This document shows, piece by piece, positions 1 through 56,628 of a DNA stretch of 56,628 nt. A program made the position numbers and the translations under genes. The notes below the pieces were generated by a model. The model ran no database searches and was not told where the DNA came from. It saw only the letters and a list, made by a program, of their open reading frames with translations. This stretch comes from Tsukamurella sp. 8F. Its GTDB lineage: Bacteria; Actinomycetota; Actinomycetes; Mycobacteriales; Mycobacteriaceae. The stretch lies in contig NZ_JARFTP010000027.1 in NCBI RefSeq assembly GCF_029167375.1, positions 1 through 56,628 on the forward strand. The letters run 5' to 3'. The number at the start of each line of letters is the position of its first letter. Positions within the stretch are counted from its first letter, which is position 1.

Positions 1-358
1 CGGCCGCCACCAGCGCGGCGGCCGCATCGGCCGAACCGCCTGCCATCCCCCCGGCGACAGGGATACCCTTCGCGATCGTCACGTCGACGTCCGCGCCGAC
101 GCCGTGGCGTTCCGCGAGGGCGCGCACCGCACGCGCCGCCAGGTTGGTCGCATCAGCGGGCACGTCGGCCGCGCCCTCGCCTCCCACGGCGACGGCCCCT
201 GCACCCGCCCGCAGTGTCACGTCGTCGTGCAGGGACAGGGACTGGAAGACCGTGGTGAGTTCGTGGTACCCGTCGGCCCGCAGGTCGCCGACAGCCAGGT
301 GGAGGTTCACCTTGGCGTATGCGCGAGCGCTCACGGGCTCGGGGACGACGGACAACAC
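1..358 (-). CDS. ispE: 4-diphosphocytidyl-2-C-methyl-D-erythritol kinase, N-terminal part (cut by window edge)
   Basis: IspE is a GHMP-fold kinase that phosphorylates CDP-methylerythritol in the MEP isoprenoid pathway in the cytosol. Only about the first 115 residues are in the window. The start region reads [15 protein letters not shown], followed by [10 protein letters not shown] (substrate pocket) and the GHMP ATP-binding loop [15 protein letters not shown], which are hallmarks of the family. The start is GTG at 358, or an in-frame GTG at 334. No strong Shine-Dalgarno site separates them; 358 gives an N-terminus of similar length to the mycobacterial protein. It lies downstream of ksgA on the same strand with a WYL regulator gene in between on the other strand. 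In mycobacteria ispE directly follows ksgA, so the regulator looks inserted. Confidence 0.95.
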
Positions 359-402
359 GTGAGCAGCCTACTTGGACCTTTGCGACATGGAAGACTGGCG
401 TC

Positions 403-1325
403 GTGCTCGACGCTTCCGCCCGCCTGCTCCAGCTGCTGTCCCTACTCCAGGTGCGGCGCGAGTGGTCGTCGGCCGACCTCGCCGGACGGCTCGACGTCAC
501 CGAGCGGACCGTGCGGCGCGATGTGGAGAAACTGCGCACTCTCGGCTATCCCGTGGATGCGACGCGCGGCGTCGGCGGCGGGTACCGGCTCGGGCGCGGC
601 GCCGAGATGCCGCCGCTCCTGCTCGACGATGCCGAGGCTCTCGCCGTGGCCGTCGCGCTACAGTCCGGCGCGGCGGTCGCGGGCCTAGACGAGGCTTCGG
701 CCAGTGCACTCGCGAAGCTGCGTCAGGTCATGCCGTCGCGGATCCGCCACCGCCTCGACGCGGTGCGCTTCTTCACGCCGGAGCGCCCCGACGACGGTGT
801 CGACGCCGACGTGCTGCGGGCCGTGGGCGGCGCGTGCCGCGCACACGAGCGACTGCGCTTCGACTACATCCGCAACGACGGTGCCGAGGGCCGCCGCGAG
901 TGCGAGCCGCATGCGGTGGTACGTCTCGGGAGGCGTTGGTACCTGGTTGGTTTCGACATAGCACGCGACGACTGGCGCACCTACCGCATCGATCGCATGC
1001 GGCCCGTGGTGCCGACGGGGCCGGGTTTCACGCCCCGCGAGCTGCCCGGCGGCTCCGGGGCCGCGGCGCACGTGCAGCGCTCCGTCGACCGGGCGTATCG
1101 GCAGGCGGCAGCGCGGATCGAGATCCTCGCACCGCTGGACGAGGTTGCCGAGATGGTCGACGACCGTTGGGGCGCAGTGGAATCCGGTGGCCCCGACTCA
1201 TGCGTGGTGACGGTATGGTCGGCATCTGTCGAGCGGATCGCTCATGCGCTGTGCTACTTCGGCCTGCCGTTCCGCGTACTCGAACCCGATGAGCTGCGCG
1301 TCGCATGCCACCAGATCGGCCGCCG

Positions 1326-1341
<16 letters not shown>
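403..1341 (+). CDS. WYL-domain transcriptional regulator (HTH_11 + WYL)
   Basis: This 312-residue DNA-binding regulator starts with an HTH_11 winged helix (residues about 3-55, including [21 protein letters not shown]). A WYL domain follows in the middle ([10 protein letters not shown] through [23 protein letters not shown]) and a WCX-type C-terminal region ends it. WYL domains are thought to sense nucleotide-like or other small ligands. The GTG start at 403 ([16 protein letters not shown]) matches the usual N-terminus; the frame is open upstream to 319 but that part overlaps ispE. It is divergent from ispE with about 45 bp between starts, so it may autoregulate there. Its 3' end overlaps the 3' end of ksgA by 16 bp. 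The target is unknown. Confidence 0.9.
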
Positions 1342-3781
<2,440 letters not shown>

Positions 3782-4618
3782 TCAGGACGTCACACCATAC
3801 ACTCGGCGGGCATTCTCCGTCGTAGCCGAAGCGAGATGTTCGGGTGTCATGCCGCGCAGGTCCGCAAGGAATCTGGCGGTGTACGGGACGCAATACGATT
3901 CATTGGGCGTGCCGCGGTAGGGATGAGGCGTCAGGAAGGGTGCGTCGGTCTCGACGAGGAGCTGCTCATCGGGCACCAGGCGCGCTGCCTCCTGCAGGTC
4001 CGTCGCATTATTGAACGTGACCGTGCCGGAGAAGCTGAGGACATACCCGCGGTCGACGCATTCACGCGCCATGGAGGCATCGCCGGAGAAGCAGTGGAAG
4101 ATCACCACCTCGGGTGCGCCGAACCGGTCGAGGTCGGCGAGAACGTCCGCGTCCGCGTCGCGATTGTGGATCATCAGGGGCTTGCCGAGGCGTTTCGCGA
4201 GGTCGATGTGCCAACCGAACGACGTGTGCTGCTGCTCGGGCGTCGCCACGTCGTCCCGCTTGCCCAGCCAGTACCAGTCCAGGCCCGTCTCGCCGATCGC
4301 CACGCATCGCGGGTCCGCTGCGAGCGACTCCAGTTCTTCGGCGACGCCGTCGGCCTCGAGCTCGTGCGCCGACGTCGGATGCAGCGCCACCGCAGCCGAC
4401 ACCCGGGTGTCCCACCCCGCGGCATCGATCACGAACCGGGCCTCGCCGATGTCGCAGGCGACCGTCACGATCCGCGCGACGCCCACGGATGCCGCGCGAT
4501 CGACGATCTCCCGCACCGCCTCGGGAGTCCGCGCGCCGCACGAATCCAAGTGCGTGTGCGCGTCCACGAGGCCCGGCAGCGGCTCCGGTAGCGGGGGCGG
4601 CGGCTTCCTCTTACCCAT
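3782..4618 (-). CDS. tatD: TatD-family metal-dependent hydrolase (DNase)
   Basis: This 278-residue TIM-barrel amidohydrolase-superfamily protein belongs to a family with 3'-5' exonuclease or general DNase activity that needs divalent metal. Metal-binding motifs are in order: DAHTHLD (His21, His23), GETGLDWYW, MIHNRDADADV, FHCFSG and ETDAPFLTP. The ATG at 4618 (MGKRKPPPPLPEP) gives the family length; the frame is open further upstream but that part overlaps the divergent phosphoesterase. In mycobacteria metG sits directly upstream of tatD. Here a phosphoesterase and two lipoproteins come between. rpfB follows on the same strand. Confidence 0.95.
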   Translation of the reverse strand: MGKRKPPPPLPEPLPGLVDAHTHLDSCGARTPEAVREIVDRAASVGVARIVTVACDIGEARFVIDAAGWDTRVSAAVALHPTSAHELEADGVAEELESLAADPRCVAIGETGLDWYWLGKRDDVATPEQQHTSFGWHIDLAKRLGKPLMIHNRDADADVLADLDRFGAPEVVIFHCFSGDASMARECVDRGYVLSFSGTVTFNNATDLQEAARLVPDEQLLVETDAPFLTPHPYRGTPNESYCVPYTARFLADLRGMTPEHLASATTENARRVYGVTS

Positions 4619-4625
4619 GTAGCCA

Positions 4626-6176
4626 GTGTTCCAAACCCGTTCACGCCGCCTCCCCTCGCCCGCCATCCACGCAGAGGACCTTGAGATGATGGAGACCCGC
4701 GACGACTTCTGCCCCGGTGCACCTGAGCATTCCGCCACCGTCGACGTTCTGCTGTCGGCCGTCCACCTGTCGGACCTGCACGTGTGCGACGCGCAGTCGC
4801 CCGCGCGGCTCGAGCTGCTGGACAGATTCGGGGATCCCGACGATCCGGCATACGACGCCGTCGGGCACGTCGGCTCGCACCGCCCGCAGGAGATCCTGAC
4901 GACACAGGTGGCCACCGCCATGGTGCAGGCCGTCAACGCGATCGCCGCCGGTCCCGCGACGGGCGCGGCGCCGTCGATCGCACTGTCGACCGGCGACAAC
5001 GTCGACAACGCTCAGCTCAACGAGTTGCAGTGGTATCTCGCAGTCCTCGACGGTGGCGAGGTCGCGCCGGACTCCGGCGATAGAGATCGGTTCGAAGGGG
5101 TCGCAGGGTCCGGCGACCCGCACTACTGGCAACCGGAGACCGGCGGCTGCCGGCCCACCTCGCTCTTCGGGCTCCCGACGGTGCCCGGCCTCCTCAGCGC
5201 CGCCCGGCGGCCGTTCCGTTCCCCGGGCCTGACGGTGCCGTGGCTGACGACGCATGGGAACCACGACAGGCTCGTGCAGGGCACGCTCGCGCTGCCCGAC
5301 GGGCTCGGCGCGTTCGCGACGGGTCCACTCAAGCCGGTCGGCTTCCCATCGGACTGGACAGCGGGCGAACGCGTGGCGTTCGCCCTGGCACTGGGCGACC
5401 GGCGCCGAACGACAGGCGGCACCGGCTCGCCCCCGCTCGGCGATCTCAGGCGCCTGCGGTCCGTACAGGTGACGCCCGACCTCTCGCGCCGATTCGTCTC
5501 GCGCCGAGAGTTCATCGAGATGCACGGGGACGGCCACGGCTTCACGGCCGGCAACCGCGAGTCGGGGAACGCGTATTACGCGCATCCCCTGGACGGTGCC
5601 GACGAGATCGTCTTCCTGGTCCTCGACACCGTCAACCCGCACGGCTACTGGCAGGGCTCGATCGACCACGAGCAGTTCGACTGGCTGCGCGCAGAGCTGA
5701 CCGCCGCCGACGATGCCGGGCGGTACGCCGTGGTCGCCTCGCACCATCCGGCGTCGGCGCTCACCAACGACCGCACATCGGACGAGCGCCGAGTCCTCGG
5801 CCCCGAAGTGCTGGCGGAGCTGACCGCGCACCCTTCCGCGGTGCTCTGGCTGAGTGGGCACACACACCGGCACGCCGTACAGGCACACCGCGGGCGCTTC
5901 CCGCTGTGGGAGGCCACGGCCGCGTCGCTGATCGACGCGCCGCAACAGGCGCGCACCGTCGAGGTCTCCCGCCGCGCCGACGGGCTGCTCGCGATCGACG
6001 TACGCGCGGTCGACCATCTCGGCGAAGCACCCTGGGGCGGTGGCACGGGTGATGTGCTCTCGCTCGCCGGCCTGTCTCGCGAGATCGCCGACCTCGACTG
6101 GCAGGAATCCGAGCCCCGACCGTCCGACGGCGAAGTGAACGCGACTCTGCTGCTGCCGGATCCGTTCGCGGGCTGA
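4626..6176 (+). CDS. Metallophosphoesterase (TIGR03767-type)
   Basis: A calcineurin-like phosphoesterase of up to 516 residues. Dinuclear metal-site motifs appear in order: SDLHVCD, STGDNVDNAQ, THGNHDR, ASHHPAS and LSGHTHRHAV. The surrounding sequence (DAQSPARLELLD, RPQEILTTQVA, NELQWYLAVLDGG) matches my memory of the actinobacterial TIGR03767 family. The substrate is unknown. The N-terminus is uncertain: GTG at 4626 lies only 7 bp from the divergent tatD start, whereas ATG at 4686 (MMETRDDF) would leave a promoter-sized gap. No signal peptide is visible with either start, although some relatives are secreted. It interrupts the otherwise conserved metG-tatD order. Confidence 0.85.
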   Translation: MFQTRSRRLPSPAIHAEDLEMMETRDDFCPGAPEHSATVDVLLSAVHLSDLHVCDAQSPARLELLDRFGDPDDPAYDAVGHVGSHRPQEILTTQVATAMVQAVNAIAAGPATGAAPSIALSTGDNVDNAQLNELQWYLAVLDGGEVAPDSGDRDRFEGVAGSGDPHYWQPETGGCRPTSLFGLPTVPGLLSAARRPFRSPGLTVPWLTTHGNHDRLVQGTLALPDGLGAFATGPLKPVGFPSDWTAGERVAFALALGDRRRTTGGTGSPPLGDLRRLRSVQVTPDLSRRFVSRREFIEMHGDGHGFTAGNRESGNAYYAHPLDGADEIVFLVLDTVNPHGYWQGSIDHEQFDWLRAELTAADDAGRYAVVASHHPASALTNDRTSDERRVLGPEVLAELTAHPSAVLWLSGHTHRHAVQAHRGRFPLWEATAASLIDAPQQARTVEVSRRADGLLAIDVRAVDHLGEAPWGGGTGDVLSLAGLSREIADLDWQESEPRPSDGEVNATLLLPDPFAG

Positions 6177-6255
6177 CACGCCGCACGCGCACGGGTAGGT
6201 TCACGCGGTGACCGATTCCGCGCCACCCGCGATGCTCTGCCAGAAGGGACGACCG

Positions 6256-7425
6256 ATGAGGAATGCCACGGCGGCGACATTGGCCTCGGTCGCGACGGCG
6301 GCGTTGCTCGCCGGCTGCTCCACCACCGTCACGGGGACGGCGACCGGCATCTCCGGGGCCGTGGGACATGGACCGGGAGCCTCGGCCGCGATACCGTCCG
6401 GCCTGCAGACCGGGAACTATCCGACGACGCCCCGCACGATCCCGGCCAACTCGAGCAACTCGGCCTGGGTGGCGGAGGGCAACCGGATGGGCGATGCGCT
6501 GATCCAGGTCAACGAGGTCGACCCACGCATGACCATCGGCGGGGCGGCCCTGCGTTCCTTCCCGGTACTCCGCGGCATGCAACTCAGTGAGCGCGTGCCC
6601 GACGACACGGCGTCGGCCTTCAGCAGCGCCTCGATGCGGGTCGGAATGACGACCACGCGCGGCGACCGCCTGGAGAACCCGACGGTCGCGGTGCGGATCG
6701 GCCTGTACCGCTTCGGCACCGACGCGGACGCGAAGAAGGCGGTCGACAGCATCAAGTCCGACAGCGCGGGCAAGCGGCAGATCCCCATCGCTTCGGCGCC
6801 GGGAGGCATCGCGACGGAGTTCAAGCCGGGCACCGTCGACAGCTATCTCGCGCGCGGACCCATCGTCATCAATGTGAGCGGTACCGGACCGACGACCGCC
6901 GCGGCGACCGGCTTCGTCGATAAGGCGTTCAAGCTGGAGATCCCCAAGCTGGACTCGTTCAAGCCGACTCCGGCGGCCGAGGTGAGCGGCCTACCGGCCG
7001 ACGAGGACGGGATCATGTCCCGAACCCTGCCGTACGACTCCACCGAGGATCCGAATCCCGAACTGAGCCAGGGGTATCTGTCGTATACGGGACTACTGCA
7101 CCGGATCCAGGACATCTCGACGGCCGATCGCTACCAGCGCGCGGGAGTCGACCTCGTCGGCCAGGCCGGTAGCGTCGTCTACCGCACCCGCGACGCGGGA
7201 GCCGCGAAGGACTTCGCGAAGGGCTTCTATTCCTCGGACAAGTACTCCCCGGCATCGGTACCGAAGCAGCCCGCCATGAGGTGCGCCCGTGAGACGAGCG
7301 CGTCCAGCAGCTACGTCTGCGTGGTCGTGGTGCAGCGATACGTGGCGACCGTGCTCGCCGATTCGCTGCCGGACGCGCAGAAGAAGGCCGCCGCCCAGTG
7401 GGTGATCCTCACGAAGGCGGGTTGA
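6256..7425 (+). CDS. Lipoprotein, first of a tandem paralogous pair (DUF7373-like)
   Basis: This 389-residue predicted secreted lipoprotein has a short charged N-terminus, a hydrophobic core and the lipobox LLAGC with Cys21 as the lipidation site. The ATG at 6256 has an AAGGGA-type ribosome site about 8 nt upstream; earlier in-frame starts lack a signal peptide. The mature part has a conserved GNYPTTPR, AWVAEGNRMGDALIQVNE, VPDDT and IVINVSGTGPTT pattern shared closely with the next gene. I tentatively place both in the DUF7373 lipoprotein family of Mycobacteriales. Function is unknown. The pair most likely arose by tandem duplication. Confidence 0.85.
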   Translation: MRNATAATLASVATAALLAGCSTTVTGTATGISGAVGHGPGASAAIPSGLQTGNYPTTPRTIPANSSNSAWVAEGNRMGDALIQVNEVDPRMTIGGAALRSFPVLRGMQLSERVPDDTASAFSSASMRVGMTTTRGDRLENPTVAVRIGLYRFGTDADAKKAVDSIKSDSAGKRQIPIASAPGGIATEFKPGTVDSYLARGPIVINVSGTGPTTAAATGFVDKAFKLEIPKLDSFKPTPAAEVSGLPADEDGIMSRTLPYDSTEDPNPELSQGYLSYTGLLHRIQDISTADRYQRAGVDLVGQAGSVVYRTRDAGAAKDFAKGFYSSDKYSPASVPKQPAMRCARETSASSSYVCVVVVQRYVATVLADSLPDAQKKAAAQWVILTKAG

Positions 7426-7489
7426 CCGGGCGCCGTCGGGCAAACCCTCGTTAACCATCGGGCAAGCGCGCCCGCGCAGGATGCCCGAC

Positions 7490-8662
7490 ATGAGAAGAAG
7501 CCTCGGCCTCCCGGCCCTCATCCTGTCCGTCGCCGCTGCGACGGCCCTCGCCGCCTGCAGCACCGAGACCGCAGGCACCGCCACAGGATCGTCCGGCCAC
7601 AAGTCCGGCTCCACCGCCTCGATCCCTGCGGGCCTCGACACCGGCTCCTACCCGACGACACCGCGTGCGATCCCGGCTTTCAGCAGTGACCAGGCCTGGG
7701 TCGCCGAGGGCAACCGGATGGGTGATGCACTGATCCAGGTGAACGAGATCGACTCTCGCATGACGCTGGGCGGCGCCGGGCTGCGTTCCTTCCCAGTGCT
7801 TTCCGGGATACAGCTCAGCAGCCGTGTCCCCGACGACACGTCCCTCGTCTTCGAGGCCAACGGGATGAAGGTCGGAATGACGACCACCCGCGGCGATTCG
7901 ATGGACTCGCCGACGGTCGCGACCCGGATCGGGCTCTATCGGTTTCCGACCGACGCCGCCGCGCAGAAAGCCGTCACCCAGATCCGCGCAAAAGTGTCCG
8001 GTAAGGAGCAGGTCTCGATTTCCAGCGCCCCGGGGGCGGTCGCCACGGAGTTCAAACCAGGCACCGTAGACAGCTATCTGGCGCAGGGGCCGATCGTCGT
8101 CAACGTCAGCGGTACCGGTCCGACCACGTCGGACGCCGCCGGGTTCGTGACCAAGGCATACCAGCTCGAGATACCCCGGCTGAAATCGTTCACGCCGACT
8201 CCGGTCGCCGAGGTGACCAAGCTGCCGTCGGACAGGGACGGGATCATGTCGCGGATCCTCGGATTGAAGCAGTCGTCGTCCACATCCGTCGGAACGGAGC
8301 TGGCCACCGGCTACCTCTCGCAGACCGGCCTGTTCCACCGCATCAAAGACATCTCCAAGAAGGGGATCTACGTCACGGCGGGCGTCGACCTGGTCGGTCA
8401 ATCCGACGGCGTCGTCTACCGCACCCGCGACGCCGGTGCCGCGAAGCAGTTCCTCACCGACCTGTACGCCATCGGCGACAAGAAGCCGGCCGACGCCGCT
8501 CCGGGCGTCCCCGGCATGAAATGCGTCCGCGACTACGACGCGACTCTGCTTCGATGCGGTGTCGCGGTGGGCCGCTACGTCGCCGACCTGACCGCGAGTT
8601 CGATCGGGGATGCACGCCAGAAGGCCTCCGCCGAGTACGCACTGCTGACCGAGGCGGGGTGA
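7490..8662 (+). CDS. Lipoprotein, second of a tandem paralogous pair (DUF7373-like)
   Basis: A 390-residue lipoprotein with the lipobox ALAAC (Cys23). ATG at 7490 is preferred over ATG at 7481 because AGGA lies 8 nt upstream of it. It aligns along its whole length with the preceding gene: the blocks GSYPTTPRAIPA, AWVAEGNRMGDALIQVNE, VGMTTTRGD, TEFKPGTVDSYLA and YRTRDAGAAK are nearly identical, while linkers differ. The two C-terminal Cys residues around MKCVRDYD and LRCGVAVGRYVA probably form a disulfide, as in the paralogue. The gap to the first copy is 64 bp, so the two may be co-transcribed. Function is unknown. Confidence 0.85.
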   Translation: MRRSLGLPALILSVAAATALAACSTETAGTATGSSGHKSGSTASIPAGLDTGSYPTTPRAIPAFSSDQAWVAEGNRMGDALIQVNEIDSRMTLGGAGLRSFPVLSGIQLSSRVPDDTSLVFEANGMKVGMTTTRGDSMDSPTVATRIGLYRFPTDAAAQKAVTQIRAKVSGKEQVSISSAPGAVATEFKPGTVDSYLAQGPIVVNVSGTGPTTSDAAGFVTKAYQLEIPRLKSFTPTPVAEVTKLPSDRDGIMSRILGLKQSSSTSVGTELATGYLSQTGLFHRIKDISKKGIYVTAGVDLVGQSDGVVYRTRDAGAAKQFLTDLYAIGDKKPADAAPGVPGMKCVRDYDATLLRCGVAVGRYVADLTASSIGDARQKASAEYALLTEAG

Positions 8663-8765
8663 GTCCGACACGCTTTCCGGCGCGTCGTCGAGGTGCGGAA
8701 CCTGGATTCGTGGCGGAGGTATTGCCTAGGGCCTTCCGGGCTCCACCGATAAGCTGGCCCCCATC

Positions 8766-10310
8766 ATGGGCTCAGACAAGACCTTCTACATCACGACGGC
8801 GATCGCATACCCCAACGGTGCGCCGCATATCGGGCACGCCTACGAGTACATCGCGACGGACACCATCGCACGATTCAAGCGCCTCGACGGGTTCGACGTC
8901 TTCTACCTGACCGGGACCGACGAGCACGGCCTGAAGATGCAGCAGACCGCGGCGAAGGAGGGCATCGAGACCAAGGCTCTCGCGGATCGCAACGCCGCCG
9001 CCTTCGAGGCGATGCAGCGCGCGGTCGGCGCCACGTTCGACCGGTTCATCCGCACCACCGATCTCGACCACTACGCCGCCTCGCAGGCGATCTGGAAGAA
9101 GATGGCCGCGCGCGGCGACATCTACCTGGACACGTTCGCGGGCTGGTACTCGGTACGCGACGAGGCCTACTACGCCGAGAACGAGACGACGCTCCTCGAG
9201 GACGGCACCCGGGCAGCCATCGCGACCGGAACGCCGGTCGAGTGGACCGAGGAGGCCTCCTACTTCTTCCGCCTCTCCGCCTACCAGGACAGACTGCTGA
9301 AGCTGTTCGAGGAGAACCCCGGCTACCTGGAGCCGGCGACCCGCCGCAACGAGGTCGTCAGCTTCATCAAGAGCGGTCTCAAGGACCTGTCGATCAGCCG
9401 CACCACGTTCGACTGGGGCGTACCGGTACCCGGCGACGACGACCACGTGATGTACGTCTGGGTCGACGCACTCACCAACTACCTGACCGGCGCCGGCTAC
9501 CCTGACACCGAGTCGGAGCGCTTCGGCAGATATTGGCCGCCGAACCTGCAGATGATCGGCAAGGACATCATCCGCTTCCACGCGGTCTACTGGCCCGCGT
9601 TCCTCATGAGTGCGGGCATCGAGCTGCCCGAGCGCGTGTTCGCCCACGGCTTCCTGTTCAACAGGGGCGAGAAGATGAGCAAGTCGGTCGGCAACGTCGT
9701 CGACCCCTACGCGCTCATCGAGGCCTACGGCCTCGACGCTGTGCGCTACTTCCTGCTGCGGGAGGTGAGTTTCGGCCAGGACGGCAGCTACAGCCACGAG
9801 GCGATCGTCGGCCGCATCAACGCGGACCTCGCCAACGAGCTGGGCAACCTGGCGCAGCGCTCGCTGTCGATGATCAACAAGAACTGCCACGGCACGGTCC
9901 CGGAGCCGGGCGAGTTCACGCCCGACGACGACGCCCTGCTCGCCAAGGCCTCGGGCCTCATCGACACCGTGCGCGGACACATCGACGAGCAGGCCCTGCA
10001 CCTCTACCTCGAGGCGGTCTGGGAGGTGCTCGCCGATACGAACCGGTACTTCTCCGCGCAGGAACCGTGGAAGCTCAAGGCCAGCGACCCGAAGCGGATG
10101 GCGACGGTGCTGTACGTGACCGCCGAGGTGGTGCGCAAGGTCGCCCTGCTGGTTCAGCCGGTGATGCCGACGTCGGCCGAAGAACTGCTCACCCTGCTCG
10201 AACAGCCCGAGGAGGCCCGTACGTTCGCCGAACTCGCCGACGCGCTCGTACCGGGGACGCCGCTGCCGAAACCGCAGGGCGTGTTCCCCCGGTATGTCGA
10301 GCCCGAGTAG
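8766..10310 (+). CDS. metG: Methionyl-tRNA synthetase
   Basis: A 514-residue class I aminoacyl-tRNA synthetase that charges tRNA-Met in the cytosol. The HIGH motif is at residues 21-24 ([11 protein letters not shown]) and KMSKS at 303-307 ([10 protein letters not shown]). The [15 protein letters not shown] and [17 protein letters not shown] segments are diagnostic of MetRS. The protein ends soon after the anticodon-binding helical domain, so it is the short form without the C-terminal tRNA-binding domain, as in mycobacteria. ATG at 8766 agrees with the family N-terminus ([15 protein letters not shown]). It is convergent with the LppP-like gene (33-bp gap). Confidence 0.97.
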
Positions 10311-10343
10311 CCCCCGCCGGTCGCGGAGGGAGCGGGTCGCACG

Positions 10344-10829
10344 TCACCGCTGGGTCACCTGCGGCGGGATCGGGTCGATCGGGTGCACCGGGCCCTGCGG
10401 GCCGGACACGTAGCGGACGTCGGCGTGACCCTGCGGGTCTGCGTTGGGCTCGTCGCCGGCGATCCACCGGAACCGCACGGTCACCTGATCGGGGGCGGCA
10501 CTGTCCACGACTGTCGTGAACCCCGTGCGCGGCGTCGCCACCGAGGAGTACTTCATGTGGTCGAAGAACAGCACCTGCGTCGGCGAGCTGCCGGTCGAGC
10601 CCTGCGGGAAGACCTGGATCCAGTTGAGGGTGCAGTCCTTCGACGCCCCGTGTGCCGTGACCACCCAGGCGCGATCCGGAAACGCGCGCGGCAGGCTGTT
10701 CACGGCATCGGCGACCCGGTCGGACGGAAGCTGAGGACAGCTCGACGGCGTCGCCGTGGCGGTGGCGGGCAGTGCCGCGACACCCGCGGCGACCAGCGCG
10801 GGGGCGAGCAGGGCGGATCGGATTCGCAT
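10344..10829 (-). CDS. Secreted LppP/LprE-family protein
   Basis: A 161-residue exported protein with a classical signal peptide (MRIRSALLAPALVAAGVAALP, cleavage near ATA-TPS) and no clear lipobox. The mature part matches the LppP/LprE family pattern: CPQLPSDRVADAVNSLP, CTLNWIQVFPQGS, GSSPTQVLFFDHMKY and VRFRWIAGD. Two conserved Cys residues may pair. ATG at 10829 has GGAG about 6 nt upstream. A strong inverted repeat (10843-10884) lies immediately upstream of its ribosome site and just after the acyl-CoA ligase stop on the same strand, so read-through from the ligase is probably controlled there. Function is unknown. Confidence 0.85.
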   Translation of the reverse strand: MRIRSALLAPALVAAGVAALPATATATPSSCPQLPSDRVADAVNSLPRAFPDRAWVVTAHGASKDCTLNWIQVFPQGSTGSSPTQVLFFDHMKYSSVATPRTGFTTVVDSAAPDQVTVRFRWIAGDEPNADPQGHADVRYVSGPQGPVHPIDPIPPQVTQR

Positions 10830-10842
10830 GTTCGGCTCCTTT

Positions 10843-10884
10843 GCTTCTTCTATCGATGTCTCCTGATACATCGATAGAGGAAGC
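10843..10884. repeat. 17-bp inverted repeat, 8-bp spacer (terminator or operator)
   Basis: Arms 10843-10859 and 10868-10884 pair at 16 of 17 positions; the exception is T10848/G10879. The inner arm is TCTATCGATGT and its exact complement. It lies 16 nt after the ligase stop and directly upstream of the lppP-like ribosome site on the minus strand. There is no U-tract. It could terminate ligase transcripts or act as an operator or attenuator for the lppP-like gene. Confidence 0.8.
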
Positions 10885-10899
10885 GGTCGCTGTTACCCG

Positions 10900-12492
10900 T
10901 CATCGCAGACGGTGCTTCTGGATCTTCCCCGTCGCCGTCTTCGGGAGGGCCGGGACGAATACGACCTTCTTGGGCACCTTGAAACCGGCGAGCCGCCCGC
11001 GGGCGAACTCGCGGATGTCCTCGGCAAGAGCGTCGTCGCCCTCCCCGACGGCTACGACGATCGCGGTCACGGCCTCGCCCCACCGCTCGTCCGGTAGGCC
11101 GACGACGGCGGCCTCGCCGACCCGGTCGTGCGCGAGGAGCACACGCTCGACCTCGACCGAGGAGACGTTCTCACCGCCCGATTTCACGATGTCCTTGGCG
11201 CGGTCGGTGAACCACACGACTCCGTCCTCATCGAGGTAGCCGATGTCGCCGCCATGGAACCAGCCGCCGGCGAACGCGGCCGTGTTGGCATCCCTGTTGT
11301 TCCAATAGCCTTCCATGAGTTGCGGTGTGCGGTAGACGATCTCGCCCTCCTGGCCGGCACCGAGCAGGCGGCCGTCACTGCCCATGATCGCGATGTCGGT
11401 GGTGGGCACGGCCGGGCCCCACGAGTCGTCCTTGACGCCCTGATGGCCGGGCCACTGCATCTCGGACACGGGGGTGGTCTCCGTCTGCCCGGATCCCAGG
11501 ATGATCGCGGCGTTCGGGAACCGCTCGCGCAGCGCCGTCAGCAGGCTGGCGGGCATGGGCGCCATCGCGTAGAAGCCTGTCCGCAGCGAATCGGTGTCGG
11601 CATGTTCCAGGCCCGGCTCCCTCAGGATCGCGGCCCACATCATCGGCAGCAGAGCGATATTCGTGACAGCATGTGTCGCGAAGACCCCGACCACCTCGGC
11701 GGCGTCGAAACCGCGGAGCAGCACTGCGGTGCCTCCGACGACGAGGGTCGGCAGCAGCACCACGTCCAGCGCTGTCACGTGGAAGAGCGGCAGCACGATC
11801 GGCTGGACGGGCGGCACGACGTCGGGCCGCAGCCCGGCGGTGACGGCCGTCGTGAGCACGCCGATCTGCACGGCGACGTGGCTGGTGACGACACCCTTGG
11901 GACGAGACGTCGTACCCGACGTGTACAGACAGTGCAGTACATCCCGATCCTCCACCACGACCTCGACCGGGCTCGTCTCCGCGCCTGCGAGGTCACCGAA
12001 GGCGACCGTGTCGAGACCCCCCACCGGCTCGTTGCCGCCGACCCGGTACACGGCGCGTACCGCGGCGTGCGGTGCACTATCGAGGGCGGCTTCGAGGACC
12101 GGCACGAAGCCGTCCTCGGTGAACACCGCGGTCACGCCGGAATCCGTGAGCTGATAGGCGATATCGTCCGCAGAGAGAGCGAGGTTGATAGGCATCGCCA
12201 CGACCCCGAGCTTGGCGCATGCGAAGAAGGCCACCGCGAACTCCCAGCGATTCTGGAGTTGCAGCGCGACGGCGTCGCCGCGCTCATGACCGCGCGCCGC
12301 CATCCCGCGGGCGATCGCGTTCGAGCGTGCCTCCAGCTCCGAATAGCTCAGTGCCACACCTCCGTCGACGATCGCGATCCGATCTCCGAACTGGTGCGCG
12401 GCGCGAGTCGGCAGGTCACCGATGCACACGCGGTGGGTGAGATTCGCTACGAGTGGGTCGACGCCACTCAGATCGGGACGCATTCCGGGCAC
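10900..12492 (-). CDS. Acyl-CoA synthetase (AMP-dependent, ANL superfamily)
   Basis: A 530-residue adenylate-forming enzyme that activates a carboxylic acid as acyl-AMP and then forms the CoA thioester. Motifs: the phosphate loop YTSGTTSRPKG, the aromatic/adenine segment ILGSGQTETTP, GGWFHGGDIGY (A7), RAKDIVKSGGENVSSVEVE (A8 hinge) and C-terminal TATGKIQKHRLR with the catalytic lysine. The GTG start at 12492 has a perfect AGGAGG 7 nt upstream; ATG at 12483 is too far from it. Sequence suggests medium- or long-chain fatty acids or an aromatic acid, but substrate cannot be read from it. It is divergent from pabB (104-bp gap) and followed by the inverted repeat at 10843. Confidence 0.9.
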   Translation of the reverse strand: MPGMRPDLSGVDPLVANLTHRVCIGDLPTRAAHQFGDRIAIVDGGVALSYSELEARSNAIARGMAARGHERGDAVALQLQNRWEFAVAFFACAKLGVVAMPINLALSADDIAYQLTDSGVTAVFTEDGFVPVLEAALDSAPHAAVRAVYRVGGNEPVGGLDTVAFGDLAGAETSPVEVVVEDRDVLHCLYTSGTTSRPKGVVTSHVAVQIGVLTTAVTAGLRPDVVPPVQPIVLPLFHVTALDVVLLPTLVVGGTAVLLRGFDAAEVVGVFATHAVTNIALLPMMWAAILREPGLEHADTDSLRTGFYAMAPMPASLLTALRERFPNAAIILGSGQTETTPVSEMQWPGHQGVKDDSWGPAVPTTDIAIMGSDGRLLGAGQEGEIVYRTPQLMEGYWNNRDANTAAFAGGWFHGGDIGYLDEDGVVWFTDRAKDIVKSGGENVSSVEVERVLLAHDRVGEAAVVGLPDERWGEAVTAIVVAVGEGDDALAEDIREFARGRLAGFKVPKKVVFVPALPKTATGKIQKHRLR

Positions 12493-12596
12493 GTTGGGGC
12501 CTCCTAGAGATTCCGCCGGGAACGCAAACACTAGGTGCCGATCGACGCGCGGGGTGCCCGATCGGCCCGATTCGGCGCGTGTGGAACGATGGGCGC

Positions 12597-13682
12597 GTGC
12601 AGCAGCCCGACGCCCCGTCCGCGCTGCGGGCGCTGCGTGACGACGGCGCGCGGCCGGCCGCATTACTCGGCTCGTGGGGCGGCCACGGCGCAGTACTCGC
12701 CCCCGAACCCGCACTCATCCGCGGCGTGGCCCCCGACGGCGCACCCTGGCTCGGCCTTATCGGCTACCCCGACGAGCATCCCGGCGACCGACGGCTGGTA
12801 CCCGAGGTGATCGGCGGCCATCCCGGAGATCTCATGCTGGGGGACACGCTCGGAACCACGTCCGGAACGCGCCACGCCTGGCACGCTTCGTGGAATCCGC
12901 CCGACCAGTCGCCGCATCGCCGCGCAGTGGAGGCGTGCCGGGAAGCGATCCGTGCCGGAGACGTCTACCAGGTCAACGTATGCACCCGGTTCGAGGGTCG
13001 ACTCGACGGCGATCCACTGGACATGTTCTGCGACATAGTAACTCGCACTTCACCGATGAAAGCGGCCTTTCTACAAGGCGATTGGGGCGCGATCATGTCG
13101 TTCTCACCGGAGACGTTCCTGGCAGGGCGTGGTCGCTCTATCGCCGAACACCCCATCAAGGGGACGCTGCCGCTCACTCAGGCGCCGGAGGCGTTGCGCG
13201 CCAGCGTGAAGGACGTCGCGGAGAACGTGATGATCGTGGACCTGGTGCGCAACGACCTGGGCCGGGTCGCTCAGGTGGGGAGCGTTCACACACCGACCCT
13301 GTTGCGGGTCGACCGGGCGCCGGGTGTGTGGCACCTCGTCAGCCACGTGACCGCGGAGCTGCGGCCTGAGATCACCCGCGAGCAGCTGCTGGACGCGACG
13401 TTCCCGCCCGCCTCGGTCACGGGCACCCCGAAGATCTCCGCGCGCGAACGCATCACCACGTGGGAACGACACACGCGCGGCACGTATTGCGGCGCCATCG
13501 GAATCGATCATCCGGCAACGGGTCTGGACCTGAACGTCGCCATCCGCACCATCGAGTGTGCCCCGGACGGGACGCTGCGCCTCGGGGTGGGCGGCGGCAT
13601 CACCATCGATTCGGATCCGGATGCCGAGTTCGCCGAGTGCATGCACAAGGCCGCGTCGATCGTCTCGGTCACCAGCGGCTGA
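12597..13682 (+). CDS. pabB: Aminodeoxychorismate synthase component I
   Basis: PabB converts chorismate plus ammonia to 4-amino-4-deoxychorismate for folate synthesis, normally with the PabA glutaminase. The 361 residues carry the chorismate-binding hallmarks: AGDVYQVNVCTRF, SPETFLAGRGRSI, HPIKGTLPL, DLVRNDLGRVAQVG, SVTGTPKISARERI and TYCGAIGI. It is shorter than mycobacterial PabB, mainly in the N-terminal domain. Start is taken as GTG at 12597 (VQQPDAPSALRAL). It sits in the mycobacterial order pmt-rsmI-pabB-metG. Trp-pathway TrpE is less likely because no Trp-binding N-terminal motif or trp genes are visible. Confidence 0.85.
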   Translation: MQQPDAPSALRALRDDGARPAALLGSWGGHGAVLAPEPALIRGVAPDGAPWLGLIGYPDEHPGDRRLVPEVIGGHPGDLMLGDTLGTTSGTRHAWHASWNPPDQSPHRRAVEACREAIRAGDVYQVNVCTRFEGRLDGDPLDMFCDIVTRTSPMKAAFLQGDWGAIMSFSPETFLAGRGRSIAEHPIKGTLPLTQAPEALRASVKDVAENVMIVDLVRNDLGRVAQVGSVHTPTLLRVDRAPGVWHLVSHVTAELRPEITREQLLDATFPPASVTGTPKISARERITTWERHTRGTYCGAIGIDHPATGLDLNVAIRTIECAPDGTLRLGVGGGITIDSDPDAEFAECMHKAASIVSVTSG

Positions 13683-13693
13683 GACCGCGTCCA

Positions 13694-13774
13694 GTGAGTC
13701 GGCTGCGACCCGTCGAGATCACTCTCGAGTATGACGACGGCGAGCGCGCGCAGGGCGCAGTGTTGCAGGCATGA
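13694..13774 (+). CDS. Possible 26-residue small protein translationally coupled to the next gene
   Basis: A short GTG-initiated frame encodes 26 residues (SRLRPVEITLEYDDGERAQG and a short tail). Its stop overlaps the ATG of the following membrane-protein gene as ATGA. It starts 12 bp after pabB. Composition is protein-like, but no ribosome site is clear and the frame is also open further upstream inside pabB, so this may only be a leader frame. Confidence 0.3.
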   Translation: MSRLRPVEITLEYDDGERAQGAVLQA

Positions 13775-14277
13775 CCGCCACGGAACCCACGATCCCGGTA
13801 ACGCCCACGCCTCTGCGCCGAACGCCGGCGGTGCGGGCGCTGTGCGCCGCGCTGGCGGCTGCTTTCGCCGTGGGAGTCGCCATGGGCGGATGGATCTACT
13901 CGCAGCGCGACCCCGTGGTCGCCGGATACGTGCCGTGGACGTCGGCGTGGACACAGCACTTCATCGTTGCGCTGGTCGGTGCGGCGCTGGCCCTGGCGAT
14001 CCTGCGGCTGCGTGACCCCCGGCCCCGGCTCGTGCGGCTGAGCCCGCTCCGGCTGGCAGCGGCCGCTCCCCTACTGCTGGTCCTGGCGTTCGCGGCGTTC
14101 CGCGCGGGCGTCCAGGTGCTGGCCGGACTGGACCCGAACTTCACCGTGAACGCGTGGGGCGGACCCACCTACATCGGTGCGATGGCATGCCACTATCTGG
14201 ATCTCGCGGTCGGCGCCACCGTCGTCGTGATGCTGCTGCGCTGGCTACTGACTCAGCGCGCGCCGAGCGCGGCCTGA
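13771..14277 (+). CDS. Four-helix membrane protein of unknown function
   Basis: A 168-residue integral membrane protein with about four hydrophobic helices (residues about 23-43, 63-80, 91-115 and 132-156). The loop between helices 1 and 2 contains SQRDPVVAGYVPWTSAWTQH. No catalytic motif is visible. The ATG overlaps the stop of a possible 26-residue frame. It probably belongs to the pabB transcript. Its 3' end overlaps that of rsmI by 25 bp. I do not recognise the family with certainty. Confidence 0.75.
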   Translation: MTATEPTIPVTPTPLRRTPAVRALCAALAAAFAVGVAMGGWIYSQRDPVVAGYVPWTSAWTQHFIVALVGAALALAILRLRDPRPRLVRLSPLRLAAAAPLLLVLAFAAFRAGVQVLAGLDPNFTVNAWGGPTYIGAMACHYLDLAVGATVVVMLLRWLLTQRAPSAA

Positions 14278-15107
14278 TACAGCTCCCTTTTCGACGCTCC
14301 CGTCTCCCGGGCTACCGCGGCGCACGCATCCTTGAGCCGCTCCCCAGCGTCGACGCGCGCGCGCACCTCGCCTACCAGGTCCTCGGGGTTCGCGGCGCGC
14401 ACCTGCGCACCCGCGACGACGACGGTGATCTCGCCCCGTACGCCGTCGGCGGCCCACGCGGCGAGCTCGCTCAGGGGGCCCCGTCGCACCTCTTCGTAGG
14501 TCTTGGTGAGCTCGCGGCACACGGCGGCGCGGCGGTCTGCTCCCAGCACCTCGGCGGCGTCGGCGAGGGTCTCGGCGAGCCGGTGGGGTGACTCGAAGAA
14601 GACACATGCGCGGCGCTCGGTCGTGAGCTCGGTCAGCCACGCGCGTCGCGCACCGGATCTGCGGGGCGCGAAACCGTCGAAGCAGAAGCGCTCGACTTCG
14701 AGGCCCGACAGCGCGAGGGCGGTCGTCACGGCCGATGGCCCGGGGAGACAGGTGACGGCGAGCCCGGCGTCGACCGCGCTCGCCACCAGCCGATACCCGG
14801 GGTCCGACACCGAAGGCATACCGGCGTCGGTGATCAGCAGGACCGTGGCCCCCGAGCGGATGTCGTCGAGTAGGCCTGGGATCCGGGCCCGCTCGTTGTG
14901 GTCGTAGAAGCTGACGACGCGCCCGGCGAGTTCGACGCGGAGCGACGACGCCAGCGACCGGGCACGGCGAGTGTCCTCGGCCGCGATCACGTCGGCCGTG
15001 GCCAGGGCCCTGACCAGGCGCTCGGTAGCGTCGCCGGGATTACCCATAGGCACTCCCGCGACCACCAACCGTCCCCCGTCGACGGGCGCATGCTCCACGG
15101 TGTCCAC
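14253..15107 (-). CDS. rsmI: 16S rRNA (cytidine1402-2'-O)-methyltransferase
   Basis: RsmI is a tetrapyrrole-methylase-fold enzyme that 2'-O-methylates C1402 in the 16S rRNA decoding centre. The 284 residues contain GNPGDATERLVRAL, AEDTRRARSL, the SAM loop TDAGMPSVSDPG, GPSAVTTALALSG and FFESPHRLAETL, plus the C-terminal region ending KRELYQAALGAR. The start is GTG at 15107 or GTG at 15098; both are in frame and both lie beside the divergent pmt start. Only about 16 bp separate the two start codons, which suggests a shared compact promoter or leaderless transcripts. Confidence 0.95.
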   Translation of the reverse strand: MDTVEHAPVDGGRLVVAGVPMGNPGDATERLVRALATADVIAAEDTRRARSLASSLRVELAGRVVSFYDHNERARIPGLLDDIRSGATVLLITDAGMPSVSDPGYRLVASAVDAGLAVTCLPGPSAVTTALALSGLEVERFCFDGFAPRRSGARRAWLTELTTERRACVFFESPHRLAETLADAAEVLGADRRAAVCRELTKTYEEVRRGPLSELAAWAADGVRGEITVVVAGAQVRAANPEDLVGEVRARVDAGERLKDACAAVARETGASKRELYQAALGAR

Positions 15108-15123
15108 GACCAGACACCCTACG

Positions 15124-16731
15124 ATGGGTCGCGTGACCGCCCAACCCGCCGGCTCGGTACTCGACGCGCCCGCGCCCGAGCGCCCGCTGCTGAGCCCCGG
15201 GCCGCCGCTGCCGCCCGTCTTCGGCGCGACCGACCGGCTGCGCGGGTGGGTCGTGACCATCGTCCTCACGGCGATCGCTGCGATCACCAGGTTCTGGGGG
15301 CTCGGCACCCCGACCAATGACGGCTTCAACGGGAACACGGCCGTCCACACCCCGGTATTCGACGAGAAGCACTACGTGCCGCAGGCGTGGCAGATGCTGA
15401 CGAGCGGGCGGTGGATCGAGGACAACCCCGCATACGGCCTCGTCGTACACCCACCGGTGGGCAAATGGATGATCGCGGGCGGCGAGTGGCTGTTCGGCTA
15501 CACGCCGTTCGGGTGGCGCTTCGCGTCGGCGGTGTGCGGGACGCTGCTGGTGTTCCTCACGATCCGGTCTGCGCGCCGGCTCTCCCGGTCGACCCTGATC
15601 GGCGCGCTCGCCGGGATCTTCCTGATCTGCGACGGGCTGACGTTCGTGTCCTCGCGCGTGGGGCTGCTCGACATATTCCTGGTGACGTTCGGATTCGCGG
15701 CGTTCTCGATGGTGATCGCGGACCGGGACCAGGTCCGGGCGCGGTTCGCGAAGGTGGCGGCCGAGGGCCGCATGGACGACTCGCCGTTCGGCCCGCGGAT
15801 GGGCTTCCGGTGGTGGCGTTTCGGCGCAGCGGTGTGCATCGGGCTGGCGTGCGGCGTGAAGTGGTCTGGGCTGTACTACCTCCTCGGCCTGGCGGTACTG
15901 TCCATCGGCTTCGACCTCGCTGCACGGTATGCATACCGGGTGCGGCGCCCGGTGGTGGGCACACTGGTGCGCGACCTGATCCCGACGGGGCTCGTCCTCG
16001 GTGTGCTGCCGATCCTGATCTATCTGGGGACGTTCTGGGCGTGGTTCGCATCCGAGACGGCGGTGTTCCGCTACGAGGTCGGCAACGCCGTCGGCTCGGG
16101 CGGGCTGTTCGGGTGGGTGCCCGCCGCGCTGCGCTCGCTCGCCTACTACGAGGACACGGTGCTGCAGTTCCACGCGGGACTGACCAATTCCGCGGGCAAT
16201 CACCACCCGTGGGAGTCCAAGCCGTGGACGTGGCCCATGGGCCTGCGCCCCATGCTGTACAGCTACACGTCCGATCAGCTGAGCGGCATGTGCAGCGGCG
16301 GCGACTGCGTGCGCGCCGTGATGGCGGTCGGGACGCCCGCATTCGCCTGGCTGTCGGTCCCCGTGATGCTGTGGGCGATATGGAAGTTCCTCGTCAAGCG
16401 GGACTGGGCGTATGCCGCCGTCACACTGATGTACGCCGCCACCTACCTGCCCTGGTTCACCGATCTCGACCGGCAGATGTACTACTTCTACGGCCTGACC
16501 CTGACGCCTTTCCTCGCGATAGCGATCGCACTCATATGCGCCGAGATACTCGGCACCGATGGACGCGCGAGGCGGTTCACGCGCGAGCGCGTCATGACGG
16601 GGCAGTTCGTGGTGATCGTCTACACCGCGATCGTGGTGCTGAACTTCGCGTGGCTCTGGCCGATACTCACCGGCGAGGCGATCTCCACTTGGTGGTGGCA
16701 GATGGAGATGTGGCTGCCCAGCTGGCGCTGA
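15124..16731 (+). CDS. pmt: Polyprenol-phosphate-mannose--protein O-mannosyltransferase
   Basis: A 535-residue GT39 membrane glycosyltransferase that transfers mannose from polyprenyl-phosphate-mannose to Ser/Thr of secreted proteins at the outer face of the membrane. Evidence: the catalytic DEKHYVPQAW motif in the first periplasmic loop, HPPVGKWMIAGGEWLFG, and about ten or more hydrophobic helices through the chain. The C-terminal region has DRQMYYFYGLTLTPF. It corresponds to the M. tuberculosis Rv1002c enzyme by order (next to rsmI). ATG at 15124 or GTG at 15133 could serve as start. Confidence 0.93.
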   Translation: MGRVTAQPAGSVLDAPAPERPLLSPGPPLPPVFGATDRLRGWVVTIVLTAIAAITRFWGLGTPTNDGFNGNTAVHTPVFDEKHYVPQAWQMLTSGRWIEDNPAYGLVVHPPVGKWMIAGGEWLFGYTPFGWRFASAVCGTLLVFLTIRSARRLSRSTLIGALAGIFLICDGLTFVSSRVGLLDIFLVTFGFAAFSMVIADRDQVRARFAKVAAEGRMDDSPFGPRMGFRWWRFGAAVCIGLACGVKWSGLYYLLGLAVLSIGFDLAARYAYRVRRPVVGTLVRDLIPTGLVLGVLPILIYLGTFWAWFASETAVFRYEVGNAVGSGGLFGWVPAALRSLAYYEDTVLQFHAGLTNSAGNHHPWESKPWTWPMGLRPMLYSYTSDQLSGMCSGGDCVRAVMAVGTPAFAWLSVPVMLWAIWKFLVKRDWAYAAVTLMYAATYLPWFTDLDRQMYYFYGLTLTPFLAIAIALICAEILGTDGRARRFTRERVMTGQFVVIVYTAIVVLNFAWLWPILTGEAISTWWWQMEMWLPSWR

Positions 16732-16779
16732 GGTGCGTGATGCAACCCGGCGTTAAGTGGCCGTCGCTACGCTCACCCG

Positions 16780-17466
16780 GTGAACGGACCGCAGGGCCCC
16801 GTCGGGCCGCACCAGGGGTGGAACCAGCCGCAGTGGCAGGCGGGATGGCAGATACCGCCCCCGCAACCGCCACGCAAGTCGCACACCGCCCTGATCGTGT
16901 CGCTCGTGGCAGCGGGTGTGGTACTGCTCGTCGTCCTCGGCATCGGCGTCTGGGCGCTGGCGGGCCCGGCACAACGGGCGCTGAACACGCAAGAGGCGAC
17001 GTCCACCACGTCCTTCGACGCGGTCTGCGACGGCGGTGCGATCACGAACGCGGCCGCCTATGCGAAGCCGCACACCTTCCTCGCCTTCGGACCGTCCTCG
17101 TTCGCGATGATCGACTGGTCGGCCGTGACGCTGCCGACCGACCCCAAGGATGTCACGGACAAGGCCGCGATCGGTCGGGTGGACGCCGTAGCGTGCCTGA
17201 CGGAGGTATCCGGCGCCGCGACCAAGTCGATGACCTGCGAGTTCGATGACAACGGCAGCAAGGTCACGGCCGACTACTACTCGACGCGCTACGACGTGAC
17301 CGTCTACGAGGCGAAGACCGGACGGAAGGTCGGGCGCGCCGGCACCGTGGACGCGACCGCGTCGAGCTGCCCCATTTTCGCCTCCTTCAGCAGGAACGAC
17401 CGCCGCTTCACCGCGACCGCGTCGGACAACGACGTGCAGCGACTCCTGGCGGCCTTCACGGGGTGA
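16780..17466 (+). CDS. Membrane-anchored hypothetical protein with Pro/Gln-rich N-terminus
   Basis: 228 residues: a short cytoplasmic Pro/Gln/Trp-rich segment (PPQPPRKSHT), one membrane helix (about 38-61) and an extracytoplasmic domain of about 165 residues with four Cys residues (VCDGG, VACLTE, MTCEFD, SSCPIF), probably two disulfides. The GTG start at 16780 is in the gap after pmt (48 bp). The N-terminus resembles DUF4352- or DUF4190-type actinobacterial anchors, but the external domain is not one I recognise. Its 3' end faces the WYL regulator gene. Confidence 0.75.
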   Translation: MNGPQGPVGPHQGWNQPQWQAGWQIPPPQPPRKSHTALIVSLVAAGVVLLVVLGIGVWALAGPAQRALNTQEATSTTSFDAVCDGGAITNAAAYAKPHTFLAFGPSSFAMIDWSAVTLPTDPKDVTDKAAIGRVDAVACLTEVSGAATKSMTCEFDDNGSKVTADYYSTRYDVTVYEAKTGRKVGRAGTVDATASSCPIFASFSRNDRRFTATASDNDVQRLLAAFTG

Positions 17467-17512
17467 GGCCGCGGGGAGGCTGAGTCGGTGCTCGCCCACG
17501 CGACCGGGGTGC

Positions 17513-18193
17513 TCAGCGCAGCGTGCGCGCGCCGGCACCCGGTCCATCGGCGAGCGCCTCCGGCAGCAAGCGCGCAGGTACCCGTTCGGCGGTCGCACGG
17601 GCGGCCGAGATGCGGTCCATGCGGAACCCGCGCTCCGAACGCCGCTCGCGGCACCAGGCGATGAGGTACCAGTGCCCGCCCCCGGCCAGCAGGCCGATCG
17701 GCTCGACGGTACGCGTCGTCCGGGTTCCCGAGGCGTCGGCGTACTCGAGCTCGAGGGCGGTACGTCGCGTGATGGCGTCCCCGACCACGGCTGCCACGCG
17801 TTCGTTTCGGGGCAGCACGGCGACGGATGCGAGGGCGGCGTCGACTACGCCGTTGGTCTCGTCGGACAGCACCGCGCGGATCTTGTCCACGGCTGTACGC
17901 ACGTCGATCCCGACCGGGGCGTCGCTCGCGGTCGCCGCGACGACGAGAGCCGTCGCCTCGCCCTCCGTGAGTTGCAGTGGCGGCAGCGTGTGGCGGCGGT
18001 CGATGGTCCACCCGCCGCCGGGACCGGACTCATAGCGCACGGGAACGCCTGCGGCCATGAGCGATTGGAGATCGCGCTGCACAGTTCGCGCCGACACCCC
18101 GAAACGCTCGGACAGCCGGGCGACGGTGACGAGGCGCGGACTCCCCGCGCGCAGTGCATCGACGAGGGCGTGTAGACGTTCGCGGCGGTTCAT
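17513..18193 (-). CDS. WYL-domain transcriptional regulator
   Basis: A 226-residue regulator with an N-terminal HTH (ARLSERFGVSARTVQRDLQSL, about residues 25-46), a RYESGPGGGWTIDRRHTLPP linker and a truncated WYL domain (GGGHWYLIAWCRERRSERGFRMDRI). It is about 90 residues shorter than typical WYL regulators and lacks the WCX region. Its ATG overlaps the stop of the upstream esterase gene (ATGA), so it is translationally coupled and probably controls that operon. Confidence 0.85.
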   Translation of the reverse strand: MNRRERLHALVDALRAGSPRLVTVARLSERFGVSARTVQRDLQSLMAAGVPVRYESGPGGGWTIDRRHTLPPLQLTEGEATALVVAATASDAPVGIDVRTAVDKIRAVLSDETNGVVDAALASVAVLPRNERVAAVVGDAITRRTALELEYADASGTRTTRTVEPIGLLAGGGHWYLIAWCRERRSERGFRMDRISAARATAERVPARLLPEALADGPGAGARTLR

Positions 18194-19044
18194 CGCCCAC
18201 GATTGGACGCCATATCGCGCAGGAATGCACGCGACAGGCGCTCGGCCTCATGAGTGACGGCGATCGGTTCGAGCGTGAACGCGTGGTCGGCGGCCGCGGC
18301 GACGTGCAGGCGCGTGTCCGCGAAACCGCGCCAGCGGGCCTCCATCATGAGCGTGTCCGGCAGTAGTGGGTCGCGTGTTCCCACGACGAAACACGCGGGC
18401 GGAACCCCGGCGAGGTCCGCGAACAGCGGAGAGTACCGACGCAGGTCCACCCCGCCGAAGGCGATGCCGACCGGCCGCGCCACCGCGGGTGCGGCCAGGT
18501 CGAAGGCGCCGTAGGTGAGCAGCGCACCCCGGAACCGGCCGGGCCCGACTGCCAGCATCGTCAGGACCGCGAGGTGGGCGCCGGCGGATTCGCCCGCGAT
18601 CAGCAGATCATCGAAGGCCGAGGCAACGGCCACACAGTCCGCCAGCGCTGCGGGCCAGGCGGATTCGGGCGCCATGCGGTAGCCCACGGAGACGACCGTA
18701 CGCCCGGTCGCCTCCGCGACGGCGGCGAGCCGGCCGTCCTGCGTGCGGTGTGAGCCGAGGCACCAGCCGCCGCCGTGGACGTGTAATACGACGCCGTCGC
18801 GTGGCCGTTCGGGGCGGACGACACGGACCGGGACGCCGGCGACGGTCTCGTCGACCGCGCCGGCGTCGGCGCCGTCGCCCACGACGACGGTGTCGCGGTA
18901 TTCGGCGAAGCTCATGCCGGGAGGTGGTGAGTAGATGCCCGCTGCGCGGGCTCGCCAGCGCTCTCCCGCGGCCGCGGTCTCCTGCACGGTCGTATACCCG
19001 AAGGTCGCGGTGCGCATCTCGTATCGAGTCAGCTGATCTGTCAT
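18190..19044 (-). CDS. Alpha/beta-hydrolase fold esterase (hormone-sensitive-lipase type)
   Basis: A 284-residue serine esterase. The oxyanion motif HGGGW is at residues 90-94 and the nucleophile elbow GESAG has Ser153. An acidic residue in GTRDPLLPD and a His in AADHAFTLEP complete the triad in the right order. Substrates are probably short acyl esters, but not determinable here. ATG at 19044 gives a normal N-terminus (MTDQLTRYEMR). It is coupled to a WYL regulator gene by a 4-bp overlap. The upstream MFS gene ends 52 bp away in the same direction. Confidence 0.88.
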   Translation of the reverse strand: MTDQLTRYEMRTATFGYTTVQETAAAGERWRARAAGIYSPPPGMSFAEYRDTVVVGDGADAGAVDETVAGVPVRVVRPERPRDGVVLHVHGGGWCLGSHRTQDGRLAAVAEATGRTVVSVGYRMAPESAWPAALADCVAVASAFDDLLIAGESAGAHLAVLTMLAVGPGRFRGALLTYGAFDLAAPAVARPVGIAFGGVDLRRYSPLFADLAGVPPACFVVGTRDPLLPDTLMMEARWRGFADTRLHVAAAADHAFTLEPIAVTHEAERLSRAFLRDMASNRGR

Positions 19045-19096
19045 GCCGACCACGGTGCACCGGCCACGCGACAACGGAATGTCACCGTTGCCGCGA

Positions 19097-20311
19097 TCAG
19101 GGCACCGTGACGCGGCTCTCCCGGGCCGGTATCCAGGCGAATGCGGCGAGCACAGCGAGGACGGCGGTGACCGTGAACGCCCACGAGAAGCCCAGGGCCT
19201 GCGCGATAACGCCCGCGACCAGAGGGCCCGTTATGGTGCCCGCATCCTGCGCCATCTGGTAGGCGGACAGCGCTGTGCCGCTGCGCCCGCGGCCGTGCAG
19301 GACGTCCGCGAGCACGGCCTGGAGCGCAGGGCTGACCATGCCGGTTCCCAGGCCCGACAGGAATGTCACTACGAAGGCGACGAGCACCGACGATGTCAAT
19401 GCGAGCGCCAGGGTGCCGACACCCAGGACCGCGAGGCCGACGATGAGGAAGGGCTTGCGCCCGAACCGATCCGACCCACGTCCGGACGGGAACATCGCCA
19501 CGACGTCGCCCGCGGCGTATACGGCGAGCGCGTATCCGCCCATTGCCGCGGTCTGCCCCAGCTGTGCCGTGAAGAACAGCGGTAGCAGCGACACGCGCAT
19601 CGCGTACACCCAACCGAACACCAGCACAGTGCAGAAGGCAGCGCGGTACGCGGAGTCCCGCATGGCCTCGCGCACCGTCATCGCCGCCACCGGCTCGGCG
19701 GCCGCGGGGCGCGCCAGGGTGGAGCCGCGCAGGGCGAGGTACACGACGGCGACGGCGATCACCAGCGCGACCGCATACACCACGAACGGCACGCGCAGAC
19801 CGAAGCCGACGAGCGCACCGCCCAACAGGGGACCGCTGATGCTGCCCAGCACGAAGCTCGACGAGTACACACCGGAGATGCGGCCGCGGATCTCGGCCGG
19901 CGCGATCCGGATCATCAGTCCCATCGCGGAGACCGAGAACAGGACGGAACCGACGCCTCCCAGTCCGCGAAAGACTATGAGCTGCCAGTAGTTCTGTGCG
20001 AATGCGACCGCAAGCGTCGAGAGCGCGACCACCAACACGCCGATCATGTAGCCGTACCGCTCCCCCAGCCGCCGCACGATGGGACCGGTAGCCGGGGCGA
20101 ACGCGAGTCGCATGATCGCGAAGGCGGAGACGACGGCGGACGCGGCCGCGATCCCGACGTCGAAACTGCGCGCGAACTCCGGCAGGGCCGGCGCTACGAC
20201 GCCGTAGCCGAGCGCTATGACGAAACCCGCGGCGACGAGCACCCATACCTCGGCCGGGACCCTGCGGCTAGCCTCCGGCGTGTTCTCGAGGTTCTCCGGG
20301 GCTGGCGTCAC
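19097..20311 (-). CDS. MFS transporter, probable drug efflux
   Basis: 404 residues with about 12 membrane helices. Major-facilitator motifs are present: GPIVRRLGERYG between helices 2 and 3, RFGRKPFLIVG after helix 6, and an antiporter-like GPLLGGALVGFGLRVPF segment in helix 5. Most similar in character to drug/H+ antiporters of the DHA1 type. Its start overlaps the end of the ClC gene by 44 bp on the same strand; an internal start would shorten it but leaves the first helix (WVLVAAGFVIALGYGVV) close to the N-terminus. Confidence 0.85.
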   Translation of the reverse strand: MTPAPENLENTPEASRRVPAEVWVLVAAGFVIALGYGVVAPALPEFARSFDVGIAAASAVVSAFAIMRLAFAPATGPIVRRLGERYGYMIGVLVVALSTLAVAFAQNYWQLIVFRGLGGVGSVLFSVSAMGLMIRIAPAEIRGRISGVYSSSFVLGSISGPLLGGALVGFGLRVPFVVYAVALVIAVAVVYLALRGSTLARPAAAEPVAAMTVREAMRDSAYRAAFCTVLVFGWVYAMRVSLLPLFFTAQLGQTAAMGGYALAVYAAGDVVAMFPSGRGSDRFGRKPFLIVGLAVLGVGTLALALTSSVLVAFVVTFLSGLGTGMVSPALQAVLADVLHGRGRSGTALSAYQMAQDAGTITGPLVAGVIAQALGFSWAFTVTAVLAVLAAFAWIPARESRVTVP

Positions 20312-21545
20312 GAGGCGTCATTATCGCACCCGCGCGACGCCGCCCATGGTGCACCGCCACCGCCACCGCCACCAGGACCGCGAGCAGCGCGAATTGCGGA
20401 TGCGCCAGCTCCCACGCGAAGACGCCCGCGAACAGCGGCGCGTCCTCCGTGGTCGAGACCATCGCGGCCGCGCCGATCAGCGCGCACACCTGGACCGACG
20501 CGCCCGGCAGCCAGTGCGCGCAGACGAGCGCGACCACGGCACCCAGCGCGGCACCTGTCGCGAACGACGGTGTGAGCAGACCGCCGGACGCGCCCGAGCG
20601 CAGGTACAGCGCCGTCAGCGCGGGCTTGAGAACCAGTAGAACCACATACGCGCCGAGCGGCGCCCCGGTAACGAGCGCGAGCGTGGCGATCGACTTCCCG
20701 TTGCCCGCCACGGACGGGAGCCACAGTGACGACAGACCGACCGCGACACCCGCAACGCCCAGCATTCCCGGCAGCGCCCACCCCGGCGGATGGCGGCGAT
20801 CCGCCCACCGCATCAAGCGCGTGAACAAGACACCCGCGAGCGCCGCCAGCGGCACGATCACCGCGGCCGCGACCCAGGTCGCGGCGCCGGCGTCGGTGAT
20901 GACCCCGGGCCCGGTGGGGTGCCAGGCGTACGTCGACTCACCGCGGGTGACCGGCAGTGCGGTCAACGTCGCACACGCCGATGTGACCACGCAGGCGACG
21001 ACCGCCCACGGTTCCCACGTCGCGAGCAGCACCCGCAGGGCGAACAGCGCGCCCGCGCCCGGCACGTTGTATACCGCCGCCAGACCTGCGCCCGCGGCCC
21101 CGGCGAGCACCAGCCTCCGCTCGGCGTCGCTCAGCGCGAAGCGCAGCGTCGCCGCGTCGGCGAACACGGCCGCGAGCTGGCGCGGGGCCTTCTCCCGGCC
21201 GATCGAACCGCCCGTCGCGACGGCGACGATCTGCAGCAGCGCGTCCGGCACGAGGGCACGCCACGGCAGCCGGCCGGGGAGCTCGACGACGGCGCGTAGG
21301 CGCGGCACCGTGGCCCGCCGCCGAAGGGCCCACCAGCCCAGACCGGCCACTATGCCGCCCACGGCCGGGACGACCACGCGCCGGGCCGGCCCGGCGCTGG
21401 TCACCCCGTCGAGCAGGGAGCCGGACGCGTAGTCGTACACGACGTGCTGGATGAGTCGGAGGACGACCGCACAGCCGCCGCCTGCGACCCCGGCGACGAT
21501 GCCCGCGACCACCAGGGCGGTGACGAGACGCGCGGGCCGGATCAC
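20268..21545 (-). CDS. ClC-family chloride channel/transporter
   Basis: A 425-residue, roughly 10-helix membrane protein of the voltage-gated chloride channel family. The anion-pathway segment GGSIGREKAPRQLAAVFAD corresponds to the GREGP motif, with Lys-Ala where Gly is usual. YNVPGAGALFALRVLLA and RSGASGGLLTPSFATGAALG are the other family signatures. The terminal helices resemble ClC helices N-R (STTEDAPLFAGVFAWELAH). There are no CBS domains. ATG at 21545 is 105 bp from the divergent kdpF start. Chloride or proton/chloride exchange is likely. Confidence 0.88.
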   Translation of the reverse strand: MIRPARLVTALVVAGIVAGVAGGGCAVVLRLIQHVVYDYASGSLLDGVTSAGPARRVVVPAVGGIVAGLGWWALRRRATVPRLRAVVELPGRLPWRALVPDALLQIVAVATGGSIGREKAPRQLAAVFADAATLRFALSDAERRLVLAGAAGAGLAAVYNVPGAGALFALRVLLATWEPWAVVACVVTSACATLTALPVTRGESTYAWHPTGPGVITDAGAATWVAAAVIVPLAALAGVLFTRLMRWADRRHPPGWALPGMLGVAGVAVGLSSLWLPSVAGNGKSIATLALVTGAPLGAYVVLLVLKPALTALYLRSGASGGLLTPSFATGAALGAVVALVCAHWLPGASVQVCALIGAAAMVSTTEDAPLFAGVFAWELAHPQFALLAVLVAVAVAVHHGRRRAGAIMTPRDASPGEPREHAGG

Positions 21546-21570
21546 ATTCGCATGGTAGCCCGCGGTGCGG

Positions 21571-21609
21571 GCGTCAAGAACGCGTCAAGACGTATACGGG
21601 CCCCGTCAA
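21571..21609 (+). promoter_or_regulatory. Helically phased direct repeats in the kdp promoter (candidate KdpE boxes)
   Basis: GCGTCAAGA occurs at 21571-21579 and again at 21582-21590 (11-bp period). A third CGTCAA lies at 21604-21609, 21 bp after the second. A TATACG hexamer lies at 21593-21598. OmpR/PhoB-family regulators such as KdpE bind direct repeats with an 11-bp period, so these are candidate KdpE sites. The region also contains the divergent ClC promoter. Confidence 0.5.
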
Positions 21610-21650
21610 CGACGGTGCCCCGCCGCCGTATCCGGTGGTCTGCTCGGGTC

Positions 21651-21743
21651 ATGGATATCGCCGATCTGGTCGCGTTGATCGCGGCCGCCCTCGTGGTCGC
21701 GTACCTGCTGTACGCCCTCTTCCGCCCGGAGCGCTTCCGGTGA
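21651..21743 (+). CDS. kdpF: K+-transporting ATPase subunit KdpF
   Basis: A 30-residue single-helix peptide (MDIADLVALIAAALVVAYLL then YALFRPERF) that stabilises the KdpFABC complex in the membrane. Length, hydrophobic core and the FRPERF end match the family. Its stop overlaps the kdpA GTG (GTGA), as is usual in kdpFABC operons. Confidence 0.93.
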   Translation: MDIADLVALIAAALVVAYLLYALFRPERFR

Positions 21744-23394
21744 GCGACACCGTCGCCGGCCTGCTGACGGTAGCGACGGTGCTGCTCGCGCTCGCCATCT
21801 GTTATCGCCCGCTGGGCGACGCGATGGCGCACGCGTTCACGGCCGAGCGGCACTGGCGCGTGGAGCGATGGGTGTACCGCGCAGTCGGAGTGGACCCGGA
21901 TGCCGAGCAGACCTACAGGACCTACGCGGTCGCGGCCCTGGCGTTCAGCGCCGTGTGCGTCGTCGTTCTCACTGCGCTGCTCATGCTGCAGGGGCTGCTG
22001 CCCGGTGTGCACCCATCGCAGTGGCGCTTCGACCAGGCCCTGAACACTGCGATCTCGTTCGTCACGAATACCAATTGGCAGTGGTACTCGGGCGAATCGG
22101 CCATGAACAACATCGCGCAGACCGCGGGCCTCGCGGTACAGAACTTCGTGTCGGCGGCGGTCGGGGTGGCGGTCGCCGTGGCGCTGGTGCGCGGCTTCGT
22201 GCGGCAGCACACGGATCGGCTGGGCAATTTCTGGGTCGACCTCACACGGTGCTGCGTGCGCGTGCTACTCCCACTCTCCGCGGTCGGCGCGATCGTCCTA
22301 CTCAGCCAGGGCGTGGTGCAGACGCTGTGGCAGCACCGCGAGATCGCGACCGTCGCGGGCGGGCGCCAACTACTGACGGGCGGGCTGGTCGCTTCGCAGG
22401 AGGCGATCAAGCTGCTGGGCACCAACGGCGGCGGCTTCTTCAATGCGAACTCGGCGCACCCGTTCGAGAACCCGACGGCGTTCACCAACGCCTTCGAGGT
22501 CTTCCTCATCCTGCTGATCCCCGTGGCGATGCCGCGGGTGTTCGGGAACATGGTGGGAAACCACCGTCAGGGGTACGCGATCCTCGGCGCGATGACCGCG
22601 ATCTTCACCGCCTCGCTCGCGGTCACGACGTGGGCGCAGCTCGCAGGGCAGGGCGCTGCATCCCGCGCCGCCGGCGCGGCACTCGAAGGCCAGGAATGGC
22701 AGTTCGGGCAGTGGGGCACATCCCTTTTCGCGACCGCGACCACGTCTACGTCGACGGGGGCCGTCAACGCCGCGCACGACAGTCTGACGCCCGGAGCGGG
22801 CGGTATGACGATCCTCAACATGGTGCTCGGCGAAGTCAGCCCCGGCGGGGTCGGCTCGGGTCTGTACGGGATGCTGGTGATCGCGGTGATCACCGTGTTC
22901 CTGTCCGGGCTCATGGTGGGCCGCACGCCCGAGTACCTGGGCAAGAAGATCCGCCGTCCTGAGATCACGCTGGCCGCGCTGTACGTCCTAGTGATGCCCG
23001 CGGTCGTCCTGGTCGGCACCGGCTTCGCCATAGGACAGAGCTGGGGGCGCGCCGCGATGACGGGCGATGGGCCGCACGGGTTGTCGGAACTGCTCTACGC
23101 GTATGCGTCGGCGGCCAACAACAACGGCAGCGCGTTCGCGGGCCTCGGCGTGAACACGCAGTGGTTCGACTACACGCTCGGCGGCGCGATGCTGCTAGGC
23201 CGATTCGTACCGCTGGTGCTGGTACTGATGCTCGCGGGATCGCTGGCGCAGCAACAGAAGGTCCCGGTGACCGACGGCACCATCCCAACCCACCGGCCCC
23301 TGTTCGTCACGATGACCGTCGGCGTCGTCCTGCTGGTAGCGGGCCTGACGTTCGTACCCGCCCTCGCACTGGGGCCGATCTCGGAGACCGCTCT

Positions 23395-23398
<4 letters not shown>
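21740..23398 (+). CDS. kdpA: K+-transporting ATPase subunit KdpA
   Basis: The potassium-selective channel-like subunit of the high-affinity Kdp pump; 552 residues with about ten membrane helices. Filter-region signatures: [33 protein letters not shown], and [17 protein letters not shown]; these loops bind K+. GTG at 21740 overlaps the kdpF stop. Its own stop overlaps the kdpB GTG (GTGA at 23395-23398). Confidence 0.96.
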
Positions 23399-25446
<2,048 letters not shown>

Positions 25447-25448
25447 CC

Positions 25449-26033
25449 ATGAATACCAACATCTTCCGCCAGCTGATCGCGGGACTGCGCATGCTGCTCG
25501 TGCTCACCGTGGTGCTGGGCGCCGCCTACCCGCTCGTGGTCTGGGGCGTCGGCCGCGCAGCCTTCCGGGACGAGGCCGACGGCTCGGTGCTGCGCTCTTC
25601 GGGCGCGGTCGTGGGCTCGTCGCTCATCGGGCAGCCCTTCTCCGGGCCGAAGTGGTTCCACGGGCGCCCGTCGGCGTCGGACTACGACACGCTGACCACG
25701 GGCGGCACCAACCTCGGCCCGAACAGCCCGAAGCTGGTCGCGCAGATCCAGCAGCGGCGGGTCGCCATCGCGCGCGAGGACACCGTCCCGGGGTTTACGG
25801 TCGCGCCGGGGCAGGTGCCCGCCGACGCCGTCACCGCATCGTTCTCGGCGCTCGATCCCTACATCTCACCCGAGTACGCGCGACTGCAGATCGCGCGCGT
25901 CGCGTACGCGCGCAGTCTGCCCGTCCAGCGGGTCGAATCGCTGGTCGCCACGCATACTGCAGGGCGCGTCGCCGGGTATCTGGGGCGACCCCGTGTGAAT
26001 GTGGTGGAGTTGAACCTGGCACTTCAGCACTGA
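25449..26033 (+). CDS. kdpC: K+-transporting ATPase subunit KdpC
   Basis: A 194-residue single-helix accessory subunit that raises nucleotide affinity of the Kdp pump. An N-terminal membrane helix (about 9-32) is followed by GSSLIGQPFSGPKWFHGRPSA, SGPNLGPNSP-like TTGGTNLGPNSPKL, VPADAVTASFSALDPYISPE and ARLQIARVA, all conserved in KdpC. ATG at 25449 directly follows the kdpB stop. Confidence 0.95.
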   Translation: MNTNIFRQLIAGLRMLLVLTVVLGAAYPLVVWGVGRAAFRDEADGSVLRSSGAVVGSSLIGQPFSGPKWFHGRPSASDYDTLTTGGTNLGPNSPKLVAQIQQRRVAIAREDTVPGFTVAPGQVPADAVTASFSALDPYISPEYARLQIARVAYARSLPVQRVESLVATHTAGRVAGYLGRPRVNVVELNLALQH

Positions 26034-26060
26034 CCGACTTCAGCACCGAGAGGAGGCCCG

Positions 26061-28636
26061 ATGGCCGGGTCGTCCCCCGCCGCATCGCCCGCACGACCGG
26101 GCATGTTGCGGGTCTACCTCGGCGCGGCCCCGGGGGTCGGCAAGACGTACGCCATGCTCGACGAGGGCGCACGCCGTGCCGCCCGCGGCACCACGGTGGC
26201 GATCGGTTATGTCGAGACACACGGGCGGCCGCAGACCGAGGCCATGGTCGCGTCCGCGCAAGGACGGGGCCTGCTCCTGGTGCCGCGCCGCACCATCGAC
26301 TACCGGGGCGCATCTCTCGAGGAGATGGACGTCGATGCGGTGCTTGCCGCGGCGCCGTCGGTGGCGCTCGTGGACGAGCTCGCACACACCAACGCACCGG
26401 GCTCGCGGCACGAGAAGCGGTGGCAGGACGTGGCGGAGATCCTGGACGCCGGCATCACCGTGATCACCACGGTCAACATCCAGCACCTGGAATCACTGAT
26501 CGACGTCGTGGAGTCGATAACCGGTGTGCGGCAGCGCGAGACGATCCCCGATGCGGTGGTGCGGCGGGCCGAACAGGTTCAGCTGGTGGACATGACGCCG
26601 GAGGCCCTGCGCCGTCGCATGGCGCACGGCAACGTGTACGCGCCGGACAAGGTCGACGCCGCGCTGGCCCACTACTTCCGCGTCGGGAACCTCACCGCCC
26701 TGCGAGAACTCGCGTTGCTGTGGCTGGCCGATCGCGTCGATGAGCGGCTCGAGCAGTACCGGACCGAGCAGGGGATCGCGCAGGTGTGGCCCGCACGGGA
26801 TCGCACCGTCGTCGCCCTGACGGGCGGCCCCGAGGGCGAGACTCTGCTGCGCCGCGGAGCGCGACTGGCGGCGAAGGGCGCGGGCGGGGAACTGAAGGCA
26901 CTGTATGTGACTCGCTCCGACGGCCTGACGTCCGCCTCCCCCGCCGCGATCGCGCGACTGCGGCGGCTCACCGAGGAGCTCGGCGGGGTGTTCCAGACGG
27001 TGACCGGCGAGGACGTCGCGGCATCGATCCTGCGGTACGCCGAGTCCGTCAACGCGGCGCGGATCGTCCTCGGCCAGTCGCGACACCGGCCGATCGCATC
27101 GCTGGTGCGGAAGTCGGTGTCGGACGCCGTGATCAGCGGCTCGGGCGATATGGACGTCCATGTGGTGTCGCACGAGCTGTCCGCATCGCGCGGCGGCCGG
27201 CGGTGGCGTCCGATCGACGAGCCCGTGCCGCTGGGTAGCCGCCGCAGGCTTCTGGGCTGGCTCCTCGCTCTGCTCGGCCCGTTCCTGCTGACCGGGGTGC
27301 TGTCGCAGACGCGGCACTGGGCGTCGCTCCCCACCGAGCTGATGCTGTTCCTGGTACTGACCGTGTGCGTGGCACTCGTGGGTGGGCTTCGTCCCGCAGT
27401 GCCGTCCGCGGTGCTGGGATCCGTTCTGCTGAACTACTTCTTTGCACCGCCTCTGTACACGCTCACCATCGCGTCGGGCGAGAACGTCTTCGCCTTGATG
27501 GTATTCGTGCTCACGGGCATCGCGGTCGCCTCGGTGGTGTCGGTCGCGGCCCGCCAGACCGTGGCCGCGGGGCAGGCGCAGGCCGAGGCGGATGTGCTGT
27601 CGTCCCTGGCCGATACGCTGCTGGCCGCGGAGGACGAACTGCCCGCCCTGCTGAGCGCCGCCGTCACGACGTTCGGCCTCCGCGGCGTGACGATCTACAA
27701 ACGCGGCGACGAGGCCTGGCGCGCCGTGCGGTCAGCGGGTACTCCCGTCGCCCTCAACGATGCGACGGACGTCGCGGAGGCCGTTACCAGCGGATCCGAG
27801 GCCGTGGCCCTCGCGGTCTCGGGTCCGACGCTCACGGCGTCGGAACACGGACTGCTTCTCGCGTTCGCGGCGCACGCAGCGGCGCGACTGGACCGGGAAG
27901 CGCTCGGTGAAGCCGCACGCCAGGCGCGGCGTCTGGAAGAGGGGAACCGGGCACGGACTGCGTTGCTCAGTGCCGTGTCCCACGATCTGCGCACCCCGTT
28001 GGCCGGGATCAAAGCGGCGGTGTCATCGCTGCGCAGTGAGGACGTCGCGTGGTCCGACGAGGACAAGGCCGAGCTGTTGGAGACCATCGAGGAGTCGACG
28101 GATCGGCTCACCGGACTGGTTGGGAACCTCTTGGATCTCTCGCGATTGCAGTCGGATTCGCTGACACTACTCACCCGGGAGGTCGGCCTGGCGGAGGTGT
28201 TGCCCGCACTATTCGGCACCATCGACGAGAAACGACTCGTGCTGGACCTGCCCGACGACGCGCCGACCTTCGTCGCCGATCCCGGACTGCTGGAAAGGGT
28301 TCTGGCCAATCTCGTCGAGAACGCGATGCGGCACAGCGGATCCGAGGTGACGGTATCTGTCTCGGGGCTGCACACTGGTGCGGCGGACCGCGTCGAGATC
28401 CGCGTCCGGGATCACGGGCCGGGTGTCCCGGAGGCGCAGCGGGAGACCATGTTCGCACCGTTCCAGCGCATGGGCGACGCACCCGCGGGCAACGGCGTCG
28501 GGCTGGGCCTGGCGGTCGCGCGCGGGCTGACGGAAGCGATGGGCGGGACGCTGCGCGCCGAGGACACGCCTGGCGGAGGTCTCACGATGGTGGTGGATCT
28601 CCCTGCCGCCGAGCCGATCTCCGAGGGGGAGCCGAT

Positions 28637-28640
<4 letters not shown>
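26061..28640 (+). CDS. kdpD: Potassium/osmotic sensor histidine kinase KdpD
   Basis: An 859-residue sensor kinase for the Kdp system. Layout: N-terminal KdpD domain with Walker A GAAPGVGKTYAM (20-31) and DELAHTNAPGSRHEKRW; a universal-stress-protein-like domain (about 245-370); four membrane helices (about 395-500); a GAF-like segment; then HisKA with SAVSHDLRTPLAG (phospho-His641) and a HATPase domain with NLVENAMRHS and GVGLGLAVARGL. The start has a GAGAGGAGG ribosome site. The kdpE ATG overlaps its stop (ATGA). Phosphorylated KdpE is expected to activate kdpF upstream. Confidence 0.96.
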
Positions 28641-30588
<1,948 letters not shown>

Positions 30589-30670
30589 CTAACCGATGAC
30601 GGAGTCTGCGGCCCGACGAGGCACCGACCGCGACCAGCGCACAGCCGCCCTGCTCAACCTGCAGTCTCGG

Positions 30671-31642
30671 TCACCACAGCCGCCCGGCGTCCAGGGCGAC
30701 GTAGCGCGACGCCAGTTCTGCAGTACCCGAGGCGAAACCGGCGTCGGCGGCCTCCGCCGCGTGGTCGTGTCCGCCCAGCCACGCGGTGAGCTGCAGCCGG
30801 CGCAGCATCACCAGAGTCGGCAGCAGCTCCGCCTGCGCCGATGACAGCGCTAGCACCGAGCGGTACCCGTCGAGCCACGCCTGGGCCCAGTCTCCCAGTT
30901 CCGGATCTGTCTCGACGAACGACACGGACGCCGCGAAATCGTATAGATACCAACCGAATCCGCAGTCATCGAAATCGATCACCGTGAATCCGTGTGCGCC
31001 GGGCATGAGGTTCGACGCGCGCAGGTCCGCGTGGATGAGCCCGTACCGATCGGGCCCCGTCCCGAAGTCGGACAGGCGCCGTGCCACGAGCTCGCCTGCG
31101 CGTTCGACGGTCTGCCGCAGCCCCGGCGTCATCCCGGGGCCGCGCCGCCAGTCGCCCCAACGCGCCGAGACGCCGAGCGTCTCTTCGAGCCCCCACGAGA
31201 AGCGGGCGAAGCCGGGCGGGCGGCGCCAGCCGGCGACGTGCTCGTGCAACTGCGCGGCGATCCGGCCGAGCTCGCCGAAGTGCCCGCCGGCGAACCCCGT
31301 CACGTCGACGGGTTCACCGTCTAGTTCAGCGAACAGCACGCCGAGCCGCTCGCGTCCGGCACCGTCCACGGTGGACAGGATGCGGATGCCGTCGACGACG
31401 AGCGGCTCGACGACCGACAACCCGGACACCGACGCGAGCGCAGCGAGCCAGTCCAGCTCGGAGCCGACCGTGTCGCGGCTCTGATACCCCGCCCGGTGGA
31501 CCCGCAGCACCGCCGGGCGCGGACCTCCCACCACGCGGAACGTGGCGTTCTCGCTCAGCATGAGCAACTCCGCCCGGGCCTCGGGCCATACGGCGGCAAG
31601 CATCTCGGCCGCGACGTCCTCATCGCCGTCTATCACGCGCAC
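30671..31642 (-). CDS. APH-fold small-molecule kinase
   Basis: A 323-residue aminoglycoside-phosphotransferase/choline-kinase-fold protein. The catalytic loop IHADLRASNLM has Asp206 and Asn211; the metal-binding VIDFDDCGFG has Asp223. The N-lobe has AVLRVHR and an EL-rich helix. This family phosphorylates hydroxyls of amines, homoserine, hydroxylysine or antibiotics. It lies 91 bp upstream of the class III PLP-enzyme gene in the same direction and is probably in one pathway with it. A resistance function is less likely in this context. Confidence 0.85.
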   Translation of the reverse strand: MRVIDGDEDVAAEMLAAVWPEARAELLMLSENATFRVVGGPRPAVLRVHRAGYQSRDTVGSELDWLAALASVSGLSVVEPLVVDGIRILSTVDGAGRERLGVLFAELDGEPVDVTGFAGGHFGELGRIAAQLHEHVAGWRRPPGFARFSWGLEETLGVSARWGDWRRGPGMTPGLRQTVERAGELVARRLSDFGTGPDRYGLIHADLRASNLMPGAHGFTVIDFDDCGFGWYLYDFAASVSFVETDPELGDWAQAWLDGYRSVLALSSAQAELLPTLVMLRRLQLTAWLGGHDHAAEAADAGFASGTAELASRYVALDAGRLW

Positions 31643-31672
31643 ACACTATCGCGAGGCACCTACGCTGGAATC

Positions 31673-32656
31673 ATGGCCGACACCGAGCAGGGCACGTACT
31701 CCATCCCGAACCAGCCGTACGAGCGGGACACCCGCTACATCGAATCGCGCATCACCAGGGACGGGAGCGACGGCTACCCAGTCGAACCCGGGCGGTATCG
31801 GCTCGTCGTCTCGTACGCGTGCCCGTGGGCGACACGGACGATCATCGTCCGACGCCTACTCGGCCTGGAGAACGCCATCTCGATGGGAGTCTGCGGCCCG
31901 ACGCATGACAAACGTTCGTGGACATTCGATCTCGACCCGGGTGGGGTGGATCCGGTGCTCGGCATCCCCCGTGTGCAGGACGCATACTTCCGGCGCATCC
32001 CCGGCTACGAGAAGGGCATCACCGTGCCCGCGGTCGTGGACGTGCCGTCCGGCGCCGTGGTCACCAATGATTTCCCGCAGATCACCATCGACTTCTCGCT
32101 CGAGTGGGGTGAGTACCACCGCGACGGGGCGCCGCAGCTGTACCCCGACGATCTCCGGGAGGAGATCGACGCGGTGAACAAGGTGGTCTACAAGGACGTC
32201 AACAACGGCGTCTACCGGTGCGGATTCGCCGGCACTCAGGAGGCCTACGATGCGGCGTACGACCAGCTGTTCTCGCGGCTGGACTGGCTGAGCGACCGAC
32301 TCGCCGAGCAGCGATATCTGGTGGGAGACACCATCACCGAGGCCGACGTACGGCTGTTCACGACGCTTGCCCGGTTCGATCCCGTCTATCACGGGCACTT
32401 CAAGTGCAACCGGGAGAAACTGTCCGAGATGCCGGTGCTGTGGGCCTATGCGCGTGACCTCTACCAGACACCGGGCTTCGGCGACTCGACGAACTTCGAC
32501 CACATCAAGCGGCACTACTACGAGGTACACCGCGACCTCAACCCGCTGGGCATCGTGCCCAAGGGGCCGGACCTGGCGAACTGGGAGAGCCCGCACGGTC
32601 GGGAGTCCTTGGGCGGCAGCCCCTTCGGCTCAGGGACCGCTCCGGCTCCGCTGTAG
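31673..32656 (+). CDS. Xi-class glutathione S-transferase-like / glutathionyl-hydroquinone-reductase-type protein
   Basis: 327 residues with a thioredoxin-fold N-domain carrying the catalytic VSYACPWATR (Cys50) and an all-alpha C-domain. The signatures GVDPVLGIPRVQDAYFR, NGVYRCGFAGTQEAYD, RYLVGDTITEADVRLFTTL, and RHYYEVHRDLNPLGIVPKGP are typical of ECM4/YqjG enzymes, which reduce glutathionyl-hydroquinones. Mycobacteriales generally use mycothiol, so the physiological thiol is uncertain. Start ATG at 31673 is 30 bp from the divergent kinase start. Confidence 0.9.
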   Translation: MADTEQGTYSIPNQPYERDTRYIESRITRDGSDGYPVEPGRYRLVVSYACPWATRTIIVRRLLGLENAISMGVCGPTHDKRSWTFDLDPGGVDPVLGIPRVQDAYFRRIPGYEKGITVPAVVDVPSGAVVTNDFPQITIDFSLEWGEYHRDGAPQLYPDDLREEIDAVNKVVYKDVNNGVYRCGFAGTQEAYDAAYDQLFSRLDWLSDRLAEQRYLVGDTITEADVRLFTTLARFDPVYHGHFKCNREKLSEMPVLWAYARDLYQTPGFGDSTNFDHIKRHYYEVHRDLNPLGIVPKGPDLANWESPHGRESLGGSPFGSGTAPAPL

Positions 32657-32760
32657 GTCAGACGGCCACCGCTCAGGTTCACCGTGAAGCCCGGTAGCTG
32701 CTGGTAGACCGGCGTCGCTCCGCCGTTGTTGTGGGACACCGACTCCGATGCGAGTGCCAC
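32518..32760 (-). CDS. Possible gene fragment or small antisense frame
   Basis: On the minus strand, 32657-32760 reads as a protein-like stretch (ALASESVSHNNGGATP, then VYQQLPGFTVNLSGGRLTYS) with G or C at nearly every third codon position. It begins right after the poly-C/poly-G hairpin and its frame then runs antisense through the last 139 bp of the GST-like gene. It may be the remnant of a degraded gene or a real small gene. No family is recognised. Confidence 0.25.
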   Translation of the reverse strand: MALASESVSHNNGGATPVYQQLPGFTVNLSGGRLTYSGAGAVPEPKGLPPKDSRPCGLSQFARSGPLGTMPSGLRSRCTS

Positions 32761-32766
32761 GACGAC

Positions 32767-32800
32767 GGCGCCCCCCCCCCCGCACCGGGGGGGGGGCGCC
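32767..32800. terminator. Poly-C/poly-G hairpin between convergent genes
   Basis: GGCG plus ten C pairs perfectly with ten G plus CGCC around a 6-nt loop (14-bp stem; 4 more pairs are possible past a 1-nt bulge). It lies 17 bp after the stop of the Pro-rich membrane protein gene and 110 bp after the GST-like stop, so it is probably a bidirectional terminator. The homopolymer runs are prone to length change and to sequencing error. Confidence 0.75.
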
Positions 32801-32816
32801 TCGTACCAGTCGGAAA

Positions 32817-34286
32817 CTACGGGGTCAGCGGTGCGATCTTGCCGCCGGAGAGTTTGCGGAAGGTGTAGACCAACAGCAGGCTGGACACGGGAACGGCGAC
32901 GAGCAGGCCGATGCCGCATGCGCACAGGCCGACCACGCTGATCAGCCACGAGACGATGAGCACGAGAAGCACCTTGCCGAAGTTCGCACGGCCCAGTTCG
33001 ATACTCGCCTTGACCGCCTCGACCGGAGACATCGAGCGATCCACCGCGAAGTAGATCGAGAAGGTCGTGAGGACGCTGACGATGATCGCGAGCACGATGC
33101 CGATCACCAGGCCGATCGCAAGCCCGACGCCCCCCAGTAACAGCGCGAGGACGATCACCGGGACATAGATCAGGATCATCGCGAGCAGGCCGACCAGCAG
33201 CGTCGTGAGAACAACGGCAGCGACGTTACGCGGTTTGAGGAACGAGCCGATCTCGACCTGCCGCCCATCGGCGATGTCGAACATGCCGCCCAGGTACGCA
33301 CTCTGCACCGCGCCACCCACGATCAGCGCGACGATGCTCCCGATGATCGTGACGATCGTGCCCGCCGTGCCGTAGCTCGAACTGAAGTCGACGCTCGTCG
33401 ACGTGGTCGTCGTGGTGGACGGTGAGATCGCCATCGCGATGAACTGGAAGATCGCCTGCACGACGACGACCGCCGCGACCAGGATCAACGACGCGACTAT
33501 GACTGCGACGGCGTTCTTGGTGAACTTGTTCCACGCCCAGCTGAACGCGTCGCCGATGTTGAACGGTCCCTGGTCCGCGGCGCCGAACTGCTGCTCGAAG
33601 CCGCCACCCGGGTAGCCACCGGGAGGAGGGAAGCCACCTGGAGGCGGGAATCCGCCCTGGCCGCCCTCCTGTGGGGGCGGCGGGTAGGAACCCTGCCCGT
33701 ATCCGCCCTGTCCGTAACCACCGGGTTGAAAACCACCGGGCTCGTGGCCGCCCTGCGAGCCACCCTGCGGCGGAAAGCCCTGCCCCTGCGGCGGATACGG
33801 CGGTGGGAAGCCCTCGCCCCCGCCCTGGGGTGGGAAGCCCTGACCGTGTCCACCCTGCCCCTGGGGTGGGAAGCCCTGCCCGTGTCCACCCTGCCCCTGG
33901 GGCGGGAAGCCCTGACCCGGCGGCGGGTACGACGGCGGCTGTCCGGGGGGCGGATATCCCTGTCCCTGAGGCGGCACTCCACCCTGCGGGGGCAGCCCGC
34001 CCTGCGGCGACCCGGGCGGAGGCGGCGGAAAGCCCTCACCCCCGGACTGGCCGCGCGGAGGTAGCCCGCCCTGCGGCGACCCCGGCGGAGGCGGTGGAAA
34101 GCCCTGCCCGTGAGGCGGCAGATCGCCGTGCGAGCCGCCGTCGGGCCCAGGCCTCCCGGACTGTGGGAACGCGGTGGTCTCGTCCGAGGACGGCACCCCG
34201 CCGGAGGGCGGTCCGGACCACGGGTCTTGCGGCTGTTCGGGGTTGTCGCCGGACGGTTCCCCCGGCCGGTTCGGCGGCTGGCTCAT
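32817..34286 (-). CDS. Pro/Gly/Gln-rich membrane protein with six-helix C-terminal domain
   Basis: 489 residues. The first about 240 are low complexity, made of repeating GFPPQGQGGHGQ and GFPPPPPGSPQGGLPP units; the rest holds about six hydrophobic helices (about 258-285, 309-332, 354-380, 382-404, 437-456 and 457-476). The C-domain resembles the membrane domain family found with Gly/Pro-rich tails in Mycobacteriales; function is unknown. ATG at 34286 has GAGGAG a few nt upstream. It follows the acyltransferase gene (67-bp gap) on the same strand and is probably co-transcribed with it. Disordered tails of this type often mediate self-association at the membrane (inference). Confidence 0.85.
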   Translation of the reverse strand: MSQPPNRPGEPSGDNPEQPQDPWSGPPSGGVPSSDETTAFPQSGRPGPDGGSHGDLPPHGQGFPPPPPGSPQGGLPPRGQSGGEGFPPPPPGSPQGGLPPQGGVPPQGQGYPPPGQPPSYPPPGQGFPPQGQGGHGQGFPPQGQGGHGQGFPPQGGGEGFPPPYPPQGQGFPPQGGSQGGHEPGGFQPGGYGQGGYGQGSYPPPPQEGGQGGFPPPGGFPPPGGYPGGGFEQQFGAADQGPFNIGDAFSWAWNKFTKNAVAVIVASLILVAAVVVVQAIFQFIAMAISPSTTTTTSTSVDFSSSYGTAGTIVTIIGSIVALIVGGAVQSAYLGGMFDIADGRQVEIGSFLKPRNVAAVVLTTLLVGLLAMILIYVPVIVLALLLGGVGLAIGLVIGIVLAIIVSVLTTFSIYFAVDRSMSPVEAVKASIELGRANFGKVLLVLIVSWLISVVGLCACGIGLLVAVPVSSLLLVYTFRKLSGGKIAPLTP

Positions 34287-34353
34287 CGGACTCCTCATCG
34301 CTGTGGGTGTTCTCGAATGCCAGGTCAAGCTATCAATGTCCGCCCGGGAATGG

Positions 34354-35112
34354 CTAGCCTCCAGCTTGGCGCGCCTTCTTCGCGCGCCGCGCCTCCAGCT
34401 CCTTCTCCTCGAGGACACGGGCCTCCTCGAGGGTGGGCGCCGAGCCGCCGAGCCGCCGCGGCACCCATCGCGCGCCCTGCTTCATCGGATACTCGGCCTG
34501 GGCGCGGTCGAGCGCGTTCTGCAGACTCTCCCGGATCCGGCCGGTCAGAGTATCGACATCGCCCTCGGCCGGGACGGGCTCGCCGACGACGATCCGCACG
34601 GGATATCCACTGCGCCCCAGCTTCTTCGGCATGTCCTTGGTCCACACGCGCTGCACCCCCCAGATGGCGATCGGGACGATCGGCACGTCCGCGTCGAGGG
34701 CCATGCGCGCTGCGCCGGTCTTGAACTCCTTGAGCTCGAAGCTGCGGCTGATAGTCGCCTCGGGATAGACGACGACCACGTTGCCCGCCCGCAGCGAGTC
34801 GACGGCCTCGTGATAGCTCTCCGACCCGTGCGAGCGATCGACCCCGATGGCCTGGCAGTGATTCATGAGGAAGCCGACCACCTTGTTCTCCCGCAGCTCG
34901 GCCTTCATCATGTAGCGCGGATACCGCCCCGCCTTGCGTGCCACGAGCCCCACCTCCATGAAGTCGACATAGGAGGTGTGGTTGACCGCCAGGACGGCGC
35001 CGCCGCTCGCGGGAATCCGATCCGTCCCGTCGATCGTGATGTCGAGTCCCTGCGCCTTGAGCAGTCCCCGGACCGTCCACGTCAGAACGTCGAAAACCGG
35101 TTCGCGCTTCAT
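34354..35112 (-). CDS. 1-acylglycerol-3-phosphate acyltransferase (PlsC family)
   Basis: A 252-residue lysophosphatidic-acid-type acyltransferase. The catalytic H(X)4D is NHTSYVD (His45, Asp50). The second block reads VVVYPEATISRSFEL where many members have PEGTRS, and VPIVPIAIWGVQRVW is the fourth motif. The C-terminus is Arg/Lys/Glu-rich and probably charged helix. ATG at 35112 has AAAGGGAG upstream. It could acylate phosphatidic-acid precursors or another lipid. The upstream region contains the terminator of the next operon. Confidence 0.9.
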   Translation of the reverse strand: MKREPVFDVLTWTVRGLLKAQGLDITIDGTDRIPASGGAVLAVNHTSYVDFMEVGLVARKAGRYPRYMMKAELRENKVVGFLMNHCQAIGVDRSHGSESYHEAVDSLRAGNVVVVYPEATISRSFELKEFKTGAARMALDADVPIVPIAIWGVQRVWTKDMPKKLGRSGYPVRIVVGEPVPAEGDVDTLTGRIRESLQNALDRAQAEYPMKQGARWVPRRLGGSAPTLEEARVLEEKELEARRAKKARQAGG

Positions 35113-35174
35113 ATATCTCCCTTTCGCGCCCACTCCACCCTTTCGTCGGCAAGCTTACGACGGGGGTACGACAA

Positions 35175-35207
35175 CCGCCCGGACCTCGACGAACGAGGGC
35201 CGGGCGG
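35175..35207 (-). terminator. GC-rich hairpin terminator
   Basis: Arms 35175-35188 and 35194-35207 pair at 13 of 14 positions around a 5-nt loop (CCGCCCGG outer, CCTCG inner). It begins 13 nt after the stop of the NAD(P)-binding protein gene on the minus strand, as expected for an intrinsic terminator of that operon. Confidence 0.75.
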
Positions 35208-35219
35208 ATGCGGGACGGG

Positions 35220-35843
35220 TCAGTATGCGACCGAGAAGCGAGCGTTGCGGTGCCGCGGGACGACGATCTCGTCGACGAGCGCGGCGGCGTAGTCGGCACC
35301 GGAGATCTCGGAGTCACCGTCGGCATCGGCGAGGAGGACCTCACCGCCGATGCGGTAGGCGCCCGTGCGCTCGCCGGGGTTGAACGAGCCGTAGGACGCC
35401 GCGGGACTCAGGTAGAACCAGTCGATCCCCTCGAGCTCGCGCAGGTAGTCCAGGGCGCGATCGTGCTCGAGCGCGATCGGCTTGACCTCGTCGGGGAACG
35501 ACGGGGTGTCGACGAGGCGCGGGCCGTCCTCCGACCCGACGCGCAGGCTGCCGGCGCCGCCGACGACGGCGAGGCGGGCGCCGGTCGTACGGATTCCGGC
35601 CACCAGGGATGCGAGGGCGGTCGGCAGCTCGGGGCCGCTGCCGGCGGGGGCGCGGGTGGGCAGGGCGCTGACGACGACGTCGGCACCGTCGACGGCCTTC
35701 GCGACGAAGTCCGCGTCCGTGACGTCGCCGACCAGATCGCCACCGGACCGCGACACGGCGACGGTGTCGATGCCGCGTGAGCGGAGCTCGGCGACGATAT
35801 TGCCGCCGCTGTAACCGGAAGCTCCGAAGACCACGACCTTCAT
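35220..35843 (-). CDS. NAD(P)-binding Rossmann-fold protein (NmrA/YwnB-like)
   Basis: 207 residues of an atypical short-chain dehydrogenase fold. The N-terminus MKVVVFGASGYSGGNIVAEL carries the dinucleotide-binding GASGxxG loop; VVSALPTRAP, VVGGAGSLRV and WFYLSPAASYGSF follow as in the SDR5/NmrA group. It is probably an NAD(P)H-dependent reductase or redox-responsive regulator. Its ATG overlaps the stop of the upstream DoxX gene by 4 bp, so the two form an operon ending at the terminator at 35175. The divergent HxlR regulator probably controls it. Confidence 0.88.
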   Translation of the reverse strand: MKVVVFGASGYSGGNIVAELRSRGIDTVAVSRSGGDLVGDVTDADFVAKAVDGADVVVSALPTRAPAGSGPELPTALASLVAGIRTTGARLAVVGGAGSLRVGSEDGPRLVDTPSFPDEVKPIALEHDRALDYLRELEGIDWFYLSPAASYGSFNPGERTGAYRIGGEVLLADADGDSEISGADYAAALVDEIVVPRHRNARFSVAY

Positions 35844-36265
35844 CGGGCGTCCCCCTTCGCGAAGCGCTTCAGAACATGCGTGTCGGCGGCGAGCGGCCCC
35901 TGGTTCGCGAGGCCGACGGCGACGAGTCCGGCGATCAGCGCGAGCGGCAGCTCGTACCCGCCGATGAGGCCCTGCTCGCTGTGCGCGGTGAAGATGGCGC
36001 CGAGCATGTCGACGATCAGCACGACGGCGACCACGGGGATCGCGACGCCCACGATGAGTAGGACCCCGCCCGCGAGCTCCGCGATGCCCGAGAACCAGGC
36101 GGCCGCGTGCGGGGCGGGAACGCCCATCTTCTCGAAGCTGGCCCCGACGGCAGCGATGCCGTAGTCGCTGAACTTCTGCCAGCCGTGGGCGACGAACACG
36201 ATGCCGATGATCACCCGCGCGACGGTGGTCGCGGTGTTCTGGCCGTGAGTGAGCAGTCTGGTCAC
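35840..36265 (-). CDS. DoxX-family membrane protein
   Basis: A 141-residue four-helix protein of the DoxX family. GIVFVAHGWQKFSDYG, GIAELAGGVLLIVG and MLGAIFTAHSEQG with helices at about 14-32, 58-78, 80-100 and 105-125 match it. Members are linked to thiosulfate oxidation or oxidative-stress responses. Its stop overlaps the start of the Rossmann-fold gene. It diverges from the HxlR regulator; the gap contains an inverted repeat that could be its operator. Confidence 0.88.
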   Translation of the reverse strand: MTRLLTHGQNTATTVARVIIGIVFVAHGWQKFSDYGIAAVGASFEKMGVPAPHAAAWFSGIAELAGGVLLIVGVAIPVVAVVLIVDMLGAIFTAHSEQGLIGGYELPLALIAGLVAVGLANQGPLAADTHVLKRFAKGDAR

Positions 36266-36296
36266 TGAGGACTCCTGAGATCGATTGCTTGATGCT

Positions 36297-36313
36297 TCAA
36301 CTCTCCTAGTTGA
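36297..36313. promoter_or_regulatory. Inverted repeat in the DoxX/HxlR divergent promoter
   Basis: TCAACT-N5-AGTTGA between the divergent starts at 36265 and 36365. It is a plausible operator for the HxlR-family regulator encoded next to it. A second shorter inversion, TTGA-N4-TCAA, overlaps it on the left. Confidence 0.4.
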
Positions 36314-36364
36314 GCACAGACTTAGCGGAAGCGCAAATGAAAAGTAAGTGATAAATTGACGAGC

Positions 36365-36694
36365 ATGTTCGACGTGTTCGCCAAGGAGTGCCCCTCACGG
36401 CAGGTGTTCGCCCACGTCACGGGGCGTTGGGGCGCGTTGGTGATGGGTCGCCTGTCCACGGATCCGCACCGCTTCTCAGAGATCCGCCGCTCGATCGAGG
36501 GCATCAGCGACCGCATGCTCGCGCAGACACTGCGAGACCTCGTCGACGACGGGCTCGTGGTCCGAATCGACTCCGGCACCAATCCGCCACACACCGTCTA
36601 CCACCTGACGGAGCAGGGCGCGGTCGTCGCCGAGGCGGTGCGCGCACTCGTCGAGACCGTACAGTCGACGATGCCGACGCTGCCCGCGCACTAG
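36365..36694 (+). CDS. HxlR-family winged-helix regulator
   Basis: A 109-residue MarR-like winged-helix protein. The HxlR core WGALVMGRLSTDPHRFSEIR, GISDRMLAQTLRDLVDDGLV and VYHLTEQGAVVAEAV is complete. A Cys near the N-terminus (FAKECPSRQ) is at the position used for redox or electrophile sensing in HxlR/HypR-type proteins. ATG at 36365 is preferred to TTG at 36356. It probably represses the divergent doxX/reductase operon. Confidence 0.9.
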   Translation: MFDVFAKECPSRQVFAHVTGRWGALVMGRLSTDPHRFSEIRRSIEGISDRMLAQTLRDLVDDGLVVRIDSGTNPPHTVYHLTEQGAVVAEAVRALVETVQSTMPTLPAH

Positions 36695-36718
36695 AGGCTG
36701 CGCGCTACGGTCCGCGCG

Positions 36719-36904
36719 CTAGGGCTCGGGCAGAGCGGCGTCGAGGTACGCGAGCACCTCGGGGTCGCTGGTGCGGAGCCGGTCCGCGATCTCGCCACCG
36801 TCGCAGCGCCGCAGCGCGACCTCGGCCTCACCGGCGGCGCGCCACAGCACCGACCACGTTCCGCCCGAGTCCTCCCACCGCTGCAGAGTGCCGAGATCGC
36901 TCAC
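36719..36904 (-). CDS. Small conserved actinobacterial protein
   Basis: A 61-residue acidic protein (WEDSGGTWSVLWRAAG, LRRCDGGEIADRL, SDPEVLAYLD). The WxxSGGxWxV...CDGGEExDR pattern recurs in small actinobacterial proteins of unknown function. GTG at 36904 avoids overlap with the upstream Nudix gene (ends 36915); ATG at 36928 is the alternative. It is probably co-transcribed with the Nudix gene. Confidence 0.65.
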   Translation of the reverse strand: MSDLGTLQRWEDSGGTWSVLWRAAGEAEVALRRCDGGEIADRLRTSDPEVLAYLDAALPEP

Positions 36905-36914
36905 TCCCGCAACG

Positions 36915-37445
36915 TTACTCGTGTCCATGCCCGGCCCAGCGGTTCGACCGGCCGTCACTGCCGAAGGCGGGTGATCGGCGTCGTTCGCCGTTGATCGACT
37001 CGATCAGCACGCCTTCGGATCGCGCCGCCAGCGCCATGCGAACCCGACCGGCGAGCCGCGCAGAGGTGATGGTGTCCAACTCGTCGGGATGGAAGTACGC
37101 GTAGCTGCGCAACTCGTCCGGGGCGAGGCGCACCATGACGCCGTCGGGCAGGCCGAGTTCGTAGACGAACATCACCGAGTCCCCACGTGGCGGCGGATCC
37201 TGCTGGTGATCGATCACCAGCAACCGTCCCAGGTCGAAGTCCGTCAGCCCCAGCTCTTCGCCGACCTCGCGGACGCAGGCAGCGGGTGCACCCTCACCGC
37301 GCTCGACGGCGCCGCCAGGTATCTCCCACGTCTGCTTGTACGTGGGTTCGACCATCAGCACCCGCCCGTCACCATCGGTGATCAATGCTCCGGCCCCGAG
37401 CCGTGTCCTGGCGAGCGAAGCGTAGAAGTCGTCGACGGCGGACAT
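36915..37445 (-). CDS. Nudix hydrolase
   Basis: A 176-residue Nudix protein. The box GGAVERGEGAPAACVREVGE followed by ELGL is complete, with the metal-binding Glu residues in REVGEE. ALITDGDGRVLMVEPTYKQTWEIP is the usual lead-in. It hydrolyses a nucleoside-diphosphate-linked substrate, which cannot be identified here. ATG at 37445 gives a standard N-terminus (MSAVDDFYASLAR). The frame is open to 37622 but that part is not Nudix-like. Confidence 0.9.
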   Translation of the reverse strand: MSAVDDFYASLARTRLGAGALITDGDGRVLMVEPTYKQTWEIPGGAVERGEGAPAACVREVGEELGLTDFDLGRLLVIDHQQDPPPRGDSVMFVYELGLPDGVMVRLAPDELRSYAYFHPDELDTITSARLAGRVRMALAARSEGVLIESINGERRRSPAFGSDGRSNRWAGHGHE

Positions 37446-37676
37446 GCCAGCCACGATACCGACTGCCTGTGGCGCACCGGTGTCGAAGACGTTGCAGCAC
37501 ATGACGACACACCCGAAGAACGGCATCCGCCAACGACACATGCGCAGCCGAGTCAGCCGCATGGCGCGCGAGCGACGTGGTGACCGGACCGAGGCCGCGT
37601 TCGCGGCCGGACTCGGCCTCACTGTGTGACGTTCGGCTGTCCGGTGGACCCTGCGGCCATCGTCGCCGGGTCTGCG

Positions 37677-38948
37677 CTATTCGACAGCGATGGTCTTGGT
37701 GGCCTCGCCCAAGAGGTGGTCTCGTACCAGCGTGTCCGCTCGGTCCAGCGAACCGAGGTGCGTGGTCACGCGTTCGGGCCTCAGGGCGCCCGACGCCATG
37801 AGGTCGAGCACAGCGGGGATATTCGCGCGGGCGTGTGCACGGCCGAGATGGTGGGTGACGTTACGTCCGTACATCAAGGCCGTGGGGAGCTTGCTGCTGC
37901 GAGCGATCGACGAAAGCGAGACGCAGGTCCCGTCGGGTGCGGTGTGCTTGATCGCGGTGCCGATACCTGCCGATGTGCCGGTGCTGTCTACGACGAGCGG
38001 TACTCCGGGCAGCTTGCGAAGCTCTCGTGGCGTGAGCGGGTGCAGGCCTAGCGCCGCCGCGTGGCGACGGACATGTGGGCGACGGTCGACGAGATGTACG
38101 GTCCCCGCGCCCAAGGCCTTGGCGATGAGACCCGCGTACATCACCACGCTTGCGCTGAACGGCGGCCGCCGCCCGATCTCGGACAGGATCAGCACCTCGA
38201 CGCTGGGCCCTCGCGTCAGCAGATCCGGAAGATGCGGGGCCACAGCGCGATATCCGTCGACCACGTTGTCGGCGACCGATGCCGCCGCTGCCGGGTCGAC
38301 GCCGTTCGGGAGCGGGACCAGCATCCCATCGGCGTAAGGCACTGTCAGCAGGTCGGAGTACGCACCGCCCCAATGCCCGCCGGCCAACCCGAAGCCGTAC
38401 ATCGAGACCGGCGGAACGTCGACACAATTCGAGGTGAGACCGGAGCGACAAGGACCGCACGTGCCGCAGCTGATCTGGAACGGCACGACGACGCGGTCAC
38501 CGGGGTGGACCGTGGTGACCCGCTCGCCTACCTCGACCACCTCGGCGACGCACTCGTGCCCGAAGTGCATGGGTAGCGGAAAGGGTGTCCGGCCCAGGCC
38601 CATGGGGCGGTCGATGTCACACGTGGCAACCGCGATCGGATGGACGAGCGCGGCGAGCGGACCGGGAGCGGGCGGTGCTGGAACGTCATGCCATCCCACG
38701 CGTCCACCCGCTCCTATGATCAGAGCCCGCATCGTCCCGCGGCCAACGCGCCGACGCGCCCGCACGGCGCTCTTCAGACGCTCGGCCCGCTGCCGTGCGG
38801 ACCGCTCCAGCATGATCCTGGTCGCCGGGATGGCGGTGTCACCGGCGGCCACGCCGAGGAGGTGACGGACCCGCCCGAGCGGATGGTGCTGGGGCCCAAC
38901 GGGGTAACCGTAGGCCAGCGCCGGGTCGATCGACGGGAGGTCGTCCAT
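37677..38948 (-). CDS. Zinc-type medium-chain alcohol dehydrogenase with N-terminal extension
   Basis: The MDR core (from ATG at 38732, MRALIIGAGGRVGWHDVP) has the catalytic zinc site (HFGHECVAEVVEVGERV), the structural zinc Cys cluster (CGTCGPCRSGLTSNC) and a Rossmann domain. The glycine motif between SVEVLILSEIGRRPPF and VVMYAGLIAKALGAGTVHLVD is unusual. The same frame continues upstream to ATG at 38948, giving 72 extra residues with very high G+C at third positions and a start 11 bp after the DUF2867-like gene stop, preceded by GAGGCGG. I therefore favour 38948 (423 residues), with 38732 as alternative. Substrate unknown. Confidence 0.8.
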   Translation of the reverse strand: MDDLPSIDPALAYGYPVGPQHHPLGRVRHLLGVAAGDTAIPATRIMLERSARQRAERLKSAVRARRRVGRGTMRALIIGAGGRVGWHDVPAPPAPGPLAALVHPIAVATCDIDRPMGLGRTPFPLPMHFGHECVAEVVEVGERVTTVHPGDRVVVPFQISCGTCGPCRSGLTSNCVDVPPVSMYGFGLAGGHWGGAYSDLLTVPYADGMLVPLPNGVDPAAAASVADNVVDGYRAVAPHLPDLLTRGPSVEVLILSEIGRRPPFSASVVMYAGLIAKALGAGTVHLVDRRPHVRRHAAALGLHPLTPRELRKLPGVPLVVDSTGTSAGIGTAIKHTAPDGTCVSLSSIARSSKLPTALMYGRNVTHHLGRAHARANIPAVLDLMASGALRPERVTTHLGSLDRADTLVRDHLLGEATKTIAVE

Positions 38949-38959
38949 GAGCTGCCGCC

Positions 38960-39436
38960 TCACATCCCCTGCCGCGCTCGAGCTGCGCGCCGCAACCGCC
39001 AGGGGATCGTGAGGGAGTGAGCGGGCAACACCAGCGCCCACACCAGGCGCGCCAGCGGCCTCCGATAGTGCACCGACGTCGTCCAACCGACCGAGGCATC
39101 GTCGACTTCGACCACATTGGCAGCCGTGATCAACCAGGAGTCCTGGCGCAGCACCACCCGGTAGTCGCTGGAGCGGTCCAGACGCCAACCGAGAACGTGC
39201 TCACCGTCGCGGCGGGCCCCGAGTCTCAGACCGAGGACCGCGCGCCAGCCGATGACCAAGAACACCCGCATCGGCAAGGACGCCCCCTCGAAGACGTCCC
39301 GAGCCCACTCCTCCGCGGTCCGTCCGTCCCCTGCCGGCCGATCATGTCGGTGAACTCCCCGGAAGTCGTCGACGCACTCGCCGGCGCCGGCGATCCGTCC
39401 GTCACTCGGCCTCGGTGACGCGGGAGTTGGTTCCAT
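38960..39436 (-). CDS. DUF2867-like (SRPBCC-type) protein
   Basis: A 158-residue protein. RTAEEWARDVFEGASLPMR, GWRAVLGLRLGARRDGEHVL and YRRPLARLVWALVLPAHSL match the DUF2867 pattern as I remember it. It probably binds a hydrophobic small molecule, but function is unknown. The ATG at 39436 lies 14 bp from an 18-bp perfect palindrome shared with the divergent TetR gene. The ADH frame follows 11 bp downstream, so the two form an operon. Confidence 0.7.
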   Translation of the reverse strand: MEPTPASPRPSDGRIAGAGECVDDFRGVHRHDRPAGDGRTAEEWARDVFEGASLPMRVFLVIGWRAVLGLRLGARRDGEHVLGWRLDRSSDYRVVLRQDSWLITAANVVEVDDASVGWTTSVHYRRPLARLVWALVLPAHSLTIPWRLRRAARARQGM

Positions 39437-39450
39437 GACATGACATTAAG

Positions 39451-39468
39451 ATAATGAACGTTCATTAT
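39451..39468. promoter_or_regulatory. 18-bp perfect palindrome, TetR operator
   Basis: ATAATGAACGTTCATTAT is a perfect palindrome in the 60-bp gap between the DUF2867-like gene (minus) and the TetR gene (plus). Form and position are typical of a TetR-family operator. Its presence argues that TetR translation starts at GTG 39497 rather than at the ATG at 39467 that overlaps it. Confidence 0.85.
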
Positions 39469-39496
39469 GCAAGCGATCTCTACTATCTTGGCTCTT

Positions 39497-40108
39497 GTGA
39501 GCCGACCAACCCGAACACAGCCTCAACGTCGCGAGGAGACACGTAAACGACTGCTCGATGCCGCCGCCCGGGTGTTCGCGCGCACAGGAGCCAACGCGTC
39601 GGTCGCCGAGATCGCCGCGGAGGCCGACTGCTCCACGGGCGCCATCTACACCCACTTCTCGGGTAAGCGAGATCTACTACTGTCCGTGTTCGATCAGCGG
39701 TTCTCAGGCTGGGAAGGCGCATACATCGCCGCGGTCTCAGACAGCGACACGCCTCTCGGAGCCGCCGACGCCGCAGCACACCAGTGGACGCATGAGCGAG
39801 AAACCGAGCCCGCGCTCACGCAGCTGTACATCGAGTTCTGGATGGCAGCTCAGCGGGACAGCGAACTGGCGCAGGCGTTTCGCGAACGCCAAGCTCGGAT
39901 CATCGACGCGATGAGCTCCCTCATCGAGGACCGGCTCGAATCACTCGGCATGGAATCCGATGTCGCCAGCCCGGTACTGGGCGCCATCGCCACCGCGCTG
40001 GCCGACGGCTTCGCCCTTCAGCGTCTCGCCGGAACGAGCCCGGAAGCCGGCGAGATGCTGGCCACCGCGACGCGGCTCGTCGTGCAGGGCCTCACCAAGG
40101 ATCCATGA
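39497..40108 (+). CDS. TetR-family transcriptional regulator
   Basis: A 203-residue repressor. N-terminal HTH: RREETRKRLLDAAARVF, SVAEIAAEADCSTGAIYTHF and SGKRDLLLSVFD. The C-terminal ligand domain (about 60-203) is helical with TQLYIEFWMAAQRDSELAQ. GTG at 39497 is preferred because the earlier ATG at 39467 lies inside the palindromic operator. It is divergent from the DUF2867-like/ADH operon, which it probably represses, together with itself. Confidence 0.9.
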   Translation: MSRPTRTQPQRREETRKRLLDAAARVFARTGANASVAEIAAEADCSTGAIYTHFSGKRDLLLSVFDQRFSGWEGAYIAAVSDSDTPLGAADAAAHQWTHERETEPALTQLYIEFWMAAQRDSELAQAFRERQARIIDAMSSLIEDRLESLGMESDVASPVLGAIATALADGFALQRLAGTSPEAGEMLATATRLVVQGLTKDP

Positions 40109-40431
40109 GCGGTGCGCTACGTTCCCGCCCGCTCATCGATCCGGCCGTGAACCTGCGTCCACAGCCAGGCCGCGATGACGTCGTGCGTCGCACATCGGAA
40201 CTGGCGATGCTCCACAGCGCAGCCGATCCAACGACACCGCCCATGCAGCACATGACGCAGCCGATGTTCGGACTCGCCGCGGCGCAGACTGAGTTCCCGC
40301 CCACTTCGTGGCGCTGGTGGCGTTCGGGCGCCGCACGCCCATGGCGAAAGGCTGTGGCCTGAGCTGGAGAACCGAACCCTGCATTAGACTAAGGATGTCC
40401 TTACTGCAGCCAGAGGAGTGGTTCAACGGGC
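40109..40431. other. Intergenic stretch without a confident gene
   Basis: 323 bp between the TetR and AraC genes. Open frames on both strands (for example 40105-40362 plus and 40133-40582 minus) show no recognisable domain and mixed codon character. The left part may be degraded coding sequence. The right end holds an inverted repeat (40390-40403) and the AraC ribosome site. Confidence 0.5.
40390..40403. promoter_or_regulatory. Inverted repeat upstream of the AraC/ABC/ECF locus
   Basis: TAAGGA-TG-TCCTTA, 29 bp before the AraC start. The half-sites resemble those of metal-responsive DtxR-family boxes only loosely; it does not match the 19-bp iron-box consensus. It is a candidate operator for the locus. 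Confidence 0.35.
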
Positions 40432-41283
40432 ATGACGAGCGGTTCTGACGGGCCTGACGCAGCGGCCCGGCGTCACTTCGCGGACGAGGACGTGGGGCCC
40501 GGTTGGGAAGTGGTCCGTGCTGCTCGTTCCCTTGAACGTCGCCTCGACATCTCGTTGACCGGCTTCCGCCAGATCGGGGCACGAGGTCTGGACATGCGGC
40601 CGCGTCCGCTGCCGGCCGTCACCGTCGGAATAGAGCTCGGTGCCGACACCCTGACGCTCGACACCGTGGACGATCGGCAGAAGCTGCGGAGCGCCGTCGC
40701 CGGATTAGCTCATACGTCTACCCGCATCACGGGAACCGGCGTGGATCACATCGAACTCCGGATGCCTCCCTTCACGGCATTCACTCTGTTGGGCGGCGCT
40801 TTGTCAGAACTGAACGGCAATATGGTCGGCTTGGTGGATGTGTGGGGTCCGTACGCGACGCAGCTAGGTGAGCAGTTGGCGCGCCGGACAAGCTGGAGTG
40901 AGCGATTTGCCGTCGTCGAGACGGCGCTCGCCGTTCGTCTGGAGTCGGGTGCAGTGCCGGACCCGGAGATTCGCGGCGCCTGGGCACGAATCCTGGCGAC
41001 AGGCGGTTCGACGCGCATCGATCGACTGGCCGTCGAGTGCGGGTGGAGCCGGAAGCGATTGTGGACCCGATTCACGGCTCAGATCGGTGTGACCCCTAAA
41101 CGAGCGGCGATGCTCGTTCGATTCGATGCGGCCGCTCGCCGTCTACAGGCCGGAGAAGACCCGGCCGAGGTAGCCGTGGCCTGCGGATACGCAGACCAGG
41201 CGCATCTGCATCGCGATGTGCGAGATTTCGCCCGGTGCACACCGCGTGAACTCGCAGCCGAGGCGCTGCGACCTGCTTCTTGA
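40432..41283 (+). CDS. AraC-family transcriptional regulator
   Basis: A 283-residue protein with a C-terminal double HTH: RIDRLAVECGWSRKRLWTRF, IGVTPKRAAMLVRFDAAARR and EVAVACGYADQAHLHRDV. The N-terminal about 180 residues form an unassigned sensor region. It lies 138 bp upstream of five overlapping transport genes in the same direction. AraC-type activators such as YbtA control metallophore import in other bacteria, so a similar role is plausible (inference). Codon choice is less GC-biased than in neighbouring core genes, suggesting acquisition. Confidence 0.88.
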   Translation: MTSGSDGPDAAARRHFADEDVGPGWEVVRAARSLERRLDISLTGFRQIGARGLDMRPRPLPAVTVGIELGADTLTLDTVDDRQKLRSAVAGLAHTSTRITGTGVDHIELRMPPFTAFTLLGGALSELNGNMVGLVDVWGPYATQLGEQLARRTSWSERFAVVETALAVRLESGAVPDPEIRGAWARILATGGSTRIDRLAVECGWSRKRLWTRFTAQIGVTPKRAAMLVRFDAAARRLQAGEDPAEVAVACGYADQAHLHRDVRDFARCTPRELAAEALRPAS

Positions 41284-41421
41284 TGCTGCGACAACTGGGT
41301 CGGGCTCGGGAACAATCGTTCAATACGCGGCCACGGGCGAGACGCCATCCTGAGCGGCATACAGTCCGTGCCCCGCTCCCAGCGCCATCCATGCGGAGCT
41401 GAACCCGTATGGAGGTGATCG

Positions 41422-43182
41422 ATGGCGGAGGCGATCGAAGCGACTGCCAAGGAGCGCAAGGCGGCGCGGGCCGCGCTCGAGGAAGTCCGGGCACCGGTCG
41501 AGGGCTCGATCCGTCTTGGCTGCGTGATCGGCGCAGTGGGCGCGCTCGCCGGCCTGGCTCCGTTTGTCGGTCTGGTCGGGGTGATCCACGAACTGCTGGA
41601 GGAGCCGCTCGATCGGGGCGCGCTCATGGCGTGGTGCGTGTTCATCGTCATCTGCCTGGTCGCCAAGGCCGTGCTGAGCTTCGTCGCGTTGGGGATCACA
41701 CATTTCGCGGATGTCCGTCTGCAGGCGATCCTGCGCCGGCGAATCGTGGCTCACCTCGGCCGCGTACCACTCGGGTGGTTTGGTGAGCAATCGTCGGGGC
41801 GGGTGCGAAAGGCCGCGATGGGGGACGTTCACGACCTGCACCAGATGGTGGCACATCACGCGGTCGAGATGACGGCCGCGATCACCATGCCCATCGGTGG
41901 CCTGGCCTACCTGCTCTTCCTCGACTGGCGGCTGGCGCTACTCGCGCTGGCATCGTTGCCGCTCTATGTCGCGCTCTACGCGTGGATGATGCGCGGATTC
42001 AGCGAGCAGATGCGGCGGATGGACGACGGCAACGCCCGGATCAGCGCTGCAGTCGCGGAGTTCGTCAGCGGGATAGCGGTGGTGAAGACCTTCGGACAGG
42101 CGAGGCAGGCCCACCAGGCCTACCGGAGCGCGGCCGAGGACTTCGTGTCCTTCTTCTCCGCGTGGGCACGCCCGATGCTGCGACTCGAGTCAGTCGCGGG
42201 GATGGCGATCTCGGCACCTGTTGTCGGGCTGCTGACCACCGCCGGGGTGGCCTGGTTCGTCGACCAGGGCTGGGTGGAGGTCTCCGAAGGCTTGGCTTGC
42301 GTACTGGTCGCCCTCGTGCTGCCGAGCACGATCCAGCCGTTGGTATACGCCGCGCAGAATCGCCGTACCGCGGAAGCAGCGGCCGTGCGCATCCACGACC
42401 TGTTGGGCACGCCCGAACTGGCGGTCGCTGCGAACCCGGGAATCCCGTCCGGTCATCGGGTCGAGTTCGACGGGGTCCGATTCACCTATGACGGTGTCAC
42501 CGACGTCCTGCACGCGGTGACGCTGACGTGTGCACCTGGCACAGTTACCGCCCTGGTCGGCCCCTCGGGATCGGGCAAGTCGACCCTCGCGGCGTTGCTA
42601 CTTCGCTTCCACGACGTGTCCGGTGGGGCGATCCGGATCGGTGGTGTCCCGGTCGACGAGGTGGACCCGGTCGGGCTCTACCACAGGGTCGGGTTCGTGC
42701 TCCAAGACGTGCAGCTCCTGCACGCTTCGGTGCGGGACAACGTCCGGCTGGGACGACCCGACGCTCACGATGACGACATCGAGCGGGCCTGCGTCGCCGC
42801 GCGGATACATGACCGCATTCTGGCCCTGCCCCGCGCGTACGACAGCGTGATCGGTGAGGACGCGCTGCTCTCCGGAGGCGAGGCGCAACGGGTGTCGATC
42901 GCCCGGGCACTGCTGGCCGACGCCCCGGTGCTGGTGCTGGACGAGGCCACGGCCTTCGCAGACCCGGAGTCGGAGTCGGCCATCCAGGACGCGCTCTCGG
43001 AGCTTGCGCAGGGGCGCACAGTGCTGGTGATCGCCCACCGGTTGCGAACGATCGCGGGAGTCGACCTGATCGCCGTCCTCGACCGGGGCCAAGCGGTCGA
43101 GACGGGTCGCCACGACGAGCTGCTGGCCGCCGGCGGGCTCTACGCCCGGATGTGGGCCGCTCGCGAGGGGGAAGATCGATGA
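41422..43182 (+). CDS. ABC half-transporter 1 (exporter-fold permease-ATPase)
   Basis: 586 residues: six membrane helices (about 35-300) then an ATPase domain with Walker A GPSGSGKST, Q-loop VLQDVQLL, signature LSGGEAQR, Walker B VLVLDEATA and IAHR H-loop. No leader-peptide domain. Such proteins export drugs or lipids, but the YbtP/YbtQ and IrtA/IrtB subfamilies import iron-siderophores. TATGGAGGTG precedes the ATG. The stop overlaps the next gene (ATGA). It probably heterodimerises with the next protein. Substrate unknown. Confidence 0.9.
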   Translation: MAEAIEATAKERKAARAALEEVRAPVEGSIRLGCVIGAVGALAGLAPFVGLVGVIHELLEEPLDRGALMAWCVFIVICLVAKAVLSFVALGITHFADVRLQAILRRRIVAHLGRVPLGWFGEQSSGRVRKAAMGDVHDLHQMVAHHAVEMTAAITMPIGGLAYLLFLDWRLALLALASLPLYVALYAWMMRGFSEQMRRMDDGNARISAAVAEFVSGIAVVKTFGQARQAHQAYRSAAEDFVSFFSAWARPMLRLESVAGMAISAPVVGLLTTAGVAWFVDQGWVEVSEGLACVLVALVLPSTIQPLVYAAQNRRTAEAAAVRIHDLLGTPELAVAANPGIPSGHRVEFDGVRFTYDGVTDVLHAVTLTCAPGTVTALVGPSGSGKSTLAALLLRFHDVSGGAIRIGGVPVDEVDPVGLYHRVGFVLQDVQLLHASVRDNVRLGRPDAHDDDIERACVAARIHDRILALPRAYDSVIGEDALLSGGEAQRVSIARALLADAPVLVLDEATAFADPESESAIQDALSELAQGRTVLVIAHRLRTIAGVDLIAVLDRGQAVETGRHDELLAAGGLYARMWAAREGEDR

Positions 43183-44933
43183 TCTCCGATCTCGAGTTGT
43201 TGCTGGGTCCAGAGCGCCGCGGAGTGTTGCGGACCCTACTGGGATGGACCGTGCTGTGCGGGGTGCTCAGTGGGTTGGCCGGCGTGGCGCTGGTGCCGGC
43301 ATTCGCGCACCTGGCCGCGGGCGAGCTCGGCGAATTGCCCGGCGACGTGCTTCTCATCGCTGCGGCAACGCTGGCCGCGTGTGTCGTGCAGTACATCCAG
43401 TCGATGAAGCGTTTCAGGGTCTCGCTGGAAGTAATGGGCACGGTGCATCGACGCCTCGGTGACCACCTGGTGACGCTTCCCTTGGGGTGGTACGACGAAG
43501 AGCGGACCGGGAAGCTGTCGAAGTCCGCGACCCAGGGTGCGTTCATGATCTCGGGGCTGTTCTCGGAACTGCTCACCCCGGTGATCGTCGGTACCACCGC
43601 TCCGGCCACGGTGACGGCGGCCATGCTGTTCTACGACTGGCGTCTCGGCGTGGTCGCCCTGGTCTGCATCCCGGTGCTCGCGCTCGCCTTCAGCTTCAGC
43701 GCCCGCTGCCTCGGCCGCGGGGAGAGGCTTGATCATGCCGCAGCCGCGGCGGCCGGCAGCCGGGTGATCGAGTTCGCTCGCAGCCAAGCGGCGCTGCGGG
43801 CGTTCGGCCGCGGCATCGAGGGCTATCAGCCGCTGGACGACGCGATCGAGCGGCAGCAGCGCAACGGCCGACGCTCGCTGTGGCTGTCCGGGGCGGGGAT
43901 CCTCACCGGCGGAGTCACCGTGCAGTTCGTACTGACTGCGCTGCTGATCGCGAGCGTCTGGCTGGCCGCCGACGGGCAGGTCACCGCGACCTCGGCCGTC
44001 GCTCTGCTCGCTCTGGCCTTCCGCTTCGCCGGTCCGCTGGCCCAAGCGGGCGAGTTGGCCGGTGTGTTGCGGATGGCAGGCAACGATCTGCGGCGGGTTG
44101 CCCAGGTGCTCCGCGAACCCGCGATGCCAGAGCCGCAGACGCCGACGAAGCCGGTCCGACCCGGTGCGATCGAGCTCGACGGAGTCGGATTCGGTTATCG
44201 AGCCGACGAGCCGGTACTGCGAGAGGTGTCCTTCTCCGTACCCCCGCGGTCGATGACCGCGCTGGTCGGTGCGTCCGGCTCCGGAAAGACTACGATCACG
44301 CGACTGATCGCCCGATTCTGGGACGCGGACACGGGAGTCGTGCGAGTCGGTGGTGTGGACGTCCGGGATCAGAGCACCGAAGACCTGATGGCGCAGCTCG
44401 CCGTGGTCTTCCAGGACGTCTACCTCTTCGATGACACGCTCGAGGCCAACATCCGATTGGGCCGGCCCGGCGCCACAGACGACGAGGTGCGCGAGGCCGC
44501 CCACTTGGCGGGCGTGGACGAGATCATCGATCGGTTGCCCGATGGCTGGTCGACCCGCGTCGGCGAGGCCGGGGCCCGGCTTTCGGGCGGCGAGCGCCAG
44601 CGAGTCTCGGTCGCCCGGGCGCTGTTGAAGGACGCACCGATCGTGCTCCTCGACGAGGCCACTGCCGCCCTCGACCCGGAGAACGAGCGTTTCGTCCAAC
44701 GGTCGCTGCATCGTCTGGCGCAGCGGAGCACATTGCTCGTGATCGCTCATCATCTCGACACCGTGGTGACGGCGGACCAGATCGTCGTGCTCGATGAGGG
44801 TCAGGTGGCCGAGATCGGGACGCACAGCGAACTGTTCGCCCGCGGCGGCCGCTATGCCGCGTTCTGGGAATCGCGCCGCAGCGCGCGGGGTTGGCGGTTG
44901 GACAGCGCAGCAAAGAGGAGATCACGAGCGTGA
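43179..44933 (+). CDS. ABC half-transporter 2 (exporter-fold permease-ATPase)
   Basis: 584 residues with the same layout as the previous protein: six helices (about 20-290), Walker A GASGSGKTT, Q-loop VFQDVYLF, signature LSGGERQR, Walker B IVLLDEATAALD and IAHHLD H-loop (His-His where IAHR is usual). Both sites look intact. Starts inside the end of transporter 1 (4-bp overlap) and ends inside the start of the S component (GTGA), so translation of the three is coupled. Confidence 0.9.
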   Translation: MISDLELLLGPERRGVLRTLLGWTVLCGVLSGLAGVALVPAFAHLAAGELGELPGDVLLIAAATLAACVVQYIQSMKRFRVSLEVMGTVHRRLGDHLVTLPLGWYDEERTGKLSKSATQGAFMISGLFSELLTPVIVGTTAPATVTAAMLFYDWRLGVVALVCIPVLALAFSFSARCLGRGERLDHAAAAAAGSRVIEFARSQAALRAFGRGIEGYQPLDDAIERQQRNGRRSLWLSGAGILTGGVTVQFVLTALLIASVWLAADGQVTATSAVALLALAFRFAGPLAQAGELAGVLRMAGNDLRRVAQVLREPAMPEPQTPTKPVRPGAIELDGVGFGYRADEPVLREVSFSVPPRSMTALVGASGSGKTTITRLIARFWDADTGVVRVGGVDVRDQSTEDLMAQLAVVFQDVYLFDDTLEANIRLGRPGATDDEVREAAHLAGVDEIIDRLPDGWSTRVGEAGARLSGGERQRVSVARALLKDAPIVLLDEATAALDPENERFVQRSLHRLAQRSTLLVIAHHLDTVVTADQIVVLDEGQVAEIGTHSELFARGGRYAAFWESRRSARGWRLDSAAKRRSRA

Positions 44934-45547
44934 GCCAGGAACAGACGTCTCCGGAGGAGGCCGATCCGACCCACCGCGACCGTCCATTGGTGACGGCGAG
45001 CGGAGAGCGGCTGCTCAGTACTCGCACACTGATGACATGCGCTGCGATCGCTGTCGGTGCCAGTGTCTTCTCCATCCCGGTGGCGTGGGCCGAGGCTGCC
45101 GTCGGCGCCTCGCTGCCGGTGCTGTACGCGGCGATGGCGGGCGCCTGGGTGTTCGGCTCAGTCCTGGCGCAGGCGTTGCTGCGACAGGGCGGCGTTGCCC
45201 TCGTCACCGCGGTGCTGATGGGTCTGATCAGCGCGATCACCACTCCGCTGGGCTGGTCAACGGGGGCCGGCTTCGTGCTCATCGGGTTGCTGCTGGAGCT
45301 GCCGTTCCTGTGCGTGCGCTATCGACGCTGGCCGACCTGGCTGTTCCTGCCCGGTCCGCTGCTGGTCGGATTCCTTTTCAACGCTCTTCCGCTCGCGTTC
45401 GTGCTCCGCGCCGGCGCGCTACAGCCGATCGCGTTCGCGCTGGTGCTGACCCTGCCCTTGGTGTCGTGCGTACTGGCGACCGTCCTCGCAATCGTGATCG
45501 CACGCAGGCTGCGTCGTGCAGGTCTGGGACCGCAGCAGGCCCCGTGA
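44930..45547 (+). CDS. ECF transporter substrate-specific (S) component
   Basis: A 205-residue membrane protein with about six helices (from residue 36), consistent with an energy-coupling-factor S component of the MptD/Trep_Strep or YkoE-like kind; GVALVTAVLMGLISAITTPL and LVGFLFNALPLAF are in the helices. The N-terminus is hydrophilic. It sits directly before the ECF ATPase and T genes, overlapping both neighbours by 4 bp. Substrate is unknown; S components take vitamins, metals or their complexes. Confidence 0.75.
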   Translation: MSQEQTSPEEADPTHRDRPLVTASGERLLSTRTLMTCAAIAVGASVFSIPVAWAEAAVGASLPVLYAAMAGAWVFGSVLAQALLRQGGVALVTAVLMGLISAITTPLGWSTGAGFVLIGLLLELPFLCVRYRRWPTWLFLPGPLLVGFLFNALPLAFVLRAGALQPIAFALVLTLPLVSCVLATVLAIVIARRLRRAGLGPQQAP

Positions 45548-47262
45548 GTCCCGCCGATGGCGTGGGGGAGGTACTGCGGGTTACCGATGTCGGGGTGCGC
45601 TTCCACAACGCACAACGCGATCTGCCTTCCCACGCGACCCTGCGGATCGCGCCGGGCGAGTTGGTGTTGCTGCTCGGGCCATCCGGCTGCGGCAAGTCCT
45701 CGTTGTCGCTGACGTTCAACGGTCTGGTTCCGCACTCGGTGCCAGCCGGCTACCGGGGGCAGGTGATGGTGTGCGATCTCGACGTCGCGGCCACTCCGGT
45801 CGCCGAGCTGGCCAGGCGGGTCGGCATGGTGTTCCAAGATCCCGATGCCCAGATCGTCAGCACGTCGGTGCTCGACGAGGTCTGCTTCGGCTTAGAGAAC
45901 CTCTGCACGCCCGTCGACCTGATCGAGCCTCGGGCCAGGGACGCTTTGGGCCGGGTCGGGCTGGAGCATCTGGAGAACGCCGACCCACACCTGATGTCCG
46001 GAGGGGAGAAGCAGCGTGTGGCACTGGCGTGCGCGCTTGCGTTGGAGCCCGCTTTGCTCCTGCTCGACGAGCCGACCGCGAACCTCGACCCCGCCGGCCG
46101 TGCAGCGTTCTACGACCTGCTCCCGGACCTGCTCGCAGCCGGGACCGCGGCAGTGCTGATCGAACACGAGCTCGACGACGTGATCGACAAGGTCGATCGC
46201 GTGGTGGTGTTCTCCGCCGCCGGGGACACGATCGTGGCCGGCACACCCGAAGAGGTCATGGAGGTTCACGGCGATGTCATGGTCGCCGAGGGTGTGTGGC
46301 TGCCGACCGCCGTCCGCTTGCACCGAGCGCTCGCCGCATCGGGAAAGGCCGGTAGTAGCCTCCCGCTGACCCGCGCCGATCTGCGACCCGAGGGCTACGG
46401 CGCTCGGCTCGGCCGGCTCGGCGTCACGCCGCCTGTTCCACGACCAACGGAGCGGGTTCCCGAGACCACCGGCGTCGAGGTCGTCGATCTCGTGGTCGAG
46501 CGAGACCGTCGACGGATCATCGACGGAATGTCGTTCCGGGCACCCGGTGGGGCGATCACTGCGCTCGTCGGGGTCAACGGCGCAGGAAAGTCCACCGTGC
46601 TGCACGCGATCGCCGGCCTCCTGCCCTCGTCCGGCACCATCGTCATCCCAACAGGGCGGACCGCGGTGCGGCCGGGCTACGTGTTCCAGAATCCCGAGCA
46701 TCAGTTCCTCACCGACCGGGTCTCCGACGAACTGGCGTTCGGGCCGCGCCGGTTGGGGTGGCCGAAGGAGCGCGTCCGTTCCGCGGTCGAAGATCAGCTC
46801 GCGCGTTTCGGGCTTACCGACCTGGCCGATCGCAACCCGTTCCTGCTCTCCGGCGGCCAGAAACGCCGTCTGTCCGTCGCCTCCGCGCTGATCACCCAGC
46901 CACCGCTGTTGCTGTTGGACGAACCGACGTACGGCCAAGACCACCGCAACGCCACCGAGATGATGCGACTGCTACAGGAGCTGAGTAACGACGGCACGAC
47001 CGTGCTGCTGGTCAGCCACGACCTGCAGCTGGTCGCCGAGCACGCTGAACGTGTCGTCGTGCTTCACGGCGGTCGGGCGGCCGTCGCGGGGACGGCGCAC
47101 GAGGTACTCGGCAACCCGCGCGTCGTCGCATCGGCCGGATTGCGTCTGCCGCCGATGGCCCGGATCGCGGCCCGCGCCGCGCAGGAAGTCACGGGGTGGA
47201 CCGGTTTGCTACGTGAGCGGGACCTCGACTGCCCTAGCACCGATGGCTCGGATCCGCGATGA
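45544..47262 (+). CDS. ECF transporter fused double ATPase (A-A') component
   Basis: 572 residues with two ABC ATPase domains in one chain. Domain 1: LGPSGCGKSS, FQDPDAQIVS, MSGGEKQRVAL and LLLLDEPTANLD. Domain 2: VGVNGAGKST, FQNPEHQFLT, LSGGQKRRLSV and LLLLDEPTYGQD. The Q-helix QDPD/QNPE motifs are characteristic of ECF ATPases. GTG at 45544 overlaps the S gene. It should power uptake with the S and T proteins. Its stop overlaps the T gene (ATGA). Confidence 0.92.
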   Translation: MSPADGVGEVLRVTDVGVRFHNAQRDLPSHATLRIAPGELVLLLGPSGCGKSSLSLTFNGLVPHSVPAGYRGQVMVCDLDVAATPVAELARRVGMVFQDPDAQIVSTSVLDEVCFGLENLCTPVDLIEPRARDALGRVGLEHLENADPHLMSGGEKQRVALACALALEPALLLLDEPTANLDPAGRAAFYDLLPDLLAAGTAAVLIEHELDDVIDKVDRVVVFSAAGDTIVAGTPEEVMEVHGDVMVAEGVWLPTAVRLHRALAASGKAGSSLPLTRADLRPEGYGARLGRLGVTPPVPRPTERVPETTGVEVVDLVVERDRRRIIDGMSFRAPGGAITALVGVNGAGKSTVLHAIAGLLPSSGTIVIPTGRTAVRPGYVFQNPEHQFLTDRVSDELAFGPRRLGWPKERVRSAVEDQLARFGLTDLADRNPFLLSGGQKRRLSVASALITQPPLLLLDEPTYGQDHRNATEMMRLLQELSNDGTTVLLVSHDLQLVAEHAERVVVLHGGRAAVAGTAHEVLGNPRVVASAGLRLPPMARIAARAAQEVTGWTGLLRERDLDCPSTDGSDPR

Positions 47263-48071
47263 CCCCGCGTGTCCGCGGCATGCTGCGTAGGCGCAACCCG
47301 CTCGCGAAGATGCTCGCCACGCTGCCGGCGTTCGTCCTGGTCGTGCTGACCTCGAGCATTCCGGTGACGACGGCGGTCCTCGTGATCGCCGTCGCCGCGC
47401 TCGCCCTCTGGGGTGGACTCGGCGCCCGCCGCATAGTGGGCGTGTCGGCGTTGCTCGTCGCCGCGACCGCCGTAATGACGCTGTCGCTGTCGCTGATCGT
47501 GCGCCCGGACCTCGTTGCCGAGACCCCGGTCCTGTTGCGGATCGGCGGCTGGGAGTACCGCACGGGGCCGCTCGAGATCGGGCTGACCGCCGGGTCCCGG
47601 GTCAGCGCGATGATCGCCGTGATGCTGGTCAGCGGACTGACCACGTCTGGTCAGGACGTGGTCCTGGCCTGCGTGCAGCAGCTACGCCTGCCTTACCAGG
47701 TCGGGTATGTCGCGCTCGCCGCGGCCGAGTTCATTCCCCGGCTACGGCGGGAGCTGGACGTGATCCGCGCCGCGCACACCGTTCGTGGGGCACCGGCCGG
47801 CCATGGTCTGGTGGCGGCGCTGCGTCGCACGGCCGGGTATGCGGTCCCGTTGCTGGCGAGCAGCGTGCGTCACGCCGAGAGGGTGTCGATGTCGATGGAC
47901 GCACGGGGTTTCGGGTCTGCGCAGCACCGCACCGAACGGCGAACCGTATCCTGGCATCGCACGGACCGGCTGTTCGTCCTCGCTTGCTGGGTCGTCACCG
48001 GCCTCGGATACGGCACGGCCGCCGTACTCGGCATGCTCGGCCCGCTTGGATTCTGGGTGGCACCTGGATAA
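47259..48071 (+). CDS. ECF transporter transmembrane (T) component
   Basis: A 270-residue scaffold protein with helices at about 20-55, 58-80, 105-128 and 230-255. The two coupling-helix signatures are AAHTVRG and SMDARGFG; their Ala-Arg-Gly motifs dock onto the ATPases. It starts with MTPRVRGMLRRRNPLAK, including the usual NPLAK lead-in. Last gene of the five-gene unit, followed by the palindromic terminator at 48106. Confidence 0.9.
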   Translation: MTPRVRGMLRRRNPLAKMLATLPAFVLVVLTSSIPVTTAVLVIAVAALALWGGLGARRIVGVSALLVAATAVMTLSLSLIVRPDLVAETPVLLRIGGWEYRTGPLEIGLTAGSRVSAMIAVMLVSGLTTSGQDVVLACVQQLRLPYQVGYVALAAAEFIPRLRRELDVIRAAHTVRGAPAGHGLVAALRRTAGYAVPLLASSVRHAERVSMSMDARGFGSAQHRTERRTVSWHRTDRLFVLACWVVTGLGYGTAAVLGMLGPLGFWVAPG

Positions 48072-48105
48072 GCAGACCTACTCTCGACCGGCCTCACCCG
48101 GATAC

Positions 48106-48139
48106 AAACCTGCCCCGCGTGATCACGCGGGGCAGGTTT
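48106..48139. terminator. 34-bp perfect palindrome, bidirectional terminator
   Basis: Two 17-bp arms (48106-48122 and 48123-48139) are exactly complementary, GC-rich in the middle with AAACC and GGTTT ends. It is 34 bp after the ECF T stop on plus and 17 bp after the tRNA-Ala 3' end on minus, so it can terminate both. Confidence 0.85.
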
Positions 48140-48156
48140 CGAGTTCTGAACTTCAG

Positions 48157-48229
48157 TGGAGCTAAGGGGAATCGAACCCCTGACCTCCTCGATGCGAACG
48201 AGGCGCGCTACCAACTGCGCTATAGCCCC
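48157..48229 (-). tRNA. tRNA-Ala (anticodon CGC)
   Basis: A 73-nt cloverleaf begins GGGGCTATAGCGCAGTTGGT; the anticodon stem-loop is CCTCG-TTCGCAT-CGAGG with CGC anticodon; the T-arm has GGTTCGATTCC; the acceptor pairs GGGGCTA with TAGCTCC and contains the G3-U70 wobble that identifies tRNA-Ala. Discriminator A; CCA is not encoded. Its 3' end faces the ABC/ECF locus. Confidence 0.97.
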
Positions 48230-48275
48230 TCGGTACGGAACCTCGAATACTGTAGCAAGGGTCCGTCCGTACCTG

Positions 48276-49502
48276 CTAACCGACCCGTCGGGCAGGGTAT
48301 TCACGCAGTTCAGAGGCCTCTTCCTGCTCCCGGCGGAGAAAGTCGAACTCTTCCGCCCGGTAGCGCGGGAGATGATCGAACGCGGGGTCCTCGTCGTCGG
48401 CCTCCATGACGATGCAGCCGTACCTGCGGAGGTACGCGGGCACACCATCGACGACCTCGCCCTCGCGTTCCCGCTCGCGCCGGGCTCGCGCCAGGCGGGC
48501 CATGCGCCGTCGGCGGATCTCGCTCTCGATACGCACCGTGCGGCGCAGGTACGCCAGGTAGACGACGAGAGCGACGACGGCCGCGCCGAATCCGTACCAG
48601 GCGAACGGCACCTTCGCGACGGATGCCACCAGGCCGACGACCGCCAGCAACCCCAGCACGAACGTCACGCGCTGCCGGAAACGGTACTTCGCCGCGGAGA
48701 TGCGGGCATCGTTCTCGGGATCGAAACCGCCACGGCGGCGCGGAGATTCGTCCCCGTCGATCGGCTCGACCGGCGCATCGTGAGCCTCGTCCTCGAAAGT
48801 CTCGTCCTCGTAGGCCTCGTCTTCATACGCCTCGTCCTCGTAGGCGTCGTCGGCATCCAGCTCGTCGGAGTCCGTCGCCTCGTCCGTCTCGACGTGCTCG
48901 GCGACGGGCTCATCGTCGGTGTCCTCTGATGTCTCCGACTCCGCGACCGGGGCGGAGACCTCCACGGGTTCCATCTCGAGTGTCGGCCCGTCGATCTGAA
49001 GCGTGGGCGGGTTGAGGCGCCCGGAGTCCAGACCGGAGCGTGCGGGCTCGGACGGTTCGTCGGTCACCGTCGGCATCTCCTGCGTGGGCGAGTCGAGGTC
49101 GCGGCCGGGCTCGTCGACGTCGTAGTCGACGTAGGCGTGGGCCTCCTGCTCGACGCCGTCTCGGGCTACGACGGTGTTCGGCCGGTCCAGGTCCTCGACC
49201 ACGTCGATGTCGTCCGCGCCGGTCTCGCGAAGATCGGGGTCGTCCAGCTCGGCATCGTCCAGCTCGGCGTCCGGCTCCGTATCGCTGCGATCGGGCCGGT
49301 ACTGATACGGAGCCAGGTCGTCCGGCATCGGGCGCACCTTGCGCTTGAGCTGCAGACGCGCAGAGCCGCCGCGGTGCAGCAGACGCGTCTTGAGCGTGGC
49401 GTCGCTGACGGCGTTGACCTTCGGGTGGCGGGCGACGAACATCGGGACGAGCACCACCAGCCAGGCGACGATCAACCCCACCCACAGCACGGATGTCGGC
49501 AT
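48276..49502 (-). CDS. glpR: Divisome membrane protein GlpR/SepX family
   Basis: 408 residues: N-terminal membrane helix (about 5-22), acidic disordered middle (about 60-255) with a fourfold YEDEA/FEDEA repeat at about 220-241, two further helices (about 279-317) and an Arg/Glu-rich tail. It has the same order as Rv0996 beside rimJ and moeA1. In Corynebacterium glutamicum GlpR is the membrane receptor of the MoeA-like protein Glp, which binds FtsZ; in Streptomyces the family member SepX acts in division. The partner gene (moeA-like) lies upstream here. ATG at 49502. Confidence 0.85.
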   Translation of the reverse strand: MPTSVLWVGLIVAWLVVLVPMFVARHPKVNAVSDATLKTRLLHRGGSARLQLKRKVRPMPDDLAPYQYRPDRSDTEPDAELDDAELDDPDLRETGADDIDVVEDLDRPNTVVARDGVEQEAHAYVDYDVDEPGRDLDSPTQEMPTVTDEPSEPARSGLDSGRLNPPTLQIDGPTLEMEPVEVSAPVAESETSEDTDDEPVAEHVETDEATDSDELDADDAYEDEAYEDEAYEDETFEDEAHDAPVEPIDGDESPRRRGGFDPENDARISAAKYRFRQRVTFVLGLLAVVGLVASVAKVPFAWYGFGAAVVALVVYLAYLRRTVRIESEIRRRRMARLARARREREREGEVVDGVPAYLRRYGCIVMEADDEDPAFDHLPRYRAEEFDFLRREQEEASELREYPARRVG

Positions 49503-49533
49503 CGGCGTACTCCCTACTTGACGACCGGAGAGG

Positions 49534-49551
49534 AACTACACGAGTGTAGTT
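49534..49551. promoter_or_regulatory. Inverted repeat in glpR leader
   Basis: AACTACAC-GA-GTGTAGTT, 32 bp before the glpR start, in the 177-bp gap after rimJ. It could be an operator, or part of the promoter (TACACT on minus resembles a -10). No regulator is recognised. Confidence 0.45.
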
Positions 49552-49679
49552 TCGTTGAGCCCAGGCTAGGCCGGGGAGCGGCCGCGGTCCCGCCGACGCG
49601 CCGAGCAAAGTCTCAGAAATCACACCAGTCCCACCCGTGTCAACGTCCCGGCGGACAGTCGCCGAATCGCACCGGAACG

Positions 49680-50315
49680 TCAATACCAGGCGCGTCCGGA
49701 GCGCACGACGCGTGCAACGACCGAGTCCGAGACCTCTTCGGTGGTCATGCCGACGAGCAGGTGATCGCGCCAGGCCCCGTCCACGTGCAGGTATCGCTGC
49801 AGCAGCCCCTCCTCCCGGAACCCGACACGGGCCAGGACCGCACGGGACGCGACGTTCTCGGGCCGCACCGTCGCCTCGAGGCGGTGCAGGCCCAGCTTTC
49901 GGTAGGCGTGATCGGCCGCCAGCGCCACGGCGGTGCTCGCCACACCGTGACCGGTGAACGACGAGTCCACCCAGTACCCGACCCACGCGTTCATGAGCTG
50001 TCCGCGCATGATGTTGCCCACGGTCAGCTGCCCGGCGTAGTCGCCGCCGACCAGGACGACCATCGGCAGCAGCGTGCCCGAGCGGGCCTGGCTGCGCATC
50101 GACGAGCACATGCCCGGCCACGCCGACGGGGCGTGCCGCCGCTCCCAGTCGACGTCGCCCGTCGGCTCCCACGGTTCCAGCAACTCCCGGTTCTTCAACC
50201 TGAGGCGCGACCACGTCGCTGCGTCTCGCGCGCGGACCGGCCGCAACCGCACCTCCCCCGCCGCTGTCTGAAGCGGCCCCAGAGTGACCTGCCACGGGCC
50301 ACCGAACAGCGGCAT
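49680..50315 (-). CDS. rimJ: GNAT N-acetyltransferase, RimJ/RimL family
   Basis: 211 residues of the GNAT fold. LRPVRARDAATWSRLRLKN opens the domain; the acetyl-CoA site is GHGVASTAVALAADHAY, followed by LHRLEATVRPENVASRAVLA and VGFREEGLLQRYL. Members acetylate N-termini of ribosomal or other proteins. It matches the position of rimJ next to moeA1 in mycobacteria. Its ATG overlaps the moeA-like stop (TGATG). Confidence 0.9.
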   Translation of the reverse strand: MPLFGGPWQVTLGPLQTAAGEVRLRPVRARDAATWSRLRLKNRELLEPWEPTGDVDWERRHAPSAWPGMCSSMRSQARSGTLLPMVVLVGGDYAGQLTVGNIMRGQLMNAWVGYWVDSSFTGHGVASTAVALAADHAYRKLGLHRLEATVRPENVASRAVLARVGFREEGLLQRYLHVDGAWRDHLLVGMTTEEVSDSVVARVVRSGRAWY

Positions 50316-51562
50316 CAGCCGCGCTGCGCGAGGAAGGCGACCACCACGTCGTCGCCGGCCCGGACCTGCGTGGTGTCCGGGTCGATCACGATGAGGCAGT
50401 TCGCCTCGGCGAGAGTCACCAGCAGGTGGGATCCGTTGTCGGGTATGGGCGCGACCATGAACTCGCCGGTCTCCTCGTCGCGCATGAGCTGCCCGCGGAC
50501 GTAACCCTTGCGGCCGGCCGGGGACGCGATCGCGGCGGCGGCGCGCGCCGTCACCAGACGCCGCATAGGCTGCCGCTTACCCAGCGCGATGCGCACGAGA
50601 GGCCGGACCATGACCTCGAACGCGACCAGAGCGCTCATCGGGTTCGCGGGCAGCAGGAAGGTGGGCACCCGGTCCTGCCCCAGGGTGCCGAAACCCTGGA
50701 CGGACGCGGGGTGCATGGCGACCCGGTCGATGGTCAGTTCGCCCAGGTCGGCCAGGGCGGCGACGACCTCGTCGGACGCGGCGCCGCCGATCGACGCCGT
50801 GATCACCACGATCTCGGAGCGGATCAGCTGGGCCTCGACGGCATCCTTGAGCCGCCCCGGCTCGCCGGAGACGATGCCTACGCGGTTGACCTCTGCCCCG
50901 CAGTCACGCGCGGCGGCGGCGAGGGCGTAGGAGGCCACGTCGTACACCTGGCCCGCGCCCGTCTGCCGATCGATATCCACCAGCTCGCGCCCGACGGAGA
51001 TGACGGACACCCGCGGGCGCGGGTGCACCGAGACCTTGTCCCTGCCGACCGCAGCGAGCAGGCCCACCTGGGCGGGACCGACGACGGTGCCACGCCGCAC
51101 AGCGACGTCACCGGGCTGGACGTCGTCGCCGGTCCGCCGCACGTACTGACCGGACCGCACAGCGTGGCCGACGCGCACCTTGGACAGCCCGCCGTCGGTC
51201 CACTTCTCGGGGAGCACCGCATCGGCGAGCGTGGGCAGGGGCGCGCCGGTCTCGACCTTGACGGCCTGCCCGGGCTGTAGCCGGATCGGCTGACGCGAGC
51301 CGGCACGCACCTCGCCGACGACGGGCAGCCCGAGGATGATCTGCTCGCCGGTCTCCTCATCGGTGCCGCCGGCGTCGGCCACGTCCACGGACCGCACCGC
51401 GTAGCCGTCGATCGCCGCCTGGTCGAACGCGGGGAGAGCCGCCTCGACGACGACCTCCTCGGCACACATCAGGCCCTGCGCCTCCGAGATCCCCACGCGG
51501 ACGGGCCGCGGCGCCACCGCCGCCGCCGTCACCCGCGCCAGTTGGTCCTCTACGGAGCGCAT
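50315..51562 (-). CDS. glp: Gephyrin-like molybdotransferase Glp / MoeA family
   Basis: 415 residues of the MoeA fold: domains I-II near LPAFDQAAIDGYAVRSVD and PLPTLADAVLPEKW, the nucleotide-binding domain III (VITASIGGAASDEV, HPASVQGFG, LLPANPMSALVAFEVMV) and domain IV. The loop GGAASDEV lacks the GGVSVGxxD pattern of enzymatic MoeA. Because the GlpR receptor gene is close by, I assign it to the Glp group that links FtsZ to the membrane in corynebacteria; molybdenum insertion remains possible. Order glp-rimJ-glpR with galU upstream. Confidence 0.85.
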   Translation of the reverse strand: MRSVEDQLARVTAAAVAPRPVRVGISEAQGLMCAEEVVVEAALPAFDQAAIDGYAVRSVDVADAGGTDEETGEQIILGLPVVGEVRAGSRQPIRLQPGQAVKVETGAPLPTLADAVLPEKWTDGGLSKVRVGHAVRSGQYVRRTGDDVQPGDVAVRRGTVVGPAQVGLLAAVGRDKVSVHPRPRVSVISVGRELVDIDRQTGAGQVYDVASYALAAAARDCGAEVNRVGIVSGEPGRLKDAVEAQLIRSEIVVITASIGGAASDEVVAALADLGELTIDRVAMHPASVQGFGTLGQDRVPTFLLPANPMSALVAFEVMVRPLVRIALGKRQPMRRLVTARAAAAIASPAGRKGYVRGQLMRDEETGEFMVAPIPDNGSHLLVTLAEANCLIVIDPDTTQVRAGDDVVVAFLAQRG

Positions 51563-51635
51563 ACGCCTGCCATCCTCTCTGAGCTCTGCACCCGCCCGAG
51601 CCCTACGCCCGCACGGGAACCGCGCCGAGGATCGC

Positions 51636-52535
51636 TCAGCGGGTCAGCCGCTTCTCCAGCCAGACCCTCAGCTCGGGCCCGTAGTCGTCACGGTCCAAGG
51701 CCAAGTCAACCGCAGCCTTGAGGTAGCCCCCGGGATTTCCGAGGTCGTGTCGGGTACCCCTGTGTACCACCACATGTACGGGGTGCCCTTCGGAGATCAT
51801 CAGCGCGATGGCGTCGGTCAGCTGGATCTCGCCGCCCGCCCCCTTGCCGACGCGACGGATCGCGTCGAAGACGGCGCGGTCGAGCAGGTAGCGCCCTGCG
51901 GCGGCGTAGTTCGACGGCGCGTCCTCCGCCTTGGGCTTCTCGACCATGCCGTTGACCTTGAGCACGTCGGGATTCACCGCGTCCGGCACGATCTCGACGT
52001 CGAACACGCCGTAGGCGCTGATCCGGTCCTCGGGCACCTCGATCGCACACAGCACGCTGCCTCCGCGCTTCGCCCGCACCTTGGCCATGGTGGTGAGGAC
52101 CCCGTTGGGCAGCACCAGGTCGTCCGGGAGGAGTACGGAGATCGCGTCCTCGTCGTCGTCGAGGTGCGACTCGACGCACGCGACGGCGTGCCCGAGACCC
52201 AGCGGCTTCTCCTGCACGACGGCCTCGGCCTTGATGAGGCTGGGGGCGCGCCGGACCTTGTCGAGCATCGCCTGCTTACCGCGCTTCTCCAGCGTCCCTT
52301 CGAGCACGAGGTCCTCGACGAAATGCGCCACGACGCCGTCCTTGCCCGGGCTCGTGATGATGCACAGACGCTCGGCGCCGGCGGCCGCCGCCTCCTCCGC
52401 GACCAGCTCGATACCCGGCGTGTCCACGACGGGGAGCAGTTCCTTGGGCACCGTCTTGGTTGCCGGTAGGAAGCGCGTTCCGAGCCCGGCGGCAGGCACC
52501 ACGGCGGTCTTCGGAATGGACGGCGTGTCAGTCAT
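51636..52535 (-). CDS. galU: UTP--glucose-1-phosphate uridylyltransferase
   Basis: A 299-residue nucleotidyltransferase making UDP-glucose for envelope polysaccharides and trehalose. Signatures: AVVPAAGLGTRFLPATKTVPKE nucleotide loop (the first 20 residues shown in part), QEKPLGLGHAVACVE, LLPDDLVL, MVEKPKAEDAPSN and GTRHDLGNPGGYLKA. ATG at 52535. Divergent from the 5-FTHF cyclo-ligase gene, as in mycobacteria. Confidence 0.95.
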   Translation of the reverse strand: MTDTPSIPKTAVVPAAGLGTRFLPATKTVPKELLPVVDTPGIELVAEEAAAAGAERLCIITSPGKDGVVAHFVEDLVLEGTLEKRGKQAMLDKVRRAPSLIKAEAVVQEKPLGLGHAVACVESHLDDDEDAISVLLPDDLVLPNGVLTTMAKVRAKRGGSVLCAIEVPEDRISAYGVFDVEIVPDAVNPDVLKVNGMVEKPKAEDAPSNYAAAGRYLLDRAVFDAIRRVGKGAGGEIQLTDAIALMISEGHPVHVVVHRGTRHDLGNPGGYLKAAVDLALDRDDYGPELRVWLEKRLTR

Positions 52536-52592
52536 GCACCCACCATAAGGGTATGTGGCTGAATGAGATCGGCCAGCGGGCTGGGAGGGACC

Positions 52593-53162
52593 ATGGACTC
52601 GATCACCGACGCGAAGAAGGAATGGCGCGCACGCCTTCGCGCTGGACGCTCCGCATTGTCGGAAAGTCGAATCACCGATGGATCGTCCCGAATAACGGTC
52701 GTCGCCGCAACCCTCGCGCTCGGCCCGACGGTCGCCGCATACATTCCCGTCGGGCGCGAACCCGGCGGATCGGGCCTGATCGACGCCCTTGCGGCGCGAG
52801 CACGCGTGCTCCTGCCTGTCACCCCAGTCGAACCCGGGCCCCTCGACTGGGCCGAATACGACGGCGCCCTCGCTGAGGGCGCATACCGCCTTCTCGAGCC
52901 GACCGGGCCACGGCTCGGCCCGGACGCGGTGCTCCGGGCGACGACGGTGCTCCTCCCCGCGCTGGGAGTCTCCCGCACCGGCGTGCGGATCGGCCGTGGC
53001 GCCGGCTACTACGACCGTTCACTGGGCGCCTTCACGGGTCGCCGCGTGGCGGTGGTGTACGACGACGAGGTGGTCGACTCCCTGCCCGCCGAGCCGACGG
53101 ACGTGCCGGTGGACGCCGCGCTCACGCCGTCGGGGCTGATCGAGTTCTCTGTCGCGCCCTGA
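52593..53162 (+). CDS. 5-formyltetrahydrofolate cyclo-ligase
   Basis: A 189-residue enzyme that converts 5-formyl-THF to 5,10-methenyl-THF using ATP. Motifs: KKEWRARLRAGRSAL, VAAYIPVGREPG and the glycine-rich ATP-binding GRGAGYYDRSLG. ATG at 52593 follows GGGAGGGA at good distance. It lies between galU and the TetR/ruc pair in the order also seen around Rv0992c. Confidence 0.92.
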   Translation: MDSITDAKKEWRARLRAGRSALSESRITDGSSRITVVAATLALGPTVAAYIPVGREPGGSGLIDALAARARVLLPVTPVEPGPLDWAEYDGALAEGAYRLLEPTGPRLGPDAVLRATTVLLPALGVSRTGVRIGRGAGYYDRSLGAFTGRRVAVVYDDEVVDSLPAEPTDVPVDAALTPSGLIEFSVAP

Positions 53163-53198
53163 ACGGCCCTGCTCTTTGCACGCGCTTCTTGAAGGGGC

Positions 53199-53786
53199 CT
53201 AGTCGACCAGCAGCCGGGAGATGTACTTCTCGCCGTAGGCGCGCAACGCCGCGTGATCCGAGATATCAAGCGCTGCAGTGGGATTCGAAAGCAGAGAGCC
53301 GGCAATACGGAGCATCAGGTCGGTCACGGCGCACAGCTCCGCGTACGGCTGCTCGGCGCCGCTGTTCCGCAGCCGGATCACGACACCCTGGATCAGGATG
53401 TCCCAGACCCACGGCGGGAGACGCAGGAAGTACTCGGGCTCGGCGGCGAGCACCTTGGACACCGCCAGATTGGCCTCCGCCTGCTCGAGGCCGAGAACGA
53501 ACACCTCGACGAGGGCCTGCCGCGGCGTGAACCCGACGATGGCCTTGTCCAATCGCCGGCGCAGCGTGCGGATCTCGATGGTCACGACGCGGGCTATGAG
53601 CTGGTCGCGGTTGGGGAAGATCCGATACAGCGTGCTGCGTGAGACGTGGGCCTGCTTGGCGATGAGATCCATGCTGGTGCCCGGGATGCCGTGCACCGCG
53701 ATGACCTCCCTCGCGGCGTCGACGATGCGGCGCGAAGGAGACGGGCGGCGCGCGGCCGGCTTGCCCGTCTCGGCGGGGTTCGGCAT
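53199..53786 (-). CDS. TetR-family transcriptional regulator
   Basis: 195 residues: HTH with SRRIVDAAREVIAVHG, SMDLIAKQAHVSRSTLYRIF and PNRDQLIARVV, then a helical ligand domain ending YISRLLVD. ATG at 53786 (MPNPAETGKPAARR) chosen; the frame is open further upstream but enters the CIRCE element. Its own promoter must overlap the CIRCE repeat, so HrcA could regulate it too. Target unknown. Confidence 0.88.
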   Translation of the reverse strand: MPNPAETGKPAARRPSPSRRIVDAAREVIAVHGIPGTSMDLIAKQAHVSRSTLYRIFPNRDQLIARVVTIEIRTLRRRLDKAIVGFTPRQALVEVFVLGLEQAEANLAVSKVLAAEPEYFLRLPPWVWDILIQGVVIRLRNSGAEQPYAELCAVTDLMLRIAGSLLSNPTAALDISDHAALRAYGEKYISRLLVD

Positions 53787-53812
53787 GCCGAGCAGTCTAT
53801 CCACCACAGCTC

Positions 53813-53839
53813 TTAGCACTCGTATGGCATGAGTGCTAA
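53813..53839. promoter_or_regulatory. CIRCE element (HrcA operator)
   Basis: TTAGCACTC-N9-GAGTGCTAA matches the CIRCE consensus at all 18 defined positions; the arms extend to 12 bp (53810-53821 and 53831-53842). It lies in the divergent promoter of the TetR gene and the Ruc-like gene, 22 bp before the latter. HrcA represses genes with this element until heat shock. Confidence 0.97.
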
Positions 53840-53860
53840 GAGGAGGAGTACCATCGGTCC

Positions 53861-54145
53861 GTGCCTACCTACTCGTACAAGTGCACGGAGTGCGACAACC
53901 AGTTCGACATCGTGCAGTCCTTCAGCGATGACGCGCTGACCGTCTGCCCCGAGTGCGGCGGGAAGCTGCGTAAGGTCTTCAACTCCGTCGGCGTCGTCTT
54001 CAAGGGCAGCGGCTTCTACCGCACCGATTCTCGCAGCAAGGCGGATACATCGGCCAAGCCTGCCAAGGAGTCGAACAGCTCGTCCGACAGCTCGTCGAAG
54101 CCCGCGGCGAAGACGGAGAAGGCCGCCTCGAGCACGGCAGGTTAG
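53861..54145 (+). CDS. ruc: FmdB-family zinc-ribbon protein, Ruc-like redox-regulated chaperone
   Basis: 94 residues: an N-terminal zinc ribbon (PTYSYKCTECDNQF, Cys8/Cys11; CPECGGKLRKVF, Cys29/Cys32) and a Ser/Lys/Ala-rich disordered tail (from about 52). It matches M. tuberculosis Rv0991c, described as a redox-regulated chaperone (Ruc) and member of the HrcA regulon. The perfect CIRCE element upstream supports this. Start is GTG at 53861; AGGAGGAG is about 12 nt upstream. The gene lies beside the folate cyclo-ligase and TetR genes. Confidence 0.9.
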   Translation: MPTYSYKCTECDNQFDIVQSFSDDALTVCPECGGKLRKVFNSVGVVFKGSGFYRTDSRSKADTSAKPAKESNSSSDSSSKPAAKTEKAASSTAG

Positions 54146-54171
54146 CACCGCCCTCCGACAGACTCGCCGCG

Positions 54172-54209
54172 TTACCCACAAGTAATCCACAACTCGCGAG
54201 TAACCCACA
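54172..54209. repeat. Three DnaA-box-like 9-mers
   Basis: TTACCCACA (54172), TAATCCACA (54183) and TAACCCACA (54201), all in one orientation. The first two differ from TTATCCACA at one position. Candidate DnaA-binding cluster or other regulator box. Confidence 0.4.
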
Positions 54210-54221
54210 GGCCCGCTGTGC

Positions 54222-54242
54222 ATACGCGCTGGTAGCGCGTAT
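54222..54242. promoter_or_regulatory. Perfect 9-bp hairpin before the SAF-domain gene
   Basis: ATACGCGCT-GGT-AGCGCGTAT, 32 bp before the ATG at 54274 and 77 bp after the ruc stop. No U-tract. It may terminate ruc or serve as an operator. Confidence 0.5.
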
Positions 54243-54273
54243 CAGGGTTGGCTCACGAACTAGCGTTCCGGGC

Positions 54274-54906
54274 ATGAACCGGTCACTGCATCCCCGCGGC
54301 GCAGAGCGTGTCCGAGCCGCTCTGCGTCCGGGCTGGGCCCGCACCGTCGCCGCCCGCCGCGCGCTCGCCGCGGCGCTCGCTCTGCTCGCACTTGCCGTGG
54401 CCGTGACGTCGCGGCCGGGCGGGCCGACGGCCAGTGTCGTCGCCGCAGCGCGTGCGCTCGCCCCGGGCCGGCCCATCACCGAGGCGGATCTGACCAGTGT
54501 GACCGTGCCCGCCGCACTCATACCCGACGGCGTCCTGCGCACCCCCGGCGCGGCGCTGGGACACGCGGTGACGGGGCCGGTCGCAGCCGGCGAATTGCTC
54601 ACTTCCCGGCGCCTGCTCACCGACCGCACGGCGGGCCACCTGCGCGAGGGCGGGCGGCTCGTCCCGGTCTCGCTCGCCGACGCCGCGGTCATGGACCTGC
54701 TGCGGCCGGGCGACAGTGTCGACGTGGTCGCGCAGCCCGCGCGGGGTGACGACGAGCCCGTCGTCCTCGCGCGTGGTGCGGTCGTAGCGGTAGCGCCTGC
54801 GCCAGGCGCGAAACAGCGGGCAGCGATGCTCGCGATGGCCGAGGACGAGGCGCATGCGGTTGCGGCCGCGGCGCTCGTGTCGCCGCTGTCGGTGGTGTTC
54901 CGGTGA
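54274..54906 (+). CDS. SAF-domain secreted/anchored protein (CpaB/RcpC-like)
   Basis: A 210-residue protein with an N-terminal Arg-rich segment, one hydrophobic helix (about 28-46) and a SAF domain (ARALAPGRPITEADLTSVTV, GAALGHAVTGPVAAGELLTS) followed by VSLADAAVMDLLRPGDSVDVV. SAF domains of this type occur in Flp-pilus assembly proteins CpaB/RcpC; no other pilus gene is nearby, so the role is open. ATG at 54274. Convergent with the PrsW gene (15-bp gap). Confidence 0.8.
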   Translation: MNRSLHPRGAERVRAALRPGWARTVAARRALAAALALLALAVAVTSRPGGPTASVVAAARALAPGRPITEADLTSVTVPAALIPDGVLRTPGAALGHAVTGPVAAGELLTSRRLLTDRTAGHLREGGRLVPVSLADAAVMDLLRPGDSVDVVAQPARGDDEPVVLARGAVVAVAPAPGAKQRAAMLAMAEDEAHAVAAAALVSPLSVVFR

Positions 54907-54921
54907 CGCCGCTGCAGATCG

Positions 54922-55950
54922 CTAGGCTCGCCGGGTCAGCTCACGTAGCAGCCAGCGCTGTCGCTCACGGGTCACCGCCGCGTACTGCGGACCCCAGTAG
55001 TGCCCCATGTATGCGACGGCTGCCCGCCGCCGGGCGCCGGTGGGCAGAGTCGCCAGCTCAGCGGGCGGCGCCAGGGACAGCGCTGCCGGGTCGACAGGCA
55101 TCGATTCGAGCCACAGCCGCTGGTTGCGCACGGCGAGCAGCCACACCACCACCGCGATGGTCACCGTGACCATCCCCTTGACCACGATGAGCCCGAACGC
55201 CGCTGCCGGCGACGCGGGGCCGGGCGCATTCCACCAGAAGTGCAGCAGGTATGCGATGGCACCGCACTCGGCGGTCAGCAGCAGGGCGGCGGCGCGCGAG
55301 CCGCCCACCGGGTAGAGCAGCCGGGTCAGCCCGGCCGCGAACACGGCGGTGTACACCCAGTGCGACTGCAGACCAGTGACCGCGCGCAGGGCGGACACAG
55401 TCAGCGCGCCGGTCACGTCGGACTGCGGGTCGCGCAGCGCGAAAGTGGAGGCATACGTGATGTTCTCGACCATCTGGAAGCCGAGCCCGACGAAGCCGCC
55501 TACGACGAAGCCCTGCAGCGGGCGCCGGACCTCGCTGCGGAACAGAACGAGAATCAGCAGTACGCCGAGTATCTTGAGGGACTCCTCGTCGATCGGGCCC
55601 GCGATCGCCGCGCCCCAATCCGCCGCCGTGGGGTCGTTCAGCAGCGCGGCTAGGCCGCGGGTCGCGAACCCGTTGGCCACGATGGCCAGTCCCGTGGCGG
55701 CGAGCCCACCCCACAGCAGGGCCGGCAGGATCACCGCGGGCACACGCGCCCCGGACACATCGAGGGCCAGCAGGATGCCCGCGACCACGAGCCCGCCCAC
55801 GACGATGACGGGCAGCGCAGCCAGTACCCCGCTAGCGGTGTAGGAGAGTTGCTCGGGCAGCTTCGCGCACAGCGCCACGGCCCCTCCCACGACGGCGAGC
55901 ACGAAGACCCAGTAGCAGGCGGACCGCGGCTGCCACCACAGGCGCGTCAT
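54922..55950 (-). CDS. PrsW-family intramembrane metalloprotease
   Basis: A 342-residue polytopic membrane protein with about eight helices. The metal-site motifs are EESLK (Glu122/Glu123), GFQMVEN (about 157-163), SHWVYTAVFAAG and LLHFWWN. PrsW-type proteases cleave anti-sigma factors in stress signalling; a substrate is not identifiable here. Start ATG at 55950 overlaps the stop of the upstream anchored protein gene (ATGA), so the two are coupled. Confidence 0.87.
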   Translation of the reverse strand: MTRLWWQPRSACYWVFVLAVVGGAVALCAKLPEQLSYTASGVLAALPVIVVGGLVVAGILLALDVSGARVPAVILPALLWGGLAATGLAIVANGFATRGLAALLNDPTAADWGAAIAGPIDEESLKILGVLLILVLFRSEVRRPLQGFVVGGFVGLGFQMVENITYASTFALRDPQSDVTGALTVSALRAVTGLQSHWVYTAVFAAGLTRLLYPVGGSRAAALLLTAECGAIAYLLHFWWNAPGPASPAAAFGLIVVKGMVTVTIAVVVWLLAVRNQRLWLESMPVDPAALSLAPPAELATLPTGARRRAAVAYMGHYWGPQYAAVTRERQRWLLRELTRRA

Positions 55951-56501
55951 CGGGGCTCCCGCAGCGATCGCACGACCGCGCCCACGTCGGCGAGCTTCGC
56001 GCCGTCTCTCCCCATCGTCAGCACGGTCACCTCGAGCGTGCCGCGCCCGACCACCGCGCACTCGCCACGCATGTCCGCCGCGTTCGCGGTGCACATGCGC
56101 CCGTGGAACGACCTGCGCCCCCTGTCCCCCACCGTCTGCTCTGTGAGGTGTGCGTCGATGCCGGAGTAGGCGAGGAGGCGCATCCGCCGCGGCGCGGCCG
56201 TGTCGAGGTCGCGCAGCCCGGTTATGAGGTCGACGGCCAACAGGGCCCCCGAGCCTGACTGGAAACGCGCCGACTGCGAGTCTCCCGTGGGGACGCGGTA
56301 CCAGCCCTGCGGGGGCGCTACAAGGATCGATGCCCCGGTCACGCGGCCCACGCGGACGTCATCGTCGCCTACGGGCGTATGTGGCAGGGGGACGGCGGCA
56401 CGCACTGCGTACCAACCACCCAAGAGAACGGCGACGACGAGGACCGCCACGGCGGCGACCCCCACGTCCAGCCGACGACCAGCGGATATCACGTTCGACA
56501 T
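55947..56501 (-). CDS. Membrane-anchored protein coupled to PrsW-like protease
   Basis: 184 residues: helix at about 13-33, then an external domain of about 150 residues with two Cys (MCTANAADMRGEC), likely a disulfide. No family recognised. Overlap with the PrsW gene by 4 bp suggests partnership, for example as a substrate, regulator or chaperone (inference). ATG at 56501. Confidence 0.78.
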   Translation of the reverse strand: MSNVISAGRRLDVGVAAVAVLVVAVLLGGWYAVRAAVPLPHTPVGDDDVRVGRVTGASILVAPPQGWYRVPTGDSQSARFQSGSGALLAVDLITGLRDLDTAAPRRMRLLAYSGIDAHLTEQTVGDRGRRSFHGRMCTANAADMRGECAVVGRGTLEVTVLTMGRDGAKLADVGAVVRSLREPR

Positions 56502-56628
56502 GCTAGCGGCTGCACGACGTCATAGCCTTTGCACAGGACTGGCTTAACCGGCGTGGTTCATATAGAAATACATGGCCTACAGCAACGTGAATTCCCACCT
56601 GTCTCAGACGTCACGAAAAGGAGTCGTA
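56502..56628 (+). promoter_or_regulatory. Leader of a gene that starts beyond the window
   Basis: 127 bp with no complete gene. AAAAGGAG at 56617-56623 is a strong ribosome site, so a plus-strand gene should begin just beyond 56628. The same stretch must hold the promoter of the divergent anchored-protein gene. Confidence 0.55.

Follow-up and report, generated by a model that had tools for sequence, protein, structure and literature searches.

The six genes at positions 40432 to 48071 of the window, the whole stretch of 56,628 nucleotides from Tsukamurella sp. 8F that was analysed, probably constitute an acquired unit for the utilisation of an iron-siderophore (metallophore), and it is in this frame that we infer its substrate, its regulation and the direction of its exporter-fold transporter pair. 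The unusual part of the locus, missed by the sequence-only reading, is an S component derived from YkoE. The features are the following.

40390..40403, no strand: near-palindrome TAAGGATGTCCTTA, candidate operator 5' of the AraC gene (read directly)
40432..41283, + strand: AraC-family transcriptional regulator (Pfam HTH_18, 7.8e-14)
41422..43182, + strand: ABC half-transporter 1 (ABC1), IrtA/YbtP type (ABC_membrane and ABC_tran; PDB match; tree)
43179..44933, + strand: ABC half-transporter 2 (ABC2), YbtQ/IrtB type (ABC_membrane and ABC_tran; PDB match; tree)
44930..45547, + strand: ECF S component, divergent YkoE-like subfamily (PF09819, 2.6e-10)
45544..47262, + strand: double ECF ATPase, YkoD lineage (two ABC_tran; TIGR04520 and TIGR04521 above cut-off; tree)
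47259..48071, + strand: ECF T component, CbiQ family (PF02361, 1.4e-21)
48106..48139, no strand: perfect 34-base palindrome after the T gene, hairpin-capable (repeat search)

Genes were assigned from open reading frames and Pfam, with NCBIfam for the ECF ATPase, and the gene content read earlier from the letters (AraC regulator, two ABC half-transporters, S component, double ATPase and T component) was confirmed. A dedicated S component, a T component and two ATPase domains are encoded together (Pfam, NCBIfam), as in a Group I ECF transporter. Each transport gene had been said to overlap the next by 4 bp, and all four junctions are exact (ATGA at 43179, GTGA at 44930, GTGA at 45544 and ATGA at 47259); the AraC gene is separated from ABC1 by 138 bases without overlap. 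Synthesis in fixed ratio had been deduced from these overlaps, which suggest translational coupling at most. The 34-base palindrome may mark the end of the transcript; it is missing from the output of the terminator scan, having no T tail. A tRNA-Ala gene lies past it.

The earlier likening of the half-transporters to IrtAB and YbtPQ was upheld by comparison with solved structures and by the tree. ABC1 matches IrtA best in the PDB (371 bits; YbtP 305, MsbA 242), and ABC2 matches YbtQ with 331 bits (IrtB 305, MsbA 258). For ABC2 the summed two-domain scores of P-glycoprotein-like chains exceed YbtQ but their single-domain scores do not, the best single domain in the three top chains compared reaching 214. 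Both half-transporters and each half of the ECF ATPase carry the Walker A, signature, Walker B and H-loop motifs. With two motif-bearing halves whose sequences resemble IrtA/B and YbtP/Q more than other solved exporters, the pair is of IrtAB/YbtPQ type. The siderophore-interacting domain of IrtA proper was not found on ABC1 by Pfam; such a domain is carried by another protein of the same genome (L102). MsbA-like exporters lead the 25 NCBIfam models listed for either half, none of which reaches its cut-off. In a tree of 60 half-transporters, which included no named drug exporter, each half falls into a supported clade of ten rows (98 and 99) with the same nine partner loci in both. These clades include two pairs in NRPS-PKS surroundings (L136 and L137), one adjoining an AMP-binding/carrier protein (L147), one adjoining a ZnuA/ABC-3 metal importer (L141) and three adjoining ECF genes (L142, L143 and L145). 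The rows nearest to both halves are L136/L137, which are at most 51-52% identical.

The S component matched PF09819 as its sole Pfam family at a threshold of 0.001; it has the predicted fold of YkoE and is not of the Trep_Strep (MptD) type. At the positions of the five thiamine contacts Tyr46, Trp49, Glu77, Gln95 and Asp131 it carries A, W, S, I and L (N instead of L at the last position in a pairwise alignment), Trp49 thus being kept. Only Gln95 and an acidic residue at 131 discriminate canonical from divergent rows: after dropping S rows below 60 bits or 140 residues, and with several of the 55 divergent rows coming from one locus, position 95 is Q or E in 12/12 canonical and 0/55 divergent rows, and position 131 is acidic in 11/12 canonical rows, in 1/55 divergent rows and not in the window. 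A TPP riboswitch was detected in all eight canonical YkoE loci searched (12 were fetched), and none was found in the window or in eight divergent loci searched. The genome encodes ThiC. Scanning genome contigs with patterns derived from the S component gave one locus among the matches listed. The double ATPase falls in the YkoD part of the ATPase tree, and the order S-ATPase-T is identical to that of canonical YkoE loci. Taken together, the S component looks converted from vitamin B1 uptake, a YkoE derivative whose vitamin pocket appears rebuilt.

Sister ECF operons point to iron. Genes of siderophore-interacting proteins (SIP) occur in 9/49 divergent YkoE-like loci versus 0/12 canonical ones, and DtxR/IdeR-like boxes lie upstream of S in 9/48 divergent loci versus 6/310 control genes (p 1.8e-5), counts which refer to relatives about 30-45% identical, mostly of one family, and to statistics that ignore relatedness. 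No SIP gene was seen in 40 of these 49 loci and no box in 39 of the 48. Two of the nine SIP loci were verified by hmmscan; all nine places were also matched by PF04954 in genome searches, which gave 4-9 matches per genome. Ten divergent S genes have neither a T component nor a double ATPase within the stretch that was fetched. In the window itself no IdeR-like 19-mer with six or fewer mismatches and no Zur-like site were found, each judged against a consensus, and the near-palindrome 5' of the AraC gene has at best 8 mismatches to the IdeR 19-mer. HMMs found no SIP, Peripla_BP_2 or FecCD gene in the window.

The combination of exporter pair and ECF transporter is not new, given the experimental precedent of equibactin and a census that sampled 65 loci carrying half-transporters of this kind (L105 and L106 from the same genome, which are other exporters, were omitted). 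A complete set of S, T and double ATPase on the same strand within 4 kb was found in 17/65 loci and a partial ECF set in three more; all 17 complete loci have an S component of the Trep_Strep type. The 11 double ATPases of such Trep_Strep loci that were placed in the tree form a separate branch. The one other locus that joins an exporter to a YkoE-like ECF transporter, L025, is flanked by two Peripla_BP_2 proteins. ECF modules adjoining IrtAB-like pairs occupy three places in the ATPase tree, the Trep-linked one, L025 and the window. The pairing is a recurrent kit, of which the window is a new form with a YkoE-type S component. The AraC regulator recurs with such transport units as well: AraC genes are found in 24/62 exporter-pair loci, 12/17 with a full ECF set and 12/45 without ECF, versus 0/60 canonical or divergent YkoE-type loci (L025 and the window lie outside these 60). 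By the refuting test that the sequence-only reading had set, the S gene itself is separable from the ABC pair: in 47/49 divergent-S loci the stretch that was fetched contains no exporter-like ORF.

In 15 other genomes of the genus the operon is lacking. Only this absence argues for acquisition, because no copy of the tRNA-Ala end was listed by a repeat search over 35000-48400 and the GC content is fairly level; the same absence deprives the exact unit of a test by conservation. Siderophore biosynthesis genes were found neither in the operon nor in the flanking genes run through Pfam and NCBIfam, which cover part of the window, and NRPS condensation domains are located on other contigs of the genome. 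The substrate would therefore be foreign or come from an unlinked cluster.

Of the substrate classes a metallophore fits best, as had been proposed, and most likely it is a siderophore. The AraC protein would probably sense the loaded siderophore and then activate the translationally coupled five-gene operon. The ECF arm may capture and import the ferric siderophore through the rebuilt YkoE-fold S component, and the heterodimer, in the same membrane and for the same substrate class, could be a second importer like YbtPQ and IrtAB, or alternatively return the emptied siderophore, as proposed for EqbK/EqbL. ECF and exporter-fold systems are both ATP-driven transporters of the inner membrane and would thus work side by side, so that two-stage uptake, as suggested earlier, is not supported; the best reading is that both serve one substrate class in one membrane.

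It is extremely unlikely that the two ABC genes encode a pump under AraC control for the efflux of drugs or toxins, with an unrelated ECF transporter behind it. AraC-type activators commonly control efflux, and the NCBIfam lists and the summed P-glycoprotein scores would fit such a pump, but IrtA heads the list of ABC1, the single-domain check favours YbtQ for ABC2, the halves group with pairs in siderophore context, and the genes of the two systems overlap here and recur together elsewhere; the multidrug reading is thus disfavoured. Hardly more probable is an ECF arm that imports thiamine or HMP like YkoEDC and merely shares the operon with an unrelated siderophore transporter. Fold, gene order, ATPase lineage and the retained Trp49 speak for it, as does an exporter pair elsewhere (L139), which has TenA and a ThiY-like protein as back-to-back neighbours. 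As the main reading of the ECF arm it was rejected on the riboswitch search, the loss of the Gln95 and Asp131 contacts and the presence of ThiC.

Uptake of some other metallophore or of another metal (zinc, copper, cobalt or nickel) is unlikely, though less so. The same-clade pair next to the ZnuA/ABC-3 importer points that way, and the available part of a Staphylococcus survey (PMC12709192) mentions an equibactin-like system with an ECF transporter that might be directed at a metal other than iron; against it stand the ties of the window's ECF lineage to SIP genes and DtxR/IdeR-like boxes and the lack of a Zur-like site in the window. A division of labour, with ferric siderophore brought in by the ECF arm and the emptied molecule secreted or recycled by a truly exporting pair, is a variant of the siderophore reading that fixes the direction, and it has a sizeable though minority chance. 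In the part of the Streptococcus equi study that was available (PMC3672683), deletion of eqbHIJ prevented the iron-toxicity phenotype, deletion of eqbKL did not, and medium of the eqbKL mutant was less active, which its authors took as possible efflux. Against this, IrtAB and YbtPQ, the solved proteins nearest to the two halves, are importers, though direction is not readable from sequence.

The known substrates of ECF transporters are chiefly vitamins, nickel/cobalt and, of late, haem. With somewhat less than an even chance, a whole subfamily of YkoE-type S components has exchanged vitamin B1 for ferric siderophores, with SIP reductases in its operons and DtxR/IdeR control, and in this genome has become connected to an AraC sensor and a pair like IrtAB; ECF siderophore importers would then have arisen in at least two S families (Trep_Strep and YkoE), each joined to exporter-fold siderophore transporters. 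Should ferric siderophores be what the divergent subfamily carries, S components would have a wider range of substrates than annotated and many genes named for thiamine or cobalt would be misnamed. Pairing of ECF modules with IrtAB-like pairs at three places raises the testable questions why both occur in one cell and whether exporter-fold 'importers' sometimes work outward, recycling the siderophore.

We know of no exporter-fold pair with the haem-scavenging ECF transporter of Staphylococcus lugdunensis. This system (PMC7299338) is likewise an ECF transporter for iron acquisition, its substrate being haem. Beyond equibactin, the matches listed from mostly open literature contained nothing on a siderophore role of YkoE-type units or of ECF plus IrtAB-like units, and a search of PMC9237417 for a streptococcal sia operon as precedent gave no more than a related title in the reference list. 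The thiamine transporter YkoEDC, as far as described in the available part of PMC5037267, resembles the window in S fold, double ATPase, T component and gene order; the window differs by the missing TPP riboswitch, the lost key contacts and the joined exporter-fold pair. IrtAB (mycobactin import) and YbtPQ (yersiniabactin import) are the closest solved relatives of the halves, and AraC-type control, reported for yersiniabactin uptake, is shared, whereas in the window ABC1 is without a siderophore-interacting domain and the pair is coupled to ECF. Loci of the phylum with an exporter pair and a Trep_Strep (MptD) ECF transporter (L143, L151, L180 and others) have half-transporters, S, T and double ATPase as in the window, but their S component is of the PF09605/TIGR02185 kind and their treed double ATPases belong to another branch. 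In the equibactin cluster, eqbHIJ, whose annotations are ECF S component, T component and double ATPase, is required for siderophore-iron import in S. equi according to the available parts of two papers (PMC3672683, PMC8754150). The eqb genes are part of a biosynthetic cluster that includes a DtxR-like regulator, and their order is S-T-ATPase-ABC-ABC, whereas the window has an AraC regulator, the order ABC-ABC-S-ATPase-T and a YkoE-type S component; in both, a single cluster unites the ECF components (S, T and double ATPase) and a pair of half-transporters resembling YbtPQ.

The gene order proposed by the sequence-only reading, an AraC regulator followed by two ABC half-transporters (ABC1 and ABC2), an S component, a double ATPase and a T component, was borne out, as were its overlaps of 4 bp, four exact ones linking all five transport genes. 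The AraC gene is separated from ABC1 by 138 bases and not overlapped. All four ATPase domains contain Walker A, signature, Walker B and H-loop motifs. GC content and gene families suggest that the host is an actinobacterium.

40432-41283, AraC-type regulator
41422-43182, ABC half-transporter 1 (ABC1)
43179-44933, ABC half-transporter 2 (ABC2)
44930-45547, ECF S component
45544-47262, double ECF ATPase
47259-48071, ECF T component
48106-48139, perfect 34-base palindrome without a T tail, 3' of the T gene
48156-48229, tRNA-Ala (CGC), on the strand opposite to the operon, just beyond the palindrome

Among PDB sequences ABC1 matched IrtA best (371 bits), followed by YbtP (305) and MsbA (242), while ABC2 scored 331 bits with YbtQ, 305 with IrtB and 258 with MsbA; two-domain P-glycoprotein-like chains reached up to 412 bits with ABC2 when two repeats were summed, and single P-glycoprotein-like domains 214 bits at best in the three chains shown. 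A half-transporter tree of 60 rows was calculated by a quick method with SH-aLRT support only and with no named drug exporter included. Six rows fell outside its main group, five exporter rows of the own genome (L103_8169, L105, L106) and locus L153; the remaining ones grouped together, including the own genome's IrtAB-like pair with a siderophore-interacting domain (L102) and its pair on contig C1 (L104). The window's ABC1 and ABC2 each lie in a supported clade of 10 rows (98 and 99), and as the nine partner loci are identical for both, ABC1 and ABC2 have probably moved as a pair. Closest to the window halves are loci L136 and L137, the exact sister branch having a support of 87, a figure for ABC2 only. 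Both loci have NRPS proteins and AT-KR-carrier PKS proteins adjoining the exporter pair, a ketosynthase being seen in the surroundings of L136 only, and these neighbours resemble what we take to be the domain order of mycobactin clusters. Next to the pair at a further locus of the window's clade (L141, 7226-13649) stand a ZnuA binding protein and an ABC-3 permease, along with an ATPase-like ORF; this arrangement hints at a version for zincophores. In locus L139 (7651-13995) an exporter pair lies back to back with a permease gene and genes for TenA and a ThiY-like (NMT1) protein, either by chance or through a connection with thiamine precursors.

For the association of exporter pair and ECF module, 396 phylum genomes were searched with ABC1, three candidates per genome being scored among the matches listed; 60 neighbourhoods, chosen for the most part on score, not context, together with five own-genome places gave 65 loci. 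A complete ECF system (S, T and double ATPase, all on the same strand and within 4 kb) was found at 17 of these and a partial one at three, and a SIP (siderophore-interacting protein) gene or domain at nine. By a profile made from six proteins whose family Pfam or NCBIfam had identified, all 17 complete systems have an S component of the Trep_Strep kind, and none has one of the YkoE kind. One locus (L143, 264-15991) contains two complete exporter and Trep_Strep ECF units in tandem, the halves fused in one, adjoined by an AraC and a TetR gene. An AraC gene was present within the fetched stretch at 12 of the 17 ECF-linked loci, one of the three partial and 12 of the 45 others (17 versus 45, Fisher p 0.002), and still at 10 of 15 ECF-linked loci (p 0.007) once two loci used in building the AraC model were dropped. 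It was found at none of 12 canonical YkoE thiamine loci and 48 divergent, window-like YkoE-type loci, the window and locus L025 not being among these. Thus AraC accompanies the exporter pair, and the combination with ECF even more.

In locus L025 of genome G250 (3201-15555), outside the 65-locus sample, the order is AraC, a binding protein and a fused exporter pair, then three YkoE-like S components with a small SnoaL-like protein between the first and the second, and then double ATPase, T and another binding protein. One ECF module here has several S components, with a binding protein on either side of the unit. Exporter-like ORFs occur at two of 49 divergent loci, L025 and L267; in the latter (7496-14570) a divergent YkoE-like ECF precedes two ORFs weakly similar to the window pair (180 and 223 bits), possibly a further independent pairing. 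In a tree of double ATPases with midpoint rooting, that of the window groups with those of five riboswitch-less divergent operons (99/96), adjoining six canonical ATPases and far from 11 Trep-linked ones, and that of L025 falls just outside the group of these canonical and divergent rows. Exporter pairs are thus adjoined by ECF modules from three different positions in the tree.

Among the 49 divergent loci nine contain a SIP gene (L019, L021, L024, L273, L278, L280, L282, L283, L287) and 40 none; the 12 canonical loci have none either, a contrast which is weak taken alone because the canonical set is small. Two of the nine genes were named by Pfam. A PF04954 search of the genomes of these loci and three others gave a match at all nine places, some matches being partial and that at L287 in two pieces; with 2-9 matches per genome, the placement of SIP genes in these nine operons is far from random, even though eight of the nine loci belong to two genera. 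DtxR/IdeR-like boxes (six mismatches or fewer to a 19-mer which we take to be the consensus) precede the S gene in 9 of 48 divergent loci; of the remaining first genes in these loci 6 of 310 have one (p 1.8e-5, a statistic ignoring kinship), and so do none of the 12 canonical loci, where a wider stretch was scanned. By the same criterion and presumed consensus, none occurs in the window. Two predicted IdeR sites given in PMC2991359 fit the 19-mer form.

Seven divergent operons (L021, L024, L278, L280, L283, L284, L287) have two S components around a single ATPase/T module, with SIP mostly beside the second S, as if two siderophores shared one motor. Ten others (L020, L022, L023, L261, L270, L274, L275, L276, L281, L290) show a divergent S whose fetched surroundings contain neither T nor a convincing double ATPase; by analogy with group II S components, these proteins perhaps use a module encoded elsewhere. 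A HEARO RNA (RF02033) lies at 5976-6206 of L073, close to a canonical TPP-controlled YkoE locus.

The window's S had no match in 100 relatives besides its own genome, and in 15 further members of the genus ABC2 has no relative exceeding 44%, so the operon was probably acquired, as judged from this distribution. A single-sequence search found S in 10 of 396 phylum genomes, the own one included. A profile search, whose counts include canonical relatives, gave matches in 77 of 394 genomes of the class and in 79 of 120 from the family of G365, the divergent S proteins being separable from the canonical ones by score. tRNA genes are usual insertion sites; no island ends were found around the operon, and a repeat search gave no copy of the tRNA-Ala (48156-48229) end among the matches listed.

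The own genome encodes at least four more IrtAB-like half-transporter pairs (contigs C70, C34, C45 and C23; L100-L103), one with a siderophore-interacting domain on its first half (L102) and one adjoining a Peripla_BP_2 protein (L101). It also has NRPS condensation domains, which lie on contigs other than the window's. An unlinked siderophore of its own is therefore as possible a substrate as a foreign one. The two-stage uptake suggested earlier was not supported, since ECF and exporter-fold pair are both ATP-driven transporters of the inner membrane and so work in parallel. The ECF arm would most likely import the ferric siderophore; the exporter-fold pair would either import too or expel the emptied carrier. 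Leaving the direction of the pair aside, we lean towards a siderophore unit as a whole.

A precedent is provided by equibactin. According to PMC3672683, equibactin-dependent iron accumulation in Streptococcus equi requires eqbHIJ, while eqbK and eqbL, with 28-30% identity to YbtP/YbtQ, are dispensable for it and may export. A later table, in PMC8754150, gives eqbH as the substrate-specific component of an ECF transporter, eqbI as its transmembrane component and eqbJ as its duplicated ATPase, with eqbK and eqbL as a heterodimeric efflux ABC transporter. This is the same kit of ECF module and half-transporter pair as in the window, which makes the window's unit a variant of an already known kind.
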